A stretch of DNA of 64,000 nt from positions 62,001 to 126,000 of the forward strand of contig JAVBXN010000050.1 of NCBI GenBank assembly GCA_030824515.1. Reading direction: 5' to 3'. Under the pieces are notes generated by a model, which saw only the letters and a list, made by a program, of their open reading frames with translations, made no database searches and was not told where the DNA came from. Source of the DNA: Pelobacter sp. (GTDB taxonomy: Bacteria > Desulfobacterota > Desulfuromonadia > Geobacterales > Pseudopelobacteraceae). Shown here piece after piece: positions 1-64,000 of the stretch; position 1 is the first letter of the stretch, and each line of letters starts with the position of its first letter. Made by a program: the position numbers and the translations under genes.

Positions 1-659
1 CTGGCCGACTTCAGTATATAACTGGGTATGCTGCTGATCAGCCGTGACGGCCTCAGCTGGCCGTTAACCCTCACCGGCACCGATGTGATCGCCATATTCA
101 GGCTGCCAGCCTGGATGATTGTTTCAAGCGTGTAGGTGTATGAATCATGGACATTCAGGCGCTCCGCCGCGGCACGGGTAAAAGCCCTGAATCCGCTCGG
201 CGCATCCGGAATATCGGTCCCGCTGGCAAGCCTGACCACCAGGCATCCCAGTGCGTGGAGAAACCTGCTGACTGGAGCAAAACGGGGCATGCGGCTGATA
301 GGACGTGTGCCGATGACAAACTCGGCTTTTCCTTCACGGATCGGCTTGATCAGCATGGGAATGTCGTCGGCATTATACTGGTTGTCTGCATCGGTATTGA
401 CGATAACATCGGCTCCACGTTCAAGAGCAGCACGGATACCGGTCATGAAAGCCCTGGCAAGACCTAGGTTCGCGGCATGAGCGACCACATGATCGACACC
501 GAGTGAACGGGCAACAGTGGAGGTAGCATCAGTGCTGCCGTCATCCACCACCAGCCACTCCACCGAGTCAAACCCCTCTACAGTACGGGGAAGGCAGGCC
601 AGAGTAATCGGAAGAGTATCTTGTTCGTTGAAACAGGGCAGCTGTATGATCAATTTCAT
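1..659 (-). CDS. Glycosyltransferase family 2 (C-terminus cut by window edge)
   Basis: Partial gene: it runs open off the left edge, leaving 219 codons without a stop. The visible part is the N-terminal catalytic domain of a GT-A fold, dolichyl-phosphate-mannose-synthase-like glycosyltransferase. The first strand is at residues 2-9, the VVDDGSTD nucleotide-sugar motif at about 37-44, and the acidic TDADNQY metal-binding motif at about 89-95. It would transfer a sugar from an activated donor, most likely to a lipid carrier or surface glycan; the acceptor cannot be told. The ATG at 659 is followed directly by the family's typical start (MKLIIQLPCFNE). It lies 116 bases downstream of the radical SAM gene on the same strand and may share its transcript. 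Confidence 0.88.
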   Translation of the reverse strand, partial: MKLIIQLPCFNEQDTLPITLACLPRTVEGFDSVEWLVVDDGSTDATSTVARSLGVDHVVAHAANLGLARAFMTGIRAALERGADVIVNTDADNQYNADDIPMLIKPIREGKAEFVIGTRPISRMPRFAPVSRFLHALGCLVVRLASGTDIPDAPSGFRAFTRAAAERLNVHDSYTYTLETIIQAGSLNMAITSVPVRVNGQLRPSRLISSIPSYILKSA

Positions 660-775
660 AATGGTACTGTCACGCCCCGCATTGTTCCGGATTCGCACTC
701 CACCGCCAAAGACATCGCATTAATAAACAGATAGTACATATTGTACCTTTATGCAATCAGCATATGCCGCCCGGC

Positions 776-2296
776 TCAACCTCGCATACGGCCAACAAAC
801 CATGCAAAAAGTCGCTGTTCGACAAGAATGGCAGTGATGCCGTGGCGAAAGCGAAATCTCGCCAGCGGGCCATAGAGACGTGCCGCAACCCTGAGCATCC
901 TGTACGCCAGGGTGTTGCCGGTCTGCAGTTTGAGCGGCTTGTCATCGATGAAATACGATGTCACCCGCATCATCTCCACTGTACGGGCAAATTCCGGACT
1001 GATCCAGCCCGGCCGGAAGCCCCCTTCAACCTCCACCTCGACCCACTCTTCGAGGCGCTCCGGCCGCCGATAGCCGTGCTGCAGGGCCAGCTCGTACAGC
1101 TCAGTTCCGGGCAGGGGACGAAACATGTTGGGAGCAAAGATGATGGCGGCCGGATTTTCGTCAAGCAGCCGCAGTATCAGCTCACGAGTCATCCTCAGAT
1201 CATCCAGGGTCTCGCCCGGCGTTCCCACCACCCAGTTATAGGCGGCTACGATTTCAGGATGTTTCGCCAGGCGGCGGTTGACCTCCAGGATGTCGGCTAC
1301 CGTGCATCCTTTTCGCATCAGGTCCAGCATGCGCTGGGAACCGGACTCGGCGCCGATGTGCAGTATTGATGTACCGGAGGCGGCAAGCTTCGAGAGGAAC
1401 TCATCGTCCATCCGCAGGATTTCGTCCACCCGCGCCCCTCTGAAACCGAGCCTGACCCGTATGCCCTTCCTGTCGATCCCGTCGATGATGGCTGCCACGT
1501 GAGCCAGGTCTACAAAAGAATCGTCATCTATGAAATAGATGTACCCCGCCCCGTAGCGCTTATGGACATACTCGATGTGATCGACCACTTCACCGGCGGA
1601 AATGGGCAGATACTTTCTCTCCATGCCGGCGTACTGGGCAGGTGATGAGCAGAATGAACAGCGATAAGGGCACCCCATGCTGCTGTAGAGCGGGAAGATG
1701 CGCTCGGCCATATCCAGCTGACCGTAGCGGGACAGATCGGATTCGATTAACTGATAGGGGATATCGCGGAAGTCAAGCAGTTCAAATGTGTTTTCCGGGG
1801 GCACCGACCTCGCAACGGATGTTTCCGGGTCACGGTAGATCAGTCCCGGTATCTGCTCCGGCTGCACGGCATCACTGTCGCCCCGCAGGTTGCAGGCCAG
1901 ACGGCAGAGCGGTTTGGAGCCATAGCCGCTGACCGCAAAATCTATACCTCGCTCGGACAGCACCTCTGCGCCGCAAAAGGTGACATGCGGCCCGCCCCAA
2001 ACCACCGGCAAATCGGGATAATATTGCTTGAGCCAGCGCGTGATCTCCAGTGCGCCCGAGACCGGCGTACCGGTCATGACGCTGATGCCGACCAGGATGG
2101 TATCGGCGCTCAATCGTGCGGCAATATTTTCTCGCCAGCCGGATGGATCCAGCCTGACATCGATTATATCAACACAAAAACCTGATTTGAGCGCATCCGC
2201 CGCCGCATAAAGCAGACTGAGGGGCAAATGCCTGACCAGGACGCCAGACATTCCCATGGCTGGGTAGATCAGCAGTAGTCTCTTTGTACCGTTCAT
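776..2296 (-). CDS. B12-binding domain radical SAM protein
   Basis: 506-residue enzyme with two domains. Residues about 10-150 have the cobalamin-binding Rossmann-like layout (a GISVMTGTP stretch near 70-77 and VVWGGPHVT at 98-106). The radical SAM barrel starts with SMGCPYRCSFCSS, giving the CX3CX2C 4Fe-4S ligands C209, C213 and C216. The family reductively cleaves S-adenosylmethionine and often does methylations or ring rearrangements with B12 help; the substrate here is unknown. There is no clear signal peptide, so it is cytoplasmic. It follows the TPR/ASKHA gene after 27 bases, with no strong ribosome binding site, which suggests coupling. It lacks the MiaB/RimO TRAM domain and is not one of those tRNA or ribosomal enzymes. 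A lipid, hopanoid, cofactor or peptide substrate is possible. Confidence 0.9.
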   Translation of the reverse strand: MNGTKRLLLIYPAMGMSGVLVRHLPLSLLYAAADALKSGFCVDIIDVRLDPSGWRENIAARLSADTILVGISVMTGTPVSGALEITRWLKQYYPDLPVVWGGPHVTFCGAEVLSERGIDFAVSGYGSKPLCRLACNLRGDSDAVQPEQIPGLIYRDPETSVARSVPPENTFELLDFRDIPYQLIESDLSRYGQLDMAERIFPLYSSMGCPYRCSFCSSPAQYAGMERKYLPISAGEVVDHIEYVHKRYGAGYIYFIDDDSFVDLAHVAAIIDGIDRKGIRVRLGFRGARVDEILRMDDEFLSKLAASGTSILHIGAESGSQRMLDLMRKGCTVADILEVNRRLAKHPEIVAAYNWVVGTPGETLDDLRMTRELILRLLDENPAAIIFAPNMFRPLPGTELYELALQHGYRRPERLEEWVEVEVEGGFRPGWISPEFARTVEMMRVTSYFIDDKPLKLQTGNTLAYRMLRVAARLYGPLARFRFRHGITAILVEQRLFAWFVGRMRG

Positions 2297-2323
2297 TGGC
2301 GACAGGTCAATTAACTGTTCCAG

Positions 2324-4294
2324 CTATTGTTTAGCGGCCTCGAGTGTTTCAGCCATGCGTGATGACTCGTACAGCTTTCCGGCCACCCAACTGCCGCCAC
2401 GCGTAACATAAACCTTCTTGACCTTCAACTCCTCCATCAACATCTTCAGATACTGAACGCCGGCCATCAGGTCGTCAGGCATGTACTTCTGCTTGACCAG
2501 CGTCATCTCGCTTTCAGCCCACTGCTGTACACCGGAATTTTTGATCCGCTCGAGGTTGGGGTTGAAATAAGGAGTGGCTTTTTTCCTGACAGCAGTAATG
2601 AATTTATTAAGGTCGGCAGTCGTTATTGATAACAGATTGCCATCCCTGTCTGGATGGGTGAAGAGTGCCACAACCCTGGCCACTTCCCCTTCCAGATAGA
2701 TCGTTTTTTTGCCTGCAAATACCGGAGAACTCTTCAGAGCTTTCCGGAAAGCCATTGCCTGTCCTCCCTTGATCAGCTTTTCTGCTATAGCTTTAGGATT
2801 CTTTTCCTGCTGACGGGCCGCTGTAAAAGCGCCCTGTTTCAGTTCAACTGAAAGGACAGCTTTATCAGAGTCAAGAGCAGATATGGAGGTATCATCAACA
2901 GAGACCTTCAACAACAGCCCGCCAGCCTCCCGGCCTTGAGCAACGCTGCCGCTGAAATCATAGCGTTTCTTTTCCCCGTCTTTCATGTAGATCGGTGCAA
3001 TTCCAGTTTCCTGAATGATCCTCTTCTCGAGAACGTCACGGTTTGTAGCAGTCGCAGGAATACCGGTGACCAATATTGAGATAACCGAACGATCCAGCTT
3101 GCGATCCTGCAGCAGTGTCTTGGTCGAGGCTGCTACACCGGCGGCAATCGAGTCGATCACTTCCGGTGCCAGAGTTTCGCCTTCTTTAGGTACAGGCGAC
3201 ACTGTGCCTGAGGTCATCTTCAGAATTTCCCTGAAATCAGTTTTCCCCTGTTTGTCTGTTCGCTGGGCTATCAACAGCGTCTTTACTTCACTTGATCCGA
3301 CCTCGATACCAGCCACGGGTTGCGGTTCATACAGATCGTCGATCAGGGCGACCATGCTGCTGGTTTCGTTGACGGCATGAGCCGCATTGAAAGCATCACG
3401 GGATGCAATGTATGACAGGCGGGCCAACCGCATATTGCCAAGCAGGCGATATAGGTCTCCAAAGTGTCTGTTAGCCGCACCCTCCCAGTACAATTCCCCC
3501 GCTTTTCGACTGATAGCCCGGCTTTTACCGTAAATGGCTACAGCTCCGGCGTAATCCTTCCTGGCCTGGGTTGTCATCCCCTGATTGAGCAGGTGTATGG
3601 CCATAGCGCGATTGTCACCTAGCTTTTCATCAATCGACAGCGCCTTTGCAAAATACTCTTCGGCAACTTTATAGTTGCCCATTTGACCGTATACCACTGC
3701 CATATTGTTATAGAGCGATGACATTTCAGGTTCTCTGGTAGTAAGAGTGAGAGCTTCACGATAATTTTCAAGAGACTGATCATATTCTCTCATAGCACCT
3801 CGAACACCTGCCAGACTGGAAAGCGCGGTAGCCTCCTGATCCTTGTCTGACAGCTCCTTTGCCAGTACAATCGAACGTTGATAAACTTCAACCGCTCGAG
3901 CATAGTCACCTTGTTTTGTTGCAATGGCACCAAGCCGGCCGGTAATTTTCAGCAGCTGTTCTTTTTGAATTTTCAGGTACTGATCCCTTGTGATTTCCTT
4001 CAGAGCCAGTCGCAGGTCAAGATAAGCGTCTTCTTTAGCGAATGTCTCGGCAATTTCCATTTGCTGCTGGGCCCGCTGCAGATCACCATTAAGACGCCAA
4101 GCCTCAGCCAGGCAGAAATGTGCATCAACATTCCGGTTGCCTGAATCGACGGCTTTTCTTCCGCTTTCCACAGCAGAAAAATAATCACCGGCCTCGATAT
4201 GCTTGTTGCATTCTGTAATGTAATCTGCTGAGTAAACAGGTAAAGCACACATGAGAAAACTGGCAGCTACAGTTACGGTACGGAATACACTCAT
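2324..4294 (-). CDS. Secreted TPR protein with putative actin-like (Ppx/GppA-type) C-terminal domain
   Basis: 656 residues from the ATG at 4294, chosen because AAGGAG sits 6 bases upstream; an in-frame TTG at 4300 is less likely. A signal peptide ends near VYSA. Residues about 25-320 are a run of tetratricopeptide repeats (pattern A..Y..A...... with YNNMAVVYGQMGNYKVAEEYF as a clear unit), a protein-protein docking fold. From about 328 a motif GIEVGSSEVKTLLIA resembles the phosphate-1 loop of Ppx/GppA and other ASKHA proteins, and the end (VKKVYVTRGGSWVAGKLYE) resembles their closing motif. The second assignment is inference. It is probably periplasmic, 68 bases after the carboxypeptidase-regulatory-like gene in the same operon. 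Function unknown. Confidence 0.8.
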   Translation of the reverse strand: MSVFRTVTVAASFLMCALPVYSADYITECNKHIEAGDYFSAVESGRKAVDSGNRNVDAHFCLAEAWRLNGDLQRAQQQMEIAETFAKEDAYLDLRLALKEITRDQYLKIQKEQLLKITGRLGAIATKQGDYARAVEVYQRSIVLAKELSDKDQEATALSSLAGVRGAMREYDQSLENYREALTLTTREPEMSSLYNNMAVVYGQMGNYKVAEEYFAKALSIDEKLGDNRAMAIHLLNQGMTTQARKDYAGAVAIYGKSRAISRKAGELYWEGAANRHFGDLYRLLGNMRLARLSYIASRDAFNAAHAVNETSSMVALIDDLYEPQPVAGIEVGSSEVKTLLIAQRTDKQGKTDFREILKMTSGTVSPVPKEGETLAPEVIDSIAAGVAASTKTLLQDRKLDRSVISILVTGIPATATNRDVLEKRIIQETGIAPIYMKDGEKKRYDFSGSVAQGREAGGLLLKVSVDDTSISALDSDKAVLSVELKQGAFTAARQQEKNPKAIAEKLIKGGQAMAFRKALKSSPVFAGKKTIYLEGEVARVVALFTHPDRDGNLLSITTADLNKFITAVRKKATPYFNPNLERIKNSGVQQWAESEMTLVKQKYMPDDLMAGVQYLKMLMEELKVKKVYVTRGGSWVAGKLYESSRMAETLEAAKQ

Positions 4295-4368
4295 TTGCAA
4301 CTCCTTGTATATGGTTCTGAACTTATTATATTTCAGTCGAATAGCACCAAATGCAGTAAGGCCAACTG

Positions 4369-5160
4369 TTATTTTCCCTTGTTTCCGAATTCCGAAAAGA
4401 TTGATCCGGTGATGTTGATGCCTTTGACCGTTTTTCCAAGTGTTACATTAACTCCCGTCGCGACACCGCCACCGGTAATGGAACCGGCGGTCGGACGCCC
4501 GCCACCATAACCGCCTCGCACACGCAGATAATACTTTCCGCCTTTTCCCAGTTTGAGTACATATTTTCCGTCCTTATCAGATGGATCGGACGCATATTTG
4601 GGACTGCCGCTCATTTCTGCATTGTCATACGCGAAAACGATGGCGTGTTCAGCCGGTTTATTGTCAGGCAGAAACACTGTTCCCTCAATTGAAGTAACAG
4701 GACCGCGGTAGAGATGCTTTGCCGGATCAAAAGCAATAATCCCCTTGATAGTGCCTATATTGGTAGTGTCCCACTTGGTAATCCGGAAAGCCTTTTGTTT
4801 CCCCCTGACTTCATCCTCGTGACTTGGAAAAACATAGTCACCATTTACCGGCGGTCCCATCGGCGCCGAAGCAGACATTCGCTTGACTGCTCCCAGATAA
4901 TATCTGCCCGGTTTGGTCTGGATATTGAATTCACCGGCTTCGTCGGTTTCAGAAATCACATCGGGAACACGCCAGAATTTTCCCAACATCGGCGCCGGAC
5001 CACTGGAGGCATCGAAAAGGAAAACTATTGCCCCTGACATTGGCTGACCATTATTCAGCATGAGTTTACCGGCGATATTACCCACATCCTCCTCTTCACC
5101 CCATGCAAAAACCAGTGACGGAACCAGTAGCAGAAAGATTATTAGAGATTTTATGCTCAT
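4369..5160 (-). CDS. Secreted carboxypeptidase-regulatory-like (beta-sandwich) protein
   Basis: 263 residues from the ATG at 5160, which has GGAG 5 bases upstream and begins a textbook signal peptide (MSIKSLIIFLLLVPSLVFA). An upstream in-frame ATG at 5184 lacks these features. The mature part holds two copies of a beta-sandwich motif: I.GKLMLNNGQPMSGAIVFLFDA near the start and I.GTVFLPDNKPAEHAIVFAYDN in the middle, each followed by a D..G.Y.L...PG.YYL stretch. This is the CarboxypepD_reg/Cna-B-like fold, usually a structural or carbohydrate/protein-binding module rather than an enzyme. A Gly-rich stretch (GGYGGGRPTAGSITGGG) precedes the C-terminus. It is the first gene after a double terminator, so it should have its own promoter. 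Confidence 0.8.
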   Translation of the reverse strand: MSIKSLIIFLLLVPSLVFAWGEEEDVGNIAGKLMLNNGQPMSGAIVFLFDASSGPAPMLGKFWRVPDVISETDEAGEFNIQTKPGRYYLGAVKRMSASAPMGPPVNGDYVFPSHEDEVRGKQKAFRITKWDTTNIGTIKGIIAFDPAKHLYRGPVTSIEGTVFLPDNKPAEHAIVFAYDNAEMSGSPKYASDPSDKDGKYVLKLGKGGKYYLRVRGGYGGGRPTAGSITGGGVATGVNVTLGKTVKGINITGSIFSEFGNKGK

Positions 5161-5200
5161 GAACGCTCCATTAGACAGAATCATTCTCGATTATTTAACT

Positions 5201-5210
5201 TATGATCATA
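5201..5210. promoter_or_regulatory. Palindrome TATGATCATA upstream of the 5160 operon
   Basis: A perfect 10-base palindrome 40 bases upstream of the start at 5160, in the short AT-rich stretch between that gene and the tandem terminators. Its place fits an operator, but no regulator is known for it and no convincing -35/-10 pair is visible. Confidence 0.25.
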
Positions 5211-5228
5211 CACAAAATAATACGATAT

Positions 5229-5273
5229 AAAAACCCCCTTGTGGTCACCTGGGCAGGATTCCGAACAAGGGGG
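5229..5273 (-). terminator. Second tandem rho-independent terminator
   Basis: Stem of 9 pairs (CCCCCTTGT with ACAAGGGGG) around a 22-base loop, followed on the minus strand by TTTTTAT. It sits just after the first terminator and gives a double stop between the cytochrome operon and the next operon. Confidence 0.75.
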
Positions 5274-5280
5274 AAATTGA

Positions 5281-5311
5281 TAAAAAAGTGAGGCCGTGAA
5301 TACGGCCCCAC
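5281..5311 (-). terminator. Rho-independent terminator of the cytochrome operon
   Basis: On the minus strand GTGGGGCCGT-ATTC-ACGGCCTCAC forms a 10-pair stem with one G-T pair and a 4-base loop, followed by TTTTTTAT. It begins 19 bases after the stop codon of the 20-codon ORF, so that ORF is the last reading frame of the transcript. Confidence 0.85.
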
Positions 5312-5329
5312 TCATCTGATTACAATGGA

Positions 5330-5392
5330 TCAGCAAGGATGAACGTCTGCTGAACCAACCACCCGAGGCTTCATATAGGTCTGCTTTTTCAT
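5330..5392 (-). CDS. Putative 20-residue Cys-terminal peptide
   Basis: Short ORF too small for usual gene callers: ATG AAA AAG ... CAT CCT TGC TGA, product MKKQTYMKPRVVGSADVHPC. Support: a strong ribosome binding site (AAAGGAG, 8 bases before the ATG) in an otherwise empty stretch, its position 92 bases after the stop of the 11-haem cytochrome gene, and a terminator 19 bases after its stop. The product has a basic N-terminus (KK, K, R), a hydrophobic centre (VVGS) and ends His-Pro-Cys. It has no signal peptide. The function is not known to me: a modified-peptide precursor, a leader/regulatory ORF or a small accessory peptide are all possible. A B12-radical SAM enzyme is encoded 3 kb downstream, but a direct link is only inference. 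Confidence 0.55.
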   Translation of the reverse strand: MKKQTYMKPRVVGSADVHPC

Positions 5393-5409
5393 CTGTTCAT
5401 CTCCTTTCC

Positions 5410-5425
5410 GCACATCTGGATGTGC
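5410..5425 (-). promoter_or_regulatory. Hairpin upstream of the small peptide ORF
   Basis: GCACAT-CCAG-ATGTGC, a 6-pair stem with a 4-base loop, lies between the cytochrome stop codon and the ribosome binding site of the 20-codon ORF. There is no T tract, so it is not a terminator; it could be an RNA processing or stability element. Confidence 0.35.
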
Positions 5426-5483
5426 TTACGTTGATTGCACGCTAAAAACTTGATTTTTGACATAATACATTCTTTAAACAAAA

Positions 5484-8213
5484 TCACCAAGTGGATTTTG
5501 TGTTCCACAACTGACTGGTCGGATAAGTGGTCGAAGACCAGGCGCCGCCGGCTGTTGAAGAATCATGACAGACGCGGGTTGCAAAGGTGTATCCCGAAGT
5601 CGCGGTGCCACCTGTGGCTGTACGCTTGGTGCCGAAGAACCATGTACCGGAGTTACTGGCGCGGGTGTTGCCAGTGTTTACCGCAAGGTAACGTGCTCCG
5701 CCGCCAGGGAAACGGCCGGCGCCCATGCCGCAGTTGGTAACTCCTCGATTCTGGTTACCGGTTGCAGCCGAGCCGGTGTTGGCGGAAATAGAGCCGCCGG
5801 TAGCAAGGTTGGTTCGGTGTTTCCAGTCCAGGCAGTTGGTCACCAGCAGTCGCGGCAGATTGGATGTGTGCGGCGAGTGGCACTTGGAACAGGTATAGGC
5901 ATGCACGTTGTTGTTGGCGTTCAACCCGCCGGCGGTGGTGGATGCCCAGCCCTCGACGGAATTGTGTACCCTGGTCATGTTCTTCCAGGTTGTGCTGGAT
6001 GCGGCACCGGTATTTGCATTGATGTTGGCCTGTACATGGCAGCCGGTAGCACCTACGCCGGTTGCGGATGAGAGGCAGAGTCCGCCGAACTGGGCGGCGG
6101 TATATCCCTGGGTATTGGTCGCACCGGCGGTAGGCAGGGTGAATGTCCATGCCGGAGCAGCTCCGCCAGTACCGTTGCCGGTAGGCGCAGCAAGGGTGCC
6201 GCCGCCACTGAATCCTGTTGTCGTGGCGCCAAAGGTGTTCTGGTCGATCCGGTAGCGTGGAATGCTGGCGGTAGCAATCGCAGCCAGGCCGTCGCCACCG
6301 CCACGCGTCAGAGTCGTTGCAGATGGAGGAGCATCCTCGCGGTAGGGAGAGGTCATCCAGTTGCCCTTCAGGAGCGGCACGCCATACTGGTTGGCGGTAA
6401 CCTTGGACGTGTCGTTGGTTACACCATGCGGATCGTGGCATTGGGTACAGACGCCGTTGATCTGGTTGCCACCGGTCCGGCCGGCTACCAGCGCGGTTGC
6501 CAGTGTGGTCGAAGCGCCGAAATGACCGCCTTTGTTAAGCGATGAGCCGGCCAGGTCCTTGACCGGGTAACGTCTTTGGGCGCCGTTCTTGGCCTTCACA
6601 GTCGTGCTGCCGGTACTGAAGTTCCCGAACTCGGGAGTGTCAAAGTAGTTCTCAATGCGCTGGGTGGAGCCATATGTACCGAAATAGCCCCACGGAGCTG
6701 AATATGTCGTGCCGCCGACAGACTTGGTGGCATCTCCGGCATTCTTGGTGTTGTGGCAGTCAAAACAGAGAGCGGCTCCGGCTGTGTGCTTGTTCTTGTT
6801 TGGTGCAGCGGCGCTGCCGCCGGAATAGGGCCGGTAGCTTACGGAATAGCCGCCCTGGCCCGCAATAACATCTTTCAGAATGCCGCCGGTGGTGGTGGCG
6901 GGGGTGTAGCTGGTGACAGTGCCCACAACCGATGAACCGTGGGAGTTGTGGCAGTCGAAACAGGCAATGACAACAGCACCGCTGGTATTGGTCCAGAACT
7001 CATCGGTAGTGGCGGCTGCCGTTGCCACGTCGGCCTTGTTGTGAGTATAGCCGCGCTGGTTGAGGTCAGGCCTGCCGTGGGCTGAAAGCGCCTTGGTGAG
7101 TGTGTTCTTCTTGTTGGAACCATACATGTTAACCCAAGTCTGATTGGTTGCGGTAAACACAGTCGCGCCAAAAGTTGCCGGCAGCCATGTCACGGTGGCG
7201 GCATTGGTGTAACGGGTGTCGATACTGGTCTTGGTGGAATCCCATGAGAAGTTGTTGGGAGCCTTGCCATCGTTGAAGTAGTTTCTGGCGGTCACGTTCA
7301 GTGTGCCGGCTACATAGGAAGTATTGGTCGAGTTGTGGCAACTCAGGCAGTGCAGATTGAGCTTGGTGATGGATGCACGCGTATTAAGCGATGCTGTGTA
7401 AGATATGAAGTTGGTGCCGCGTACGCCGTTGGCGCCATAAACTACCAGATTGACGGCACCGCCGGGCGAACCCTTGTGATAGGTAGTCATGCCGCCGGTA
7501 GTATCTGCCTCCATGTGGCACTGATAGCAATGGGCGTTGGTCAGCGTAGTACCCTGGACGTGATGCGATCCGCCGACAAGATTACCACCATTCATCTGTG
7601 TGACTACCGCGGCTCTGGCACCCTGTACCTTGTCATGACAGGTCAGGCACTCACCGGCGCCTTTAAAGGCATCATTGTGTAAATGGCAACCGGTGCAATC
7701 GACTCCGTTATTGTGCGTATGGTCAGTAACCTGCGGCCGCTGATTGTTGGAGTTATGTTTGGCAGTACGCGTATGGCAAGCCTGGCAAACACGAACCGAT
7801 GCATTATATGTAGTGGGATTAGGATCCTTACCCATACTGGTAAGATTGATGAATGATACTGAAACAGAAGAAGTTACCCCTGTTGCAGTTCCTGCAGCAT
7901 TGAATGTACTGATATTCGCCATGGCGATAGACGACTTGACACGCTTGAGATTCGTGGCAGAGGAGCTGTGACAGGTAGCACAGTTAAAAGCACCGTACTT
8001 GCCACCGGTGACGCCCCAACCGTTGGCATTGTTCGGCCATTTTGTATTGCCGCCAAGATTGGTGCTGTTGTGCAGCAAAGCAGCCGAAACTCTGCCTGGC
8101 TTGTACCAACCCTGGTACATCAGTGCAGTAACAAGCAGCGTCAGCGTAAGCACGAGCATCCCCTTGGCCCACAATCTCATGCCGCGAACTTTTTTTGCTA
8201 TGATTTTACCCAT
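5484..8213 (-). CDS. Multihaem c-type cytochrome, 10 CXXCH plus one CX11CH
   Basis: 909 residues. An N-terminal hydrophobic helix after a basic stretch (WAKGMLVLTLTLLVTALMYQGW) is a signal peptide or anchor. Ten CXXCH sites are visible (CATCH, CQACH, CTGCH, CLTCH, CYQCH, CLSCH, CFDCH twice, CTQCH, CSKCH), plus an expanded CLSSATGVGATGCH (CX11CH), giving up to 11 covalent haems. Haem density is low for the length: long Gly/Thr/Ser/Asn-rich stretches separate the sites, typical of large extracellular cytochromes of metal reducers. After the last CXXCH the C-terminal 130 residues hold only single Cys residues. It is the fourth cytochrome of the operon, 94 bases after the 35-haem gene, and should work in extracellular electron transfer. 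It is not assigned to a named Omc protein. Confidence 0.9.
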   Translation of the reverse strand: MGKIIAKKVRGMRLWAKGMLVLTLTLLVTALMYQGWYKPGRVSAALLHNSTNLGGNTKWPNNANGWGVTGGKYGAFNCATCHSSSATNLKRVKSSIAMANISTFNAAGTATGVTSSVSVSFINLTSMGKDPNPTTYNASVRVCQACHTRTAKHNSNNQRPQVTDHTHNNGVDCTGCHLHNDAFKGAGECLTCHDKVQGARAAVVTQMNGGNLVGGSHHVQGTTLTNAHCYQCHMEADTTGGMTTYHKGSPGGAVNLVVYGANGVRGTNFISYTASLNTRASITKLNLHCLSCHNSTNTSYVAGTLNVTARNYFNDGKAPNNFSWDSTKTSIDTRYTNAATVTWLPATFGATVFTATNQTWVNMYGSNKKNTLTKALSAHGRPDLNQRGYTHNKADVATAAATTDEFWTNTSGAVVIACFDCHNSHGSSVVGTVTSYTPATTTGGILKDVIAGQGGYSVSYRPYSGGSAAAPNKNKHTAGAALCFDCHNTKNAGDATKSVGGTTYSAPWGYFGTYGSTQRIENYFDTPEFGNFSTGSTTVKAKNGAQRRYPVKDLAGSSLNKGGHFGASTTLATALVAGRTGGNQINGVCTQCHDPHGVTNDTSKVTANQYGVPLLKGNWMTSPYREDAPPSATTLTRGGGDGLAAIATASIPRYRIDQNTFGATTTGFSGGGTLAAPTGNGTGGAAPAWTFTLPTAGATNTQGYTAAQFGGLCLSSATGVGATGCHVQANINANTGAASSTTWKNMTRVHNSVEGWASTTAGGLNANNNVHAYTCSKCHSPHTSNLPRLLVTNCLDWKHRTNLATGGSISANTGSAATGNQNRGVTNCGMGAGRFPGGGARYLAVNTGNTRASNSGTWFFGTKRTATGGTATSGYTFATRVCHDSSTAGGAWSSTTYPTSQLWNTKSTW

Positions 8214-8259
8214 GGAGCATCACCTCTATCTGAAGTCTGTGTAGTGAGTTTATCTTGGT

Positions 8260-8298
8260 AGGCGCGATGTTCGAAACTACATTAGAAACATCGCGCCT
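8260..8298 (-). promoter_or_regulatory. Perfect 12-pair intergenic hairpin between cytochrome genes
   Basis: AGGCGCGATGTT (8260-8271) pairs perfectly with AACATCGCGCCT (8287-8298) across a 15-base loop, between the stop of the 35-haem gene and the start of the 11-haem gene. No T tract follows, so it is more likely an attenuator or mRNA-stability hairpin that sets the ratio of the two products. Confidence 0.5.
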
Positions 8299-8307
8299 GT
8301 CAACCTG

Positions 8308-11300
8308 TTACAGATTTGTGTGGCACAGTGCGCAACCGGCGCCGCGGTCGGTTACCCATCGTGGACTGCTGTTGCCCCGTCCATTGTGGCAGACAATGTT
8401 GGAGCAGGTTTCACCGGCGAAACCGGCTGTTCCGGCATTAAGAGCGCGCTTGGATGTCTCGTAGGCGGCCAGGCCGGTCTTGTAGTTGCCGCCGTTACGT
8501 ATCCAGCCGTTGGTGGTGGCGTTGCCGGTGTAGTTGCCGTATGAATCCGGCCGGAGCTGGGCGCGGGTCTTGATAGTAACTGCCGCGAACTGTACGTTGA
8601 CGGAACCGTTGACGTGATTTCTCAGGTTGGAGAGATAGATCGCGCCGTTTGCCGCAGTATCAAGAGCGCCAGAGTGACAGACCAGACAGTCGGCCTTGTA
8701 CTTGTTGCCGGAGGTTGCAACAGTGCCGTTGTGGCAGATGTTACAGCTGATCGTGGTCGAGTAGGCCGGGTCGCCGTGGCCGGCAAGGACGCCCACATTT
8801 CCGGAAGCCGGAATCAGGCCGTTATTTGTCTTCAGCGTCAGCGTATCGTAGTGCAGGCCGGCGTCATGTGCATTATGAGCAACGTCGTTAGGCGAGTTGC
8901 CATGGCACTTGGTGCAACGGTTGCTTACGGTGTAGGGAGTATTCCATGCACCCGTCGCCAGATATGCGCCTTTGCCATCCGAGTGACAGTATGCGTTGGA
9001 ACAGTCGGTGGTAAGGCCGGTGGTTGCATTGCGTGTCCAGGTGGTGGTTTTGCTCCTCATGGTACCGCCGCCGGCTACCGAGTTAAGCTCCAGGTTAACG
9101 GTACCATCAGCATGGGTTGTATTCAAAAGCGGATGACAGATTGAACAACCGAAACCGTAGTTGGCAAGGGTCGTTGCATTGGTATCGCCGGATGAAGGCG
9201 AGATGTTGGCGGTCATGTTCAGGTACGCGGTCAGGCCACGGGCCAGGTACGCGCCGGTGTGTTTGGCGTGTGCGCCGGTGGAGAGGGTGCCGTGACAGGA
9301 TGCACAGGTCAGGTTTGTAGCTCCCCACTGTACCGCGACAGCATTGTTATAGTGGCAGCTGATGTTCGAACAGCTTGAGTTGGCGGCCTTGTAGAAGGTC
9401 TTGCCGCCACCGGCGGTGAAGTTATTGAACTGGTTGATGTGCTGACTGCTGGCGATGATCGAAGTACCGTTGGATGTGGTCTTCGAGTGACAGTAGACGC
9501 AGGAGGCCGCGGCAGCCGCCGGACTCGATTGCGGCACGTGCTTCTGATGCGAGTTGGCGGTTGCGGTGCCTGCGCCGCCGTTGGTGTAGTTCGGTTCACC
9601 GGCCTGGCTGGTGAATGCGCCCGGGCCATAGCCGTGACAGCCTTTGCAAGTGAGGGTCGTGGTGGCAACACCCCAGCGCTTGCCACCGGTCATGTTGCGG
9701 TATGCCAGCGGTGCACTCAGGTTACCTGAGCTGTGGCAGTAGACGTTGCCGCAGGTCAGCTGGGTTGCAACAGTCATGAACTTGCCGGCCTTGGCGCCGG
9801 AGTAGTCGATCAGTTTGTTGATATGCTTTGTGCGGTCTGTAAGTACGGTGTTGCTGCTGACAGTCTTGATATGGCAGTCGGCACAGCCGAGATACAGGTT
9901 GACGGTTGCATTGTTGACATGTGCTGCGTGCGGAGCCGACAGTGTGTTGCCGGTCGTTCCGTTGCCATGGCACTTGACGCAGTCGGTGCTGGCGGTAGTA
10001 GCCCAGCTGACGACCGAGCCGGCGGCAAAAGCGGCGCCTTTCTGACCGTTACTGTGACAGTAGGTGTTGTTACAGCCGGTGCCGGTACCGGTGGTCCAGT
10101 TGTAAGTAGTGTTATCAGCGGTACCACCGACAACCGTATTGGCAGCATAAGCTGCCAAAGAACCTTTTCCGGCTGCGGTATAGCGGAAGAAGACGTTACC
10201 GGCCTGAACGGCGCTGACGGCGCCCTGGGCATGGGCTACGGTTGCATTGTTCGGATCGTGGCAGGCGGCGCAACCGAAACGGTAGACACCACCCACACCA
10301 GACGTGCTCAGGTTGCCGGAAATGACATCGAAGCGTGCCTGTACCGCGGTACCGACATGTATCTTGTGAGCGTTGTTGCTGAAACCGGTATCGCTTGACA
10401 GCGCACTGTGACAGCTGTTGCAGGCCAGAGCAGCGGCGCCCCAGACAGGAGATCCTCCGCCGTGGCAATAGGTGGCGGAACAGGTCTTGTTGGACTTGTT
10501 ATATGTTCCGGAGAAGTTGGTAAAAGTATTCGGTCGCTTGAGTCGCGCATCTATGTTGCCATCGATATGATCGACACTTCCAGCCAATATCGTTGTTCCG
10601 GTTGCGGAAGCCGTCAGGCGGTGACAATACTGACAGGAGGTTTGTGCAGTAGCCAGCACGGAACCGACGTGCTTCTGGTGGCTGTTGGATGCCGGCTGAT
10701 TTGCGCCGGTATTGGCATAGTTAGGCTCACCGGCTGTGCTGGTGAAACCGCCGCTGTTGGTGCCGTGGCACGCTTTGCATGAGAGCGCTGCTGCTGCCGT
10801 GGTCCATGCCGGAGGTGCCACGTTGTTGTTCACCGCGCTGCCGATCTTGCCGTTACTATGGCAGTAGAAAGAGGTACACGATGCAAGGCGGCCGGCCCTG
10901 GCGCCGGAGTAGTTGATCAGTGTGTTGACATGCCTGGTGCGGTCGCTGATGGTTGTATTGTTGCTTACAACGGCGGAATGGCAATCCACGCAACCGAAGT
11001 TGGTGCCGAGGTAGGCGGCATTGTTGACATGTTTGTCATGACGTCCCGAGAGGGCGGTTCCGGCACTACCGTTGGTGGTGGCATTGCCGTGGCATGAGGT
11101 ACATGTCAGCGGAGTGTTGTTCCAGGCCTGGGCTGCGACATAGGTCTTGCCGGTTGCCCTGCCGTCACTATGGCAAGCCACGGAGCCGCAGGTTCCTGCT
11201 GCGGAACCGGGCAGAGTGTTGTTGGCTGTGTAAGTACCGCCGTAGGTCGCGCTGATATCGACGTTTTTCTGGAAGTTGGCGTGCTTGGCGGTCTGGTTGA

Positions 11301-12708
11301 TGGTCGTATTGGTAGATGCCGTCAGGCTGTGGCAGTCGGCACATCCGATATTGTACATCGATGAAGCATAACCGCCCACGTGGCGACGATGTGCCACGGA
11401 TGTAATCTGACGCTGAATAGAGTTGTTGGTGGAATCACCGCCGTGGCAGGCACTGCAGGCACGCACTCCGCTGGGAAGCACGAAGGCTGCGGTCCAGCTC
11501 GGTGTAGACATGGTTTTATAAACCGCTGCGGTATAGTTGCTACCGCTACGCCCCTGGCTGTGGCAGTAGGTGTTGCTGCAGTAGGCGTTCGCCGGCACTG
11601 CGCTTGCTGCCCGTGTGTAAGGTGTTGCTGCGCCGAGATAAGTACCGCTGACGGCGCCGGACAGGTTCTGGAAAGATATATTAACGTTCTTGTCTACATG
11701 GTTTGCAACGGTTGCAATGGTCATGCTGTTGGAAACGGTTGCCGCATGGCACTTTCTGCAGTTGATATTATAGTTTGAACCGGTTCCGCCGACATGCTTG
11801 AGATGTTTGGCGGTCAGAGTAGTTGTCGCTGTGTTTGAATCATGACATCCGGCACAGGTTAGTGTATTGCCCCAGGTTGCGGCAACCTTGGGTGCGGCGT
11901 AACCGCTGCTGAGAGTGCCGGGGCTGTGGCAGTATGTAGAAGAACAGGAACCGGTTGCGCTGATTCCGGCGCTCGGCAGGAAATTGCTGCCGGTACGGCC
12001 ACCGGTGTATGTGCCGCCCAGGTTGGGAGCAGCGGCAAAAGTCAATGCGATCGGCATCTTGCCGCTGGAAGCATGCTGAAATGCAGCTGTTCCAGCCATG
12101 GCATTGTAATCGGGGTGGCATTTTGCGCAGGCGGTCTGGGTGCCGCCACCCGCGGTGATGTGCTTGGCATGGTTACCGGAGGTCAGGCCGGTTGAAGCGT
12201 GACACTGTGCGCAGTTGGCATCATTGTTATTGGCTGTTTTAGTGCTCGACCAGGTTGTGGCCTGTCCCCATGTTGGTGTAGCGGTTTCAAAGTGACAGTT
12301 CACGTTGGAACAGTTAGATAATGTCGGTGTCGCAGACTGGGTAAATGACACGCCTTTGTTATACTTGGCGGCCGCGCCCATTCTGGAGTTGTGAATGACA
12401 CCGGTCATGTTGATATAGTTCACGCCGGCAACCGAAGTTTTCATACTATGGCTGTATTCCGAGGCGCCTACCGTATTATGGCATGACTGGCAATTGTTCA
12501 CGCTGAAATGCGTGCTGTGATTGCCGGCAAATGCGCCTGTACCGGTGTTTCTGGTTGCCGAGTCGGCCGGAGGATAGCCGTGACAATCGGTACAACTGGC
12601 AACAGTGCCGGTGGCAGCAACTGCATTGCCAGGAAGGGCCAAGGGGATCAGCATCAGCATAAACAAGGTAAAGGCTGTGCATACTCCCGATTTGGTGTGA
12701 AATTTCAT
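8308..12708 (-). CDS. Giant multihaem c-type cytochrome, 24 CXXCH plus 11 CX4CH sites
   Basis: 1466 residues from the ATG at 12708, chosen because AAGGAG precedes it by 6 bases and a clean signal peptide follows (MKFHTKSGVCTAFTLFMLML, cleavage near NAVAA); an upstream ATG at 12759 is not supported. I count 24 CXXCH and 11 CX4CH sites (CSNVNCH, CSSTYCH, CSNTYCH, CGSVACH, CTSFYCH, CSATYCH, CNNTYCH, CGNVYCH, CSNISCH, CSNAYCH, CSNIVCH), so up to 35 haems. The sites recur as CX4CH...CXXCH...H..HV...CXXCH units of roughly 90-130 residues, matching the Geobacter CxxxxCH...CXXCH family (GSu_C4xC__C2xCH). It is exported and probably extracellular, serving long-range electron transfer. Preceded by the 27-haem gene (64 bases) and followed by the 11-haem gene. 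Confidence 0.93.
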   Translation of the reverse strand: MKFHTKSGVCTAFTLFMLMLIPLALPGNAVAATGTVASCTDCHGYPPADSATRNTGTGAFAGNHSTHFSVNNCQSCHNTVGASEYSHSMKTSVAGVNYINMTGVIHNSRMGAAAKYNKGVSFTQSATPTLSNCSNVNCHFETATPTWGQATTWSSTKTANNNDANCAQCHASTGLTSGNHAKHITAGGGTQTACAKCHPDYNAMAGTAAFQHASSGKMPIALTFAAAPNLGGTYTGGRTGSNFLPSAGISATGSCSSTYCHSPGTLSSGYAAPKVAATWGNTLTCAGCHDSNTATTTLTAKHLKHVGGTGSNYNINCRKCHAATVSNSMTIATVANHVDKNVNISFQNLSGAVSGTYLGAATPYTRAASAVPANAYCSNTYCHSQGRSGSNYTAAVYKTMSTPSWTAAFVLPSGVRACSACHGGDSTNNSIQRQITSVAHRRHVGGYASSMYNIGCADCHSLTASTNTTINQTAKHANFQKNVDISATYGGTYTANNTLPGSAAGTCGSVACHSDGRATGKTYVAAQAWNNTPLTCTSCHGNATTNGSAGTALSGRHDKHVNNAAYLGTNFGCVDCHSAVVSNNTTISDRTRHVNTLINYSGARAGRLASCTSFYCHSNGKIGSAVNNNVAPPAWTTAAAALSCKACHGTNSGGFTSTAGEPNYANTGANQPASNSHQKHVGSVLATAQTSCQYCHRLTASATGTTILAGSVDHIDGNIDARLKRPNTFTNFSGTYNKSNKTCSATYCHGGGSPVWGAAALACNSCHSALSSDTGFSNNAHKIHVGTAVQARFDVISGNLSTSGVGGVYRFGCAACHDPNNATVAHAQGAVSAVQAGNVFFRYTAAGKGSLAAYAANTVVGGTADNTTYNWTTGTGTGCNNTYCHSNGQKGAAFAAGSVVSWATTASTDCVKCHGNGTTGNTLSAPHAAHVNNATVNLYLGCADCHIKTVSSNTVLTDRTKHINKLIDYSGAKAGKFMTVATQLTCGNVYCHSSGNLSAPLAYRNMTGGKRWGVATTTLTCKGCHGYGPGAFTSQAGEPNYTNGGAGTATANSHQKHVPQSSPAAAAASCVYCHSKTTSNGTSIIASSQHINQFNNFTAGGGKTFYKAANSSCSNISCHYNNAVAVQWGATNLTCASCHGTLSTGAHAKHTGAYLARGLTAYLNMTANISPSSGDTNATTLANYGFGCSICHPLLNTTHADGTVNLELNSVAGGGTMRSKTTTWTRNATTGLTTDCSNAYCHSDGKGAYLATGAWNTPYTVSNRCTKCHGNSPNDVAHNAHDAGLHYDTLTLKTNNGLIPASGNVGVLAGHGDPAYSTTISCNICHNGTVATSGNKYKADCLVCHSGALDTAANGAIYLSNLRNHVNGSVNVQFAAVTIKTRAQLRPDSYGNYTGNATTNGWIRNGGNYKTGLAAYETSKRALNAGTAGFAGETCSNIVCHNGRGNSSPRWVTDRGAGCALCHTNL

Positions 12709-12772
12709 AACAAACTCCTTGTACAGAGCATTTATAGGTGATTTGAACCGTGTCATCAAAAAGCTCCTCTTC

Positions 12773-15700
12773 CTACTTCCAGGTTGGCGATGCCTTGAAG
12801 TGGCAGCTTACATTCGAACAGCTGAATGACGGGTTGTAGTTGGTATTGTCAAGCGTGCCGGTGCTGTTGAACTTGAATGAATCCTGGACATCAATACTGG
12901 CGTTGGCAGATGTTGTATGGCCGCCGTCAAATATGGTCTGGCTGCCGTTGAAGTGGCAGGCGGCACAGGCCATCGTATTGTTGGAAGTACCGGCGAAACC
13001 GTCACCTGCAGGTTTTGCGGATGCTACCGTGATATGAGACTGGTGAGCATTGGTGGCCGGCGGGTAACCGTGGCAACCGTCACAAGCACCGCCGCCGCCC
13101 GGTTTGAAGGCATAGCCGGTAGCTTTGTGGCTGTGGCAACTCAGGCAGCGCTTGTTGTTGCCCATGTGTCCCCAGCTGCCACTGAAGGTCCCTACATAGA
13201 CACCGGTCGAGGAGGTGTAGTTCCTGTAAACCTTGGTGTTGGTATGGCAGACCTGGCAGATACCGGTGCGACTGGCGTTGACGAAACCGGTTGTCATGTT
13301 GCTGAAGTTGACGGTTTTGACAGCTGCTCCGCGGCCGTTGCCGGTGTAGACATTGAAGGTCTTCTTGAGCATGACCTTGTTGGATGTGCCGTGCACATCG
13401 TGACAGGATACACACTGCGATATGGTCGGCAGCGTCTTGTCGGTAACATGCGACAGGAAGTTCATCTTGTTGACGTCCGTCACCACGCCCCGTCCGCCGT
13501 TGGCGCCGTCATTGTGGCAGTCGATACAGAGCTTGTCGGCGCTATAGGTTGCATTCAGGCCGGACAGGTTGGAGAACACACGTGCCCCGCGATACGATCC
13601 GGTAGCGGTCAGGCTGCCGTCGATATGTTTGCTGTTGGCGTTGTGGCAATCGTTGCAGACGATCGAAACGAATGCGCCATGGCCACGGTTGGTAAATGTG
13701 GAGTAGGACTTGTATGGAGCCTGGACACCACCGGTTGCATTATAGGTCGACCAGGAACGGTTTGCCGCAACCTCGGTGCTGCCGTTGCCCATGCCGCTGT
13801 GACAGGACTGGCAGGAGAGGCGGGCCGGGTTGGTCCAGGTCGGTGTGGACTGCGCGTGGCAGTTGAGGCAGTAGGTTGCTCCGCTGTTCTTGGAGATGGA
13901 ACCATCGACGTGCGTACCGACCAGTTCACCTGTATATACGTGGCAGGCGTTGCAAGTGGCGTTGGTGTTGCGCTTGGGACCATAGCTGCTGGAGATATGG
14001 GTGAAGTGCGCATTGCTGGACATGATGCCGAAGCCGGTGTTGACCGCGGTCAAGTGGCAGGTTCCGCACTTGCCGCTGTTGCGATCGCTCCAGGTTACTG
14101 TGACCAGTGCGGGAGCGCCCTTGCCATTGGAATGGCAGGCTGAGGTGGTGCAGGTTGTGCCGTTCCATGATGTCCCGGCGGCGCTACCACTGAAGCTGAG
14201 ATCACGCACACCGTTTACGTGAGCAGGATAGCTGGATATCACAGAATTGTCGCTGACAGTAGAGTTATGACAGAATTTGCAATTAATAGCTTTACCTGTT
14301 GAGGTATTGTTACTTACATGGCGGAAGTGCGATCCGGTTGAGAGATTGTTGAAGGTCGCGTTGACACCGTTGTGGCAAGCCACGCAGCGTCCGTTACCGG
14401 CATTGATGATTGATCCGCGCACACCGGCGGCCCAGGACACGGTCTTGGCCTTCGTCAAGACTGCGGTACCGTAGCTGTGGCAGTACATGTTTGAACAGGT
14501 TGATGTACCTGCTCCGGGTGTGAATACGGTAGCCGGAGAAAGCGTTCCTGCGGCGTTAAAAGGAACATCCTGGTAACCCTGGTTCAAGTGTGTAACATCA
14601 GTCTTGTTATGGCACTGTGAACAACCAAACGAATAAGGCTTGCCGGCAGAGTGAGTTGGATGACCGGCGGTGGACTCATTCTTGTAGGCGACATTTGGTT
14701 GCAGGTAGCTTCTCTGGGATACGCCCAGACGTGAGCTGTAAACCGCATAGCCTTTTGACATGATCGGGTTCAGCGCTGTTCCGTAATTGATGTTACCGGC
14801 AACGGTGTGCTCTGGAGGCGAACCGTGGCAGCTGGTACATCCTTCTGGTGGTTTGGTTGCATGCAGGGAAGCATGGCAGGCTGTACATTCATCTTTATTC
14901 GATGTTGTTGTGTGCTCCTGCACTGAAGACGGCAAACTATGACAAGCCTGGCAGACACCTGTACCAGTGGCGTTCTTTAAAGGCGCGGTGCTGGAGGTGC
15001 TGGTCAGGAATGCCTTGCGACGGTATGAATTTAGTTTAACACCTGCAGAGTAGTTGACATAACGGCGCAGCATGTAGACGTTCGGTATGGCATTGTCGCC
15101 GCCCAGCGCGACATCTTCCGGTTTCAAATACTCAACGTGGCCGGAGTGGCAGTCAACACACTGGATCGGGTTAGCAACGGTTTTGGAACCGGCATAGACC
15201 TGATGGTTAGGCCTGTTATGGCAGTTGGTACAGATATTTACCGATGAGGCGTCAGCTGTCTTGCCGAATGTATCGGTGCGCAACAGCATGCCGCGCGAAG
15301 AGGACAGATTGGCCCAGGTGCCGCGGCCGTCGACGGTGCCGCTGTTGGAGTCGGCATAGTGGGTTGAATGGCAGGATGAACATTGAATCTTGCCGTTGAC
15401 CAGCTTCATGGCTGCGGTCGGGTTACCTGGATTAGCGTTTCTGGGTGGCACAAAATAATCGGTCGGGCTTGTAACAGCCTTGGAGGTTGCGGATGTGTAT
15501 CTGAAGTTGACCGGGTGCGATCCCAGCAGGTGACTTGAAGTATCACGAGTACGATGGCAGTCACGGCACATTTCATCATTGGAGTTCAATGAACGCAGGA
15601 AAGGAGCAGAGTTGGTAGTTGAAGAGCGTGCTATATGAACATTATGGCAACGAGCGCATGAAAGATTGGTTCCAAGTGTAGCCGGATTCATTTTAGGATC

Positions 15701-16054
15701 TGTAGGTCTGTTGGCGCCAGCTTGGGGAGCCACTTCCGAACCGGCCCAGTTATGGGATGTAAATGAAAGCTTCGCCGGTGCAACGCCTCCGGAGTAACCG
15801 TTAAACCGGTTATATATGTTGGCTGCATCGGACTGGTAAAATACCGAAGTGATATTTACGTTTGCAGACCCCGGTTTGTGGCAGGTCACACACATGTTAT
15901 TAAAGGAGGTTGAAGCCGTCACAGTCGCGTTGTGGCAACTGGAGCAACCCACTTGGGTAACATTAGTGTGAGGCGCTACAATTGCAATTGCCGAGAGTGG
16001 TATGACCAACAGCATGGCAACTGACAAGAGTATGAAGCTGATATTTTTTTTCAT
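12773..16054 (-). CDS. Multihaem c-type cytochrome, 24 CXXCH plus 3 CX4CH sites
   Basis: 1093 residues from the ATG at 16054, supported by AGGAG 6 bases upstream and a signal peptide (MKKNISFILLSVAMLLVIPL...AIAIV). I count 24 CXXCH and three CX4CH sites (CSNMYCH, CTTSACH, CSNVSCH), up to 27 haems. The N-terminal 500 residues are mainly of the doubled-CXXCH type (CARCHNVH, CSSCHSTH, CVDCHSGH, CVSCHDVHG); the CX4CH units lie in the C-terminal half and at the very end. The last 40 residues close on a CSNVSCHFKASPTW motif like one near the start of the next cytochrome (CSNVNCHFETATPTW), which suggests descent from a shared repeat. Gap of 33 bases to the upstream 4-haem gene and 64 to the downstream gene: clearly one operon. 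Confidence 0.93.
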   Translation of the reverse strand: MKKNISFILLSVAMLLVIPLSAIAIVAPHTNVTQVGCSSCHNATVTASTSFNNMCVTCHKPGSANVNITSVFYQSDAANIYNRFNGYSGGVAPAKLSFTSHNWAGSEVAPQAGANRPTDPKMNPATLGTNLSCARCHNVHIARSSTTNSAPFLRSLNSNDEMCRDCHRTRDTSSHLLGSHPVNFRYTSATSKAVTSPTDYFVPPRNANPGNPTAAMKLVNGKIQCSSCHSTHYADSNSGTVDGRGTWANLSSSRGMLLRTDTFGKTADASSVNICTNCHNRPNHQVYAGSKTVANPIQCVDCHSGHVEYLKPEDVALGGDNAIPNVYMLRRYVNYSAGVKLNSYRRKAFLTSTSSTAPLKNATGTGVCQACHSLPSSVQEHTTTSNKDECTACHASLHATKPPEGCTSCHGSPPEHTVAGNINYGTALNPIMSKGYAVYSSRLGVSQRSYLQPNVAYKNESTAGHPTHSAGKPYSFGCSQCHNKTDVTHLNQGYQDVPFNAAGTLSPATVFTPGAGTSTCSNMYCHSYGTAVLTKAKTVSWAAGVRGSIINAGNGRCVACHNGVNATFNNLSTGSHFRHVSNNTSTGKAINCKFCHNSTVSDNSVISSYPAHVNGVRDLSFSGSAAGTSWNGTTCTTSACHSNGKGAPALVTVTWSDRNSGKCGTCHLTAVNTGFGIMSSNAHFTHISSSYGPKRNTNATCNACHVYTGELVGTHVDGSISKNSGATYCLNCHAQSTPTWTNPARLSCQSCHSGMGNGSTEVAANRSWSTYNATGGVQAPYKSYSTFTNRGHGAFVSIVCNDCHNANSKHIDGSLTATGSYRGARVFSNLSGLNATYSADKLCIDCHNDGANGGRGVVTDVNKMNFLSHVTDKTLPTISQCVSCHDVHGTSNKVMLKKTFNVYTGNGRGAAVKTVNFSNMTTGFVNASRTGICQVCHTNTKVYRNYTSSTGVYVGTFSGSWGHMGNNKRCLSCHSHKATGYAFKPGGGGACDGCHGYPPATNAHQSHITVASAKPAGDGFAGTSNNTMACAACHFNGSQTIFDGGHTTSANASIDVQDSFKFNSTGTLDNTNYNPSFSCSNVSCHFKASPTWK

Positions 16055-16087
16055 GGCTCGCTCCTGGTACGCTATCTTCAATGTGTA

Positions 16088-17008
16088 CTATTTAATGTGA
16101 CAGCCTTTGCACAAATTACTGCCGGTGTTGGAAATACTTAAAAAAGGTGTTTTTGCTTTCTGGGTTGCTGTTGCAACGAGCGGAGTGGTTATATCAGTAT
16201 CAAAATACACCCTGGTGCTTCCGGCCAAGCCGGAACCATAGTACACGTGTGGATTGTGGCAGCTTGAACACTCTACTCTATTGGTCGGTCCGAACAGCCG
16301 TATACCCGTATCAGGAGAGGCCTTTAATCCGGCGGCGTCCTGTGCCTGGGCAGCTGTATAAGAAAAACCGATCGGATGGTCATCGGTTAGATTGGTACCG
16401 GCAAGTGATGCGGCCAGGGTAGGAATGCTACCGTCAGCCGAACGCTCAGCACCAAGGTTGGGATAGTTGTAGCTGGTAAATCCACCGGACCACTGCTGGC
16501 CGAGGGCAAAAGCGCCTGATCCGGAAAATGTGCCGTCAATGTCGACAACTGCATCGCCGTTAACATCGGTACTGTCACGATAGCTTGAATTATGCAGGAC
16601 GTTAATTGCGGTCTTTCCATCATGACAGCTCAAACAGATCATTGACTCGCTGTTGGCTGTGATTTTTGCCGCCTTGGCAGTTGAAGTCAGAGTCTTGGAA
16701 GAGGTGTACAACCGGTAACTGTTTTCAATTCCCGGTGTATAAGCTTTATTCCACAAAGGCTTCGATGGTGAGGCATTATGGGGAGTATGGCAGAAAACGC
16801 ATACCTGGTCGGCCTGTCCCGAGGCACTGGCGGCATAGTTACGCCCTTCTCCCGCCAGACCGTCGGCTATCAGGGTATTGTTTGACAGGTTATGAACCGT
16901 GTAGCGCACATCGGTTACGGTTGACGCATCAGGCAAAGCAAAAACGATGCTTGATGTCAGCATTACAGCTGAAAGGACCGAAAGGACGTTAATTGTTCTT
17001 GATACCAT
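16088..17008 (-). CDS. Secreted tetrahaem c-type cytochrome
   Basis: 306 residues from the ATG at 17008, which has GAGGTG 6 bases upstream; a GTG at 17017 is possible but would overlap that site. The signal peptide is VSRTINVLSVLSAVMLTSSIVFA. Four CXXCH sites: CVFCHTPHN, CLSCHDGK, CSSCHNPH and CKGCHIK, the last ending the protein. The CXXCH-TPHN and SCHDGK contexts are those of small soluble periplasmic cytochromes of metal and sulphate reducers. Of the cytochromes in this operon it is nearest the promoter and has the fewest haems, so it could be the periplasmic electron donor to the larger proteins (inference). Confidence 0.88.
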   Translation of the reverse strand: MVSRTINVLSVLSAVMLTSSIVFALPDASTVTDVRYTVHNLSNNTLIADGLAGEGRNYAASASGQADQVCVFCHTPHNASPSKPLWNKAYTPGIENSYRLYTSSKTLTSTAKAAKITANSESMICLSCHDGKTAINVLHNSSYRDSTDVNGDAVVDIDGTFSGSGAFALGQQWSGGFTSYNYPNLGAERSADGSIPTLAASLAGTNLTDDHPIGFSYTAAQAQDAAGLKASPDTGIRLFGPTNRVECSSCHNPHVYYGSGLAGSTRVYFDTDITTPLVATATQKAKTPFLSISNTGSNLCKGCHIK

Positions 17009-17048
17009 AGACCTCACCTCTAAATGTCATTGACATGAAAATTACGCA

Positions 17049-19775
17049 TTACTGAAGCCAGACAGTTTGACCTAGCGCTTTTCTGAGCAGCAATATACCG
17101 TCAACCAGATCCAGACTGCCGTTCGGGTTCCGTTTACCGTTCAGTAACGGGCCGACATCACCATGCAGCAGGTCATTTGCCGAAGGCTGTGAGCCGGAAA
17201 CGACCAACTTGATTACCTTCAAGGCGTCGCGAATAGTTACCAGGCCGTCGCCGTCCAAATCGCCGTCTGGCACAGGCACGGCAATTGATTTGGCGGATGA
17301 GTTTCCGGCAGCGTCGGTAGCGGTGATACTCAGACTTGAATAGTCGTAAACAGCTGCCGACAAGTCCGCCGACCAGCGGTCGCCGTTCATTACAACAGGT
17401 GCTGAGGCGCCGGCTGCATCAGTGACTACCACAGTGGCACCGGCCTCAACCGTACCTTCGAGCTTGGCTGGAGCGGCAACCAGAACCGGATCAACCGTAA
17501 TCACCGGTGCGGTAACATCGTAAATTATTGTACGCAGAGCCGTAGATTTGTTGTTGGCAATATCGGTTACGGTAACAGCTATGCTGTAAACACCCTCTTG
17601 AGGAAATTCAACAAACATCGTGTACTCGTTATTGAGCAGCGATATCTGTACATCAGCATTGTTCATCGTGGCACTGATACTCTTTATCTCGGCGTTGTCA
17701 CTGATCAAGCCCTTTAGAGTCAAACCAGGAACCTTAGTAGCAACATCCTGCGAAGGAGTCACGACTGTAACCACCGGTGCGACGCCATCATAAAATACTG
17801 TACGTTTTTCCTGCACGGTTCTGTTGTAAACATCCAGCGCATCAACCAGTATTGTATTGAGACCGGCGGCAAGTTTTACACTAGCTGTCCACTGTCCGAC
17901 AACGGGTCCAGGCAGAGCCGGAATTCCGTTAACAGCTACAGCAGTTGCATCGGGAGCCGAAACTACAACATCAAGATCCTGTACGTTTGTAAACGAACCG
18001 TCCACTGGTGACTGCACCGCGATTGACTGCAGCGCTGGATCAAAGTTTATAGTTCTTACAACCGATGATGCATTACCAAGCGGATCCACTGCTGCGATAG
18101 TTACAACATTCGGTCCGAAGTTCAAAGTTATCGCGGCATTGAACTGTCCGTTGACAAGAGTTACCGGATTGCCGTTGAGCGTCATCGTTACTGGATTCTG
18201 ATCCGTCACCGTTCCGGAGACGCCAAGCACCTGATTAGCGGTTGTGCTTCCGTCGCTCAGCAGCGATGCCACGAGAACCGGGGACTGTGAATCAAGAGCA
18301 ATCGATATATCCTGCCGGGCTGATGCGGTTCCGCTTTTCACGGACGTTATAGAAACAGGATTTGCACCCTCAACGAGAGACACGACAAATATCCATACGT
18401 TATCAATAACGCTGGCCTGTCCTGCAATGTTTGTCGCTGAATTAAATACTGAGACCGCTGAGCCGGGTTCGGTTGTTCCGGTCAATGTAACTGAAGCCAG
18501 ATTTGTCAGCGCCGGGTACGAACCGACCGTCAGCTGAACCGTTGGCGGCAGATAGGTAACAGCTACTGTCTTGGTAACAGTTGCTCCGTATTGATTCTTG
18601 GCCGTCACGGAAACTGTGTTGAGCCCCGGAACCAGTCCGGACACATAAATCGACCATGAAGATGATGATGGGAAACTGGCAGCTGAAGCCTGAGCCGCAG
18701 TATTGAGCGATGCTGCCAGCGTGCATCCCGCATCAACAGTACCGGAGATATTTACTGTAGGCACATCCACCGAGACAACGGATTGTGAGAGCGTAAGCGC
18801 TGGAGGCACTGAGTTGAATGGATTGGAACCGCCGTCTATACCGAAGCTGACAATATTGCTCATTCCGTTTGAAACAAGCAGCCTGCGATTTACCTGGTCA
18901 TACATCATGTCACTGGGAGTTGCCAGCTGTCCCGGGCCAAAGCCGTAACTTCCGATATAACTGAGGAAGCTCGGAGGATCTACGGACAGGTCAACAACCT
19001 GCACATTCCCTTGGTAAGAGTCCAGCACATACATCCGGTCCGATTCAAATACCAAGCCGACCGGATAGCTGAAATTCAGCGGGCTCATCGCAGTCCCGCT
19101 GGTCCCGATGCTTTTTACAAACACGCCTTCAGTTGTAAAGAACTGTACATTACCGTTAACCGTATCAACCACGGCAACCTGCTGACCGGCAGATGCCGAG
19201 ACAATCGATATTGCTGTCGGTTGCATAAACACGCCGGTTGCGGGAGGAGCACCATATACGCCGAATGAAGCGGTATAGTTGCCGGCTGAATCGAATGACT
19301 TAACTGAATAAGCGCCAGAATCGGTTACAAAGATCTTTCCGGAAGCATCAACAGCAATGCCGGCAGCTCTCTTGAACTGTCCGGCACCGGAACCAAGCTT
19401 GGCGATCTCAACACCGGCCTGATCGAAGACGACCACTTGATCGGAGAAAGCCGCCAGAATTTTACCACCGGCAATATTGCTGGTAAGCGGATTCAGAACG
19501 GCAATCGCGGTGACCGTTTTGACGGTAGAAATAGTTTTTGAAACCACTCCATACTGGTTCAGCACGACAATTCCGCCAGAACGCGGATCGGCAACATAAA
19601 CATCACCATTTTGATCAAGTGCCATCCGAAGCGGCGTATACAGGCCTTTATCGAGCGGGTCCAGTGCTGATACCGAAGGCGCTGTCGCTGCCACCGCGCT
19701 GATTGCCAGTGAAATGACTGTCATAACAACCATAATCACTACGCAAATTTTGGTATTTCTCTGGCTGGGTATCAT
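17049..19775 (-). CDS. Secreted NHL-repeat / Ig-like / dockerin-like protein
   Basis: 908 residues, first gene after the sigma-54 promoter, with GGAGG 6 bases before the ATG. A signal peptide (VVIMVVMTVISLAISAVAA) is followed by a beta-propeller-like region of about 40-310 built of NHL-type units (DQNGDVYVADPRSGGIVVLNQ, DASGKIFVTDSGAYSVKSFD). From about 320 to 835 there are tandem Ig-like modules (VSGTVTDQNPVTMTLNG, SVTAKNQYGATVTKTVAVTY). The end (837-908) has two calcium-loop-like segments, DGDLDGDGLVTIRDAL and NPNGSLDLVDGILLLRKALG, resembling a type I dockerin. It has no CXXCH. Beta-propeller proteins are found beside polymerising cytochromes in Geobacter, so a role in secretion, folding or scaffolding of the downstream cytochromes is plausible but inferred. 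Confidence 0.85.
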   Translation of the reverse strand: MIPSQRNTKICVVIMVVMTVISLAISAVAATAPSVSALDPLDKGLYTPLRMALDQNGDVYVADPRSGGIVVLNQYGVVSKTISTVKTVTAIAVLNPLTSNIAGGKILAAFSDQVVVFDQAGVEIAKLGSGAGQFKRAAGIAVDASGKIFVTDSGAYSVKSFDSAGNYTASFGVYGAPPATGVFMQPTAISIVSASAGQQVAVVDTVNGNVQFFTTEGVFVKSIGTSGTAMSPLNFSYPVGLVFESDRMYVLDSYQGNVQVVDLSVDPPSFLSYIGSYGFGPGQLATPSDMMYDQVNRRLLVSNGMSNIVSFGIDGGSNPFNSVPPALTLSQSVVSVDVPTVNISGTVDAGCTLAASLNTAAQASAASFPSSSSWSIYVSGLVPGLNTVSVTAKNQYGATVTKTVAVTYLPPTVQLTVGSYPALTNLASVTLTGTTEPGSAVSVFNSATNIAGQASVIDNVWIFVVSLVEGANPVSITSVKSGTASARQDISIALDSQSPVLVASLLSDGSTTANQVLGVSGTVTDQNPVTMTLNGNPVTLVNGQFNAAITLNFGPNVVTIAAVDPLGNASSVVRTINFDPALQSIAVQSPVDGSFTNVQDLDVVVSAPDATAVAVNGIPALPGPVVGQWTASVKLAAGLNTILVDALDVYNRTVQEKRTVFYDGVAPVVTVVTPSQDVATKVPGLTLKGLISDNAEIKSISATMNNADVQISLLNNEYTMFVEFPQEGVYSIAVTVTDIANNKSTALRTIIYDVTAPVITVDPVLVAAPAKLEGTVEAGATVVVTDAAGASAPVVMNGDRWSADLSAAVYDYSSLSITATDAAGNSSAKSIAVPVPDGDLDGDGLVTIRDALKVIKLVVSGSQPSANDLLHGDVGPLLNGKRNPNGSLDLVDGILLLRKALGQTVWLQ

Positions 19776-19860
19776 TCTATGCCTCCGTTATTGTGGAGAT
19801 TTATTTTTCACACGTCTAGTGCAACCGCAGTCCGGACAAAGACAGCTTATTCTTAATTAA

Positions 19861-19876
19861 GCAAATCAGGTGCCAA
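19861..19876 (-). promoter_or_regulatory. Sigma-54 promoter of the cytochrome operon
   Basis: Reading the minus strand: TTGGCAC-CTGAT-TTGC, an exact match to the -24/-12 consensus TGGCAC-N5-TTGC with the required 10 bases between GG and GC. It lies between the NtrC-type regulator gene (ends 19906) and the NHL gene (starts 19775), pointing at the latter, with a leader of roughly 75 bases. The adjacent response regulator is the obvious candidate activator. Confidence 0.85.
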
Positions 19877-19905
19877 GATCGCACAATACTTTTACTTTTT
19901 TTGAA

Positions 19906-21279
19906 CTATTTAAGATAACCGAACTTTTTCATCCTGTACCGGAATGCATCTATCCCTAAATTCAGCTTTTTTGCTGCTTTTGACTGATTCCATTCAGCCA
20001 TTTCCAAGGCCTGCCGAATTAATTCTTTCTCAACCTCTTCAATATCTATTCCTTCAGGCGGTAAACGGAAAGAGGATACCGGCGCCCCCCCCTGAAGCGA
20101 GGCCTTGGCAACAATCTCCAGCGGCAGATGTTCCAGAAGCAGCGTGTCATCATTGCCCAGTATGATTGCCCGCTCTATTACGTTTTTCAGCTCCCTGACA
20201 TTTCCCGGCCAACTGTAGTCAACCATCATTCGTTCAGCCATACCGGCGATACCATGGACTTTTTTATTGAAATCCTTATTGTACAAATTGATAAAATGAG
20301 TTGCCAGCGGTATGATATCTTCTTTACGTTCACGCAACGACGGCAGAAAGATTGGAATGACCTGCAGACGATAATAAAGGTCGTTACGGAATGTCTTTTC
20401 CTCTATGGATTTATGTAGCTCCTTATTTGTTGCCGAAATTATCCTGACATCGACTGTAAATACCCTGCCGCCACCAATCCGGCGAAATGAGCGGTCCTCA
20501 AGAAAACGCAGCAGCTTGGCCTGCATTCCCATTTCCATATCGCCAATTTCATCAAGGAAAACAGTCCCACCATCCGCCAACTCGAACAGTCCTTTTTTAG
20601 TAGCCTTGGCATCGGTAAAAGCACCCTTTTCATGGCCGAACAGCTCGCTTTCCAGCAATGTCGCAGGCACTGCGGCACAGTTGATCGCAATAAAAGGCTT
20701 TTCCGCGCGGTTGGAACTGTAGTGAATCCATTTTGCGACCAATTCTTTTCCGGTGCCGGATTCCCCCTGAACAAGCACGGTCGAGGCCTCGCTTTTGGCT
20801 ACTTTATCAAGAACTTCCATCAGATATTTCATATGGCGGCTATCGCCAATGATATTTGGTGGAACATTTTTCTTGGTTTCCGACCGCAAACGAACAACTT
20901 CCTGTTTAAGGTCTGACGTTTCAAGCGCTTTTTTGACAATTATTGACAGCTCGTCAAGATTGAACGGCTTGCTGACATAATCGTATGCGCCAAGGCGCAT
21001 CGCGTTGACAGCTGTCTCCAAACCTCCATGAGCAGTAACCATGATTACAATTATCTCTTCGTCATGTTCCTTGATTTTTTCAAGCACATCAATTCCGCTG
21101 ATACCCGGCAATTGAATATCGAGAAAAACCAGGTCCGGCTGTTCCTCGCGCACCAGGCGCAGGGCATCTTCTCCGGTGCCAGCGGTCACCACATCATAAC
21201 CCTGTTTCTTAAGGTTCTGTTCAAGCGACCAACGAATCAGATGTTCATCATCCACGACCAACAGTTTATTACGTTTCAT
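19906..21279 (-). CDS. Sigma-54-dependent response regulator (NtrC family)
   Basis: 457 residues from the ATG at 21279 (GAGGG upstream; the start overlaps the kinase stop by 11 bases). The receiver domain at 1-120 has the acidic pair D10/D11, phospho-acceptor D54 (VFLDIQLPG) and the conserved Lys (YVSKPFN). The AAA+ domain, about 145-385, has Walker A GESGTGKE, the sigma-54 contact loop as GAFTDA (a common variant of GAFTGA), Walker B GTVFLDEIGDM and the arginine-finger region. A Fis-type helix-turn-helix ends the protein (NQSKAAKKLNLGIDAFRYRMKKFG). It activates sigma-54 promoters when phosphorylated; partner and target are the overlapping haem-sensor kinase and, very likely, the promoter at 19861-19876. 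Confidence 0.95.
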   Translation of the reverse strand: MKRNKLLVVDDEHLIRWSLEQNLKKQGYDVVTAGTGEDALRLVREEQPDLVFLDIQLPGISGIDVLEKIKEHDEEIIVIMVTAHGGLETAVNAMRLGAYDYVSKPFNLDELSIIVKKALETSDLKQEVVRLRSETKKNVPPNIIGDSRHMKYLMEVLDKVAKSEASTVLVQGESGTGKELVAKWIHYSSNRAEKPFIAINCAAVPATLLESELFGHEKGAFTDAKATKKGLFELADGGTVFLDEIGDMEMGMQAKLLRFLEDRSFRRIGGGRVFTVDVRIISATNKELHKSIEEKTFRNDLYYRLQVIPIFLPSLRERKEDIIPLATHFINLYNKDFNKKVHGIAGMAERMMVDYSWPGNVRELKNVIERAIILGNDDTLLLEHLPLEIVAKASLQGGAPVSSFRLPPEGIDIEEVEKELIRQALEMAEWNQSKAAKKLNLGIDAFRYRMKKFGYLK

Positions 21280-22774
21280 TTTTTCCCTCGCTAACATCGT
21301 TGTTTTCCAAATGACAGGCCGGCAATTCAACGGTAAAAGTAGTACCTATATCGTTATCGCTGGTGACACGAATGTCACCATTGTGCAAATTCACCAACTT
21401 ACAACAGATTGGAAGGCCCAATCCGGTCCCTTGGGCTTTAGTGGTAAAAAATGGCGTGAATATTTTTTCCAGTATCTGCGGCGGAATCCCTGGACCGGTA
21501 TCGGAGACGTCAACCCTGACAAACTCGGCCTCGTTGCGAATGGTCAGAAAAGATCTTACCGTCAGTACGCCACCGTTAGGCATCGCCTGGCACGCATTCA
21601 GAAATATATTTAAAAACACCTGCTGCATCTGTTTATCGTCGGCATACACAGGCGGCAATCCGGACTCCAACTCCACCCTCTTTTCGATATTCACCCCGCC
21701 GCGATGCTGTGAAGCAAACTTTAAAGTACTTGTCAGAACGGAATTAATATCAATGCAGGACAGTTCCGGAAGCGAAGGTTTACCGAAAAAGAGCAGATCA
21801 TTAACCGTCTTATCAAGCCTTTTTACCTGTTGAAGCACTTCACAGAGTATCTCTTTGCGTGGATCATCCTCCTCAAGATCGTCCTTGATGATGGTGACAG
21901 CCGCTGAAATGCCAGCCAGCGGATTTTTTATCTCATGTGCGATTCCGGAAGCCATTTCTCCGATAGAAGCCAGTCGATCCGCACGCTCAAGCTGCTGAAA
22001 ATGCAGCTTTTCAAGCTCGTTTTTAGCCACGTCGAGCCGGTCGACCATTGAGTTGAAACTTACTATAAGTCGTCCTATTTCATCTTCACCCTTGTGATCT
22101 ATACGAACGGCGAAATCTCCGTTTTCGACTTTAGACATCGTATCAATCATGTTGTCGAGCGGTTTTTTGACAAATTTGAGCAGTATGAAAGATATTGTAA
22201 TCGCCAGGAATACCGTGATCGCTATTGACGAAGCCACAAATATCCTTGAAGCATCCAACATCTGAACCTTTGTGCGGTTCAGTGAATAATTGATATTAAG
22301 AACACCGATAACGCGCGCCTTGGTGCCATGACAAGCATGGCAGGCGTCCTCGTTATAGATCGGTTTGACCATGGCCAGAACCTCTCCATGAGGCGGCAGA
22401 TCAAAAATTCCGTAATTTTTGGGAGTCTGGTAAAGATTGTAATCCTTTGCACTAACGGTACGTCCGACTTCATTTGGTAAGGATGAGCGCAAGATGACCC
22501 CGTGCGGATGAAAAATCCTTACACCTACCAGCTGATTGTGCTGACCGACCATAGACAGAATAGAGCCGACATCCTGAACGTTACCGATATGCATGGTGTT
22601 GTAAATACTGCTCTCCACGGTATGCAGGAGCAGTTCGGTACTTTCACGGGCAGATTCAATCAGCATGTCCTGCTGGTGACGCACATTGAAAGTGGCATAC
22701 GCAAAAATGCCGGCAACCAGCAGGGTTATGGTTGTTACAATAATACGAGTTGTCAGACTTCGGAATATGAACAT
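21269..22774 (-). CDS. Membrane sensor histidine kinase with periplasmic c-type haem site
   Basis: 501 residues. TM1 at about 10-28, periplasmic sensor domain 30-175, TM2 about 177-200, HAMP 200-255, HisKA with phospho-acceptor H280 (GIAHEIKNPLAG), and HATPase with N box (FLNIFLNACQAMPNGG), DTGPGIP and GTGLGL. The sensor domain holds CHACH (C145-H149), a haem c attachment site just after the PIYNEDA motif, so the kinase probably senses redox state or a gas through covalent haem. The gene overlaps the regulator gene, a cognate pair upstream of the cytochrome operon. The start has only a weak GAGAG site. Confidence 0.93.
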   Translation of the reverse strand: MFIFRSLTTRIIVTTITLLVAGIFAYATFNVRHQQDMLIESARESTELLLHTVESSIYNTMHIGNVQDVGSILSMVGQHNQLVGVRIFHPHGVILRSSLPNEVGRTVSAKDYNLYQTPKNYGIFDLPPHGEVLAMVKPIYNEDACHACHGTKARVIGVLNINYSLNRTKVQMLDASRIFVASSIAITVFLAITISFILLKFVKKPLDNMIDTMSKVENGDFAVRIDHKGEDEIGRLIVSFNSMVDRLDVAKNELEKLHFQQLERADRLASIGEMASGIAHEIKNPLAGISAAVTIIKDDLEEDDPRKEILCEVLQQVKRLDKTVNDLLFFGKPSLPELSCIDINSVLTSTLKFASQHRGGVNIEKRVELESGLPPVYADDKQMQQVFLNIFLNACQAMPNGGVLTVRSFLTIRNEAEFVRVDVSDTGPGIPPQILEKIFTPFFTTKAQGTGLGLPICCKLVNLHNGDIRVTSDNDIGTTFTVELPACHLENNDVSEGKNET

Positions 22775-22795
22775 TATCTCTCGCGACGCCTTCTA

Positions 22796-22921
22796 CACTC
22801 TGTTATATGAGGATATTTACAGTACGCACAACTAATCAGGACACACAGGAAATCACCACATATCAACCAGTCGGCAATCGGTCATAACCATCAGGAGTGA
22901 AGCCAAATATGTAACAGAGTG
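22796..22921. repeat. Perfect 10-base inverted arms flanking the kinase promoter region
   Basis: CACTCTGTTA (22796-22805) and TAACAGAGTG (22912-22921) are exact inverted copies about 106 bases apart, bracketing the noncoding stretch upstream of the haem-sensor kinase gene. The spacing is too wide for a terminator; paired operator sites are a possible reading. Confidence 0.4.
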
Positions 22922-22924
22922 CAA

Positions 22925-23449
22925 TCAGGGCTTTTTATCATGGTTTCCGAAAAAAGAGAGGATGGCATCATCCAGATTGATATCTTTTTGGGAATTGTCA
23001 GGCTTGGGTTTATTCACGGGCTGAGCGGTCGCTTGCCCGGTTTTCTGTAAAGGCATTTCAAAAAGCATCGAGATGTCACCCTTTTCAGAAGAATGTGAAG
23101 CGGATAATGGGGCAAATAGGTCGGCAGCCGGGATCGATTCCGGCTGCGGAGAGGGTATTTCATAGTTTTCAATCAACTGGGGCTTGATCGAAAACGCTTT
23201 TTCATCGAACTCGCCGGACTTCAGGCGACGCATCATATCTTTATGCTGTTCCTTCATCAGTTCTTCAACAACAACTTCCAGATTATCCATTTTGAGGATG
23301 TCGGAATAGCTGGTTTTCTTTGAACAGATAATGACTCCGCCGCGATAGAGCAGAGTAATGATGTGAGGATTGGCAACGCCACTGTCCTCGGTCTGAACGT
23401 GGAATACTTCACCCTTGTACTTCAGGTTATGATTGAACCCCAAAACCAT
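22925..23449 (-). CDS. Conserved small cytoplasmic protein of unknown function
   Basis: 174 residues, no signal peptide or membrane helix. The first 90 residues look like a compact folded domain (NHNLKYKGEVFHVQTEDSG, then IITLLYRGGVIICSKKTSY and a helical MKEQHKDMMRRLKSGEFD); the remainder is low-complexity and Pro/Ser-rich up to a short end motif (NLDDAILSFFGNHDK). I do not recognise a characterised family. The start at 23449 has a weak GGTGGTGG site. It stands alone: 227 noncoding bases separate it from metH and the kinase gene follows after its own upstream region. Confidence 0.7.
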   Translation of the reverse strand: MVLGFNHNLKYKGEVFHVQTEDSGVANPHIITLLYRGGVIICSKKTSYSDILKMDNLEVVVEELMKEQHKDMMRRLKSGEFDEKAFSIKPQLIENYEIPSPQPESIPAADLFAPLSASHSSEKGDISMLFEMPLQKTGQATAQPVNKPKPDNSQKDINLDDAILSFFGNHDKKP

Positions 23450-23676
23450 AAGCCACCACCATCAACATATATACGTCTTTTGACGGTATCATATACTTTC
23501 AAATAATAGCAACCGCTTAAAAAATAATGCGCTGAAGAAGCCATTGGTCCAACGACACAGGCCGGCATCTGCCCAAAAAACAGGCTTTCAAATTCAGCTC
23601 CTGAGCCGATATTTTGGCGCACCGCATACCAGTGGCAGCTTTTTATACATTAAACGCCCTGGCGGCTTTTTAGGCA

Positions 23677-26094
23677 CTAAGACAACCCCAACATCTGCTT
23701 GATCTTGGCAACCGCTTCCATGGCATCCCGTGCATACAGGTCGGCGCCGATTCGGTCGGCATATTCCTGTGTAACCACCGCTCCGCCAACCATCGTAAAT
23801 GTGATGATACCCGCAGCCTTCAGCTTTTTTATGACATTGTCCATTTCGGACATGGTCGTTGTCATCAGAGCCGAGAGTCCGACCGCATCAACGGCAAATT
23901 CTCTTGCCTTTGAAATAATAGTGGCAGCCGAGACGTTCTTGCCGATGTCGAAGACCTCAAAACCATGATTTTCCAGCAGAGTGCAGACAATATTCTTACC
24001 GATATCATGTATGTCACCTTCAACCGTCGCCATCAGGATTTTTCCCAGGCTCTTGAACTTCTGTCCCTTCATTTCCTGTTTGAGCCGGGCAAATCCGGCC
24101 TGCATGGTATCAGCCGACTGCATCACCTGCGGCAGAAAGAATATATTTTTTTCAAAACGCCGACCGACCTCTTCCAACCCCGGCAGAAAACCTTCGTTAC
24201 TGATCTGGAGCGGCACCAATCCTTCATTCAGGGCATCTTCAACCAACCCGACAATTCCATCGCGATCACCACTGATGATAGCCTGTGACAAACGTTCGCG
24301 AATAGTCGGAGGAGAACCGGATACGGACACAGGGACTGGACCGCCAACCTGTTCACCGCGGTAGGCTTCGATGTAGACGGCGGCCTGGTGATCACGATTG
24401 AGCAGCACCATCGCCGAACGCCAGGAATCCATCATCGGCTTGTCCTTGGGATTTATTATCGCCGCATCCAGACCGGCCTCCATCGCCATTGAGAAGAAAG
24501 AAGAGGAGATCAACGGACGCTGCGGCAACCCGAAGGAGATATTGCTGACCCCCAGAACGGTTGAAAGTCCCAGTTTCTGCTTGACCAGACGGATGGCACG
24601 CAGGGTTTCGGCGGCGCGTTTTTGTTCGGCGCTGACAGTCAGCGTCAGGCAATCGATGATGATGTCGGAGTCGGGAATCCCCAGGCGGCGGGCAGCATTC
24701 CTGATGCGCCTGGCAATGGCCAGTCGGCCTTCGGCCGTGTCCGGAATACCGTTCTTGTCCAGAGCCAGTCCAATGACGGCCGCACCGTATTTTTTGGCCA
24801 GCGGAAGAATTTTCTTGAGACTTTTAGCTTCGCCCGAGACGGAATTGATCAACACCTTACCGTCCGCGGCCTTGAGACCGGCCTCCAGGGCAGCAGGACT
24901 TGACGAGTCCAGTACCAACGGTGCACTTGCCACGCCGCTTACGCAGAATACTGCCCGCTCCATCGCCGGCGCTTCGTTGATGCCGGGTGCGCCGACATTG
25001 ACATCCAGAAGCGTCGCGCCGGCCTGCTCCTGCTCAATCGCCTCGCGGCGGATATAGGCGACCTTCCCCTCCTGCAATTCCTGTGAATACAACTTTTTGC
25101 CGGTCGGATTAATCCGCTCGCCGATAATGGCCGTCTTTGCTCCGGCTCCCACCGATGCCCAGCCTGAACGGCTGGAGAGCAGTGTTGCTCCGGTCGTTGT
25201 AACAGGGGATTTCCAGCTCTGCTGGATATTTGCCAGCGCCAGTTTCATGGCGCGGATATGGTCAGGTGTTGTTCCGCAGCAACCACCGATGATGCGCACT
25301 CCCAAGGCAAGCATGCGCTCGTGATAGGCAGTCATTTCCTCGGGAGTTCCCGGAAAAACGGTCCTGTCGCCGATCAGTTGCGGCAACCCGGCATTTGCCT
25401 GCGATATAAGCGGCAAATGAGTTACGCCGCGCATGCGACGGAGTATTTCATAAATCCCATCCACTCCCAACCCGCAATTGGAACCGACAATATCGGCCCC
25501 GGCAGCGGCCAAGGTTATTGCGGCGGATTCCGGTGGTGTCCCAAGAACGGAGCGGCCGTTGTCGTCAAATGTCAGCATGGCTATGATCGGAATCGTGGGA
25601 GAGACCTCCCTGATGGCAATAACCGCCGCACGGCATTCTTTTATGTCCAGAAAAGTCTCAAGGCTGATCAGGTCGGCGCCGGCTGCCACCAGAGCCTGGG
25701 CCTGCTCACGGAATGCCGACTTCATGTCATCGAAGGTGACTTCCCCCAGGGGTTCGACAAACTGGCCGGTGGGCCCGATCGATGCTCCGACATACGCTTT
25801 TCCGGCGGCCTCCTTGCGAGCGATCGCCACGGCACTGGCATTGATTTCGGCCAAGCGCCCCTCCAGGCCGTAATGGGACAACTTGAAATGTGTGCCGCCA
25901 AAGGTGTTGGTTATTATAATATCGGCGCCGGCATCGATGTAGTCACGGTGGACCGACGCAACGACTTCCGGCATTGTCAGGTTCAGTTCCTCGGGTGACT
26001 GTCCCGGCCTCAGGCCACGCTCCTGGAGCATGGTACCCATTGCACCGTCAAGTATCAGCACTTTTTCCTGTATCGCATCAAGAAATGGTTTCAT
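23677..26094 (-). CDS. metH: Cobalamin-dependent methionine synthase, short form
   Basis: 805 residues, three modules. The homocysteine-binding barrel, about 1-290, has the zinc-ligand GGCCGTTPDHI motif. The pterin (methyltetrahydrofolate)-binding domain, about 315-580, begins IIGERINPTGKK. The B12 cap and binding domain, about 600-805, carries GDIHDIGKNIV with the base-off His ligand. It transfers the methyl of 5-methyltetrahydrofolate to homocysteine. It stops after the B12 domain and lacks the C-terminal SAM-binding reactivation domain of the 1227-residue E. coli enzyme, as in several anaerobes, so reactivation must need a separate protein. The start overlaps the GerMN stop by 4 bases (ATGA), so the two are translationally coupled in a murI-GerMN-metH operon. 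Confidence 0.95.
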   Translation of the reverse strand: MKPFLDAIQEKVLILDGAMGTMLQERGLRPGQSPEELNLTMPEVVASVHRDYIDAGADIIITNTFGGTHFKLSHYGLEGRLAEINASAVAIARKEAAGKAYVGASIGPTGQFVEPLGEVTFDDMKSAFREQAQALVAAGADLISLETFLDIKECRAAVIAIREVSPTIPIIAMLTFDDNGRSVLGTPPESAAITLAAAGADIVGSNCGLGVDGIYEILRRMRGVTHLPLISQANAGLPQLIGDRTVFPGTPEEMTAYHERMLALGVRIIGGCCGTTPDHIRAMKLALANIQQSWKSPVTTTGATLLSSRSGWASVGAGAKTAIIGERINPTGKKLYSQELQEGKVAYIRREAIEQEQAGATLLDVNVGAPGINEAPAMERAVFCVSGVASAPLVLDSSSPAALEAGLKAADGKVLINSVSGEAKSLKKILPLAKKYGAAVIGLALDKNGIPDTAEGRLAIARRIRNAARRLGIPDSDIIIDCLTLTVSAEQKRAAETLRAIRLVKQKLGLSTVLGVSNISFGLPQRPLISSSFFSMAMEAGLDAAIINPKDKPMMDSWRSAMVLLNRDHQAAVYIEAYRGEQVGGPVPVSVSGSPPTIRERLSQAIISGDRDGIVGLVEDALNEGLVPLQISNEGFLPGLEEVGRRFEKNIFFLPQVMQSADTMQAGFARLKQEMKGQKFKSLGKILMATVEGDIHDIGKNIVCTLLENHGFEVFDIGKNVSAATIISKAREFAVDAVGLSALMTTTMSEMDNVIKKLKAAGIITFTMVGGAVVTQEYADRIGADLYARDAMEAVAKIKQMLGLS

Positions 26095-26711
26095 TGTTTT
26101 TCCTTATGCTTTTTTGATGACTGGGAAGCGTCGGCATCCGGAAGCGGCTGCTGCGATAGCTCCAGCGTGTAATCGGGAGAGAGCGGTTCGGACAGATCAA
26201 GGTGTTTCAATTGGGCCGACTGCCCGCCCTCTACGGTCAGCTTTACCTTGGTTATCTGCGGGAAATTAACCGTAACAGTGTCCACGATCGAGTAGACAGC
26301 CATCATCTCGGCGGAGCTACCGGAAGGCAGGGTATCCGCAAAAGCACGATTCAGGTCGATAGAGGCCATATCTCCATCAATTCGTACCGCATTTATCACG
26401 GTCCCTTCCGGCAGAGGCTCGTCAAATTCACCAACCGGTCCGTTCAGCAGCTCTTCGAGAACATCATTAAGACAGGCGAGAGCATCTCCACACGGGTCAA
26501 GCTCACGTGCCTCCCTGACCAGACGGGTTCCATCCGCCACAAAGAACAATACCGCCGTCCTCTTGCCGACCATGGGCTCTATCTGCGGAGTAAGCGGCAC
26601 CGCACGGCTGTTTCGGTATTTTTGCCAAAGCATTGTTCCGAAGACCAGAGCAATTACCAAAAAAGGTATCAGCAGATTGATGTTAATTTTTTTTCTCTGT
26701 TGCGGCGACAT
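26091..26711 (-). CDS. GerMN domain envelope protein
   Basis: 206 residues. A single N-terminal membrane segment (INLLIPFLVIALVFGTMLWQ) anchors a domain of about 50-185 with the GerMN pattern: TAVLFFVADGTRLVREAREL, LLNGPVGEFDEPLPEGTVINAVRIDGDMASIDLNRAF shortened here by family convention, and a late YSIVDTVTVNFPQITKVKLTVEG. In Gram-negative bacteria such proteins are of unclear function, probably envelope or peptidoglycan related; the murI neighbour fits. It starts 3 bases after murI ends and overlaps metH by 4 bases. Confidence 0.85.
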   Translation of the reverse strand: MSPQQRKKININLLIPFLVIALVFGTMLWQKYRNSRAVPLTPQIEPMVGKRTAVLFFVADGTRLVREARELDPCGDALACLNDVLEELLNGPVGEFDEPLPEGTVINAVRIDGDMASIDLNRAFADTLPSGSSAEMMAVYSIVDTVTVNFPQITKVKLTVEGGQSAQLKHLDLSEPLSPDYTLELSQQPLPDADASQSSKKHKEKQ

Positions 26712-26714
26712 TTT

Positions 26715-27533
26715 TCAGCACGCTCCTTCTTCGTCATCCAGGCCGACCTGATAGACATCACCCAGGCGTCCCCCAAGAAATCTATTGCCGACACGTATGA
26801 AACCGGCCGGTATGTCGCTGACATAATAATGGTGATTTCCTTTTTCAGCCTCCGGGCGGAGCAGTTTCCTGTCCGCCAGAATAGAGGCAACAGTACGGGC
26901 GGTTTCCTCGGCCGAATCGACCAGCGCCACATCAGGTCCCATCACCTCCGCAATCAGTGGCTTGAGCAACGGATAATGGGTGCATCCCAAAACCAGTGTA
27001 TCCACGGCCGCTTCTTTCAGTTCCTGGAGATAATTCTGCGCAGTAAGACGTGCCACCTGATTATCGGTCCAACCTTCTTCCGCCAATGGGACAAACAGCG
27101 GACAGGCCTTGGTTAATACCTCGGCTTCCGGTTTGAGTCGTTTTATCGCTCGGGTATAGGCGCTGCTGCGGATTGTGCCAGCTGTCCCGATTACACCGAC
27201 CCTTCCGGAGCGCGTAATTTCCACTGCCCGGCGGGCGCCCGGTTCGATCACACCAACCACCGGAATAGAAAGCAGCCGTTTTAGGCTGGGGAGTGCCACG
27301 GCCGAAGCCGTATTGCAGGCCACCACTAACAGCTTGATATCTCGTTTGAGCAGAAAAGACGCGATCTCACCGGCATATCGTGTCACTGTTTCCGGTGATT
27401 TGGTACCGTAGGGAACCCTGGCGGTATCGCCAAAGTAAATGGTATCCTCCTGTGGAAGCACGCGTATGATTTCACGCAAAACCGTAAGACCACCTACACC
27501 GGAATCAAATATGCCTATCGACCGCCATGACAC
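26715..27533 (-). CDS. murI: Glutamate racemase
   Basis: 272 residues. Makes D-glutamate for peptidoglycan in the cytoplasm. The family motifs are present: GIFDSGVGGLTVLREI at the start, catalytic Cys in VVACNTASA (residues near 70-78) and the second catalytic Cys in LVLGCTHYPLL near 185. Usual length for the family. The start is GTG at 27533 with GAGGT 9 bases upstream. It is the first gene of a tight three-gene unit with the GerMN protein and metH. Confidence 0.96.
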   Translation of the reverse strand: MSWRSIGIFDSGVGGLTVLREIIRVLPQEDTIYFGDTARVPYGTKSPETVTRYAGEIASFLLKRDIKLLVVACNTASAVALPSLKRLLSIPVVGVIEPGARRAVEITRSGRVGVIGTAGTIRSSAYTRAIKRLKPEAEVLTKACPLFVPLAEEGWTDNQVARLTAQNYLQELKEAAVDTLVLGCTHYPLLKPLIAEVMGPDVALVDSAEETARTVASILADRKLLRPEAEKGNHHYYVSDIPAGFIRVGNRFLGGRLGDVYQVGLDDEEGAC

Positions 27534-27652
27534 AATCAGACAACCTCAATTGGAATTTGCTTGTTAAATGTGCAACTATATACTTTTATCCACCAATCAG
27601 GCAAGCCATTTGCTAGATTTTGACAGCTTTAACCAAAGCCAACTCATACAGC

Positions 27653-27681
27653 TTGACGTAGCCCTCAAAATTGCATATTTT
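27653..27681 (+). promoter_or_regulatory. Possible sigma-70 promoter for glgC
   Basis: TTGACG, 17 bases, TATTTT: a fair -35/-10 pair about 140 bases upstream of the glgC start in the divergent murI-glgC region (27534-27818), which otherwise contains no convincing gene. Confidence 0.35.
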
Positions 27682-27818
27682 TCATATCAACAACCTGCCA
27701 TAGCTGCTGATATTACACTGTTGCACCGTTCTACAGCAGCAAACCGCATCTCCAGCAACATTATTTTACATGGCATCATCCATATCCACTTGAACAACAT
27801 TAACAGAGGGAGACTCAC

Positions 27819-29060
27819 ATGTATTCCATGGACAATGTAGGCAGAAACACCATCGCCATGGTGCTGGCGGGCGGAAAAGGCGAACGGCTCAGTCCGCTCA
27901 CTTTACGGCGCGCCAAGCCCAGTGTCGCCTTTGGCGGCAAATACAAAATCATCGATTTTGTACTGAGTAATCTTTTCAACTCCGGCATTAAAAAGGTCTA
28001 CATACTGACCCAGTATCGCGCCTATTCGCTGAACAAGCATATCCGGGAGTCCTGGGGCAAATGGACCGGACTGGGCGAGTTCTATGTTGCCATCTCCCCT
28101 GAAACCAGCAGCGAAAGCGAAGAGTGGTTCAAAGGCACCGCCGACGCTATTCTCCAGTACCTGCGCTTTGTCGAGTCCTCTGACGCAGACTATGTGGCCA
28201 TCTTCGGAGGTGATCACATCTACAAGATGGACATTACCCAGATGATTAACTTTCACCGCATGAATCGGGCCGACATTACCATTGCCGCGCTGGAAGTGCC
28301 GGCCGTGGAGGCGGTTCGTTTCGGCGTCTTTTCCGTTGACGACGATGCCAGGGTGACCGCCTTTAACGAAAAACCGGAAGTTCCTGAAACCATACCGGGA
28401 CGCGAAACCTGTTTCGCCTCGATGGGCAATTACATCTTTTCGACAAAAAAGTTGATTGAAGTTCTGCTGGAAGGAAAGAAACAGTACGAGGATCTTGATT
28501 TCGGCAAGCATGTGATCCCGATGATGCTGAAAAACAACGACCGGGTATTTGCCTACAACTTCAACGACAACGTGATTCCGGGCATGAAAGCCGAAGAACG
28601 CGGTTACTGGAAGGATGTGGGTACAATCGAGTCATACTACGAGGCCAACATGGACCTGATTCATGTGTCGCCGCAACTGAATCTGTACAATTACAAGTGG
28701 CCGATCCTCACCAACCAGGGCAATCTGCCGCCAGCCAAGACGGTCTTTGACGATGACGACCGCCGCGGCCAGAATATCGATTCATATGTCTGCGCCGGAT
28801 GCATAACCAGCGGCAGCACGGTTCGACGTTCGGTCATCGGCCCTCTCTGCAAGATCAACAGCTACAGCCTGGTGGAAGATTCCATCTTCTTTGAAAATGT
28901 CAACGTCGGACGTCACGTCAAAATCAGGCGCACCATAATCGACAAGGGCGTAGTTATTCCTGACGGTTCAATCATCGGCTACAATCATGACGACGACCGT
29001 CTCAACGGCTATACCGTGACGGACTCAGGAATCGTGGTGGTTCCACGCAAGGACAGATGA
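27819..29060 (+). CDS. glgC: Glucose-1-phosphate adenylyltransferase
   Basis: 413 residues. Makes ADP-glucose from ATP and glucose-1-phosphate, the committed step of bacterial glycogen synthesis. Motifs: nucleotide-binding AMVLAGGKGERLSPLT near residue 13, the allosteric/substrate PSVAFGGKYKIIDF stretch, IFGGDHIYKMD, the catalytic Asp region FNEKPEVPE, and a C-terminal left-handed beta-helix of hexapeptide repeats (VRRSVIGPLCKINSYSLVED). The ATG at 27819 has GGGAG 6 bases upstream. No other glycogen gene is adjacent; the gene is alone on the plus strand, followed by a shared terminator. Confidence 0.96.
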   Translation: MYSMDNVGRNTIAMVLAGGKGERLSPLTLRRAKPSVAFGGKYKIIDFVLSNLFNSGIKKVYILTQYRAYSLNKHIRESWGKWTGLGEFYVAISPETSSESEEWFKGTADAILQYLRFVESSDADYVAIFGGDHIYKMDITQMINFHRMNRADITIAALEVPAVEAVRFGVFSVDDDARVTAFNEKPEVPETIPGRETCFASMGNYIFSTKKLIEVLLEGKKQYEDLDFGKHVIPMMLKNNDRVFAYNFNDNVIPGMKAEERGYWKDVGTIESYYEANMDLIHVSPQLNLYNYKWPILTNQGNLPPAKTVFDDDDRRGQNIDSYVCAGCITSGSTVRRSVIGPLCKINSYSLVEDSIFFENVNVGRHVKIRRTIIDKGVVIPDGSIIGYNHDDDRLNGYTVTDSGIVVVPRKDR

Positions 29061-29084
29061 GCTGAACCCCCTTTTACTGAAAAT

Positions 29085-29120
29085 CCTGAAGAGGAGACGG
29101 TCTCCCGCCTCCTCTTCAGG
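29085..29120. terminator. Bidirectional terminator between glgC and the giant repeat protein
   Basis: CCTGAAGAGGAG (29085-29096) pairs perfectly with CTCCTCTTCAGG (29109-29120) over a 12-base loop, between two convergent genes. T-rich bases follow on the minus side (ATTTTC). Confidence 0.7.
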
Positions 29121-29174
29121 AAATTACTCAAAACACCCTATCAAAGTAAATGCCAAATCAACGTCTCCGCCCGA

Positions 29175-32100
29175 CTAGAACAGATGAATTTCCCCAAATC
29201 TTGAGCCGCTGTCCATATTGTAATTGAAAAAACCGGTGCAACTGGACTCTCCCTGGTGTGAATCGCAATAGTCCTTGCTATGACGGTGGTCATCCTCGCT
29301 TGTGCATGCCGATGACATAATACGACAGAACTTACCACCATTCAGACTGTACCCTTCGACGACCTTGAACGGCCCGGACCCCATTCCCGGATAGATCGAT
29401 TTCGAACAATCAGTATAAATGGTTGCCTTGTGGTAACCATTGACGTAGATCTTGACATATTGCAACATGGCGCCACCTGATGACTTGCCCGTAAAGCTAA
29501 AGCTGCTGTTGGGGGCAGAGATGGCGTTATAAAGGGTCTGCCCGCCGCTGTCCTTCACCGTCACCATCGCGGTGGACCACCCTTTATACATGAGTGTCAA
29601 CCGGTTTACGCCGCCACTGCAAGCGCCACATGTCGGATTTGACGGCGCTGGCGGTTCCGGCGTCTGATTGCATCCGCCAACTGAGCCGACAGCTCCGCAC
29701 GCCTTGCCGTTGTCATAATCATCCAGAATCAGATAGAGCGGCTCTGCTTCCTTCCATGCAACGCTGTCGCCAGTTACTCCACTCCCCACATTATGAAGAG
29801 CCATCCATGCCTCAGCCTTGGCAATGGTTTGAGTTACACAAGATGAATCGCCACACCCCATTGCATTCAGCTTTGCTGCAACAAGCGCCTTGAACAGGGT
29901 ATAGGTCTTATCCCCGCATACCGAACTGTTCATAAGCGCAATGGCCTGTGACTTGGTATAGTTCCTGCCACCGATGGTTATCGAAGACACCGGCCATGCT
30001 TCGGAATGATTTTTCCAATAGCCGGGCGATTTCGGGACCGTAGCGCTGCAGCCGAAGTAATAGGCGTTATCACTGGCCGTTGCCGTAACTCCCATAAACG
30101 TGCCGGATGCGGTTGCTGTGTTTGAATGCTGGCCGGCCAGCGCCTGAAACGGGCCTATGACACAGGAGAATGATCCACCGGGCTGAAGCGACGCGGGGAT
30201 GGCACAACTGCTCGTGACATGCACGCTATCAACCAGCGCGATATCGTTCAGCGCAGTTGTACCGGTATCGGTCACCACAAACTTATAGTAGACCTTGCCG
30301 CAGGAAGCAGAGGTCCCGCCGGAACCGGCACATCCTTCGTAGCGGCTGTGTTCTTCCCTGGACCGGGACTCGCATGATGTTTTGTCATAGCTGTCATCGC
30401 ATCGGTGAGACCTTCCGTGTCCGCCGCGATTCCTGTCATGTCTGTCGCAATCCGAGGGATTGTTCCTGCAGTGATCAATGTCCTTTTCGTCGCATTTGCC
30501 GTCGCGATTGTAATCGCTGTAATCCCGGTCATGCTCCGACTGTGCCCTGGATTCACATGACACTTTGTTGTAACTGTCGTCGCAGCGGAAGTTGCGTTTG
30601 AGGTTGCCCCGCTCGCCGTCAAACCTGTCGCAGGAAGCAGGATTGTTTCTGCAGAAATCGGCGTCCCTCTCGTCACACCTGCCATCGCGGTTATAATCGC
30701 TGCGATCACGGTCGTTTCTGTCTTCCAGCACGCATGTAGATTCGCAGGAGGTCTTGTTGGCGCTGTCACCACAGCTAAACGATCGTTTCAGCTTCCCGTG
30801 TCCACGATCATGTTTGTTGCACTCTTCGGGATTGGATTTGCAGTAGCTTATGTCGCCTTCATCGCACTTGCCGTCGCGATTGTAGTCGTCGGAATCACGG
30901 CCATGTTCGCGCAGGGCATAGTAACCGCAGGAATCCTTGCTGGAACTGTCGTCACACCTGTAGATACGCCTGAACAGGCCATGATCATTATCGTGCCGGT
31001 CGCAACGCCCCGGATTCGCCTTGCAGTAGTCCACATCCTTTTCATCGCATCTGCCGTCGTTGTTGTAATCACTGTGATCCTTGTCATGCTTCCGTTTGGC
31101 ATATGCGTCACATGCTGTCTTATCATAGCTGTCATCACACCTGAAGGTACGCCGGCAGTTGAGATGATCCCGGTCATGCTTTACACAGATTTCCTTATTG
31201 GATTCGCAATGGTCAATATCCTTCTCATCGCACTTGCCATCGCTGTTGTAATCGCAACGATCCCTGTCATGTTCCTGACGTGCCCTGCCCTCGCACGCCC
31301 CTTTGTCCGAACTGTCGTCACAGCGGTGCTTGCGCCTGTCGTTTCCATGATTCCTGTCATGCTGATCGCAAGCAGCACGGTTTGATCTGCAGTAATCCAT
31401 GTCTTTTTCATCACATTTGCCATCGTTATCATAATCTGCGCGATCCCTGTCATGTTCTTCACGGGCCTTGTCTTCACAGTGTGCACCATTGCCACTGTCA
31501 TCGCACCTGAAGCGGCGTTTCAGGTTACCGCGTTCCTTGTCCAGTTGGTCACAGGCGACCCGGTCATTCAAACAATAATCGACATCAATTTCGTCGCACT
31601 TGCCATCTCTGTTGTAATCGCTGCGGCCTTTGTCGGATTTAATTTCATCCTGCCGTCTTGATTCGCACAAGTTCCTGCTGGAACTGTCGTCGCATCTGAA
31701 GACACGGCCGGTGCTTCCATGATAAGCATCATGTCTGTCACAGGCAGCCTTGTTGTTTCTGCAATAATCCACGTCGATCTCATCGCACTTGCCGTCCCTG
31801 TTATAATCGGCATGGTCCCGCCCATGGCTTTCACGCGCCCTGTCTTCGCAGTAGGTCTTGTTTGTGCTGGCGTCACAGCGGTGTTTGCGCTTATGGCTGC
31901 CATGCTCGGAGTCGTGCCTGTCGCAGCCGAACTTGTTGTTCCTGCAGTAATCGACATCTTTCTCATCGCACTTGCCATCGTGGTCGTAGTCACAATGATC
32001 CTTGTCAAAGTCCTGCTCACATGCAGGACAAAGAGCGATCTTCAGAACGTTGTCCAGGTCGGTGCGGTACCAGGTTTTGCCATCGTTTGATGCGTATTTC

Positions 32101-35100
32101 ATGATATCTATAACCGGGTTTGTGCCGCAGGTATTCTCACCATCGAACCTGACGTCAACCACTTTGAAGGTTATGTAGGAATTCCCGTCAATTTGTCCGA
32201 CCAGGAGACCACACTCGGCAGAGAACGCAGCTTTCTGGGTTTCGCTCGGATGGTATTGCCCCTGGACCGTAACAACCACCTGTTTGGCTGAAGCGGGCAC
32301 GCTGAAACCGAAATTTGTTCCAACCGGGATACCATTGCCGCTGATACTGTCAAACCAGCTGTCATAAAGTATCTGCCCGGTAATACTGTCAGCCCTGACC
32401 CGAATCCTCTCCCCTGGATCACCAGTTGATACGCGCCACTCCAGTTTAAGCGTCATATAAACGACACCGTCTTTACAAAGGGTGCAAGGCAGAGAGAAAC
32501 CAAAATCAACGGTCTGGTCCGAGCTGCTGTCAGAGGCAAGTTCTACATTCGCCGGATTCCCGTTGCTGTCGGTTGCCGGTGTCCCGTTGCCGGTAGGAGC
32601 AGCGGTATAACCATCTGGCGCTATTGCTGTTATGGAATATGTTCCCTGGCATAGGCCGTCAAAAAGGTATTCTCCGCTTGCAGACGTTGTGAAGTTCACG
32701 CTGACCGGCATGCCATAGATGTCGTTGCCGGACAGGGTTACGACTACACCGGCAAGTCCGGGCTCATTGGCATCCTGAACACCGTTCCGGTTCAGGTCAT
32801 TCCAAACAAAGTCACCGATAGTCCCACTGCAGGGTTTGAAAAAGCCGAAGTCTATGGTCAGGTCCGAACTGCTGTCCGTGGCAACCGTAACCGTGAAGGG
32901 GCTGCCGTTGTTGTCGGTAGCAGGCGTACCCTTGCCGGTCATAGTCGCTGTGTAGCCATCCGGTGGTGATACGGAGATCGCATATGCCCCCTGGCAGAGC
33001 TCCGTAAACTGGTAAGCGCCGCTGGCAAGCGTGGTGAAGCTCTTGCTGACCGGCATGCCGTAGATGTTGCTGCCTACCAGGGTTACGATGGCTCCGGCAA
33101 GCCCCGGTTCATTGGCATCCTGAATTCCGTTCCGGTTCAGGTCATTCCAGACCAGATCGCCGAGAGCTGCGCTGCAGGGCTTGAAGAAACCAAAGTCAAT
33201 CGAAGTATCACTGACAGCATCAGAAGAGATGGTCACGGTCGCAGGATTGGAATTACTATCCTTCTCCGGATCGCCGGCAGCCTCGGACGCGGTCGGGGTC
33301 ATACCGGCGGGCGTCAGCGCCTCGATCTTGTAGTCGCCGCTGCAAAGCCCGATAAACTCGTATGATCCATCAGCCTTGGTGCTTGTAGTACGCAAAAGTG
33401 TATGCTGGCTGTCGCGCAGATTAACCACCACACCGGCAATGCCCGGCTCACCCGAATCCTGGATGCCGTTCTGGTTGAGATCATTCCAGACGAGGTCGCC
33501 GATAACGGCGGCACAAGGTGTGTTGAAACCGAAATCGATAGTCTTGTCACTGCTGTCATCGGCGGTCAGATTCACCTGGGCTGGGCTGCCATTGCTGTCC
33601 AGCGCAACATTGCTCCCCTGGGAGGATGGTGATGGCACGAAACCGGCCGGAGTAACAACCTCAACCGAATAATCGCCACCGCAGAGGCCGCCGAAGAGGT
33701 AACCACCCTGTTGATCGGTGTTTGTAGTGGCTATGACTGTGCCAGAAGCATCTTTCAGCTTCACGGAAGCGCCGCTGATACCAGGCTCAAGTTCATCCTG
33801 GATTCCATCACGGTTTTTGTCATGCCAGACAAGATTGCCGATACTGGCGCTGCAGGGGGTATTGAACCCGAAATCGATCGACTGGTCACTTGATGTATCT
33901 GCAGGCAGATTTACCGCAAAAGGATTTGGATTACTGTCTAGCTCGCGGTTCAAACCGGCCAGTGCGGGCGATGCGGTCCGGCCGGCAGGTGGAACGACCT
34001 CCACACGGTAGTCACCGGCACATAATCCGTCGAACCGGTACAGGCCGCCACCGGCGGTGGTGGTAAGGGCAAACTGGACGTTAGCGGCAGTAAGCAGCTT
34101 GACGGTTACTCCGTCCAACCCAGGCTCACCCGAATCCTGAATGCCATCACGGTCAAGATCATCCCAGACCAGATTTCCGATACTTCCGGCACATGGCGGA
34201 TTGAATGCAAAATCGATAGTCGGATCAGCACTGTAGTCGCTGTCAAGATATACTGACGCCGGAGACCCGTTACTGTCCGTTGCCGGGTCGCCACCCTGCA
34301 GGCTATCTGAAATCTGCAGACCGGCTGGAGTAACCACCTCCACCGTGTAACTACCGCTACAGAGACCGCTGAAGGCATAAAAACCTGCCTGGCCAAGAGG
34401 ACCAAGCCCGGAAGTGGTAGCGGCAACAACCACATTTGCTGAATCCCTGAGAGTGACTGTCACACCGTTAATCCCGGTCTCGCCGAAGTTCTGAATACCG
34501 TCACGGTTTGCGTCCAGCCAGACCATGTCGCCGATTGAACCGGAACAGGGAGAATAGTAGCCGAAATCGACGGTCGGATCAGAACTGTCGTCCGCATCCA
34601 GAATCACCGCGGCCGGGCTGTTGTTGCTGTCTTCAGTGCCGTCAGTCGCGTTGGCCGGAGAAACGACCATACCGGCAGGAAGTGTCGAATTGTCCACTTC
34701 GACACGGTATGTTCCCGCGCATAGCCCGCCAAACTGATAAAAACCATTGCCGGTGGTAGTAGCGGTGGCAACCAGATTACTGAAACTGTCCTTCAACCAG
34801 ACCCGGATATTGTTGATCCCCGGCTCATCCGAATTCTGGATGCCGTTCCGGTTCAGATCGTTCCATACGAAATCGCCGATACTGCCGGTGCAGGGAGTAT
34901 TGAATCCAAAGTCAATGGTAACTTCACCGGAATAGTCGCTGGCAAGAACCACTTCGCTCGGATTCGGATTGCTGTCGCTGGCTATGTTGCCACCCTGGAG
35001 CGGAGTTGACAGGACAAAACCGGCCGGAGCGACAGCTTCGACTCGGTAGTTGCCGGCACACAAGCCGCTGAATAGGTATTTGCCCGAACCGTCTGTAGTC

Positions 35101-36161
35101 GTCGATGTAATCAGGGTGTTATTCAATGAATCAAGCAGGTTTACCGTAATCGTGCCGAGTCCCGGCTCACCAGGGTCCTGGATGCCGTTACGGTTCTGGT
35201 CGTGCCATACCAGATCACCGACCGATCCGCTGCAGGGTGAATTGTAACCAAAATCGACAGTCAGTTCGCTGGAGGTTCCGCTGGGGAGGTTTACTGCGGC
35301 TCCATTGGGATTGCTGTCACGGACCGGGTCGCCACCCTGGAGGATCGGAGAGGCAACAAATCCGGCCGGAAGAGTTGCGGTATCCACAACCACTGTGTAA
35401 TCGCCGGCACAGAGACCGGTAAAGAGGTAGGCGCCATTGGGACCGCTAAGCTTGGTGGCTACAGCCGTGTTGCTGCTGTCCTTCAGGCTGATGCTGACAT
35501 TGTCTATCCCGGTTTCACCTGCATCCTGAATGCCGTTGCGGTTGGTGTCGTTCCAGATAAAATCGCCGATAGTTCCGTTGCAGACCTGTAGCGGTGGGAT
35601 CGGGCCGAGATTGCCCTTGGCCGCTCCCTGGAAGGAGACATCAAACGATCCGCTAAAGGTGGAATTTTCCATGGCCAGACTGACGCCAATGTCATTGCCC
35701 GCAAACAGGCTTGCCATACTGCCGCCGGTGACCTTGAGACGGAGATCGATATAATCGATGGTTGACGCGGAGTTCTGGATGCCGAACCCGACTATTTCGC
35801 CGGTCAGCAATGTGCCGGCATAACTGGTGCCATAGACCGTTCCGGTCAACACCAGATCGTCACCGGCTACCCCCCCGACCAGATTCCCCGACTGGTCAAC
35901 CTGTAAAGCAATGGTAAGCGAACGTGGCGGCAGCACCGGAACCGAAGCGCTTCCTGAAATCATCATGGCCAATTGCGGCGTTGCGGTGACGGTAACGAGT
36001 CCGGTTGCAGGACTGTAACTGGTCGCCGCGGAATTGGTATTGACGAAGGTTATGTTGGGCACGCCCGGCGTAATTCCCAAAAGTCCGGACCAGGCACTGC
36101 TGACAGTCACTGCACAGAGGATTGCAGAGAGTATGAGCGTTCGAATAAAGTTGATTTTCAC
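29175..36161 (-). CDS. Giant secreted protein: nine SdrD-B-like repeats and nine Cys-rich EF-loop repeats
   Basis: 2328 residues from the GTG at 36161, chosen because GGAGG sits 6 bases upstream and a signal peptide follows (KINFIRTLILSAILCAVTVSSA). A beta-rich N-domain reaches about 190. Residues about 194-1225 are nine repeats of about 114 residues with GDFVWNDLNRNGIQD..EPG starts and DFGF ends, the SdrD-B/Cna-B fold known from adhesins. After a linker domain, residues about 1387-1950 are nine repeats of about 62 residues with DYNRDGKCDEKDVDYC, an EF-hand-type calcium loop flanked by regularly spaced Cys. A DUF11-like domain, a PGYWKNH domain and a C-terminal domain follow. There is no sortase motif or PEP-CTERM. 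It is probably a calcium-stabilised surface or matrix protein. Confidence 0.85.
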   Translation of the reverse strand: MKINFIRTLILSAILCAVTVSSAWSGLLGITPGVPNITFVNTNSAATSYSPATGLVTVTATPQLAMMISGSASVPVLPPRSLTIALQVDQSGNLVGGVAGDDLVLTGTVYGTSYAGTLLTGEIVGFGIQNSASTIDYIDLRLKVTGGSMASLFAGNDIGVSLAMENSTFSGSFDVSFQGAAKGNLGPIPPLQVCNGTIGDFIWNDTNRNGIQDAGETGIDNVSISLKDSSNTAVATKLSGPNGAYLFTGLCAGDYTVVVDTATLPAGFVASPILQGGDPVRDSNPNGAAVNLPSGTSSELTVDFGYNSPCSGSVGDLVWHDQNRNGIQDPGEPGLGTITVNLLDSLNNTLITSTTTDGSGKYLFSGLCAGNYRVEAVAPAGFVLSTPLQGGNIASDSNPNPSEVVLASDYSGEVTIDFGFNTPCTGSIGDFVWNDLNRNGIQNSDEPGINNIRVWLKDSFSNLVATATTTGNGFYQFGGLCAGTYRVEVDNSTLPAGMVVSPANATDGTEDSNNSPAAVILDADDSSDPTVDFGYYSPCSGSIGDMVWLDANRDGIQNFGETGINGVTVTLRDSANVVVAATTSGLGPLGQAGFYAFSGLCSGSYTVEVVTPAGLQISDSLQGGDPATDSNGSPASVYLDSDYSADPTIDFAFNPPCAGSIGNLVWDDLDRDGIQDSGEPGLDGVTVKLLTAANVQFALTTTAGGGLYRFDGLCAGDYRVEVVPPAGRTASPALAGLNRELDSNPNPFAVNLPADTSSDQSIDFGFNTPCSASIGNLVWHDKNRDGIQDELEPGISGASVKLKDASGTVIATTNTDQQGGYLFGGLCGGDYSVEVVTPAGFVPSPSSQGSNVALDSNGSPAQVNLTADDSSDKTIDFGFNTPCAAVIGDLVWNDLNQNGIQDSGEPGIAGVVVNLRDSQHTLLRTTSTKADGSYEFIGLCSGDYKIEALTPAGMTPTASEAAGDPEKDSNSNPATVTISSDAVSDTSIDFGFFKPCSAALGDLVWNDLNRNGIQDANEPGLAGAIVTLVGSNIYGMPVSKSFTTLASGAYQFTELCQGAYAISVSPPDGYTATMTGKGTPATDNNGSPFTVTVATDSSSDLTIDFGFFKPCSGTIGDFVWNDLNRNGVQDANEPGLAGVVVTLSGNDIYGMPVSVNFTTSASGEYLFDGLCQGTYSITAIAPDGYTAAPTGNGTPATDSNGNPANVELASDSSSDQTVDFGFSLPCTLCKDGVVYMTLKLEWRVSTGDPGERIRVRADSITGQILYDSWFDSISGNGIPVGTNFGFSVPASAKQVVVTVQGQYHPSETQKAAFSAECGLLVGQIDGNSYITFKVVDVRFDGENTCGTNPVIDIMKYASNDGKTWYRTDLDNVLKIALCPACEQDFDKDHCDYDHDGKCDEKDVDYCRNNKFGCDRHDSEHGSHKRKHRCDASTNKTYCEDRARESHGRDHADYNRDGKCDEIDVDYCRNNKAACDRHDAYHGSTGRVFRCDDSSSRNLCESRRQDEIKSDKGRSDYNRDGKCDEIDVDYCLNDRVACDQLDKERGNLKRRFRCDDSGNGAHCEDKAREEHDRDRADYDNDGKCDEKDMDYCRSNRAACDQHDRNHGNDRRKHRCDDSSDKGACEGRARQEHDRDRCDYNSDGKCDEKDIDHCESNKEICVKHDRDHLNCRRTFRCDDSYDKTACDAYAKRKHDKDHSDYNNDGRCDEKDVDYCKANPGRCDRHDNDHGLFRRIYRCDDSSSKDSCGYYALREHGRDSDDYNRDGKCDEGDISYCKSNPEECNKHDRGHGKLKRSFSCGDSANKTSCESTCVLEDRNDRDRSDYNRDGRCDERDADFCRNNPASCDRFDGERGNLKRNFRCDDSYNKVSCESRAQSEHDRDYSDYNRDGKCDEKDIDHCRNNPSDCDRHDRNRGGHGRSHRCDDSYDKTSCESRSREEHSRYEGCAGSGGTSASCGKVYYKFVVTDTGTTALNDIALVDSVHVTSSCAIPASLQPGGSFSCVIGPFQALAGQHSNTATASGTFMGVTATASDNAYYFGCSATVPKSPGYWKNHSEAWPVSSITIGGRNYTKSQAIALMNSSVCGDKTYTLFKALVAAKLNAMGCGDSSCVTQTIAKAEAWMALHNVGSGVTGDSVAWKEAEPLYLILDDYDNGKACGAVGSVGGCNQTPEPPAPSNPTCGACSGGVNRLTLMYKGWSTAMVTVKDSGGQTLYNAISAPNSSFSFTGKSSGGAMLQYVKIYVNGYHKATIYTDCSKSIYPGMGSGPFKVVEGYSLNGGKFCRIMSSACTSEDDHRHSKDYCDSHQGESSCTGFFNYNMDSGSRFGEIHLF
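30360..32010 (-). repeat. Nine tandem ~186-base coding repeats
   Basis: The DNA encoding the Cys-rich EF-loop units repeats with a period near 186 bases (62 codons). Each unit carries a segment coding D-Y-N-x-D-G-K/R-C-D-E followed by a Cys-Asp-x-His-Asp segment. Copies differ by many substitutions, so they are old duplications under selection for the Cys and acidic positions rather than a fresh expansion. Confidence 0.85.
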
Positions 36162-36213
36162 GATTAACCTCCAAAGCTGTGTCACTCCGGACGCAAAAAG
36201 AGTCCGAAAGGCC

Positions 36214-36254
36214 AAAAAAAAATGCAGTGCACCCGGATAGGCTGATGCACTGCA
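36214..36254 (-). terminator. Rho-independent terminator after the PEP-CTERM gene
   Basis: On the minus strand TGCAGTGCA pairs with TGCACTGCA over a 14-base loop, followed by a run of nine T. It separates the PEP-CTERM gene from the giant repeat gene, which must then have its own promoter or depend on read-through. Confidence 0.85.
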
Positions 36255-36274
36255 ACTTGAATAAAAGATCGGCG

Positions 36275-36895
36275 TTACTGGCGTTTGCGGCGACTTGCGG
36301 CTACAATGCCCAGCAAGCCGGCACCAAGGAGAATGATCGTGGAAGGTTCGGGTACCGGGGTATTAACATTGAAATTATCAGACTGAAAGTAACCGTTGTG
36401 CATATCGGAAAACTGTATTCCGAACAGCTTGGAAGCATCAAAACCGGCCGCTGCCAGCAACGGGTCCAGATAGGTTATATTGCCCAGGAATTGTGAATCA
36501 CCATTGTTGTCATCGTACATGGAAAGATTGACCATAAGGCTGGCGGGGCCGACGGTGTTCATGTTGAGATCAAGCATGGTGCTGGCGAAGAGCGTCAAAT
36601 TACCTGTATTTGTGAGCTTGTCGTAGCCGAGATTGTAGAAAGCCGTAATATAATTCTGATCAAAGATTGTGCCACTGGCGTTAAGTGTAAAAAACCCAAT
36701 TCCCATTGCCAGGAAAGTGTCCTGCGTATTACCGACCGCGAGATTCTGTGCTGTAATATCGGGGTCAGTGTGAGAGGTAAACAGTGTGGCCTGCGCCGAC
36801 GGCGCCAGCGCCAGACCGGTAAGCAGAAGAGCTGCTGCCAGGGTTATGCGGAACAGGTTTGAAAGCCGATTGAAACTGTTTTGAATTGTAGTCAT
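36275..36895 (-). CDS. PEP-CTERM sorting-domain protein
   Basis: 206 residues. Signal peptide (ITLAAALLLTGLALAPSAQA), a 140-residue beta-rich secreted domain with no Cys, then a C-terminal PVPEPSTIILLGAGLLGI helix and basic tail (ASRRKRQ): the PEP-CTERM signal recognised by the exosortase system, which cuts and releases or anchors the protein, often into extracellular polysaccharide. No exosortase gene is in this window. It is preceded by a putative sigma-54 promoter and followed by its own terminator, so it is a single-gene unit. The function of the mature domain is unknown; a floc or biofilm matrix role is typical of the family. Confidence 0.92.
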   Translation of the reverse strand: MTTIQNSFNRLSNLFRITLAAALLLTGLALAPSAQATLFTSHTDPDITAQNLAVGNTQDTFLAMGIGFFTLNASGTIFDQNYITAFYNLGYDKLTNTGNLTLFASTMLDLNMNTVGPASLMVNLSMYDDNNGDSQFLGNITYLDPLLAAAGFDASKLFGIQFSDMHNGYFQSDNFNVNTPVPEPSTIILLGAGLLGIVAASRRKRQ

Positions 36896-36991
36896 GAGAG
36901 ACCCCCTTTTTTGAATGCTATTTATGATTGTCGATTAAATTGACACATATTTTGATTCGTCCCAGCCAACATTATTAGCAACCAACCTAAA

Positions 36992-37008
36992 AGCAATTAT
37001 CAAGCCAA
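36992..37008 (-). promoter_or_regulatory. Putative sigma-54 promoter of the PEP-CTERM gene
   Basis: On the minus strand TTGGCTT-GATAA-TTGCT: the GG and GC doublets have the canonical 10-base separation, the -12 element is exact and the -24 element differs at two positions (TGGCTT for TGGCAC). It is about 97 bases upstream of the ATG at 36895. PEP-CTERM genes are known to be often under sigma-54 (PrsK/PrsR) control, which supports the call. Confidence 0.6.
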
Positions 37009-37112
37009 CACATAACAACTTATTATCATTGGCTTATTTTACAGACACACCTTCATCTCAATTAACATGTAAAGTTATTCGACATTTTTTAATTATATAT
37101 TCTTATAAAAGC

Positions 37113-37164
37113 AAAAAACCTGCCATCGTTCCGCACAAGCTCGGAAAGATTGACAGGTTTTTTT
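37113..37164 (-). terminator. Terminator after the ferritin-like gene
   Basis: AAAAAACCTG and CAGGTTTTTT arms enclose a second short stem (TTCCG/CGGAA); T-rich sequence follows on both sides, so it could act in either direction. It begins about 55 bases after the stop at 37220. Confidence 0.7.
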
Positions 37165-37219
37165 AATTTTCACCGGGACCGGCACTTATCTAATCAGTGT
37201 CGGAAGTGACTTTTCAACT

Positions 37220-37723
37220 TTACTCCTTCATCGCCCTGACCAACAGTTCATAATCCTCCAGCAGAGACTGCAGGTCTTCCTCATGTTCCACCTCCTGCTG
37301 CAGAATGGTCAGCACCATGTTGTAGGTAACCGGGTCCTTTTCCCTGGTTATATCCAGCAGCCGTTTGTAGACACCGATGGCGCATTGCTCACCCTTTATG
37401 TTCTGCTCCAGCAGCACCCTGACAAATGGATCATCCGGGGCGTCATAACCACAGTTGGTATGCTTGTACCACTCTTCCGGCCTGGTGACCGGCGTACCGC
37501 CCAGCTGGATGATGCGCATGGCCACCATATCGGCGTGCAGCAACTCCTCGGTGGCATGCTGCAGCAGTTCAGCCCCGACCGCATCCTTCATCGGCCCCTT
37601 GACCAGCTTGGCTCCCAGCCAGTACTGGTAGTAGGCCAGCCACTCGTCGCTGTATGCCTTTTTGAGTAACCCCAGCAGTTCATCAACGTCCATCCCGATA
37701 ATCTCGCGCCCTTTTGATCCCAT
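37220..37723 (-). CDS. Ferritin-like diiron protein
   Basis: 167 residues, all helical. The diiron ligand pattern is visible: E27 in SDEWLAYYQYW, E..LH in ATEELLHADMV, Glu in EQNIKGEQCAIGVYKRL, and EVEHEEDLQ near the C-terminus, i.e. two E...ExxH halves of the ferritin/bacterioferritin/Dps-like fold. It probably stores iron or removes peroxide or oxygen in the cytoplasm. It has AAGGAG 7 bases before the ATG. It follows wrbA on the same strand after 67 bases; both would help against oxidative stress. The exact subfamily (bacterioferritin-type or Dps-like) is not settled. Confidence 0.88.
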   Translation of the reverse strand: MGSKGREIIGMDVDELLGLLKKAYSDEWLAYYQYWLGAKLVKGPMKDAVGAELLQHATEELLHADMVAMRIIQLGGTPVTRPEEWYKHTNCGYDAPDDPFVRVLLEQNIKGEQCAIGVYKRLLDITREKDPVTYNMVLTILQQEVEHEEDLQSLLEDYELLVRAMKE

Positions 37724-37790
37724 TGATTTTCTCCTTTGTCAAATTGGATTTCAGATAACATACGAACGATACAGATGTTACTGTTTTGAA

Positions 37791-38405
37791 TCAACCTTTC
37801 AGTCTGGCGGCGATTCCGGCCACGTGGGCGCCCTGGAAGCGGGCACCGGCCAGTTCATTCTCGCTCGGCATCCGTTCACCCTGGCCGCCAGTGATGGTGG
37901 AGGCCCCGTAAGGCGAACATCCGGTGATTTCCCCGATTCCCATCTGCCCCGCAAACGAGTAGGGCAGGCCGACCACCACCATCCCCTGATGAAACAGCGT
38001 GATATGGAAACTGAGAATCGTGGATTCCTGGCCTCCGTGCTGGGTGGCTGAACTGGTGAACACACTGCCGACCTTGCCCACCAACGCGCCTTTCATCCAC
38101 AAACCGCCGGTGGCATCCAGGAACTGGCGCATCTGGCCGCACATGTTACCGAAACGGGTCGGAGTACCGAAGATTATGGCATCGGCCTCGACCAGATCTT
38201 CAACCGTGGCAACCGGAACATGGGCCATACCCTTGCCCGCCTCCAGCGCTCCCATCTTCTCCAGCACTTCATCCGGCAAGGTTTCGGGTACCCGTTTGAT
38301 GAGCGCTTCACATCCGGCCACACCGCGAACCCCTTCGGCAACAGCTTCGGCCATCCGGTAAACATGTCCGTACATGCTGTAATGTACTATCAATATCTTG
38401 CACAT
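37791..38405 (-). CDS. wrbA: NAD(P)H:quinone oxidoreductase, WrbA type IV
   Basis: 204 residues. A flavodoxin-fold FMN enzyme that reduces quinones by two electrons, avoiding semiquinones. Motifs: [22 protein letters not shown] phosphate-binding loop region at the start (shortened by its first part YSMYGH), [18 protein letters not shown] in the middle and the late [14 protein letters not shown] stretch. Full family length. GGGAGG precedes the ATG. It lies between pirin and the ferritin-like gene in a same-strand stress/redox cluster. Confidence 0.95.
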
Positions 38406-38434
38406 GATTTATTCCTCCCGTTATTCTTGGGGAC

Positions 38435-39337
38435 TCATTTGACAAACGTCCCCTGTTTGTACTCCTCGAAGGCAAGCTTCAACTCCTCCTGGGTATTCAT
38501 AACTATCGGACCGTACCAGGCCACCGGTTCACCCAGCGGCTTCCCGGAGACAAACAGGAAGCGCACCGCTTTGTCAGTGGTCGTGATAGTAACCGCATCT
38601 CCGGCATGCTCGAACAGCACCACGGTCTCGGCCGAGCAGGAACAGCGCCGCTCGGTGTCCGACCAGCCGTGGCCGACCATCTCATAGGCATAGGCGTCGC
38701 GCTGGTCATCGAAATAACCTTCGCCGGACAGAATGTAGGCAAAGGCGGTATGCCCCAAGGGCAGCCCATGCGTGAATACCGTGCCGGCCGGCACGCTTAC
38801 ATCCAGCATTTCCGGTTCTATCACGATATCAGCCACCGGCCCCTTTACGCCCCCGACTTCCCCGGCGATCACCTTTACCTGTACACCGTTTTCCAGCTCT
38901 ACCTGCGGGATATCGGCCGTTTTGACGTCGCGGTAGCGCGGCGCCATCATCTTCTGCACAGCCGGCAGATTGGCCCAGAACTGAAATCCCCACATGGTAC
39001 CGGTGGGACTCAATTGCGGCATCTCCTGGTGAATGATACCGCTGCCGGCGGTCATCCACTGCACGTCGCCGGCACCGATCACCCCCCTGTTGCCCATGCT
39101 GTCGCCATGCTCAACCAGCCCCTCCAGTACGTAGGTGATGGTCTCGATGCCTCGGTGGGGGTGCCAGGGGAAACCGGCCAGATACTCATCCGGGTTGGAG
39201 GTGTGGAAATCATCCAGCATCAGAAACGGGTCGAACTGCAGCACCTGGGAATATCCGAAGGCCCGTTTCAGGTGCACTCCGGCCCCCTCGATTGTAGGAC
39301 GGCTTTTGAAGATCTTGGCAATGCGGCGGATGGTCAT
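38435..39337 (-). CDS. Pirin family protein
   Basis: 300 residues from the ATG at 39337 (AGGAGG upstream); an in-frame GTG at 39382 extends the frame but has no better signals. Bicupin fold: metal-binding His residues in GFPWHPHRGIETITYVLEG and HGDSMGNRG, and the GDVQWMTAGSGIIHQEMP signature, all in the N-terminal cupin. Bacterial pirins bind iron and some degrade quercetin or modulate other enzymes; the real substrate is unknown. It follows the MocA-type gene after 200 bases and precedes wrbA by 29. Confidence 0.92.
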   Translation of the reverse strand: MTIRRIAKIFKSRPTIEGAGVHLKRAFGYSQVLQFDPFLMLDDFHTSNPDEYLAGFPWHPHRGIETITYVLEGLVEHGDSMGNRGVIGAGDVQWMTAGSGIIHQEMPQLSPTGTMWGFQFWANLPAVQKMMAPRYRDVKTADIPQVELENGVQVKVIAGEVGGVKGPVADIVIEPEMLDVSVPAGTVFTHGLPLGHTAFAYILSGEGYFDDQRDAYAYEMVGHGWSDTERRCSCSAETVVLFEHAGDAVTITTTDKAVRFLFVSGKPLGEPVAWYGPIVMNTQEELKLAFEEYKQGTFVK

Positions 39338-39538
39338 GGCGGGGCTCCCTCCTGTCTTGGATTGCGTCTGATACGGTGACACATGCGGTGGACCCGCACA
39401 ATATGGTCAGCCTTGCGCTTTGAGCGCTGCCGGCTCAAGTCCTGTCCGGATGGTGAACCGGCGTCACCACCCAACAAGACCGTTATTATCTTTTATACCT
39501 GAACTTTAATCCAATGCAACCCGAAAAAATGCATCGCG

Positions 39539-40135
39539 CTAGGCCGCTGGCGGAACGCTATCGCAGATGCGCCGGTAATCCTCGGGAGTGTCCATGTCAA
39601 CAAGTATGCCGGAATCGTCCACTTTGACATGACATATTCTGTCAGTATATCGCGATACCAGGTGCCGTAGAGTCTGATCCGGCGTCAGTTCATCCAGAAT
39701 GAAACGCGGGAACAGCAGTGGATGGCCACGACGTCCGGCATGGGTCGGTATGACGATCCGGTCCGGTGAAGCAGCATGCTGCCTGACCAGATTTTCAAGA
39801 GTGGCGGACGCCACCAGTGGATAATCGCACAAGGCAACGATCACCCCGCTGGCCTGGGCAGAAACGGCATCCCGGCCGGCCCTGACCGATGAGGCCATAT
39901 CCCCTTCGGCAGCCCTGTTGACCACGATTCGCACCGGGAATTCCATAGCGGCTTCAACCACTAACCCGCCTTCCGGCGAGACCACCACCACGATTTCACT
40001 TATGCCCGCCACTACCAGCATATCAAGGCAGCGGCCGATCACCGTGGTTCCGCCCAGCGGCAGCAACTGTTTGCAGCTCCCCATGCGTCGGGATTTTCCG
40101 GCCGCCAGCAGGACCGCCGCGACAATGCCGCTCAT
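39539..40135 (-). CDS. Molybdenum cofactor nucleotidyltransferase (MocA-like)
   Basis: 198 residues. A nucleotidyltransferase that attaches CMP (or GMP) to molybdopterin. It has the NTP-binding start VLLAAGKSRRMGSCKQLLPLGG, the RAGRDAVSA...VVALCDYPLV metal-binding Asp segment and the late HAGRRGHPLLFPR motif, the set expected of MocA. Its stop and start arrangement with XdhC (4-base overlap) and the molybdenum hydroxylase upstream show it is the dedicated cofactor-finishing enzyme for that hydroxylase. Confidence 0.92.
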   Translation of the reverse strand: MSGIVAAVLLAAGKSRRMGSCKQLLPLGGTTVIGRCLDMLVVAGISEIVVVVSPEGGLVVEAAMEFPVRIVVNRAAEGDMASSVRAGRDAVSAQASGVIVALCDYPLVASATLENLVRQHAASPDRIVIPTHAGRRGHPLLFPRFILDELTPDQTLRHLVSRYTDRICHVKVDDSGILVDMDTPEDYRRICDSVPPAA

Positions 40136-40899
40136 TTGCCGTTCCTGATGGCGATCAGCTGCCCGACAATGCTGACGGCGATTTCCTCCGGTGTTTGCGC
40201 GCCGATATCGAGTCCCACCGGTGTGACCACCCGTGCCAGCTGGGCGGCATCGAACCCTTCGGATTCAAGTGTCTTCAGCAATGTCTCTCGCTTGCGCCGG
40301 CTACCCAGCAGGCCGATGAAAGCAGCCTCGGTGGCCAGGCAGCCTCGTACTGCATCAAAGTCGTGCAAATGCGCCGACGTGGCGATCACCGCGAAACTCT
40401 TCCGATCCAGTTGCAATTCTCCGAATGCATCGGCAACCGCTGCGCAGACGATCCGGTCGGCGCCTGGCAGCAGTTCCGGCAGGGCACAATCTGGCCGGTC
40501 ATCGACCACGAGCACCCTGAAACCGCAGCCATGCGCCAGCCGGATCACGGCTCGCCCCACATGCCCGGCGCCGAACATCACCAGCAATGGCAGGCGGCCT
40601 TGCGCTTCCACAAACACCGACATGCTGCCGCCGCAGGCATAGCCGTTCTCCTCGGTCAGGGTGAATTCCAGCGTGCGCGGATCGCCACCGGCCAGGGTCT
40701 CAACAGCAGCCGCGATTGTTTCCTGTTCGACACGTCCGCCCCCCACCGTCCCCAGACAGCTGCCGTCACTTTTCACCAGCATCTTGGCGCCGGCCTTGCG
40801 GGGGGACGACCCGCCATGGGAGACTACCGTGGCCAGGACAAACGGCTCACCCCGGCGGGTCAAATGCACCATTTCCTCGTACAGTTCAAGCTCGGTCAA
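40132..40899 (-). CDS. XdhC-family molybdenum hydroxylase maturation factor
   Basis: 255 residues from a TTG at 40899, chosen because AAGGGGTG lies 5-6 bases upstream; a TTG at 40917 in the same frame would overlap the oxidoreductase end. The N-terminal part has FVLATVVSHGGSSPRKAGAKM and GTVGGGRVEQE; the C-terminal half is a Rossmann fold (VMFGAGHVGRAVIRLA) with VTPVGLDIGAQTPEEIAVSI. XdhC proteins bind the molybdenum cofactor, help with sulphuration and hand it to xanthine-dehydrogenase-type enzymes. Coupled to the hydroxylase upstream and to the MocA-type gene downstream. Confidence 0.92.
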   Translation of the reverse strand: MTELELYEEMVHLTRRGEPFVLATVVSHGGSSPRKAGAKMLVKSDGSCLGTVGGGRVEQETIAAAVETLAGGDPRTLEFTLTEENGYACGGSMSVFVEAQGRLPLLVMFGAGHVGRAVIRLAHGCGFRVLVVDDRPDCALPELLPGADRIVCAAVADAFGELQLDRKSFAVIATSAHLHDFDAVRGCLATEAAFIGLLGSRRKRETLLKTLESEGFDAAQLARVVTPVGLDIGAQTPEEIAVSIVGQLIAIRNGK

Positions 40900-40903
40900 T
40901 CTG

Positions 40904-43075
40904 TCACCCCTTTCCAAGCGCCGCTAAAATCTTTTCCGCAGTAATCGGCAGGGAGCGGACCCTCGCGCCGGTTGCGACAAACAGCGCATTGGCAAGCGCC
41001 GGAGCGATCGGGGGCACGCCCGGCTCACCCACACCTCCGGGATGCTCGCTACTGTCGATGATATACGCCTCTACCCTGGGCATGCCCTGCATGCGCATCA
41101 GTTGGTAATCATGAAAATTGCCCTGCTCCACCCGCCCGTTTTTAAGGGTAATCGCCCCGAAGAGAGCAGCAGAAAGGCCGAAGGTGATGCCTGACTCCAT
41201 CTGGGCCTTGATGGTGTCCGGATTGACGATGCGGCCGCAGTCGATGGCGCAGACCACCCGGTGTATCTTTAAAGCCCCCTTTTTATCGATGGACACCTCG
41301 GCCACCTGGGCAACGAAGCTCCCAAATGACTCATGCACGGCGATGCCGCGACCATGCCCTTTGGGAAGCGGTTTGCCCCAACCGGCCTTTTCCGCGACAG
41401 TTTCCAGGACTTTCAGGGTACGGGGATGTTTGGCCAACAGCCGGCGGCGATATTGAAAGGGGTCAATGCCGGCGGCATGGGCCAGTTCGTCCAGGAAGCA
41501 CTCCATCACGAAGGCAGTGTGAGAATGTCCAACCGAACGCCACCAGAGTACCGGCACCGCGTTCTTCGGACTGTGCAGCTCCACCTGCAGGTTGGGAATC
41601 TCATAGGGGGTATTGGCGGCGCCTTCCACCGAAGTATCGTCGATGCCATCCTTTACCATGGCCGACTCGAAGGGCGTTCCGGCGATGATCGACTGCCCCA
41701 CGATGCAATGGTGCCAGGCCAGCGGCATCCCCTTTTCATCCAGGCAGGCAGACACCCGGTCATACCACATCGGTCGGTAGTATCCGGCACGCATATCGTC
41801 TTCACGGGTACGGATCACCTTGACCGGCAGTTTGATCGCCTTGGCCACCTGGACCGCTTCGATCACGAAATCGGAACCGGTGCAGGCCCGCCTGCCAAAA
41901 CCGCCCCCCAGGAAGGTGGTCTCCAGCGTTACCTGTTCCGGCTTGAGCCCGGCTACCCGCGCCGCGGCATTGCGGTCCACGGTCTGAAACTGGCTGCCGG
42001 TGCGGATCAGGCAGCTGTCTGCCTTCAGATCCACGAAACAGTTGAGCGGCTCCATCGGGGCATGGGCCAGGTAGGGCACTTCGTATTCGGCCTCGAACCG
42101 TTTTTTTGCAGTCGCAAGCACGGCAGGCGCATCGCCGTCCTTGCGCGCCGTCAGGCCGGGTGTCGCGGCCAGGCGGGCATAATCCCGGCGCATCGCAGAT
42201 GTGGAAATTTTGGACTCCTCAGGTTCCTCCCAAACGATCTGCAACTTTTCCCTGCCCTTCATGGCCGGCCAGAAGCCGTCGGCCACGACCGCCACGCCGG
42301 CATCCACAGCCAGCGCCTGCCTTACTCCGGGCACGGCCAGCGCCCCGGAGGCATCGAAGCTTTTGGCCCTGCCGCCGAAGACCGGCGGCCTGGCGATTAC
42401 GGCGACCAGCATGCCGGGCACGGCCACATCGATGCCGAAAATGGCGGAACCGTTGATCTTGGCCGGACTGTCCAGACGATGCAGCGGCTTGCCGAGCAAC
42501 TTCCTGGCTCCGGATTTCAGCCGCGGCTCCCTGGGCACCGGCAGTTTGGCGGCGCTGGCAGCCAGCTTGCCAAAACTGAGCTGTTTCCCGCCAGGGCCAA
42601 GCACGATTCCGTTCTCGGCCCGACAGGCTGCCGGGTCGACCTTCCACCTTCCGGCAGCGGCTGCCACCAGCATCTCACGCGCCGCAGCCCCGGCCAACGA
42701 GAGCCGCTCCCACTCGGAACGCACGCTGGTGCTGCCGCCGGTGACCATGATCGGCCCGAACTGGGCATGGTTGTACTCGGGAGCGACCGGCGATGGCTGG
42801 AAACGCACCTTTTGCCAGTCACAACACAGCTCCTCGGCCAGCAGCATCGGCAGTGAAGTATAGACCCCCTGCCCCATTTCGGATTTGTTGACAATCACCG
42901 TCACCGACTCGTCCGTTCCGATACGCAGGAAGGCATTCGGGGCAAACACAGTTTCGCCCGCTGCGGTCGCATTGCGACTGCCAAAAGGTATATGACAGGC
43001 CAGCAGCAGACCGCCTCCGGCCAGTGCACTGGTCTTCATGAACTGTCTCCGGCTGATTCCGGTACCCTCGCTCAT
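40904..43075 (-). CDS. Molybdenum hydroxylase large subunit (IorB/aldehyde-oxidase type), Tat-exported
   Basis: 723 residues from the ATG at 43075, which overlaps the small-subunit stop by 4 bases. A twin-arginine signal opens the protein ([20 protein letters not shown]), so the folded complex would be exported to the periplasm. Molybdopterin-binding stretches include [40 protein letters not shown] and, late, a Gly-Glu-Pro-Gly motif with the likely catalytic Glu ([19 protein letters not shown]). It hydroxylates an aldehyde or N-heterocycle, as in isoquinoline 1-oxidoreductase; substrate unknown. There is no FAD subunit gene, so electrons must leave through the 2Fe-2S subunit to a cytochrome or quinone. 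Confidence 0.93.
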
Positions 43076-43545
43076 GGTTTCTTTCCTCCCTTCGTTGACG
43101 CTCCGGCGCCGGCGGCATGGATTGCGCGCCGGATACGGCCATAGGTGCCGCAGCGGCAGAGATTGCCGCTCATCGCGCGATCGATGTCGGCATCGTTCGG
43201 TTTCGGCTTTTTCTTGAGCAGCGCCACCGCAGACATGATCTGCCCCGGCTGGCAGTAACCACACTGGGAGACCTCCTGCGCCAACCAGGCTTTCTTGACC
43301 GGATGATTTTCCGGTATCCCTTCGATGGTCATGACTTTCTTCCCTCGAACATCCCCCACCGGGGTGACACACGAGCGCAACGGCTGCCCGTCAACATGGA
43401 CCGTGCAGGCGCCGCACAGCCCTTCGCCACAGCCGAACTTGGAACCGGCAAGCCCCAGTTTTTCCCGCAGAACCCAAAGCAGCGGAGTGTCCGGAGTTAC
43501 ATCAACCCGCCGTTCCTTACCGTTGACGTGAAATATCAACATCAT
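43072..43545 (-). CDS. 2Fe-2S small subunit of the molybdenum hydroxylase
   Basis: 157 residues. The plant-type 2Fe-2S cluster is bound by [18 protein letters not shown] plus a later Cys (LRSC); the second cluster, in the helical domain, by CGYCQPGQ and [12 protein letters not shown]. This is the standard small subunit of the xanthine-dehydrogenase family. It passes electrons from the molybdenum centre. GGAGG precedes two adjacent ATG codons, of which the second (43542) has the better spacing. No signal peptide: it would leave the cell with the Tat-targeted large subunit. First gene of the unit that continues through XdhC and MocA. Confidence 0.94.
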
Positions 43546-43786
43546 GCACCTCCGTTATGGTTTTGACAGTAGTATAGAAGCAAGTTGTTCAGACCGGATG
43601 TTGAAGTATAGCGGATATTTGCTGTTTGTGAAGTGACCCGGGCAAGCGTTGCTTGACCGATACTATTTTAGATAGGGGCGAACATGGAAGGCGTCAGTGG
43701 CGCTTGAATATCTGGCCGGAAACCAGTCCGTTGAAGCGCTGCCGGCCTTGTTTTATCGTAACCGGTAACATTTCTGAACGCTCATG

Positions 43787-44614
43787 TTATAAGGACACCC
43801 AGGTAACATTTGCCGAACCATGCTGAACCGTTCTGGCGTACTGCACGGCAGGCTTGCCAAAGGTCATTGCATAGCCGATCAGATGTTCCTTCGGAATGCC
43901 GAGCAGACCGCGCATGTCGGGAAGGAGGTCAAAGAGGCCCCATTTGGCCAGGCCGTTCCAGAGCGTACCCACCCCCTGGCTCTGTGCATACAATTCGAAG
44001 TATGAAAGCGCGATCAGGCAGTCCGGCAGCGGAGACGCCGCATCGCGGGGCGCGCTGGCAATCAGCAGATGCGGCGCATCGCGAAAGAGGATATCCACTT
44101 TTTTCTCCTCCCACAACCTGACAAAATTGGCGAAGAAAGCCATCTCCGCCGGAAGCCGCATTTCTCGCACCAGGCGCCCAAGCCCATCCATGACCACTTC
44201 CCGCAGTCGGACCATTTTCAGGAGATCATCGACCACCGTGAAGAGCACGTCTCGGGAGTTGACCCCAGTCGGTGCCTGCCAGGCCACGTCCAGCAGATGC
44301 TGCATCAGTTCCGGCTCCAGGTTTTGCTGTTTGTAGCGGCGAACCGAGCGGCGCCCCCTGATCAGCGCTTCCAGCCTGTCTGGCTGCGGAAAAGCATCAT
44401 ACAGCGGTTGGCAGTCGGCCGGACCGACTCCGAGTATGGAGAGAGCGCCGGTTGGGCAGATCGCCAGGCAATGTTGGCAGCGATAACAGGCGGACTCCTT
44501 GTCGGGGACAATTGTTGGGGCGCCATCCTGCATGGAAATGATCCGGGCCGGGCAGTCATCAATGCATTCGCCGCAGCGTGTGCAGAGTGAATTGTTGATG
44601 TTAAAATCAAGCAT
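43787..44614 (-). CDS. Ferredoxin-nitroreductase fusion protein
   Basis: 275 residues. The N-terminal 65 residues carry two 4Fe-4S sites (CTRCGECIDDCP and CYRCQHCLAICP). The remainder is an FMN nitroreductase domain: RGRRSVRRYKQQNL binds FMN phosphate, and WQAPTGVNSRDVLFTVV and GTLWNGLAKWG are the other conserved parts. Such fusions reduce unknown substrates with ferredoxin-type electrons in the cytoplasm of anaerobes. AGGAG precedes the ATG. It lies upstream of the molybdenum hydroxylase on the same strand but 241 bases away; a shared transcript is uncertain. Confidence 0.92.
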   Translation of the reverse strand: MLDFNINNSLCTRCGECIDDCPARIISMQDGAPTIVPDKESACYRCQHCLAICPTGALSILGVGPADCQPLYDAFPQPDRLEALIRGRRSVRRYKQQNLEPELMQHLLDVAWQAPTGVNSRDVLFTVVDDLLKMVRLREVVMDGLGRLVREMRLPAEMAFFANFVRLWEEKKVDILFRDAPHLLIASAPRDAASPLPDCLIALSYFELYAQSQGVGTLWNGLAKWGLFDLLPDMRGLLGIPKEHLIGYAMTFGKPAVQYARTVQHGSANVTWVSL

Positions 44615-44728
44615 TTTCCATTCTCCTGATCTGATCTGTTGGTATGATCCGAATGATTGCTTTTAATAGCGAATCTGTTATTAACTGTCACCCAAATTCA
44701 TGTAATTCCGGTTCCATGGAGAGACCGC

Positions 44729-45685
44729 ATGCCCACAAAATCAACCAGCATCAACATCGGTGTCAGCGCCTGCCTGCTGGGTGAGCGCGTCAGGTACGAT
44801 GGCGGCCACAAGCATGACCGTTACATCACCGATGTTCTCGGCTCCTTCTTTAACTTCATTCCGGTCTGCCCCGAAGTCGGCTGTGGCCTGCCGGTTCCGC
44901 GGGAATCGATGCGGCTGGAGGGAGAACGGGACGCCCCACGCCTGATCACCGGCAAGAGCCGCATCGACAAGACGGATCAGATGTCAGCCTTCTGCAAGGC
45001 AAAGGCCATGGAATTGGACTCCCAGGATCTATGCGGCTTCATCTTCAAGAAGGACTCCCCCAGTTCCGGTCTGTTTCGAGTAAAAATCTACAACAACGGA
45101 GTCGCTGTAAAAAACGGCACCGGCCTGTTTGCCGCCGAGGTGGTCAAGGCCTTCCCGCTTTTGCCAATGGAGGAAGAGGGACGCCTGAACGACCTGGTTA
45201 TCAGGGAAAACTTCATCGAGAGGGTATTCAGCTATCGGCGCTGGAAGGATTTTCTGAAAACAGTCCCCACTGCGGGAAAACTGGTTGAGTTCCATACCGC
45301 CCATAAACTGTTGATGATGGCCCACAGCCCGCAGGTCTATCGCGAAATGGGAGTTTTGGTGGCGCATGGCAAGGAGTTGAATTTACCCGAACTGCTCCGG
45401 CGCTACCAGGAACTGTTTATGAAGGGGCTGGCAATGCAGGCTACCGTCAAGAAGAATACTAACGTGCTGCACCATATCGTGGGCTACTTCAAGCATGAAC
45501 TGACACCGGCCGAAAAGAGCGAACTTCTGGAGATCATCGACCAGTACCTGAACCATCTGCTGCCGCTGATAGTTCCGGTGACGCTGCTAAAACACTACAT
45601 ATCCAAATACGATAAACAGTATCTGGCCGGGCAGGCTTACCTATCTCCGCACCCGTCACAATTGATGCTGCGAAACCACGTTTAG
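44729..45685 (+). CDS. DUF523 / DUF1722 fusion protein
   Basis: 318 residues from the ATG at 44729 (GGAGAG upstream); a longer in-frame start at 44657 has no such site. The N-terminal domain (1-150) is DUF523: SACLLGERVRYDGGHKHDRY and CPEVGCGLPVPRESMRLEG, with conserved Cys. The C-terminal domain is DUF1722 (YbgA-like): TAHKLLMMAHSPQVYREMGVLVA and VLHHIVGYFKHELTPAEKSELLE. Function is not established; in many bacteria this fusion sits near photolyase or stress genes. It is divergent from the nitroreductase gene and stands alone. Confidence 0.92.
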   Translation: MPTKSTSINIGVSACLLGERVRYDGGHKHDRYITDVLGSFFNFIPVCPEVGCGLPVPRESMRLEGERDAPRLITGKSRIDKTDQMSAFCKAKAMELDSQDLCGFIFKKDSPSSGLFRVKIYNNGVAVKNGTGLFAAEVVKAFPLLPMEEEGRLNDLVIRENFIERVFSYRRWKDFLKTVPTAGKLVEFHTAHKLLMMAHSPQVYREMGVLVAHGKELNLPELLRRYQELFMKGLAMQATVKKNTNVLHHIVGYFKHELTPAEKSELLEIIDQYLNHLLPLIVPVTLLKHYISKYDKQYLAGQAYLSPHPSQLMLRNHV

Positions 45686-45800
45686 ACAGGAGCCGCTGCG
45701 CTAAATGGGCACATGCATAAACCTGACTTGACTCTTGCCTTGAAACAATATAAAAATTAACAAATTATGCCCACTTCATCCCCTTGACGGATACCATCAC

Positions 45801-47390
45801 ATGAAACTCGGCCTCAGCCTGATCACCAAACTCACCCTGGTCATATCATTGATCCTGGCCGTATTCATGGCCCTGCTGGATTACATCAACGTAAAAAACT
45901 TTCGTAATGCAATGCTGAAATATGCCGTATCCAACGCCGACCAGGTGGCCGAAGTCATCAATCAGAGCGCCTACGACGCCATGCTCAAAAATGACAAAGG
46001 CCGAATGTACGACATGATCAGTCGCATCGGCCAGGATCCCAATTTCGTCCATATCAGGTTGATTGACAGAGAAGGCAAGGTCGTTTTTTCAAGCACCAAG
46101 ACCGAAATCGGCATAGTCCTGGACAAGAATGCCGAGGCGTGCACCATGTGCCACCAGGAGAATGACAATCCGCGCCTGCATGTTTCGCCAACGCAACGGA
46201 GTCGGATTTTTACGAATTGTGACGACAAGGAGGTGTTGGGATTCACCAAGGCGATCTACAATCAACCGGCCTGCATTACCGCAGCCTGCCATGTTCATCC
46301 GCAGAGCCATAATGTGCTCGGAATGCTGGATATCATCGTATCCATGGAGGACATGAACAACAAATCTCACGAGTACCGGCTGGAGTTTTTTCTGTTCACC
46401 TGTTTCTTGCTGATATTCACCGGCATACTTATTAATGTGCTCATCCAGAGAATGGTAAACAGGCCGGTAAAACTTTTGACAAATCATGCCAATCTGGTGG
46501 CCGAAGGTAAACTTGACGCCAAGGTCACGGCAGTATCGGACGATGAGCTCGGCAGGCTTTCAGAATCGGTCAACATGATGACCGTCAACCTGAAAAAGGC
46601 ACATGAAGAATTGCAGGAGTGGGGGAACAGCCTTGAAAGCAAGGTCGAAGAACGCTCGGAAGAAATCAAACGCATCGAGCACCATCTGCATCGTTCGGAA
46701 AAGCTGGCTTCACTGGGAAAACTGGTGGCTGGCATAGCTCATGAAATCAACAATCCCCTGACGGGAGTACTGCTCTACTCTTCAATCATAGACAGCGACG
46801 TCCGCCTTAATCCCGAGCTAAAACCGGATATCGAGAAGATAATATCCGAGACAAGAAGATGCGCCGATATCGTCAGCAGGCTGCTTGAATTCTCGCGCGA
46901 AGCGATGCCCCACAAAGAGGCGATCTGCCTCAGCTCTCTGATCGACAAGGTCATCGATCTGGTTTACAAGCAGCCGAGTTTCCATGATATTGCGTTCGTG
47001 AAAAACTATGCCGATAACCTTCCGGATGTTCTGGTTGATCCGGGACAGATCCATCAGGTTCTGATCAATATGATATTGAATGCCAGCCATGCCATGCCCG
47101 ATGGTGGCACCCTGACCATATCAACATCCACCAACGAAAACCGTTCGTCGGTCCGCACCGATATCACCGATACCGGCAGCGGCATTTCCAAAGAGAATCT
47201 CAGCCATATTTTTGACCCGTTTTTTACCACCAAGTCGGAAGGCACCGGTCTGGGGTTGTCGATTTCGTACGGAATCGTTGAAAACAACGGTGGGACTATT
47301 GAAGTGAAAAGCGTTCTGGGCGAGGGCACAACATTTACAGTGACACTGCCTGCTTACAACAGATCACTGATTGATGATTTCACTGCCTGA
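45801..47390 (+). CDS. Sensor histidine kinase with CXXCH and CX4CH periplasmic haem sites
   Basis: 529 residues. TM1 about 10-28, periplasmic sensor 30-192, TM2 about 194-215, HAMP 217-270, coiled coil, HisKA with GIAHEINNPLTG (phospho-acceptor His near 313) and HATPase (N box MILNASHAMPDGG, DTGSGIS, GTGLGLS). The sensor has CTMCH (C114-H118) and, 40 residues on, CITAACH (C158-H164) followed by VHPQSHNVLG: two possible c-type haems. That makes it a redox or ligand sensor. Its gene is convergent with the NtrC-type gene (9 bases between), the natural partner, and the pair precedes the CbcBA-like cytochrome cluster. Confidence 0.93.
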   Translation: MKLGLSLITKLTLVISLILAVFMALLDYINVKNFRNAMLKYAVSNADQVAEVINQSAYDAMLKNDKGRMYDMISRIGQDPNFVHIRLIDREGKVVFSSTKTEIGIVLDKNAEACTMCHQENDNPRLHVSPTQRSRIFTNCDDKEVLGFTKAIYNQPACITAACHVHPQSHNVLGMLDIIVSMEDMNNKSHEYRLEFFLFTCFLLIFTGILINVLIQRMVNRPVKLLTNHANLVAEGKLDAKVTAVSDDELGRLSESVNMMTVNLKKAHEELQEWGNSLESKVEERSEEIKRIEHHLHRSEKLASLGKLVAGIAHEINNPLTGVLLYSSIIDSDVRLNPELKPDIEKIISETRRCADIVSRLLEFSREAMPHKEAICLSSLIDKVIDLVYKQPSFHDIAFVKNYADNLPDVLVDPGQIHQVLINMILNASHAMPDGGTLTISTSTNENRSSVRTDITDTGSGISKENLSHIFDPFFTTKSEGTGLGLSISYGIVENNGGTIEVKSVLGEGTTFTVTLPAYNRSLIDDFTA

Positions 47391-47399
47391 TATAAACGG

Positions 47400-48815
47400 C
47401 TATTTTGCAAATTGGGTCTTGATCGATATACCTAGTCGCTTCAGCATTCCCTGGAAATTGGGTCGCAATATTCCGGTTTCCTCGGCGGCATGGGTAACGT
47501 TCCAGTTGTTGCGTTCCAGTGCGCTGATTACGAAGGCCTTCTCAATATCCTCAACAGCCTTATCCCTGATATGGCGTTTCATCTCCTTGAGCTCTTCTGC
47601 GCTTGTCGGCACGTAGGCGCTTGGAACAGGCGATTCCTGACCGTCACGTTCGGCAAGTTCAAGATCCTCCTTGTGAATGATATCACCCTCGGCAAGCACG
47701 ACGGCACGTTCAATCGTGTTTTCAAGTTCACGGACATTTCCCGGAAATGGATACTCCTCCAGAAAGGCCATGGCGTCAGGAGCCATGCCACGGATCTGTT
47801 TGCCAAAATCGGCGTTATATTTTCTCATAAAATGGCTGATCATCAAGGAGATATCCCCCTTGCGCTCCCTGAGTGGCGGCAGATCGATCGGAATGATATT
47901 AAGTCTAAAAAAGAGATCCTCACGAAAGCTCCCCTCGGAAACCATCGACTTCAGACTACGGTTGGTGGCAGCGACCAGATGGATGTTGATTGGAATCGGC
48001 TGAGTGCCGCCGATCGGAGTAACCATTCTCTCCTGCAACACCCTCAGAAGTTTGGCCTGTGTTGACATGCTGATATTGGCGACCTCATCAAGGAATAGTG
48101 TGCCGCCGTCCGCCACCCTGAAAAGCCCCATCTTGGTCTGAATCGCTCCTGTAAATGAACCTTTGACGTGTCCGAACAGCTCGCTTTCCAGCAGGTTTTC
48201 AGCAAGCGAACTGCAATCCAGCGCCACAAAGGGCTGATCCCGACGGGGACTGTTGCGGTGAATTGCCCGGGCCACCAACTCCTTGCCTGTTCCGCTTTCA
48301 CCGGTTATCAGCACGGTGCTGTCGGAAGAAGCGACCTGGATGATGCGGCGATATACTTTCTGCATTTCACGGCTTTCACCGACAAAAGCATCAAAACCGT
48401 GATGACTGGTGATCTCCTTCTTCAGGAACATATCATCAATCATAACCGACCGCTGTTCAAGCGACCTCTCAATTTTTTCAAGTATCTGCTGTGGAGTAAA
48501 TGGCTTGGTGATGTAGTCCGTGGCCCCGTTTTTCATTGCTTCCACGGCAGTGTCCACAGTAGCGTAACCGGTTATCATTATTACCGGGATATCAGGCTGC
48601 AGCCCCTTGACCGCTTTCAGAACTTCAATGCCGTTCATACCGGGCATCTTCAGATCTGTAATTATCAGATCGTACTCCTTATCCTGAAGAAGTTCGATGG
48701 CGGCATGCCCACTTTTGCAGGTTTCCACTTCAAAACGCTCACCAGCCAGCGTCCGCTGCAAACCGTCCCTTATCACCGCTTCATCATCAACCACAAGAAT
48801 GGCGATCTTGCCCAT
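47400..48815 (-). CDS. Sigma-54-dependent response regulator, BccR-like
   Basis: 471 residues. Receiver 1-120 with D10/D11, phospho-acceptor D54 (IITDLKMPG) and YITKPFT; AAA+ domain about 140-375 with GESGTGKE, the sigma-54 contact loop GSFTGA (Ser for the usual Ala), and GTLFLDEVANI; a Fis-type helix-turn-helix at the end (NNWNVTHAAEETGILRPNFQGMLKRLG). It activates sigma-54 promoters. In Geobacter sulfurreducens the cbcBA operon needs an NtrC-type regulator named BccR; the same arrangement here, with a plausible sigma-54 promoter at 49189, suggests this is its counterpart (inference). The ATG at 48815 has an AAAGGTGG site. Confidence 0.93.
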   Translation of the reverse strand: MGKIAILVVDDEAVIRDGLQRTLAGERFEVETCKSGHAAIELLQDKEYDLIITDLKMPGMNGIEVLKAVKGLQPDIPVIMITGYATVDTAVEAMKNGATDYITKPFTPQQILEKIERSLEQRSVMIDDMFLKKEITSHHGFDAFVGESREMQKVYRRIIQVASSDSTVLITGESGTGKELVARAIHRNSPRRDQPFVALDCSSLAENLLESELFGHVKGSFTGAIQTKMGLFRVADGGTLFLDEVANISMSTQAKLLRVLQERMVTPIGGTQPIPINIHLVAATNRSLKSMVSEGSFREDLFFRLNIIPIDLPPLRERKGDISLMISHFMRKYNADFGKQIRGMAPDAMAFLEEYPFPGNVRELENTIERAVVLAEGDIIHKEDLELAERDGQESPVPSAYVPTSAEELKEMKRHIRDKAVEDIEKAFVISALERNNWNVTHAAEETGILRPNFQGMLKRLGISIKTQFAK

Positions 48816-49073
48816 CTATTCCACCTTTCTCCAACATCGATAACTCTTTGTATATTGTGTATACACCGAGACACATTACCCCGTTTAATCTGCGCAAGTC
48901 AATGATATTTACCCAATATTTACCTTATTTCAACTCCGGATTCGACCACTTTAGAGCAGTAGACCGCTAGATCAACTAAACTGTGTATAAAAAAGCCATA
49001 CATTGCAGGCATCAGGAAAATAACTAGATATATTGAGTAATAACGGCATACTGGTAAATAATATTTAACTTAT

Positions 49074-49092
49074 ATACAGTACAAAACTGTAT
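49074..49092. promoter_or_regulatory. Inverted repeat, putative upstream activator site
   Basis: ATACAGT-ACAAA-ACTGTAT, perfect 7-base arms, about 100 bases upstream of the sigma-54 promoter, a usual distance for an NtrC-family enhancer site. Confidence 0.5.
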
Positions 49093-49188
49093 GAAAAGAT
49101 TATACACCATTTCATCAAAATTTCGAGCTACAAAATAATAATTAAATATTATTCAGTATTATAAGCACATTACAAATATTTATGCTTT

Positions 49189-49204
49189 TGGCATAAAGGC
49201 TGCT
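49189..49204 (+). promoter_or_regulatory. Putative sigma-54 promoter of the CbcBA-like cluster
   Basis: TGGCAT-AAAGG-CTGCT: GG and GC doublets separated by the canonical 10 bases, one mismatch in each element. It is about 65 bases upstream of the first small gene (start 49269) and is bordered by an NtrC-type regulator gene. Confidence 0.6.
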
Positions 49205-49268
49205 ATAGTGTTCACGAAAGCCGTCTCAATTTCAGATGAACACTTGATATTTTTTTTAGGAGAACGTC

Positions 49269-49514
49269 ATGAAAACAATTACGACAACCGCATTGGCCAT
49301 TTTCACGGCCACTCAGGCATTTGCTTCAAGAGGTGCAGGTAACGCTGAAGACCTTGGCATACTGGCCATTGGATTTATATCTTTTGGAGTGCTGATCGTC
49401 CTGTTTCAGTTTGTTCCAGCCTTGTTATTGTTTGGAGGAATGATTGCAGGACTGTTTAAATCCGGCGAAAAGAATACCGGCAAGGATTTGGCCCGTGCCG
49501 ACAAAACAGCGTAA
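49269..49514 (+). CDS. Small membrane protein, paralogue of the protein at 50020
   Basis: 81 residues with an N-terminal signal-like segment (TTTALAIFTATQAFASR), one long hydrophobic helix (ILAIGFISFGVLIVLFQFVPALLLFGGMIAG in two blocks) and a short basic tail. It shares the pattern F-G-x-x-x-L-I-V-x-x-Q-x-x-P-A-L-L-x-F-x-G with the protein at 50020-50256. TTTAGGAG precedes the ATG. First gene of the sigma-54-driven cytochrome cluster. It may be an assembly or stabilising subunit of the membrane cytochrome complex; the function is not known. Confidence 0.75.
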   Translation: MKTITTTALAIFTATQAFASRGAGNAEDLGILAIGFISFGVLIVLFQFVPALLLFGGMIAGLFKSGEKNTGKDLARADKTA

Positions 49515-49560
49515 GACAAAGACCGAGAAAGTGCCCTCCGGAGCAGGTGGAGGTGATATC

Positions 49561-49956
49561 ATGCAAGGACTTTTAATAGTGGACGAAGATCTGGTCAGCA
49601 GAAAGCAAATGGCTGATATGTTCATAGAGTCCGGCTACAATGTGATCGTCACCAATTCAGTAGCAAGCGCCCTGTACGGCATCCTCAAAAAGACAGCCCA
49701 GGTTGTTCTTCTGGGAACAAAGTTTGATGAAATTAATGCCACCGAACTAATTCCGCTTCTCAAGCAGTGCAATCGTAAACTGTCAATAATCCTTGTGGCT
49801 GCCGATACATCGCTATTGCGCATCAAAAAGCTGAGAGCTGAAGGGATATTTTACCATGCCCTGAAACCGGTCGACGCGGAAGGTCGGGAAGAGATACTCC
49901 AGGCGGTCGAATGTGCATTCAAAAACATGGAAAAACTGCAAACCGCAGATAAATAA
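49561..49956 (+). CDS. Degenerate receiver-domain protein
   Basis: 131 residues from the ATG at 49561, which has GGAGGTGAT just upstream; the frame extends back to 49444 but that would overlap the previous gene. It is a stand-alone CheY-like fold: LLIVDEDLVSRKQMADMFIESG gives the acidic pocket (D8, E9, D10), and YHALKPVD holds the conserved Lys-Pro. The phospho-acceptor position is not Asp: VVLLGTKFDEI has Gly where VLLD is normal. So it probably cannot be phosphorylated the usual way and may act as a constitutive or ligand-binding partner. It lies between the two small membrane-protein paralogues. Confidence 0.75.
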   Translation: MQGLLIVDEDLVSRKQMADMFIESGYNVIVTNSVASALYGILKKTAQVVLLGTKFDEINATELIPLLKQCNRKLSIILVAADTSLLRIKKLRAEGIFYHALKPVDAEGREEILQAVECAFKNMEKLQTADK

Positions 49957-50019
49957 AAGAAATAGTTTCAATTCTGGCAACTAGCGGTACACTAAATCAA
50001 ACACGAACAGGGGGATGTT

Positions 50020-50256
50020 ATGAAAGCAACGGCCACGAAATATGCACTCATGATGATGTTATGCTCCGCTTCCAGCGCTTTTGCTGCGAGCGGCACCAGG
50101 GAAGACAATAGCAGCTTATTCGTTTGGGCATTCCTTGGGTTCTGCGCTCTGATAGTTGTAGTCCAGGTTATTCCCGCACTCCTGATGTTCCTGGGTTTTG
50201 CCAAGGGACTCAGCAAAAACAAAGTCACCGAACCACATGCCGTAAAACACCACTAA
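50020..50256 (+). CDS. Small membrane protein, paralogue of the protein at 49269
   Basis: 78 residues: signal-like segment (YALMMMLCSASSAFAASG), a hydrophobic helix (FVWAFLGFCALIVVVQVIPALLMFLGFAKG) in two blocks, and a hydrophilic His-ending tail. The helix matches the protein at 49269 in the LIV..Q..PALL.F pattern, so the two genes are duplicates with the degenerate receiver between them. AGGGGG precedes the ATG. Likely a small partner of the membrane cytochrome complex encoded just downstream (inference). Confidence 0.72.
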   Translation: MKATATKYALMMMLCSASSAFAASGTREDNSSLFVWAFLGFCALIVVVQVIPALLMFLGFAKGLSKNKVTEPHAVKHH

Positions 50257-50358
50257 ATACGGACACAACCATTAAATAACCATGATTAAATATAATGCGG
50301 CAGACTCAATACCATTTATCCGGACGTGTAAAAAGCAGGCCGGAGAAAGAGAGCAATT

Positions 50359-51423
50359 GTGAAAAAGATTCTCGCATGGAAGCTGGCAGTTCTTGTAACA
50401 GCACTCACGATGCTGGCAGTTACAGTGTCATCGGCAGAAGACACTGGTAACGACAAGTGCCTGTCGTGCCACAGCAACAAGGACATTATTAAAAAGTCCG
50501 GTGAACGACTGTATCTGGATCCGGCCATGTTTGCCGTCACCAGTCACGCAGCGATAGGTTGCAACACATGTCATGATTCAGTAACAGCAAATCACCCGAC
50601 TGACGGTTTCAAACCGTCCAAAGCCAGTTGTAAAGAGTGTCACTCATCGGTACAAAGCGAATACGCCGCCAGCATCCACGGTGGCAAGGCAGCATGCAAC
50701 GATTGCCACAACCCGCATGAGGTCAAATCCCTGGTTGCCGTTTCCGGCGACGACATCAATGCTAAATGCGCAAAGTGCCACAATCTCGGCAAGATCGTCA
50801 AAAGTCATGACAAATGGTTGCCGCAGGCAGACCTGCACATCGATGCCCTGCCCTGCGTTACCTGCCATACAAGCTCTAAAAACTACGTCATCACCATGTC
50901 CATCCAGAAACGGCAGGCAGGCAACACTTCGTACGGCGACTTCAAACCGGCCAAACACGACGAACTGGTCGCATTGAACCCGATCAATGGAGATGTCAGC
51001 AGACTGATAGATAAAAACGGTGACCGACTGATTTCACTTAAAGAGTTAAGGGACTTCAACTTTGAAGTTCGCAAGAAAGATATGCGGTTATGGGGCATGA
51101 TGATGCCTGAAGTGGCTACCCACAGCTTCCAGATTCTGGAAAACCGCTGGGACTGTTCTTTCTGCCACGCTTCCGGGCCTAAAGCCATGCAGAAGAGCTT
51201 CATGGCTTTCCCGGACACCAGCGGGGGATACAGCCGGGTTGAAGTTGAAAGCGGCGCCATTCTGGACATTTTGTACGGTACGCCGGATTTCTATATGATG
51301 GGTTCCACCCGCAGCACCGCGCTCAATATAATCGGCGCAATGATCATTGCCGGTGGCATGATGATGCCTATCGTTCACGGCTCATTCAGATTCCTGACGA
51401 GAAGAAACAGAAAGGAGCATTAA
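50359..51423 (+). CDS. cbcA: Seven-haem membrane-anchored cytochrome c, CbcA-like
   Basis: 354 residues, GTG start at 50359. Signal peptide ([18 protein letters not shown]), seven CXXCH sites (CLSCH, CNTCH, CKECH, CNDCH, CAKCH, CVTCH, CSFCH) and a C-terminal membrane helix ([19 protein letters not shown]) with a basic cytoplasmic tail. This is the layout of CbcA, the c-type subunit of the Geobacter bc-type menaquinol oxidase complex CbcBA used near the thermodynamic limit for Fe(III). Between haems 6 and 7 lies an EF-hand-like calcium loop, [12 protein letters not shown], not something I expect in this family. The cytochrome b gene follows 4 bases after its stop. The name is by context and layout only. 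Confidence 0.8.
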
Positions 51424-51427
51424 GATA

Positions 51428-52090
51428 ATGAAACATACTGAATATGTCTACCTCACTCCCATGCCCGTCAGGATCTGGCACTGGTTAAATGCCTTCGGTA
51501 TCGTCACGCTCTGCGTAACCGGCATCAACATCAGGTTCCCCGATGTTCTGAATATTTTCGGCACCTACAAGGCAGCCATCGAACTTCATAACACCGCCGG
51601 AATAGTGGTTTCCATTTCCTATATACTCTGGTTATTCTATTACATGTTTGTGGCAGGCACATTGGCCAAGTTATATATTCCAACGTTTAACGACATCAAA
51701 TCCGGAATATTCCGACAGGCCTTTTTCTATTTCTTCAAGTACTTCAAGGGGCAACCCAACCCGCATCACGGAACCCCGGACAACAAGTTCAACCCGATGC
51801 AGAAAGCCGCCTATCTGGTCATAATGCTCGTGCTTTTACCGCTGGTAATCTTCTCCGGCATAATTTTGATGTACGTTGCTCCGCTTCGGGAAGTTATCAT
51901 GATAATCGGGGGCATCAAGACTCTGGTAAGCGCTCATTATCTGATCGCATGCTGTTTCTGCGCTTTCCTCTTTGTACACATCTACCTGGCAACCCTTGGA
52001 CATACTCCTCTGGCCTACTTCAAACCAATGTGGGACGGATGGGAAGAGGTAGAACATGCTGACCCACATGCAGACCCACATTCCCATTGA
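51428..52090 (+). CDS. cbcB: Inner-membrane cytochrome b, CbcB-like
   Basis: 220 residues with four to five membrane helices and His residues placed to hold two b haems (VRIWHWLNAFGI, IELHNTAGIVVS, SAHYLIACCFCAFLFVHIYLATLGH). It belongs to the Ni-hydrogenase/thiosulphate-reductase cytochrome b superfamily, which oxidises menaquinol. Together with the seven-haem protein encoded 4 bases upstream it would move electrons from the quinol pool to the periplasm. GGAG precedes the ATG by 9 bases. His-rich tail (HADPHADPHSH), perhaps a metal-binding stretch. Named by similarity to the Geobacter CbcBA pair. Confidence 0.82.
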   Translation: MKHTEYVYLTPMPVRIWHWLNAFGIVTLCVTGINIRFPDVLNIFGTYKAAIELHNTAGIVVSISYILWLFYYMFVAGTLAKLYIPTFNDIKSGIFRQAFFYFFKYFKGQPNPHHGTPDNKFNPMQKAAYLVIMLVLLPLVIFSGIILMYVAPLREVIMIIGGIKTLVSAHYLIACCFCAFLFVHIYLATLGHTPLAYFKPMWDGWEEVEHADPHADPHSH

Positions 52091-52213
52091 TCTTGCAAAG
52101 GTTCAAACGGCATGGAGACCGGTTTTCGGGAAGTCATTAGTTCCCACGAAAGCCGTCCGGTTAACAGTAAACACGATTACAAATACACTGAATGTCAAGT
52201 ACAGGAGGATTTC

Positions 52214-53212
52214 ATGCATCGTAGTTTTGTGAATGCCATAGCCATGCTGATTGTTATATTGATTGGTTGCATGACTGCCGAAGCTGTCGAAATCAGGGAT
52301 ATAACTTTCACAACAAAAGGGGCCGGCAAAGTAAAGTTCAGCCACAAGGATCACTTGAAACAGAGCGGCATGACCAACAAATGCAGCGCCTGCCACGACA
52401 GCATCTATGTAATCAAGAAAAAAGTCCGCTACACGATGGCGGACATGGAAAAAGGAAAATCATGCGGCGCCTGTCACAACGGCGCTAAAGCATTTGCTCT
52501 GAAAGAATGTATCCGTTGCCACCACGTCAAGGAGATCACTTACTCGGTCAAGGCGACTGGTCCAACTTATTTCAGTCACAAGAAGCATCTTGCAGCTTCT
52601 CCCGACTGCAACACCTGCCATCCGGCCCTGTTTGCCGCCGGTCCCAACAAGCGGGTAACAATGGCGGAGATGTACAAAGGAAAATCATGCGGCGCCTGCC
52701 ATGACAGTAAGAAGGCTTTCAGCATCAAGAACTGTTCCGGTTGCCATCCGGTAAAAGATCTGAAATTCACGATAAGCAGTGCCGGAGTCGTCGGTTTCAG
52801 CCACGCCAAACACGCGGAAAGTCATTCCTGCGACAAATGCCATACAAGGCTCTACGCCACCGCACGCAGCAAGAACAGCGTCAGCATGGCTGAAATGTAC
52901 AAGGGTAAATCGTGTGGAGCTTGTCACGACGGGAAAAAAGCCTTTGATATCAAAAAATGTGGTGGTTGTCATCCGACCGTCGACCAGAAATACATCATCA
53001 AGGGAGCCGGCAATGTCAAGTTCAGTCACTCTGCTCACACCGGACTCTATGGGTGTGACAAATGCCATCCCAAACTGTTCCCGACCGGCAAGAGCAAAAT
53101 CAAAGTCAGCATGAAGGCCATGGAAAAAGGCAAGTCATGCGGCGCATGCCATGACGGAAAAACAGCCTTTACAGTAGCAGCAAATTGCGCTACATGTCAC
53201 AAGACGGAGTAA
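52214..53212 (+). CDS. omcQ: Dodecahaem c7-type cytochrome, OmcQ-like
   Basis: 332 residues from the ATG at 52214 (AGGAGG upstream). Signal peptide (AIAMLIVILIGCMTAEA) with a Cys that could also make it a lipoprotein. The mature chain is four repeats of about 78 residues, each a three-haem c7 module: FSHK.H....C..CH, then KG-KSCGACH, then C..CH. That gives 12 CXXCH and 12 haems, four of them CGACH. This matches the dodecahaem c7 polymers of Geobacter (GSU0592, called OmcQ, and GSU1996), which act as periplasmic electron wires or capacitors. It ends the sigma-54-driven cytochrome unit and is followed by a terminator. Confidence 0.88.
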   Translation: MHRSFVNAIAMLIVILIGCMTAEAVEIRDITFTTKGAGKVKFSHKDHLKQSGMTNKCSACHDSIYVIKKKVRYTMADMEKGKSCGACHNGAKAFALKECIRCHHVKEITYSVKATGPTYFSHKKHLAASPDCNTCHPALFAAGPNKRVTMAEMYKGKSCGACHDSKKAFSIKNCSGCHPVKDLKFTISSAGVVGFSHAKHAESHSCDKCHTRLYATARSKNSVSMAEMYKGKSCGACHDGKKAFDIKKCGGCHPTVDQKYIIKGAGNVKFSHSAHTGLYGCDKCHPKLFPTGKSKIKVSMKAMEKGKSCGACHDGKTAFTVAANCATCHKTE

Positions 53213-53247
53213 CGCGCGGTTTGTAGTCAGCATGTAGCTGGTTGCAG

Positions 53248-53290
53248 TCAGACCTCCGGAATTTCAATGTTTCGGAGGTCTGATTTTATA
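53248..53290 (+). terminator. Terminator of the cytochrome cluster
   Basis: TCAGACCTCCG pairs with CGGAGGTCTGA over a 14-base loop, followed by TTTTATAT. It lies 35 bases after the dodecahaem gene. Confidence 0.88.
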
Positions 53291-53324
53291 TATGGCCCGT
53301 AATAACCCACAGGAGTAGCAAACC

Positions 53325-54164
53325 ATGTTCAAAAGTCTCGCAGGCCGGGCACTCATCCCGGTTGGAATAGCCGTCACCGGATTTGTCGTAGTCTGTTTTC
53401 TGATGCTGTATTCGGCAATAAAAAACATTGTCGATCGCGACAGCGCGGTGAATGCTACAAACCTGGCCGACACGGTTCTGAAATCTACCCGCTATGCCAT
53501 GCTGAAGAACGATAACGAGATACTGACGACGATCATTCACAACATCGGCCAGCAGAAGGGTGTCGAGCATATACGGATTTTCAACAAGAAGGGGATCGTC
53601 AACATATCGACGCATGCCGAAGAGTTGAACCGTCAGGTTGACAAGACCGCCGAGGGGTGCATTATCTGTCACGCAGGAAAGGTCCCTGTATCCACACTCG
53701 GCAGGATGGAGCAGGTCCGGATCTTTAAAAACGGCGCGGGCGAAGAGACCATCTCCATCACGACGCCGATCTATAACGAACCGGAGTGCTCAAATGCCGC
53801 CTGCCATGTCCATCCGGCGGGGCAGAAAGTTCTGGGAACCCTGGATATCGGGCTTTCCAGAAAAGCACTGCTGGAGTCCATGTCCTCAATCAGGAACCAG
53901 ATGATCGCCTTCACCCTGATGATTCTGGTTCTTACCGTCGGCGGTGTCACCGCGCTTCTGTTGAGAAGCGTCTTCCAGCCGTTGCAGAAATTAAGCAGTC
54001 TGGCTCTGCAGGCGGAAAGCGATGAGCTTCCCGCAACACCCCCCGCACACTTTCCGCGGGAACTTGACAGAATAGCCCAATCTCTCTATAACCTGAGTAA
54101 GAAACTGCGGGCGGCTCGAAATGGCACGGATACTCCGAATGACAGCATTGATCCTCCAAGCTGA
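53325..54164 (+). CDS. Haem-sensor membrane protein lacking a kinase domain
   Basis: 279 residues. TM1 (about 11-30), periplasmic sensor (32-190), TM2 (about 193-213), then a HAMP-like region (QPLQKLSSLALQAESDELP) and a short helical tail with no HisKA, HATPase, GGDEF or methyl-accepting domain. The sensor holds CIICH (C112-H116) and CSNAACH (C155-H161), in the same PIYN.P.C...ACHVHP....VLG.LDI frame as the kinase at 45801. It is either a truncated kinase or a partner that forms mixed dimers with that kinase. AGGAG precedes the ATG. It comes after the cytochrome terminator, so it has separate control. No kinase-like frame was seen downstream. Confidence 0.85.
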   Translation: MFKSLAGRALIPVGIAVTGFVVVCFLMLYSAIKNIVDRDSAVNATNLADTVLKSTRYAMLKNDNEILTTIIHNIGQQKGVEHIRIFNKKGIVNISTHAEELNRQVDKTAEGCIICHAGKVPVSTLGRMEQVRIFKNGAGEETISITTPIYNEPECSNAACHVHPAGQKVLGTLDIGLSRKALLESMSSIRNQMIAFTLMILVLTVGGVTALLLRSVFQPLQKLSSLALQAESDELPATPPAHFPRELDRIAQSLYNLSKKLRAARNGTDTPNDSIDPPS

Positions 54165-54212
54165 GTTCCCAGACATAAGCGGCAACAGGCGTAAAGCAGC
54201 CACCAGACAATC

Positions 54213-54752
54213 ATGACGGAAAACACCGACAACCAGCCGGCGCCAGGCGCAACCACAACCCAAAGCCAGCGCGACTCGCTGCTTATGGAGATCAGTGCGG
54301 ACATCAAGCGTCTGTCTTATTTCTCCAACCGCGGATTGCTGGCCATGTCACTGTTCATGGTTGTCAGCATGATGGCATGGCGGGGTTTCCCCCTGCTTCC
54401 GCATCCGGACGACGTACGGGCCTTGCTCGGGGCTCCGCCGCCCCCCCACATGATCAACCTTGTGCTTCTGCTCTACACATTTTCCGCGATCATACTCAGC
54501 CTGTCCCGCATGATGGCCGGAGTCGAACATAAGAGCAGCTTTTGCCATGTCGGTTATCTGACCGCCTTTTTTCTGTTCTACCATTTCGCCAAAGCCCTGG
54601 ACGACAACTACTGGGCGGTTTTCGGATCCGGTATAACCATCCTCAGCGTGGAAAGTTACCGGATATGGAGCTATTGTAAAGAAGCATTGACCCGCAAACG
54701 TGAGCAACTGGAGTTTGTCAAAAGAAACGGCAGGATGCCGGTGGAAGAATAA
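54213..54752 (+). CDS. Membrane protein of unknown function
   Basis: 179 residues. A polar N-terminus of about 45 residues, a hydrophobic helix (LLAMSLFMVVSMMAW), then three more hydrophobic stretches (INLVLLLYTFSAIILSLSRMM, VGYLTAFFLFYHFAKAL, YWAVFGSGITILSVESYRIW), and a charged tail. I do not recognise a characterised family; it may be a small integral subunit of a respiratory complex since it follows the haem-sensor gene 48 bases later. The start at 54213 has no strong ribosome binding site. Confidence 0.65.
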   Translation: MTENTDNQPAPGATTTQSQRDSLLMEISADIKRLSYFSNRGLLAMSLFMVVSMMAWRGFPLLPHPDDVRALLGAPPPPHMINLVLLLYTFSAIILSLSRMMAGVEHKSSFCHVGYLTAFFLFYHFAKALDDNYWAVFGSGITILSVESYRIWSYCKEALTRKREQLEFVKRNGRMPVEE

Positions 54753-54817
54753 TCAGCTGCTCTACCGGGCAAATTAAACGGGATTATCTGCATATATCGC
54801 CAACCATAGTGACTGTG

Positions 54818-54850
54818 GCCGGATCCTTTTCCAGCCTCAACAGATCCGGC
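54818..54850 (+). terminator. Weak hairpin before the heat-shock operon
   Basis: GCCGGATC pairs with GATCCGGC across 17 bases; only a poor T run follows, so termination here is doubtful. Confidence 0.3.
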
Positions 54851-54904
54851 AGCTTTAAAATATGACTGCCGTGATCAATTAGATCTACTTTTCCTCAAAT
54901 CTCC

Positions 54905-54933
54905 TTGACAAAACACGGGGCACTTATTACCTT
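54905..54933 (+). promoter_or_regulatory. Sigma-70 promoter of the hrcA operon
   Basis: TTGACA (54905-54910) with TACCTT 17 bases further, placing the transcription start inside or just before the CIRCE element, as expected for HrcA repression. Confidence 0.65.
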
Positions 54934-54940
54934 TGAATTG

Positions 54941-54967
54941 TTAGCACTCAAAGGTGTCGAGTGCTAT
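54941..54967 (+). promoter_or_regulatory. CIRCE element, HrcA operator
   Basis: TTAGCACTC, 9 bases, GAGTGCTA: matches the CIRCE consensus inverted repeat TTAGCACTC-N9-GAGTGCTAA, with only the final base differing (T for A). It lies between the promoter and the hrcA ATG at 54985, so HrcA represses its own operon. Confidence 0.95.
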
Positions 54968-54984
54968 TTTTTTGGGGTCTTGCC

Positions 54985-56016
54985 ATGAATGTCGAACTTT
55001 CAGCACGCAGCAGACAGATACTGGAAGCAATTGTCGAAGACTACATCGCCACAGCCGAACCGGTCGGCAGTAGCGCCGTCGCGCGCCGTCACGCCATGAC
55101 GCTCTCATCCGCCACGGTGCGCAACGTAATGGCCAACCTGGAAGAGATGGGGCTGCTTACTTCACCTCATACATCCGCCGGCAGAATCCCCACAGAGAAA
55201 GCCTACCGCTTTTACGTTGATTCACTGGTTGCATTGCGTCAGGTCAGTCGTGATGAAAAACGCCAGATCATCAATCATTGCAGAAAGGCCGGCGCCGGGC
55301 TTTCCGACATACTGAAAGAAACCAGCCGCACCCTGTCGCAACTCTCAAACTACATGGGCATCGTTGTCGCCCCCAGTTTCAACTCGGATGTATTCCGCCA
55401 CATCGAGTTCATCCGCCTGGGCCACCGCAAGATCCTGGCCATCCTGGTTTCCAGCAACGGAGCAGTCCAAAACCGCCTGATAGAAACCGAAGAGGACCAC
55501 GACCCGGAAGAACTGGTCAGAATGGGCAATTACCTCAACGGGATGATGCAGGGCTTGACGATCACCCAGGCACGTGAACGCGTTCTGGCAGAGATGAAGA
55601 ACGAAAAAACGAAGTACGACCATCTCATGTCCCGCGCCCTCCGCATCAGTGAACAGGCTGTTACAGTTGACGGCGACGACGTTTTCGTGGAAGGACAGGC
55701 CCGCATACTTGATCAGCCCGAGTTCAGCGATGCGGCCAGAATGAAGGAGATCTACGAGGCTTTTGAAAAGAAGGGGATCATTCTCCAGCTGTTGTCACGC
55801 TGCATGTCCGCGGATGGAGTACAGATCTACATCGGGTCTGAAACATCCCTAAGTCGCTCGGCCGGTGTCAGCCTGGTAACATCCCGCTTTGTCACCAGCA
55901 GCAACACGGTCGGAATGCTGGGAGTGATCGGCCCAACCCGCATGGGGTATTCCAGTGTAATCCCGATCGTTGACTACACGGCCAGAATGATCAGCCGCCT
56001 GCTGAGTGAAGCTTGA
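54985..56016 (+). CDS. hrcA: Heat-inducible transcription repressor HrcA
   Basis: 343 residues from the ATG at 54985; the open frame reaches a GTG at 54961 but that codon is inside the CIRCE repeat. N-terminal winged helix (RSRQILEAIVEDYIATAEPVGS, LSSATVRNVMANLEEMGLL), then the HrcA domain with GRIPTEKAYRFYVDSLV and the late IGPTRMGYSSVIPIVDYT motif. It binds CIRCE and represses the heat-shock operon until GroE is overloaded. First gene of hrcA-grpE-dnaK-dnaJ. Confidence 0.97.
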   Translation: MNVELSARSRQILEAIVEDYIATAEPVGSSAVARRHAMTLSSATVRNVMANLEEMGLLTSPHTSAGRIPTEKAYRFYVDSLVALRQVSRDEKRQIINHCRKAGAGLSDILKETSRTLSQLSNYMGIVVAPSFNSDVFRHIEFIRLGHRKILAILVSSNGAVQNRLIETEEDHDPEELVRMGNYLNGMMQGLTITQARERVLAEMKNEKTKYDHLMSRALRISEQAVTVDGDDVFVEGQARILDQPEFSDAARMKEIYEAFEKKGIILQLLSRCMSADGVQIYIGSETSLSRSAGVSLVTSRFVTSSNTVGMLGVIGPTRMGYSSVIPIVDYTARMISRLLSEA

Positions 56017-56054
56017 CCGTCAGACCACTAAACAATAAAAGGACAAGATAGATC

Positions 56055-56606
56055 ATGGAAACAAAGGACAGCGTAGAACTTACCACAGTGGAGAACGCAT
56101 CGACCGAAGAGAGCGCCACCGAACCGGAAGCGGAAACAGCCGCCTCTGTCGAGGAACAACTTCAGGCCAAGGAAAAAGAGGCCCGTGACAACTGGGACCG
56201 TTTTGTACGGGAACGGGCAGACCTGGAAAATTACCGCAAGCGGGTCAATCGCGAGAAAGAGGAACTTCTCAACTACGGCAACAAATCATTGATCGAAGAG
56301 ATTTTGCCGGTAATCGACAACCTGGAGCGGGCCCTGGAGCATGCCTCGGAAGACGGCTTGGGAGCGGTCATCGAAGGTATCCGCATGACACACGGCATGC
56401 TGCTGGCGGCCCTCAAGAAATTCAACGTCACCCAGATAGAAGCCGCCGGAGCCCCGTTCGACTCGGCCTATCACCAGGCCATGGCCCAGGTTCCTACCGA
56501 TGAATACCCACCCAACACAGTGGTCGAAGTATTTCAGAAGGGCTACATGCTTAAGGAACGTCTGCTGCGCCCGGCCATGGTGACCGTGGCAACGCCTGCA
56601 AAATAA
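56055..56606 (+). CDS. grpE: Nucleotide exchange factor GrpE
   Basis: 183 residues. An acidic disordered N-terminus ([20 protein letters not shown]), a long coiled coil containing [19 protein letters not shown], and the beta-domain with the conserved [21 protein letters not shown] that inserts into the DnaK nucleotide-binding domain. Speeds ADP release from DnaK. AAAAGGA upstream of the ATG; 38 bases after hrcA and 79 before dnaK. Confidence 0.97.
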
Positions 56607-56685
56607 TTTTTCTTCAGACCTTGTTTTTTAGCGAACAGATGAATACCTTCAAAATAGAGGAATTTCAAAGGAGGACTAATAAGTC

Positions 56686-58602
<1,917 letters not shown>

Positions 58603-58628
58603 ACCGGCAGAACAGCCGGTGTGACACC

Positions 58629-58659
58629 GTAGGGACGGGTTTTTCAAACCCGCCCCTAC
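58629..58659. repeat. Palindromic repeat between dnaK and dnaJ
   Basis: GTAGGGACGGGTTT and AAACCCGCCCCTAC, 14-base arms with one mismatch over a 3-base loop. The same GTAGGGGCGGGTTTGAAACCCGC-type motif is a known dispersed palindrome in several bacterial genomes. It would fold in the mRNA between dnaK and dnaJ and may reduce dnaJ expression. Confidence 0.6.
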
Positions 58660-58688
58660 ATTCATTTTGAAACTAAAGGAACCTGACT

Positions 58689-59822
58689 GTGGCTAACGCG
58701 GAAAAACGTGACTATTACGAGGTGCTTGGCGTACATCGCAACGCCTCTGAGACTGAAATCAAAAAGGCCTTCCGTAAGCAGGCGATCCAGTTTCACCCGG
58801 ATAAAAATCCGGGAGATAAGGCATCAGAAGACAAGTTCAAGGAAGCTACCGAAGCTTACGAGGTGCTGTCCGACGCCCAAAAACGCGCCCAGTATGATCA
58901 GTTCGGCCACGCCGGCGTATCCGGGGCCGGCGGATATTCGGGAGGAGGGTTTGGCGGATTTGGCGCTGGCACCCCTTTCGGAGACATATTCGGTGATATA
59001 TTCGGCGACATATTCGGAGGTGGCGGTGGAGGACGTGGCCGTAGCCAGGGAAGACGCGGCGATGACCTGCTCTACAACATGGAGATCAGCTTCGAGGAAG
59101 CCGCTTTCGGAGTCGAAAAGAAGATCGAAGTTCCCTTTGCCAAGCGCTGCGGCACCTGCAACGGTTCAGGAGCCAAGCCCGGAACGGACCCCAAGGTCTG
59201 TCCGACCTGCCGCGGAGCCGGCCAGGTGCGTTACCAGCAGGGTTTTTTCAGTGTCAGTAAGACTTGTGGTCAATGCAACGGCGAAGGAAAGGTAGTGGAC
59301 AACCCATGCCCGGATTGCCGCGGCAAGGGCAGTATCAAAGACACCAAGATGCTGTCGGTCAAGGTGCCTGGCGGTGTGGAAACCGGATCACGCCTGAAGC
59401 TTACCGGTGAAGGGGGCCAGGGCAAAGGCGGCCCCAACGGAGACCTGTACGTTGCCATCAGCGTTGCGGAGCACGCTCTGTTCCAGCGCGAAGATAACAA
59501 TGTGATTTGCGAGATTCCGATCAGCTTTATCCAGGCCTCCCTGGGGTGCGAGTTCGATGTTCCGACCCTTGACGGAAAAGTAGCCATGAAAATTCCCGAA
59601 GGCACCCAGTCAGGAAAGATCTACCGCCTGAAAGGCAAGGGAATCCCCTCGCTGCAGGGATATGGGCGAGGCGATCAGCTGGTTGTTATCAGGGTGGAAA
59701 CACCAACCAATCTCAACCGTAAGCAGAAAGAACTGCTGGAAGAGTTCGCCAAAATCAGCGGGGAGGATGTCCACCCGATGAAAAAGGGCTTTCTCGATAA
59801 AGTCATGGATTTTCTGAGTTGA
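58689..59822 (+). CDS. dnaJ: Chaperone protein DnaJ (Hsp40)
   Basis: 377 residues, GTG start with AAAGGAA upstream. J domain ([28 protein letters not shown] at HPDK), a Gly/Phe-rich linker, four zinc-binding CXXCXGXG-type repeats ([32 protein letters not shown]) and two C-terminal substrate-binding domains. Stimulates the DnaK ATPase and delivers clients. Standard class A DnaJ and the last gene of the heat-shock unit. Confidence 0.98.
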
Positions 59823-59829
59823 AACCACG

Positions 59830-59862
59830 GAGCCCGCCTAAAAGCGGGCTCACTTATTTTCT
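59830..59862 (+). terminator. Terminator of the heat-shock operon
   Basis: GAGCCCGC-CTAAAA-GCGGGCTC, an 8-pair stem followed by ACTTATTTTCTT, 8 bases after the dnaJ stop. Confidence 0.85.
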
Positions 59863-59933
59863 TGCCTACGCGGATGATATCTTTTAATATTCACGATCAA
59901 ATCTGTTAACCGGCCAGCAGGGGAGAGCGTTAA

Positions 59934-60272
59934 ATGGATAAACAGCAACTGGTTGAAAAGACCACCGAAACGTTGCGTCCCTTTGAAACCGCCAATGTGA
60001 TCAATACCATGCAGACCTTGACCATAGAAAAGGTATTTTCTCATCCAGCGGTGCTGTTTTTCATACTTGCAGTTTTCTTCTTCGGAGTAATCAAGCGTTC
60101 AAAACCTGTGCTGCTGACATTGTTCATGCTGATTGGTCTGATTGTAATCCTGCGTTATGCCATGCCGACCCCGGGTGACGACATCTCTATGAAATCAATG
60201 CTGCCCTTCATCGGAGGGGGTTTGGTGGTCGGCGGCGTAATCATCTATTTTTCACTAATAAAATCAGACTGA
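59934..60272 (+). CDS. Small membrane protein of unknown function
   Basis: 112 residues. An amphipathic N-terminal 40 residues, then two adjacent hydrophobic helices (AVLFFILAVFFFGVI and LLTLFMLIGLIVILRYAM) and a third near the C-terminus (IGGGLVVGGVIIYFSLI). GGGGAGAG precedes the ATG. No family recognised. It is followed 24 bases later by the small dihaem cytochrome, so the two may form a membrane electron-transfer unit (inference). Confidence 0.7.
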   Translation: MDKQQLVEKTTETLRPFETANVINTMQTLTIEKVFSHPAVLFFILAVFFFGVIKRSKPVLLTLFMLIGLIVILRYAMPTPGDDISMKSMLPFIGGGLVVGGVIIYFSLIKSD

Positions 60273-60296
60273 ATATTCTCAAAGGAACAGATACAT

Positions 60297-60608
60297 ATGA
60301 AAATTGATAAACGAGACTGGCTGTTTGTAGGGGTAATTGTTTTGGTAGTCGGCACATTCATCGGAATTTCGGGAAAAGAGAAAACGACCGTGGTGCCAAA
60401 CAACGCAATGCACAAGGTTGTCTACGACGCAGCCTACAAGAACGCACCCGGCCCGGATGCGCCATTGTTCAAGCGGACTTTCTTCAAACCGGACAAGAAG
60501 GCGGCCGAAGTATACTGCGAACCATGTCACAAAGAAAAAGGGGTCCCCTTCCCTCCCAACCACCCTCCCAAGAACCGCTGTCTGTTCTGCCACAAGTTGA
60601 AACAGTAA
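60297..60608 (+). CDS. Small membrane-anchored dihaem cytochrome c
   Basis: 103 residues. An uncleaved N-terminal helix (WLFVGVIVLVVGTFIGIS) anchors a short periplasmic domain with two CXXCH sites near the C-terminus, CEPCH and CLFCH, separated by a Pro-rich loop (GVPFPPNHPPKNR). It fits a small periplasmic electron shuttle or donor. AAAGGA precedes the ATG. Followed by a terminator. Not assigned to a named family. Confidence 0.85.
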   Translation: MKIDKRDWLFVGVIVLVVGTFIGISGKEKTTVVPNNAMHKVVYDAAYKNAPGPDAPLFKRTFFKPDKKAAEVYCEPCHKEKGVPFPPNHPPKNRCLFCHKLKQ

Positions 60609-60609
60609 A

Positions 60610-60648
60610 AAGAGGCCGCAGTCGCTAAATCAGCTACTGCGGCCTCTT
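60610..60648. terminator. Bidirectional terminator
   Basis: AAGAGGCCGCAGT pairs perfectly (13 bases) with ACTGCGGCCTCTT across a 13-base loop between the dihaem cytochrome gene and the convergent GTPase gene. The T run is on the minus side (TTTTACTG). Confidence 0.75.
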
Positions 60649-60703
60649 CATATGATAATGAGTCGTTGCAATGATACTGTGCAACTGCCAAAAGCGGCAG
60701 TTC

Positions 60704-61603
60704 CTACTCCCCGTCGCAAGTATGCGGCAATTTTTCCTCATCCGGCTTGATTTCATCAGCTGTAATGCCAACGACGTCTCCAGGTGTTTCCAGGCTGACC
60801 CGCCCGATCTTTCCCGCCCGCAGCTCCCTCAAGAAGGCTTCCGCCGCCCGGTGCACATCAATCCCCCCACCGCTGACAAGGCATCCCAATCGCCGTCCGA
60901 TCATCTCCAGGAGCGCTGAAGGGGTTTCCGGCATACATTCCAGTTTATAGCGTTCACCAAGCAGTTGCGGATAGCGACGCATCATGAATTCCGCGGCAAA
61001 GAGGCCAACGCAGGTATAATCCAGGGCACTGGCTCCGATTGCGCCACTGGTGGCAAGCCGGTAAGCCACGTCCTGATCAGCCATGTCCGGCCAGAGTACA
61101 CCTGGTGTATCGGAAAGAATGATACCGTTGCGCAGGTCGATCTGCTGGTTGCAAGTGGTGATGGCCGGTTTGTCACCAACCTTCGCCATGTTTCTGCCTG
61201 CCAGCGTGTTGATCAGGGTGGACTTGCCGACATTCGGAATACCGAACACCATGGCCCGCAAAGGCCAGCCGGGGCGACCACGGTTCGGCGCCAACCGTTG
61301 ACAGAGCTTGATCAACTGCTTGGTTTCCGAATGCTGCTTGGCCGATATCGGCAACGCGTAAACGCCTTCCTCTTTTTCGAAATCACGGATCCAGGCCTTG
61401 GTAACGGCAGGATCGGCCAGATCATGTTTATTCAGCAACTTGATGCAGGGCTTGTTGCGCCGTATATCCCGAAGCTGATGATTGGAGCTGGAAAATGGCA
61501 GGCGGGCATCCAGCACTTCAATGACTACATCGATCTTGCGTATTGCTTCGGACATTTTTTCCAGAGCCTTGCTCATATGCCCCGGATACCATCTAATCGT
61601 CAT
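60704..61603 (-). CDS. ylqF: Ribosome biogenesis GTPase YlqF/RbgA
   Basis: 299 residues from the ATG at 61603, where the family signature begins at once (TIRWYPGHMSKALEKM); a longer frame to 61657 is not supported. Circularly permuted GTPase: G4 (LLNKHDLAD) near residue 60 precedes G1 (GIPNVGKSTLIN) near 125 and G3 (DTPGVLWPD) near 172. The C-terminal domain is the usual YlqF helical part. It acts in late assembly of the 50S subunit. Stand-alone gene. Confidence 0.94.
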   Translation of the reverse strand: MTIRWYPGHMSKALEKMSEAIRKIDVVIEVLDARLPFSSSNHQLRDIRRNKPCIKLLNKHDLADPAVTKAWIRDFEKEEGVYALPISAKQHSETKQLIKLCQRLAPNRGRPGWPLRAMVFGIPNVGKSTLINTLAGRNMAKVGDKPAITTCNQQIDLRNGIILSDTPGVLWPDMADQDVAYRLATSGAIGASALDYTCVGLFAAEFMMRRYPQLLGERYKLECMPETPSALLEMIGRRLGCLVSGGGIDVHRAAEAFLRELRAGKIGRVSLETPGDVVGITADEIKPDEEKLPHTCDGE

Positions 61604-61927
61604 ATGCGTGTTCTTTCCAATTCGTTGTGTGAGATTCAGCAATCGCCATAGTAACACAAATTGAGCGTTACTGTGTTGTTATCTGTGATTTTACGGATAA
61701 AATACAACAGCGGTCATTGATCGGGATCATCCAGCTTTTCAAAACTACGGACAGCTGAAATTCCCGTCCGGATGTCGGCATGATCTGGACTTAAGCTGTT
61801 TTTTATGTACAAATTATTAATTACAAGTATATTTATGCGGAATACATTATAACCCGGCGGTAGCCGCTAACACACACCCGGCAACATTTTTCCGCATGAA
61901 TTAGCAGCTGATCGTGGGAGTTTTACC
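61604..61927. other. Noncoding region upstream of the diguanylate cyclase gene
   Basis: No gene is supported in these 324 bases. Weak inverted repeats (GCGGTAGCCGC near 61857, AACACA/TGTGTT near 61655-61676) were seen but no riboswitch core or clear promoter was recognised. Confidence 0.5.
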
Positions 61928-63169
61928 ATGAGACCCTTATCCGATGTAATTCAGAATCTTGGAGCCAATGATTCACCGGAAAGATTCAAACGGATCTACC
62001 TCCTGCTGGCTTTTTCATGTCTGGTTCTGATCCTTGCACTGTCATTCACAGTCATATCCCGCCAAAACAAAAACAATCTGATTGAAGATGCAGGGTTTCA
62101 CTCGGGAAAAATAGCAGCAGCACTGCTTTCCAGTGAAAGTGACATAATCCAGACAAAGACAATTGACGGGATCAAAACCCTTGCGATAGAGGCATCCCAG
62201 ATACCTTCCCTTGACCATAATATCAGGGTTTTTCTGCACCCGTTCAGTATCGTCAAAATAAAGATATATAGCATGAACAGGCGTATCATCTACTGCACCG
62301 ATCAATCGCTGATCGGCAAATCGGACAGAAACAATCTGCGCCTTGCCAACGCCTTGGCCGGTCAGCGGCAGACAATTATAAAAGACATGCAGAGCGTCAC
62401 CGACCTGGCTGATGAAAGGCGACTGGAGGTCGATGTTGCCGAAGTCTATGTGCCGGTGCGTGACGAGCAGGGGCAGATCGTCGGCGCCTTTGAGCTCTAT
62501 AATGACATCAGTGACCTGAAAATCGGCTTTCAGAGACACCTGACATCTTCATTGGCAACAATATTCATTGCACTGCTGTTCTTGTCGTTCACATCATACG
62601 TTGTGATAACCAGAGAATCCGCAGCCCTTCGCACAGCCTATCAACTGCTCGAAACCCTGGCCACCACCGATGCACTGACCGGGATATACAACCGCAGGCA
62701 ACTGCTGGCTCGTGCCGCTGAACTGTATTCGATGATGCAACGTTCACGGGACAAGGTAACAGAAGGAATCGGACTGGGGGTAGTGATGATCGATGTGGAC
62801 TACTTCAAAATGGTCAACGATACTCATGGCCATCTGGTGGGGGACAGCATCCTGAACGACCTGACCAAAAGAATCGAGACGGCCCTGCGGCCATACGACG
62901 TCTTCGGCCGCTACGGTGGAGAGGAATTCATGATTTTTCTTCCCAACACATCCCGTGATGAAGCCAAGATGATCTCCTGCCGGGTACTGAATGCCGTCAG
63001 CGGACAGCCCTATTATGCCGGCGAACAGTCCCTGACGGTAACAACCAGTATCGGATGCACATGGACCGACGGCAGCGATGAAAGCCTGGACACTGTTTTG
63101 AGCCGGGTAGACAATCTGCTTTACGAGGCCAAGCGCAACGGCAGGAACCAGGTTTTCTGCCGTTTCTGA
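61928..63169 (+). CDS. Membrane diguanylate cyclase
   Basis: 413 residues. TM1 about 29-47, a periplasmic sensor of about 145 residues (Cache-like: AALLSSESDIIQTKTIDGIK, VPVRDEQGQIVGAFELYNDISDLK), TM2 about 205-225, then a GGDEF domain from about 245. The active site reads RYGGEEFMIFL, with an RPYD product-inhibition I-site five residues before it. It makes cyclic di-GMP from GTP. No EAL domain. GGGAG precedes the ATG. Stand-alone; it may set surface or biofilm behaviour in response to a periplasmic ligand. Confidence 0.95.
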   Translation: MRPLSDVIQNLGANDSPERFKRIYLLLAFSCLVLILALSFTVISRQNKNNLIEDAGFHSGKIAAALLSSESDIIQTKTIDGIKTLAIEASQIPSLDHNIRVFLHPFSIVKIKIYSMNRRIIYCTDQSLIGKSDRNNLRLANALAGQRQTIIKDMQSVTDLADERRLEVDVAEVYVPVRDEQGQIVGAFELYNDISDLKIGFQRHLTSSLATIFIALLFLSFTSYVVITRESAALRTAYQLLETLATTDALTGIYNRRQLLARAAELYSMMQRSRDKVTEGIGLGVVMIDVDYFKMVNDTHGHLVGDSILNDLTKRIETALRPYDVFGRYGGEEFMIFLPNTSRDEAKMISCRVLNAVSGQPYYAGEQSLTVTTSIGCTWTDGSDESLDTVLSRVDNLLYEAKRNGRNQVFCRF

Positions 63170-63192
63170 GCTATTAAACAGACAGTGCCGTT

Positions 63193-64000
63193 TCAGTAAA
63201 GCTCGTACTTCAACAAGCGGCATTCGATCGGCCCATTGAAAAGAACATAACGCCGTGAGGCTTTCAGGCCGATATACTTGGCCAATTCCAGATTTCCTGT
63301 CAGTACAAATCCGGTCCACCCCCGGCAGCGTTTTTTCATAATATCGCCGATCTGGCAATACAACTCCCTCAAGTCCTCATCCGCTCCCATGCGCATGCCA
63401 TATGGCGGGTTGATAATAATCACCCCACGGTCACCCTGGGGCTGAAACTCCTGAAGAGCAGCGTGGAAGAAATGTACCTGCCCCTCAAGGCCGGCCTTGG
63501 CGATATTGCGACCGGCCAGCAGAAGCGCCCGGTTATCCAGATCGTACCCGGTTACCAGACCGGGCGGTACTGTCCTGACTCCAGTTTCGGCCTCTCTTAA
63601 CAAATTCTCCCACAACCGGCGGTCAAAATCCAGCCAGCGCTGAAATCCGAATGAACGCTGCAGACCAGGCGGCATCCGCGCCGCCAACAGGGCCGCTTCG
63701 GCAGGGATTGTACCGGAGCCGCACATGGGATCCACCAGCGGAACGGAGCCATCCCAACCGGTCAGGGCGACAACGGCGGCAGCCAGGGTTTCACGGAGCG
63801 GCGCCTCGTTGCGTTCGATGCGATAGCCGCGACGGTCAAGCGAATCACCGGAACTGTCCAGGCTGACGGTACAGATGTTCTTGTGCAGATGCACGTTGAT
63901 GCGGACGTCCGGAGCATCAGTATTCACATTGGGGCGACGGCCGCATGCCTCACGAATCCGATCCACAATCGCATCCTTGGTCTTAAGCGACACGAATCCG
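63193..64000 (-). CDS. THUMP-type RNA methyltransferase, N-terminus cut by window edge
   Basis: Partial: the frame stays open through the right edge, with GGA TTC codons before the GTG at 63993, so the N-terminal THUMP domain lies outside. What is seen is a class I SAM-dependent domain: VDPMCGSGTIPAEAALLAARMPPG binds SAM and IINPPYGMRM is the NPPY catalytic motif of N2-guanine methyltransferases. The family includes RlmL, which methylates 23S rRNA; the exact target is not fixed from this fragment. Confidence 0.9.
   Translation of the reverse strand, partial: GFVSLKTKDAIVDRIREACGRRPNVNTDAPDVRINVHLHKNICTVSLDSSGDSLDRRGYRIERNEAPLRETLAAAVVALTGWDGSVPLVDPMCGSGTIPAEAALLAARMPPGLQRSFGFQRWLDFDRRLWENLLREAETGVRTVPPGLVTGYDLDNRALLLAGRNIAKAGLEGQVHFFHAALQEFQPQGDRGVIIINPPYGMRMGADEDLRELYCQIGDIMKKRCRGWTGFVLTGNLELAKYIGLKASRRYVLFNGPIECRLLKYELY

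Follow-up and report, generated by a model that had tools for sequence, protein, structure and literature searches.

The window, a 64,000-nucleotide stretch of a Pelobacter sp. contig, carries on its minus strand a small gene, P0001, that directly follows genes encoding multihaem cytochromes of the same direction (Table 1). The earlier note had described this 20-residue reading frame without giving a strand; the frame is real and lies on the minus strand, and translation of the plus strand across the same interval yields no comparable product. The encoded peptide contains a YxxP motif at residues 6-9, the sequence VVGS at residues 11-14, and a terminal VHPC at residues 17-20. The ribosome binding site previously placed before the start codon is confirmed in sequence and spacing. 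Two tandem terminators had also been claimed downstream, the nearer at 19 bases from the stop; this hairpin is called by the terminator scan, and the distance is nearly right, being 16 bases when counted from the last base of the stop codon and 18 from its first. The second hairpin, with arms CCCCCTTGT and ACAAGGGGG followed by five T (read from 5273 to 5234), comes from reading the sequence and is absent from the scan's calls because its loop exceeds the length that the scan allows.

The gene encoding the 909-residue cytochrome ends 91 bases upstream of the peptide gene. On the other side, the gene directly after the peptide has homologues at 14 other copies of the family, where they stand ahead of the peptide instead. 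Elsewhere in the window (29175-36895, minus strand) lies a 2346-residue ORF without CXXCH; a 206-residue ORF precedes it, and the end of this shorter ORF, AGLLGIVAASRRKRQ, resembles a C-terminal sorting signal.

Table 1. Features at and around the peptide gene in the window
Feature	Position	Strand	Basis
20-residue peptide gene MKKQTYMKPRVVGSADVHPC (P0001), predicted GeoRSP precursor; ATG at 5392, stop ending at 5330	5330-5392	-	ORF reading and profile conservation
Ribosome binding site AAAGGAG, 8 bases before the ATG	5401-5407	-	Read from the sequence
Intrinsic-terminator-like hairpin, 12-pair stem and T run, 16 bases past the stop	5286-5313	-	Terminator scan
Second hairpin, 9-pair stem, long loop and T run	5234-5273	-	Sequence reading, outside the scan's calls
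CarboxypepD_reg-domain protein immediately behind the peptide, its start signal-like as judged by eye	4369-5184	-	
Multihaem cytochrome, 909 residues, 10 CXXCH, ending QLWNTKSTW, directly upstream of the peptide	5484-8213	-	
Multihaem cytochrome, 1483 residues, 24 CXXCH, same direction	8308-12759	-	
Multihaem cytochrome, 1102 residues, 24 CXXCH, same direction	12773-16081	-	

The peptide family and its conservation

The DNA pattern P..V.GSxxVHPC-stop has a single match in the window, and none of 100 shuffles contains it. The host genome contains HPC-stop at 34 places, of which only the one in the window fits the family pattern, and a profile search likewise returns a single copy. P0001 matched no family in NCBIfam or Pfam, although such scans may miss queries of this small size. 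A tblastn search of the peptide against plasmids gave no match.

Conservation in relatives, proposed in the earlier note as a check on the reading frame, is evident at several levels. A protein search with an E value of up to 10 found matches in 19 of the 76 genomes of the taxonomic family; when its 40 hits were read in frame, 36, including that of the window, were taken as real, and four (L094-L097) were dropped as spurious out-of-frame matches. A profile built from 34 peptides detects the family in 18 of these 76 genomes, all at 38.2 bits or more, and the next-best score is 16.5 bits. Beyond the family, the DNA pattern matches at least 118 stretches in a search covering 84,980 species through their named genomes, against a chance expectation of about 0.5 when equal base frequencies are assumed; a mis-spaced control pattern with one N fewer matched 2 of the 76 family genomes. 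The titles of the pattern matches listed are mostly those of Desulfuromonadales, Geobacteraceae and Nitrospirota, with single records from Deferrisomatales and Phycisphaerae. Among these listed matches, and leaving aside rows shorter than 17 residues and two copies cut by an edge (L201, L221), the tyrosine of YxxP, which is not part of the search pattern, is present in 93 of 94 unique peptides, and tyrosine and proline together in 92.

We collected 158 distinct copies of 17-22 residues, mainly from relatives within the Desulfuromonadales and from Nitrospirota. The family consensus, mostly 17-22 residues long, is M(K/R)n..YxxP[KR][VI]VG[ST]xxVHPC-stop. The strict expression that defines this set includes Y..P, G, S and PC, such that conservation at those residues is partly by construction, but this does not apply to the free third codon positions: most of these differ between copies wherever a synonymous change is possible, and the flanks hold little information. 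GGAG, GAGG or AGGA lies at ribosome-site distance in 150 of the 158 copies, and a hairpin with a stem of at least 8 pairs follows within 90 bases in 116 of them, compared with 5 of 158 mononucleotide shuffles. The number of copies, their ribosome sites and the largely free third positions mark a short gene under protein-level selection, as expected of a ribosomally made precursor. Copies found by the profile outside this set, such as those reading VLGVAHVHPC (G239) and VSWGTVHPC (G143), vary in the middle and retain YxxP and VHPC; the copy from G239, the weakest of 21 Nitrospirota genomes with the peptide (25.4 bits), reads MVKKYIRPKVLGVAHVHPC. One Nitrospirota contig (G107:C29, L310) belongs to a genome with 16 profile matches at E values of up to 0.001, and the two L310 copies that were read adjoin ORFs of 297 and 563 residues.

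The peptide and the GeoRSP genes

The YxxP motif near the start of the peptide suggested a precursor of a ribosomally synthesized, modified peptide (RiPP) bound by a PqqD-like protein, and we therefore tested its association with GeoRSP, a system comprising a PqqD-like protein (TIGR04302), a radical SAM/SPASM enzyme (TIGR04303) and a SPASM protein (TIGR04304). The host genome encodes all three (locus L104), at 162, 617 and 342 bits against cut-offs of 100, 400 and 300, respectively. Of the 76 family genomes, 16 encode a radical SAM enzyme that exceeds its cut-off; 15 of these also have the peptide, and three genomes have the peptide only. For the 141 genomes of the order covered by both searches, 33 have both, two GeoRSP only (G026, G170), six the peptide only and 100 neither. 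An even draw of 150 genomes from the Nitrospirota class gave 21 with both, one with GeoRSP only (G222), none with the peptide only and 128 with neither; the GeoRSP count here consists of 21 genomes over the cut-off plus G105, in which the gene is split between contig ends, and does not include five genomes scoring 176-185 bits to the enzyme model. Fisher's exact test, uncorrected for shared ancestry, gives 4e-12 for the family, 1e-23 for the order and 1e-24 for the class. The association also holds within the 39 genomes of genus g1 (nine both, one GeoRSP only, three peptide only, 26 neither; 9e-6, ancestry ignored). Among 48 genomes reached by way of peptide loci, a set that overlaps the others, the enzyme scores at least 200 bits in 44 and exceeds the cut-off in 37.

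Near the GeoRSP genes of G026, G170 and G222, where the peptide was not detected, we found no convincing alternative small ORF with YxxP or a PC end. The genomes with the peptide and without GeoRSP are G036, G038, G045, G137, G140 and G144, of which G038 and G045 are 97% and 93% complete and the other four 66-81%. The copy in G045 (L098, 6098-6154) reads YxxL and VQPC, lacking both YxxP and HPC; since G045 has no GeoRSP, this copy has the look of a relic in decay.

Gene order links the peptide to the same system. In 15 of the 158 copies the upstream gene, 38-202 bases away, encodes the GeoRSP radical SAM enzyme ending in DPHCW (the gene is cut by the edge of the locus in three of these cases, and L146 is unreadable further on). 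The next ORF after the peptide is a homologue of the GeoRSP SPASM protein, with that of the host genome as reference, in 13 of 14 readable loci. Only the Nitrospirota genome G190 (L290, L305) departs from this: its peptide lies 77 bases after the radical SAM gene but is not followed by a SPASM gene. A PqqD homologue directly precedes the radical SAM gene on the same strand in all 54 GeoRSP loci tested, which partly overlap. Loci of the Desulfuromonadales type are therefore ordered PqqD, radical SAM, peptide, SPASM. Some of the proteins fall below the curated cut-offs: a Desulfuromonadales-type SPASM homologue scores 97.8 against 300 bits, and two of four PqqD proteins scanned score 99.1 and 86.4 against 100 bits. 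More broadly, with coordinates read by eye, 25 of the 54 genomes that have both place a copy no more than 17 kb from the radical SAM gene, and in the remaining 29, including the host, no copy was seen within that distance, the two often being on different contigs. The predicted precursor gene thus stands beside or between maturase genes in 15 loci, though not in the host genome, where the peptide is on contig C60 and the GeoRSP maturase on another (G000:C13).

The earlier note had also pointed to a B12-radical SAM gene downstream of the peptide in the window, a hint that finds no support. Homologues of that gene occur in only 4 of 36 neighbourhoods, the window's own included, and at 102, 79 and 20 bits those in the other three do not represent one orthologue; the gene is probably unrelated to the peptide. 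Around the GeoRSP genes of the host (L104, 5016-14268, G000:C13) are genes for OpuAC-like, ResB-like, ArsP/CuZn-type permease, cupin, FmdE, PhnD-like, TPR and YedE-type selenium transporter proteins, and a similar run of OpuAC-like, PhnD-like, TPR-like and YedE-like genes was seen by eye at a Nitrospirota locus (L305, 1441-6431).

Fold and motif are in keeping with a recognition protein and its target, and binding between the two is predicted. The host's PqqD-like protein also matches the Pfam PqqD family, and an AlphaFold2 model of it (pLDDT 92, 26 sequences) has as its best PDB match TbiB1, a lasso protein, bound to its leader peptide; among distinct entries it is followed by PqqD and by a leader-bound lasso B1 protein. 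One study describes YxxP as essential for binding by such a recognition protein (PMC13381572). Another reports W/Y/LxxP-type motifs, YxxP among them, for groups including PqqD and lasso proteins, and describes the cleft of these proteins between helix 3 and strand 3 as the site that takes up the motif (PMC12710340).

On these grounds we consider the peptide to be the precursor of a RiPP matured by GeoRSP, with a probability of roughly 0.88, a figure that covers this claim and neither the site of modification nor the role of the predicted product. We infer that the PqqD-like protein would bind the N-terminal part of the peptide (MKK..YxxP) and present the C-terminal part, ending in VHPC, to the radical SAM/SPASM enzyme and its SPASM partner, whereupon the enzyme would modify the peptide end. 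After its own model, this enzyme scores highest against those of AhbD (heme b synthase), NirJ2 and the maturase of mycofactocin, and its best PDB match is PqqE; all scores are well below the equivalog cut-offs, and the GeoRSP enzyme is therefore none of these. Our guess is that the site of modification is the C-terminal cysteine. Since this last residue is invariant, its sulphur or its carboxyl group suggests itself as the target, as a thioether or other cross-link in the first case or an oxidative loss of the carboxyl group in the second, which we consider in view of these next-best scores.

Genes accompanying the peptide and alternative explanations

What the peptide gene accompanies is more varied than the window suggests. 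Apart from 13 copies at an edge and 8 for which no upstream ORF was found, 137 copies have an upstream gene that could be assigned, by a crude choice in which nearest-ORF and longest-ORF picks differ: it encodes a protein with at least five CXXCH in 46, a truncated protein with one to four CXXCH in 5, the GeoRSP radical SAM enzyme in 15, and another ORF in 71. The complete haem partners contain 6-36 CXXCH in 453-3113 residues. Among the non-haem partners, 52 of 69 were scanned against Pfam, omitting five that were too long and twelve judged doubtful by eye, so that the proportions are not unbiased; 24 have a CarboxypepD_reg domain, 5 HD and 4 fn3. Where the DNA is GC-rich, some of the short partners are probably spurious ORFs. 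Hydrophobic stretches resembling a signal, as judged by a crude test, were present in 16 of 23 complete haem partners but in only 18 of 53 complete non-haem partners, so that for many partners a surface location is only presumed. Two recurrent protein ends were seen among the partners: 30 of the 51 haem proteins, that directly upstream of the peptide in the window included, finish in a motif of the type WN..[ST].W, possibly a sorting or assembly signal of the cytochromes, and at L169, L172, L208, L211 and L229 the protein encoded upstream has about 190 residues and begins with MNYGITR or nearly so.

The earlier note had proposed looking in relatives for a peptide gene placed likewise after multihaem genes. 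This holds for 51 of the 137 copies; the peptide is not confined to that position, and 86 copies are placed otherwise. That the peptide assists multihaem cytochromes in unmodified form, for instance as a haem- or metal-binding helper acting through its His-Pro-Cys end, is very improbable. The 51 copies, and the place of the window's copy at the end of such an operon, speak for this explanation, but it does not account for the 86 others behind the GeoRSP radical SAM gene or ORFs without CXXCH, and it leaves both YxxP and the place between two maturase genes unexplained. Cytochromes matching TIGR01904, which replaced PF09698 as marker (a 36-position model for which an E value of 1e-10 is too strict), occur in 45 of the 76 family genomes, namely in 17 of 18 with the peptide and 28 of 58 without it. 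Such cytochromes are usual where the peptide occurs, yet they do not predict it, and GeoRSP separates the genomes better (15 both, one enzyme only, three peptide only).

The strong ribosome site and the terminator hairpins nearby would also suit a regulatory small ORF acting as an attenuator, leader or translational coupler, and in a few loci (L071, L078, L079) a cytochrome gene follows soon after. The hairpin that follows 116 of the 158 copies, however, mostly marks the end of a transcript, the conservation is of residues rather than of codons or flanks, and the peptide tracks an enzyme system that is often unlinked to it; we regard a regulatory role as scarcely credible. The chance that the frame is the detached C-terminal tail of a cytochrome, joined to it by frameshifting or readthrough, is close to negligible. 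Its position right behind a cytochrome invites this idea, but the peptide has its own ribosome site, many copies have no upstream cytochrome, and the distances from cytochrome stop to peptide ATG are spread over the three phases (20, 17 and 14 of 51). Of the options listed in the earlier note, then, a precursor of a modified peptide is strongly supported by co-occurrence with a maturase system, adjacency to it in 15 loci and the YxxP motif, and the regulatory ORF and the unmodified metal-binding accessory fit less well.

What a GeoRSP-matured peptide would do is more conjectural. Operons for giant multihaem cytochromes or for other, probably surface, proteins often have a copy as their last gene, and a role there is plausible; because so many copies share operons with them, the product may serve these surface-type proteins as cofactor, ligand or partner. 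A bolder proposal, which we put forward only tentatively, is that GeoRSP turns the VHPC end into a redox cofactor or covalent ligand of ribosomal origin, the third such after PQQ and mycofactocin, that the gene is repeated at operon ends to supply each giant extracellular electron-transfer or surface protein, and that the modified peptide acts in electron transfer or in cell-surface assembly. Alternatively, the GeoRSP product could be a secreted signal or an antibacterial RiPP, its surface-protein neighbours reflecting only shared regulation. Many radical SAM/SPASM RiPPs are antibacterial, and the genetics would be the same as for a GeoRSP precursor in general. We consider a secreted product unlikely, given a peptide end that is nearly invariant across phyla and the many similar copies in a single genome (16 in G107); no immunity or export gene was noticed in the neighbourhoods read by eye.

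Comparison with known systems

The nearest relationship is with GeoRSP itself, as defined in NCBIfam: all three proteins exceed their cut-offs in the host genome, and the peptide lies beside or between the corresponding genes in 15 other loci. No GeoRSP precursor family emerged from the NCBIfam and Pfam scans of P0001, and a literature search for one returned only an unrelated paper; in the literature searched by title or abstract, mostly non-subscription journals, we found nothing on the peptide, on a GeoRSP substrate, or on a link between GeoRSP and multihaem proteins. Annotation pipelines usually set a minimum length above some 20 codons, which would explain why these genes have been missed so far.

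Lasso peptide leaders and their B1 proteins share with the GeoRSP peptide and its PqqD-like protein the YxxP motif and the fold of the recognition protein. The GeoRSP peptide differs in ending with VHPC and having no longer core, and no lasso cyclase or peptidase was present among the scanned proteins of the host locus L104. PQQ biosynthesis, which starts from a short precursor (PqqA), resembles GeoRSP in combining a PqqD recognition protein with a radical SAM/SPASM enzyme, and PqqE is the closest known structure to the latter. The two are nevertheless distinct: the GeoRSP enzyme scores 116 bits against a PqqE cut-off of 381, the peptide carries YxxP and a C-terminal VHPC, and no other PQQ genes were found among the locus proteins scanned. 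The likeness to mycofactocin lies in the score of the enzyme against the MftC model, 161 bits for L104, 200.7 for L178 and 175.9 for L305. These values are below the MftC cut-off of 265, and the GeoRSP peptide differs in its C-terminal end and in its many, dispersed copies.

The definition of a predicted GeoRSP substrate family of about 20 residues makes an orphan system testable, by binding the peptide, modifying it and weighing the product. In two phyla, a radical SAM system that modifies peptides is thereby connected with giant multihaem cytochromes and with other proteins that are probably at the surface. If the tentative cofactor proposal is correct, the product of GeoRSP would join PQQ and mycofactocin.
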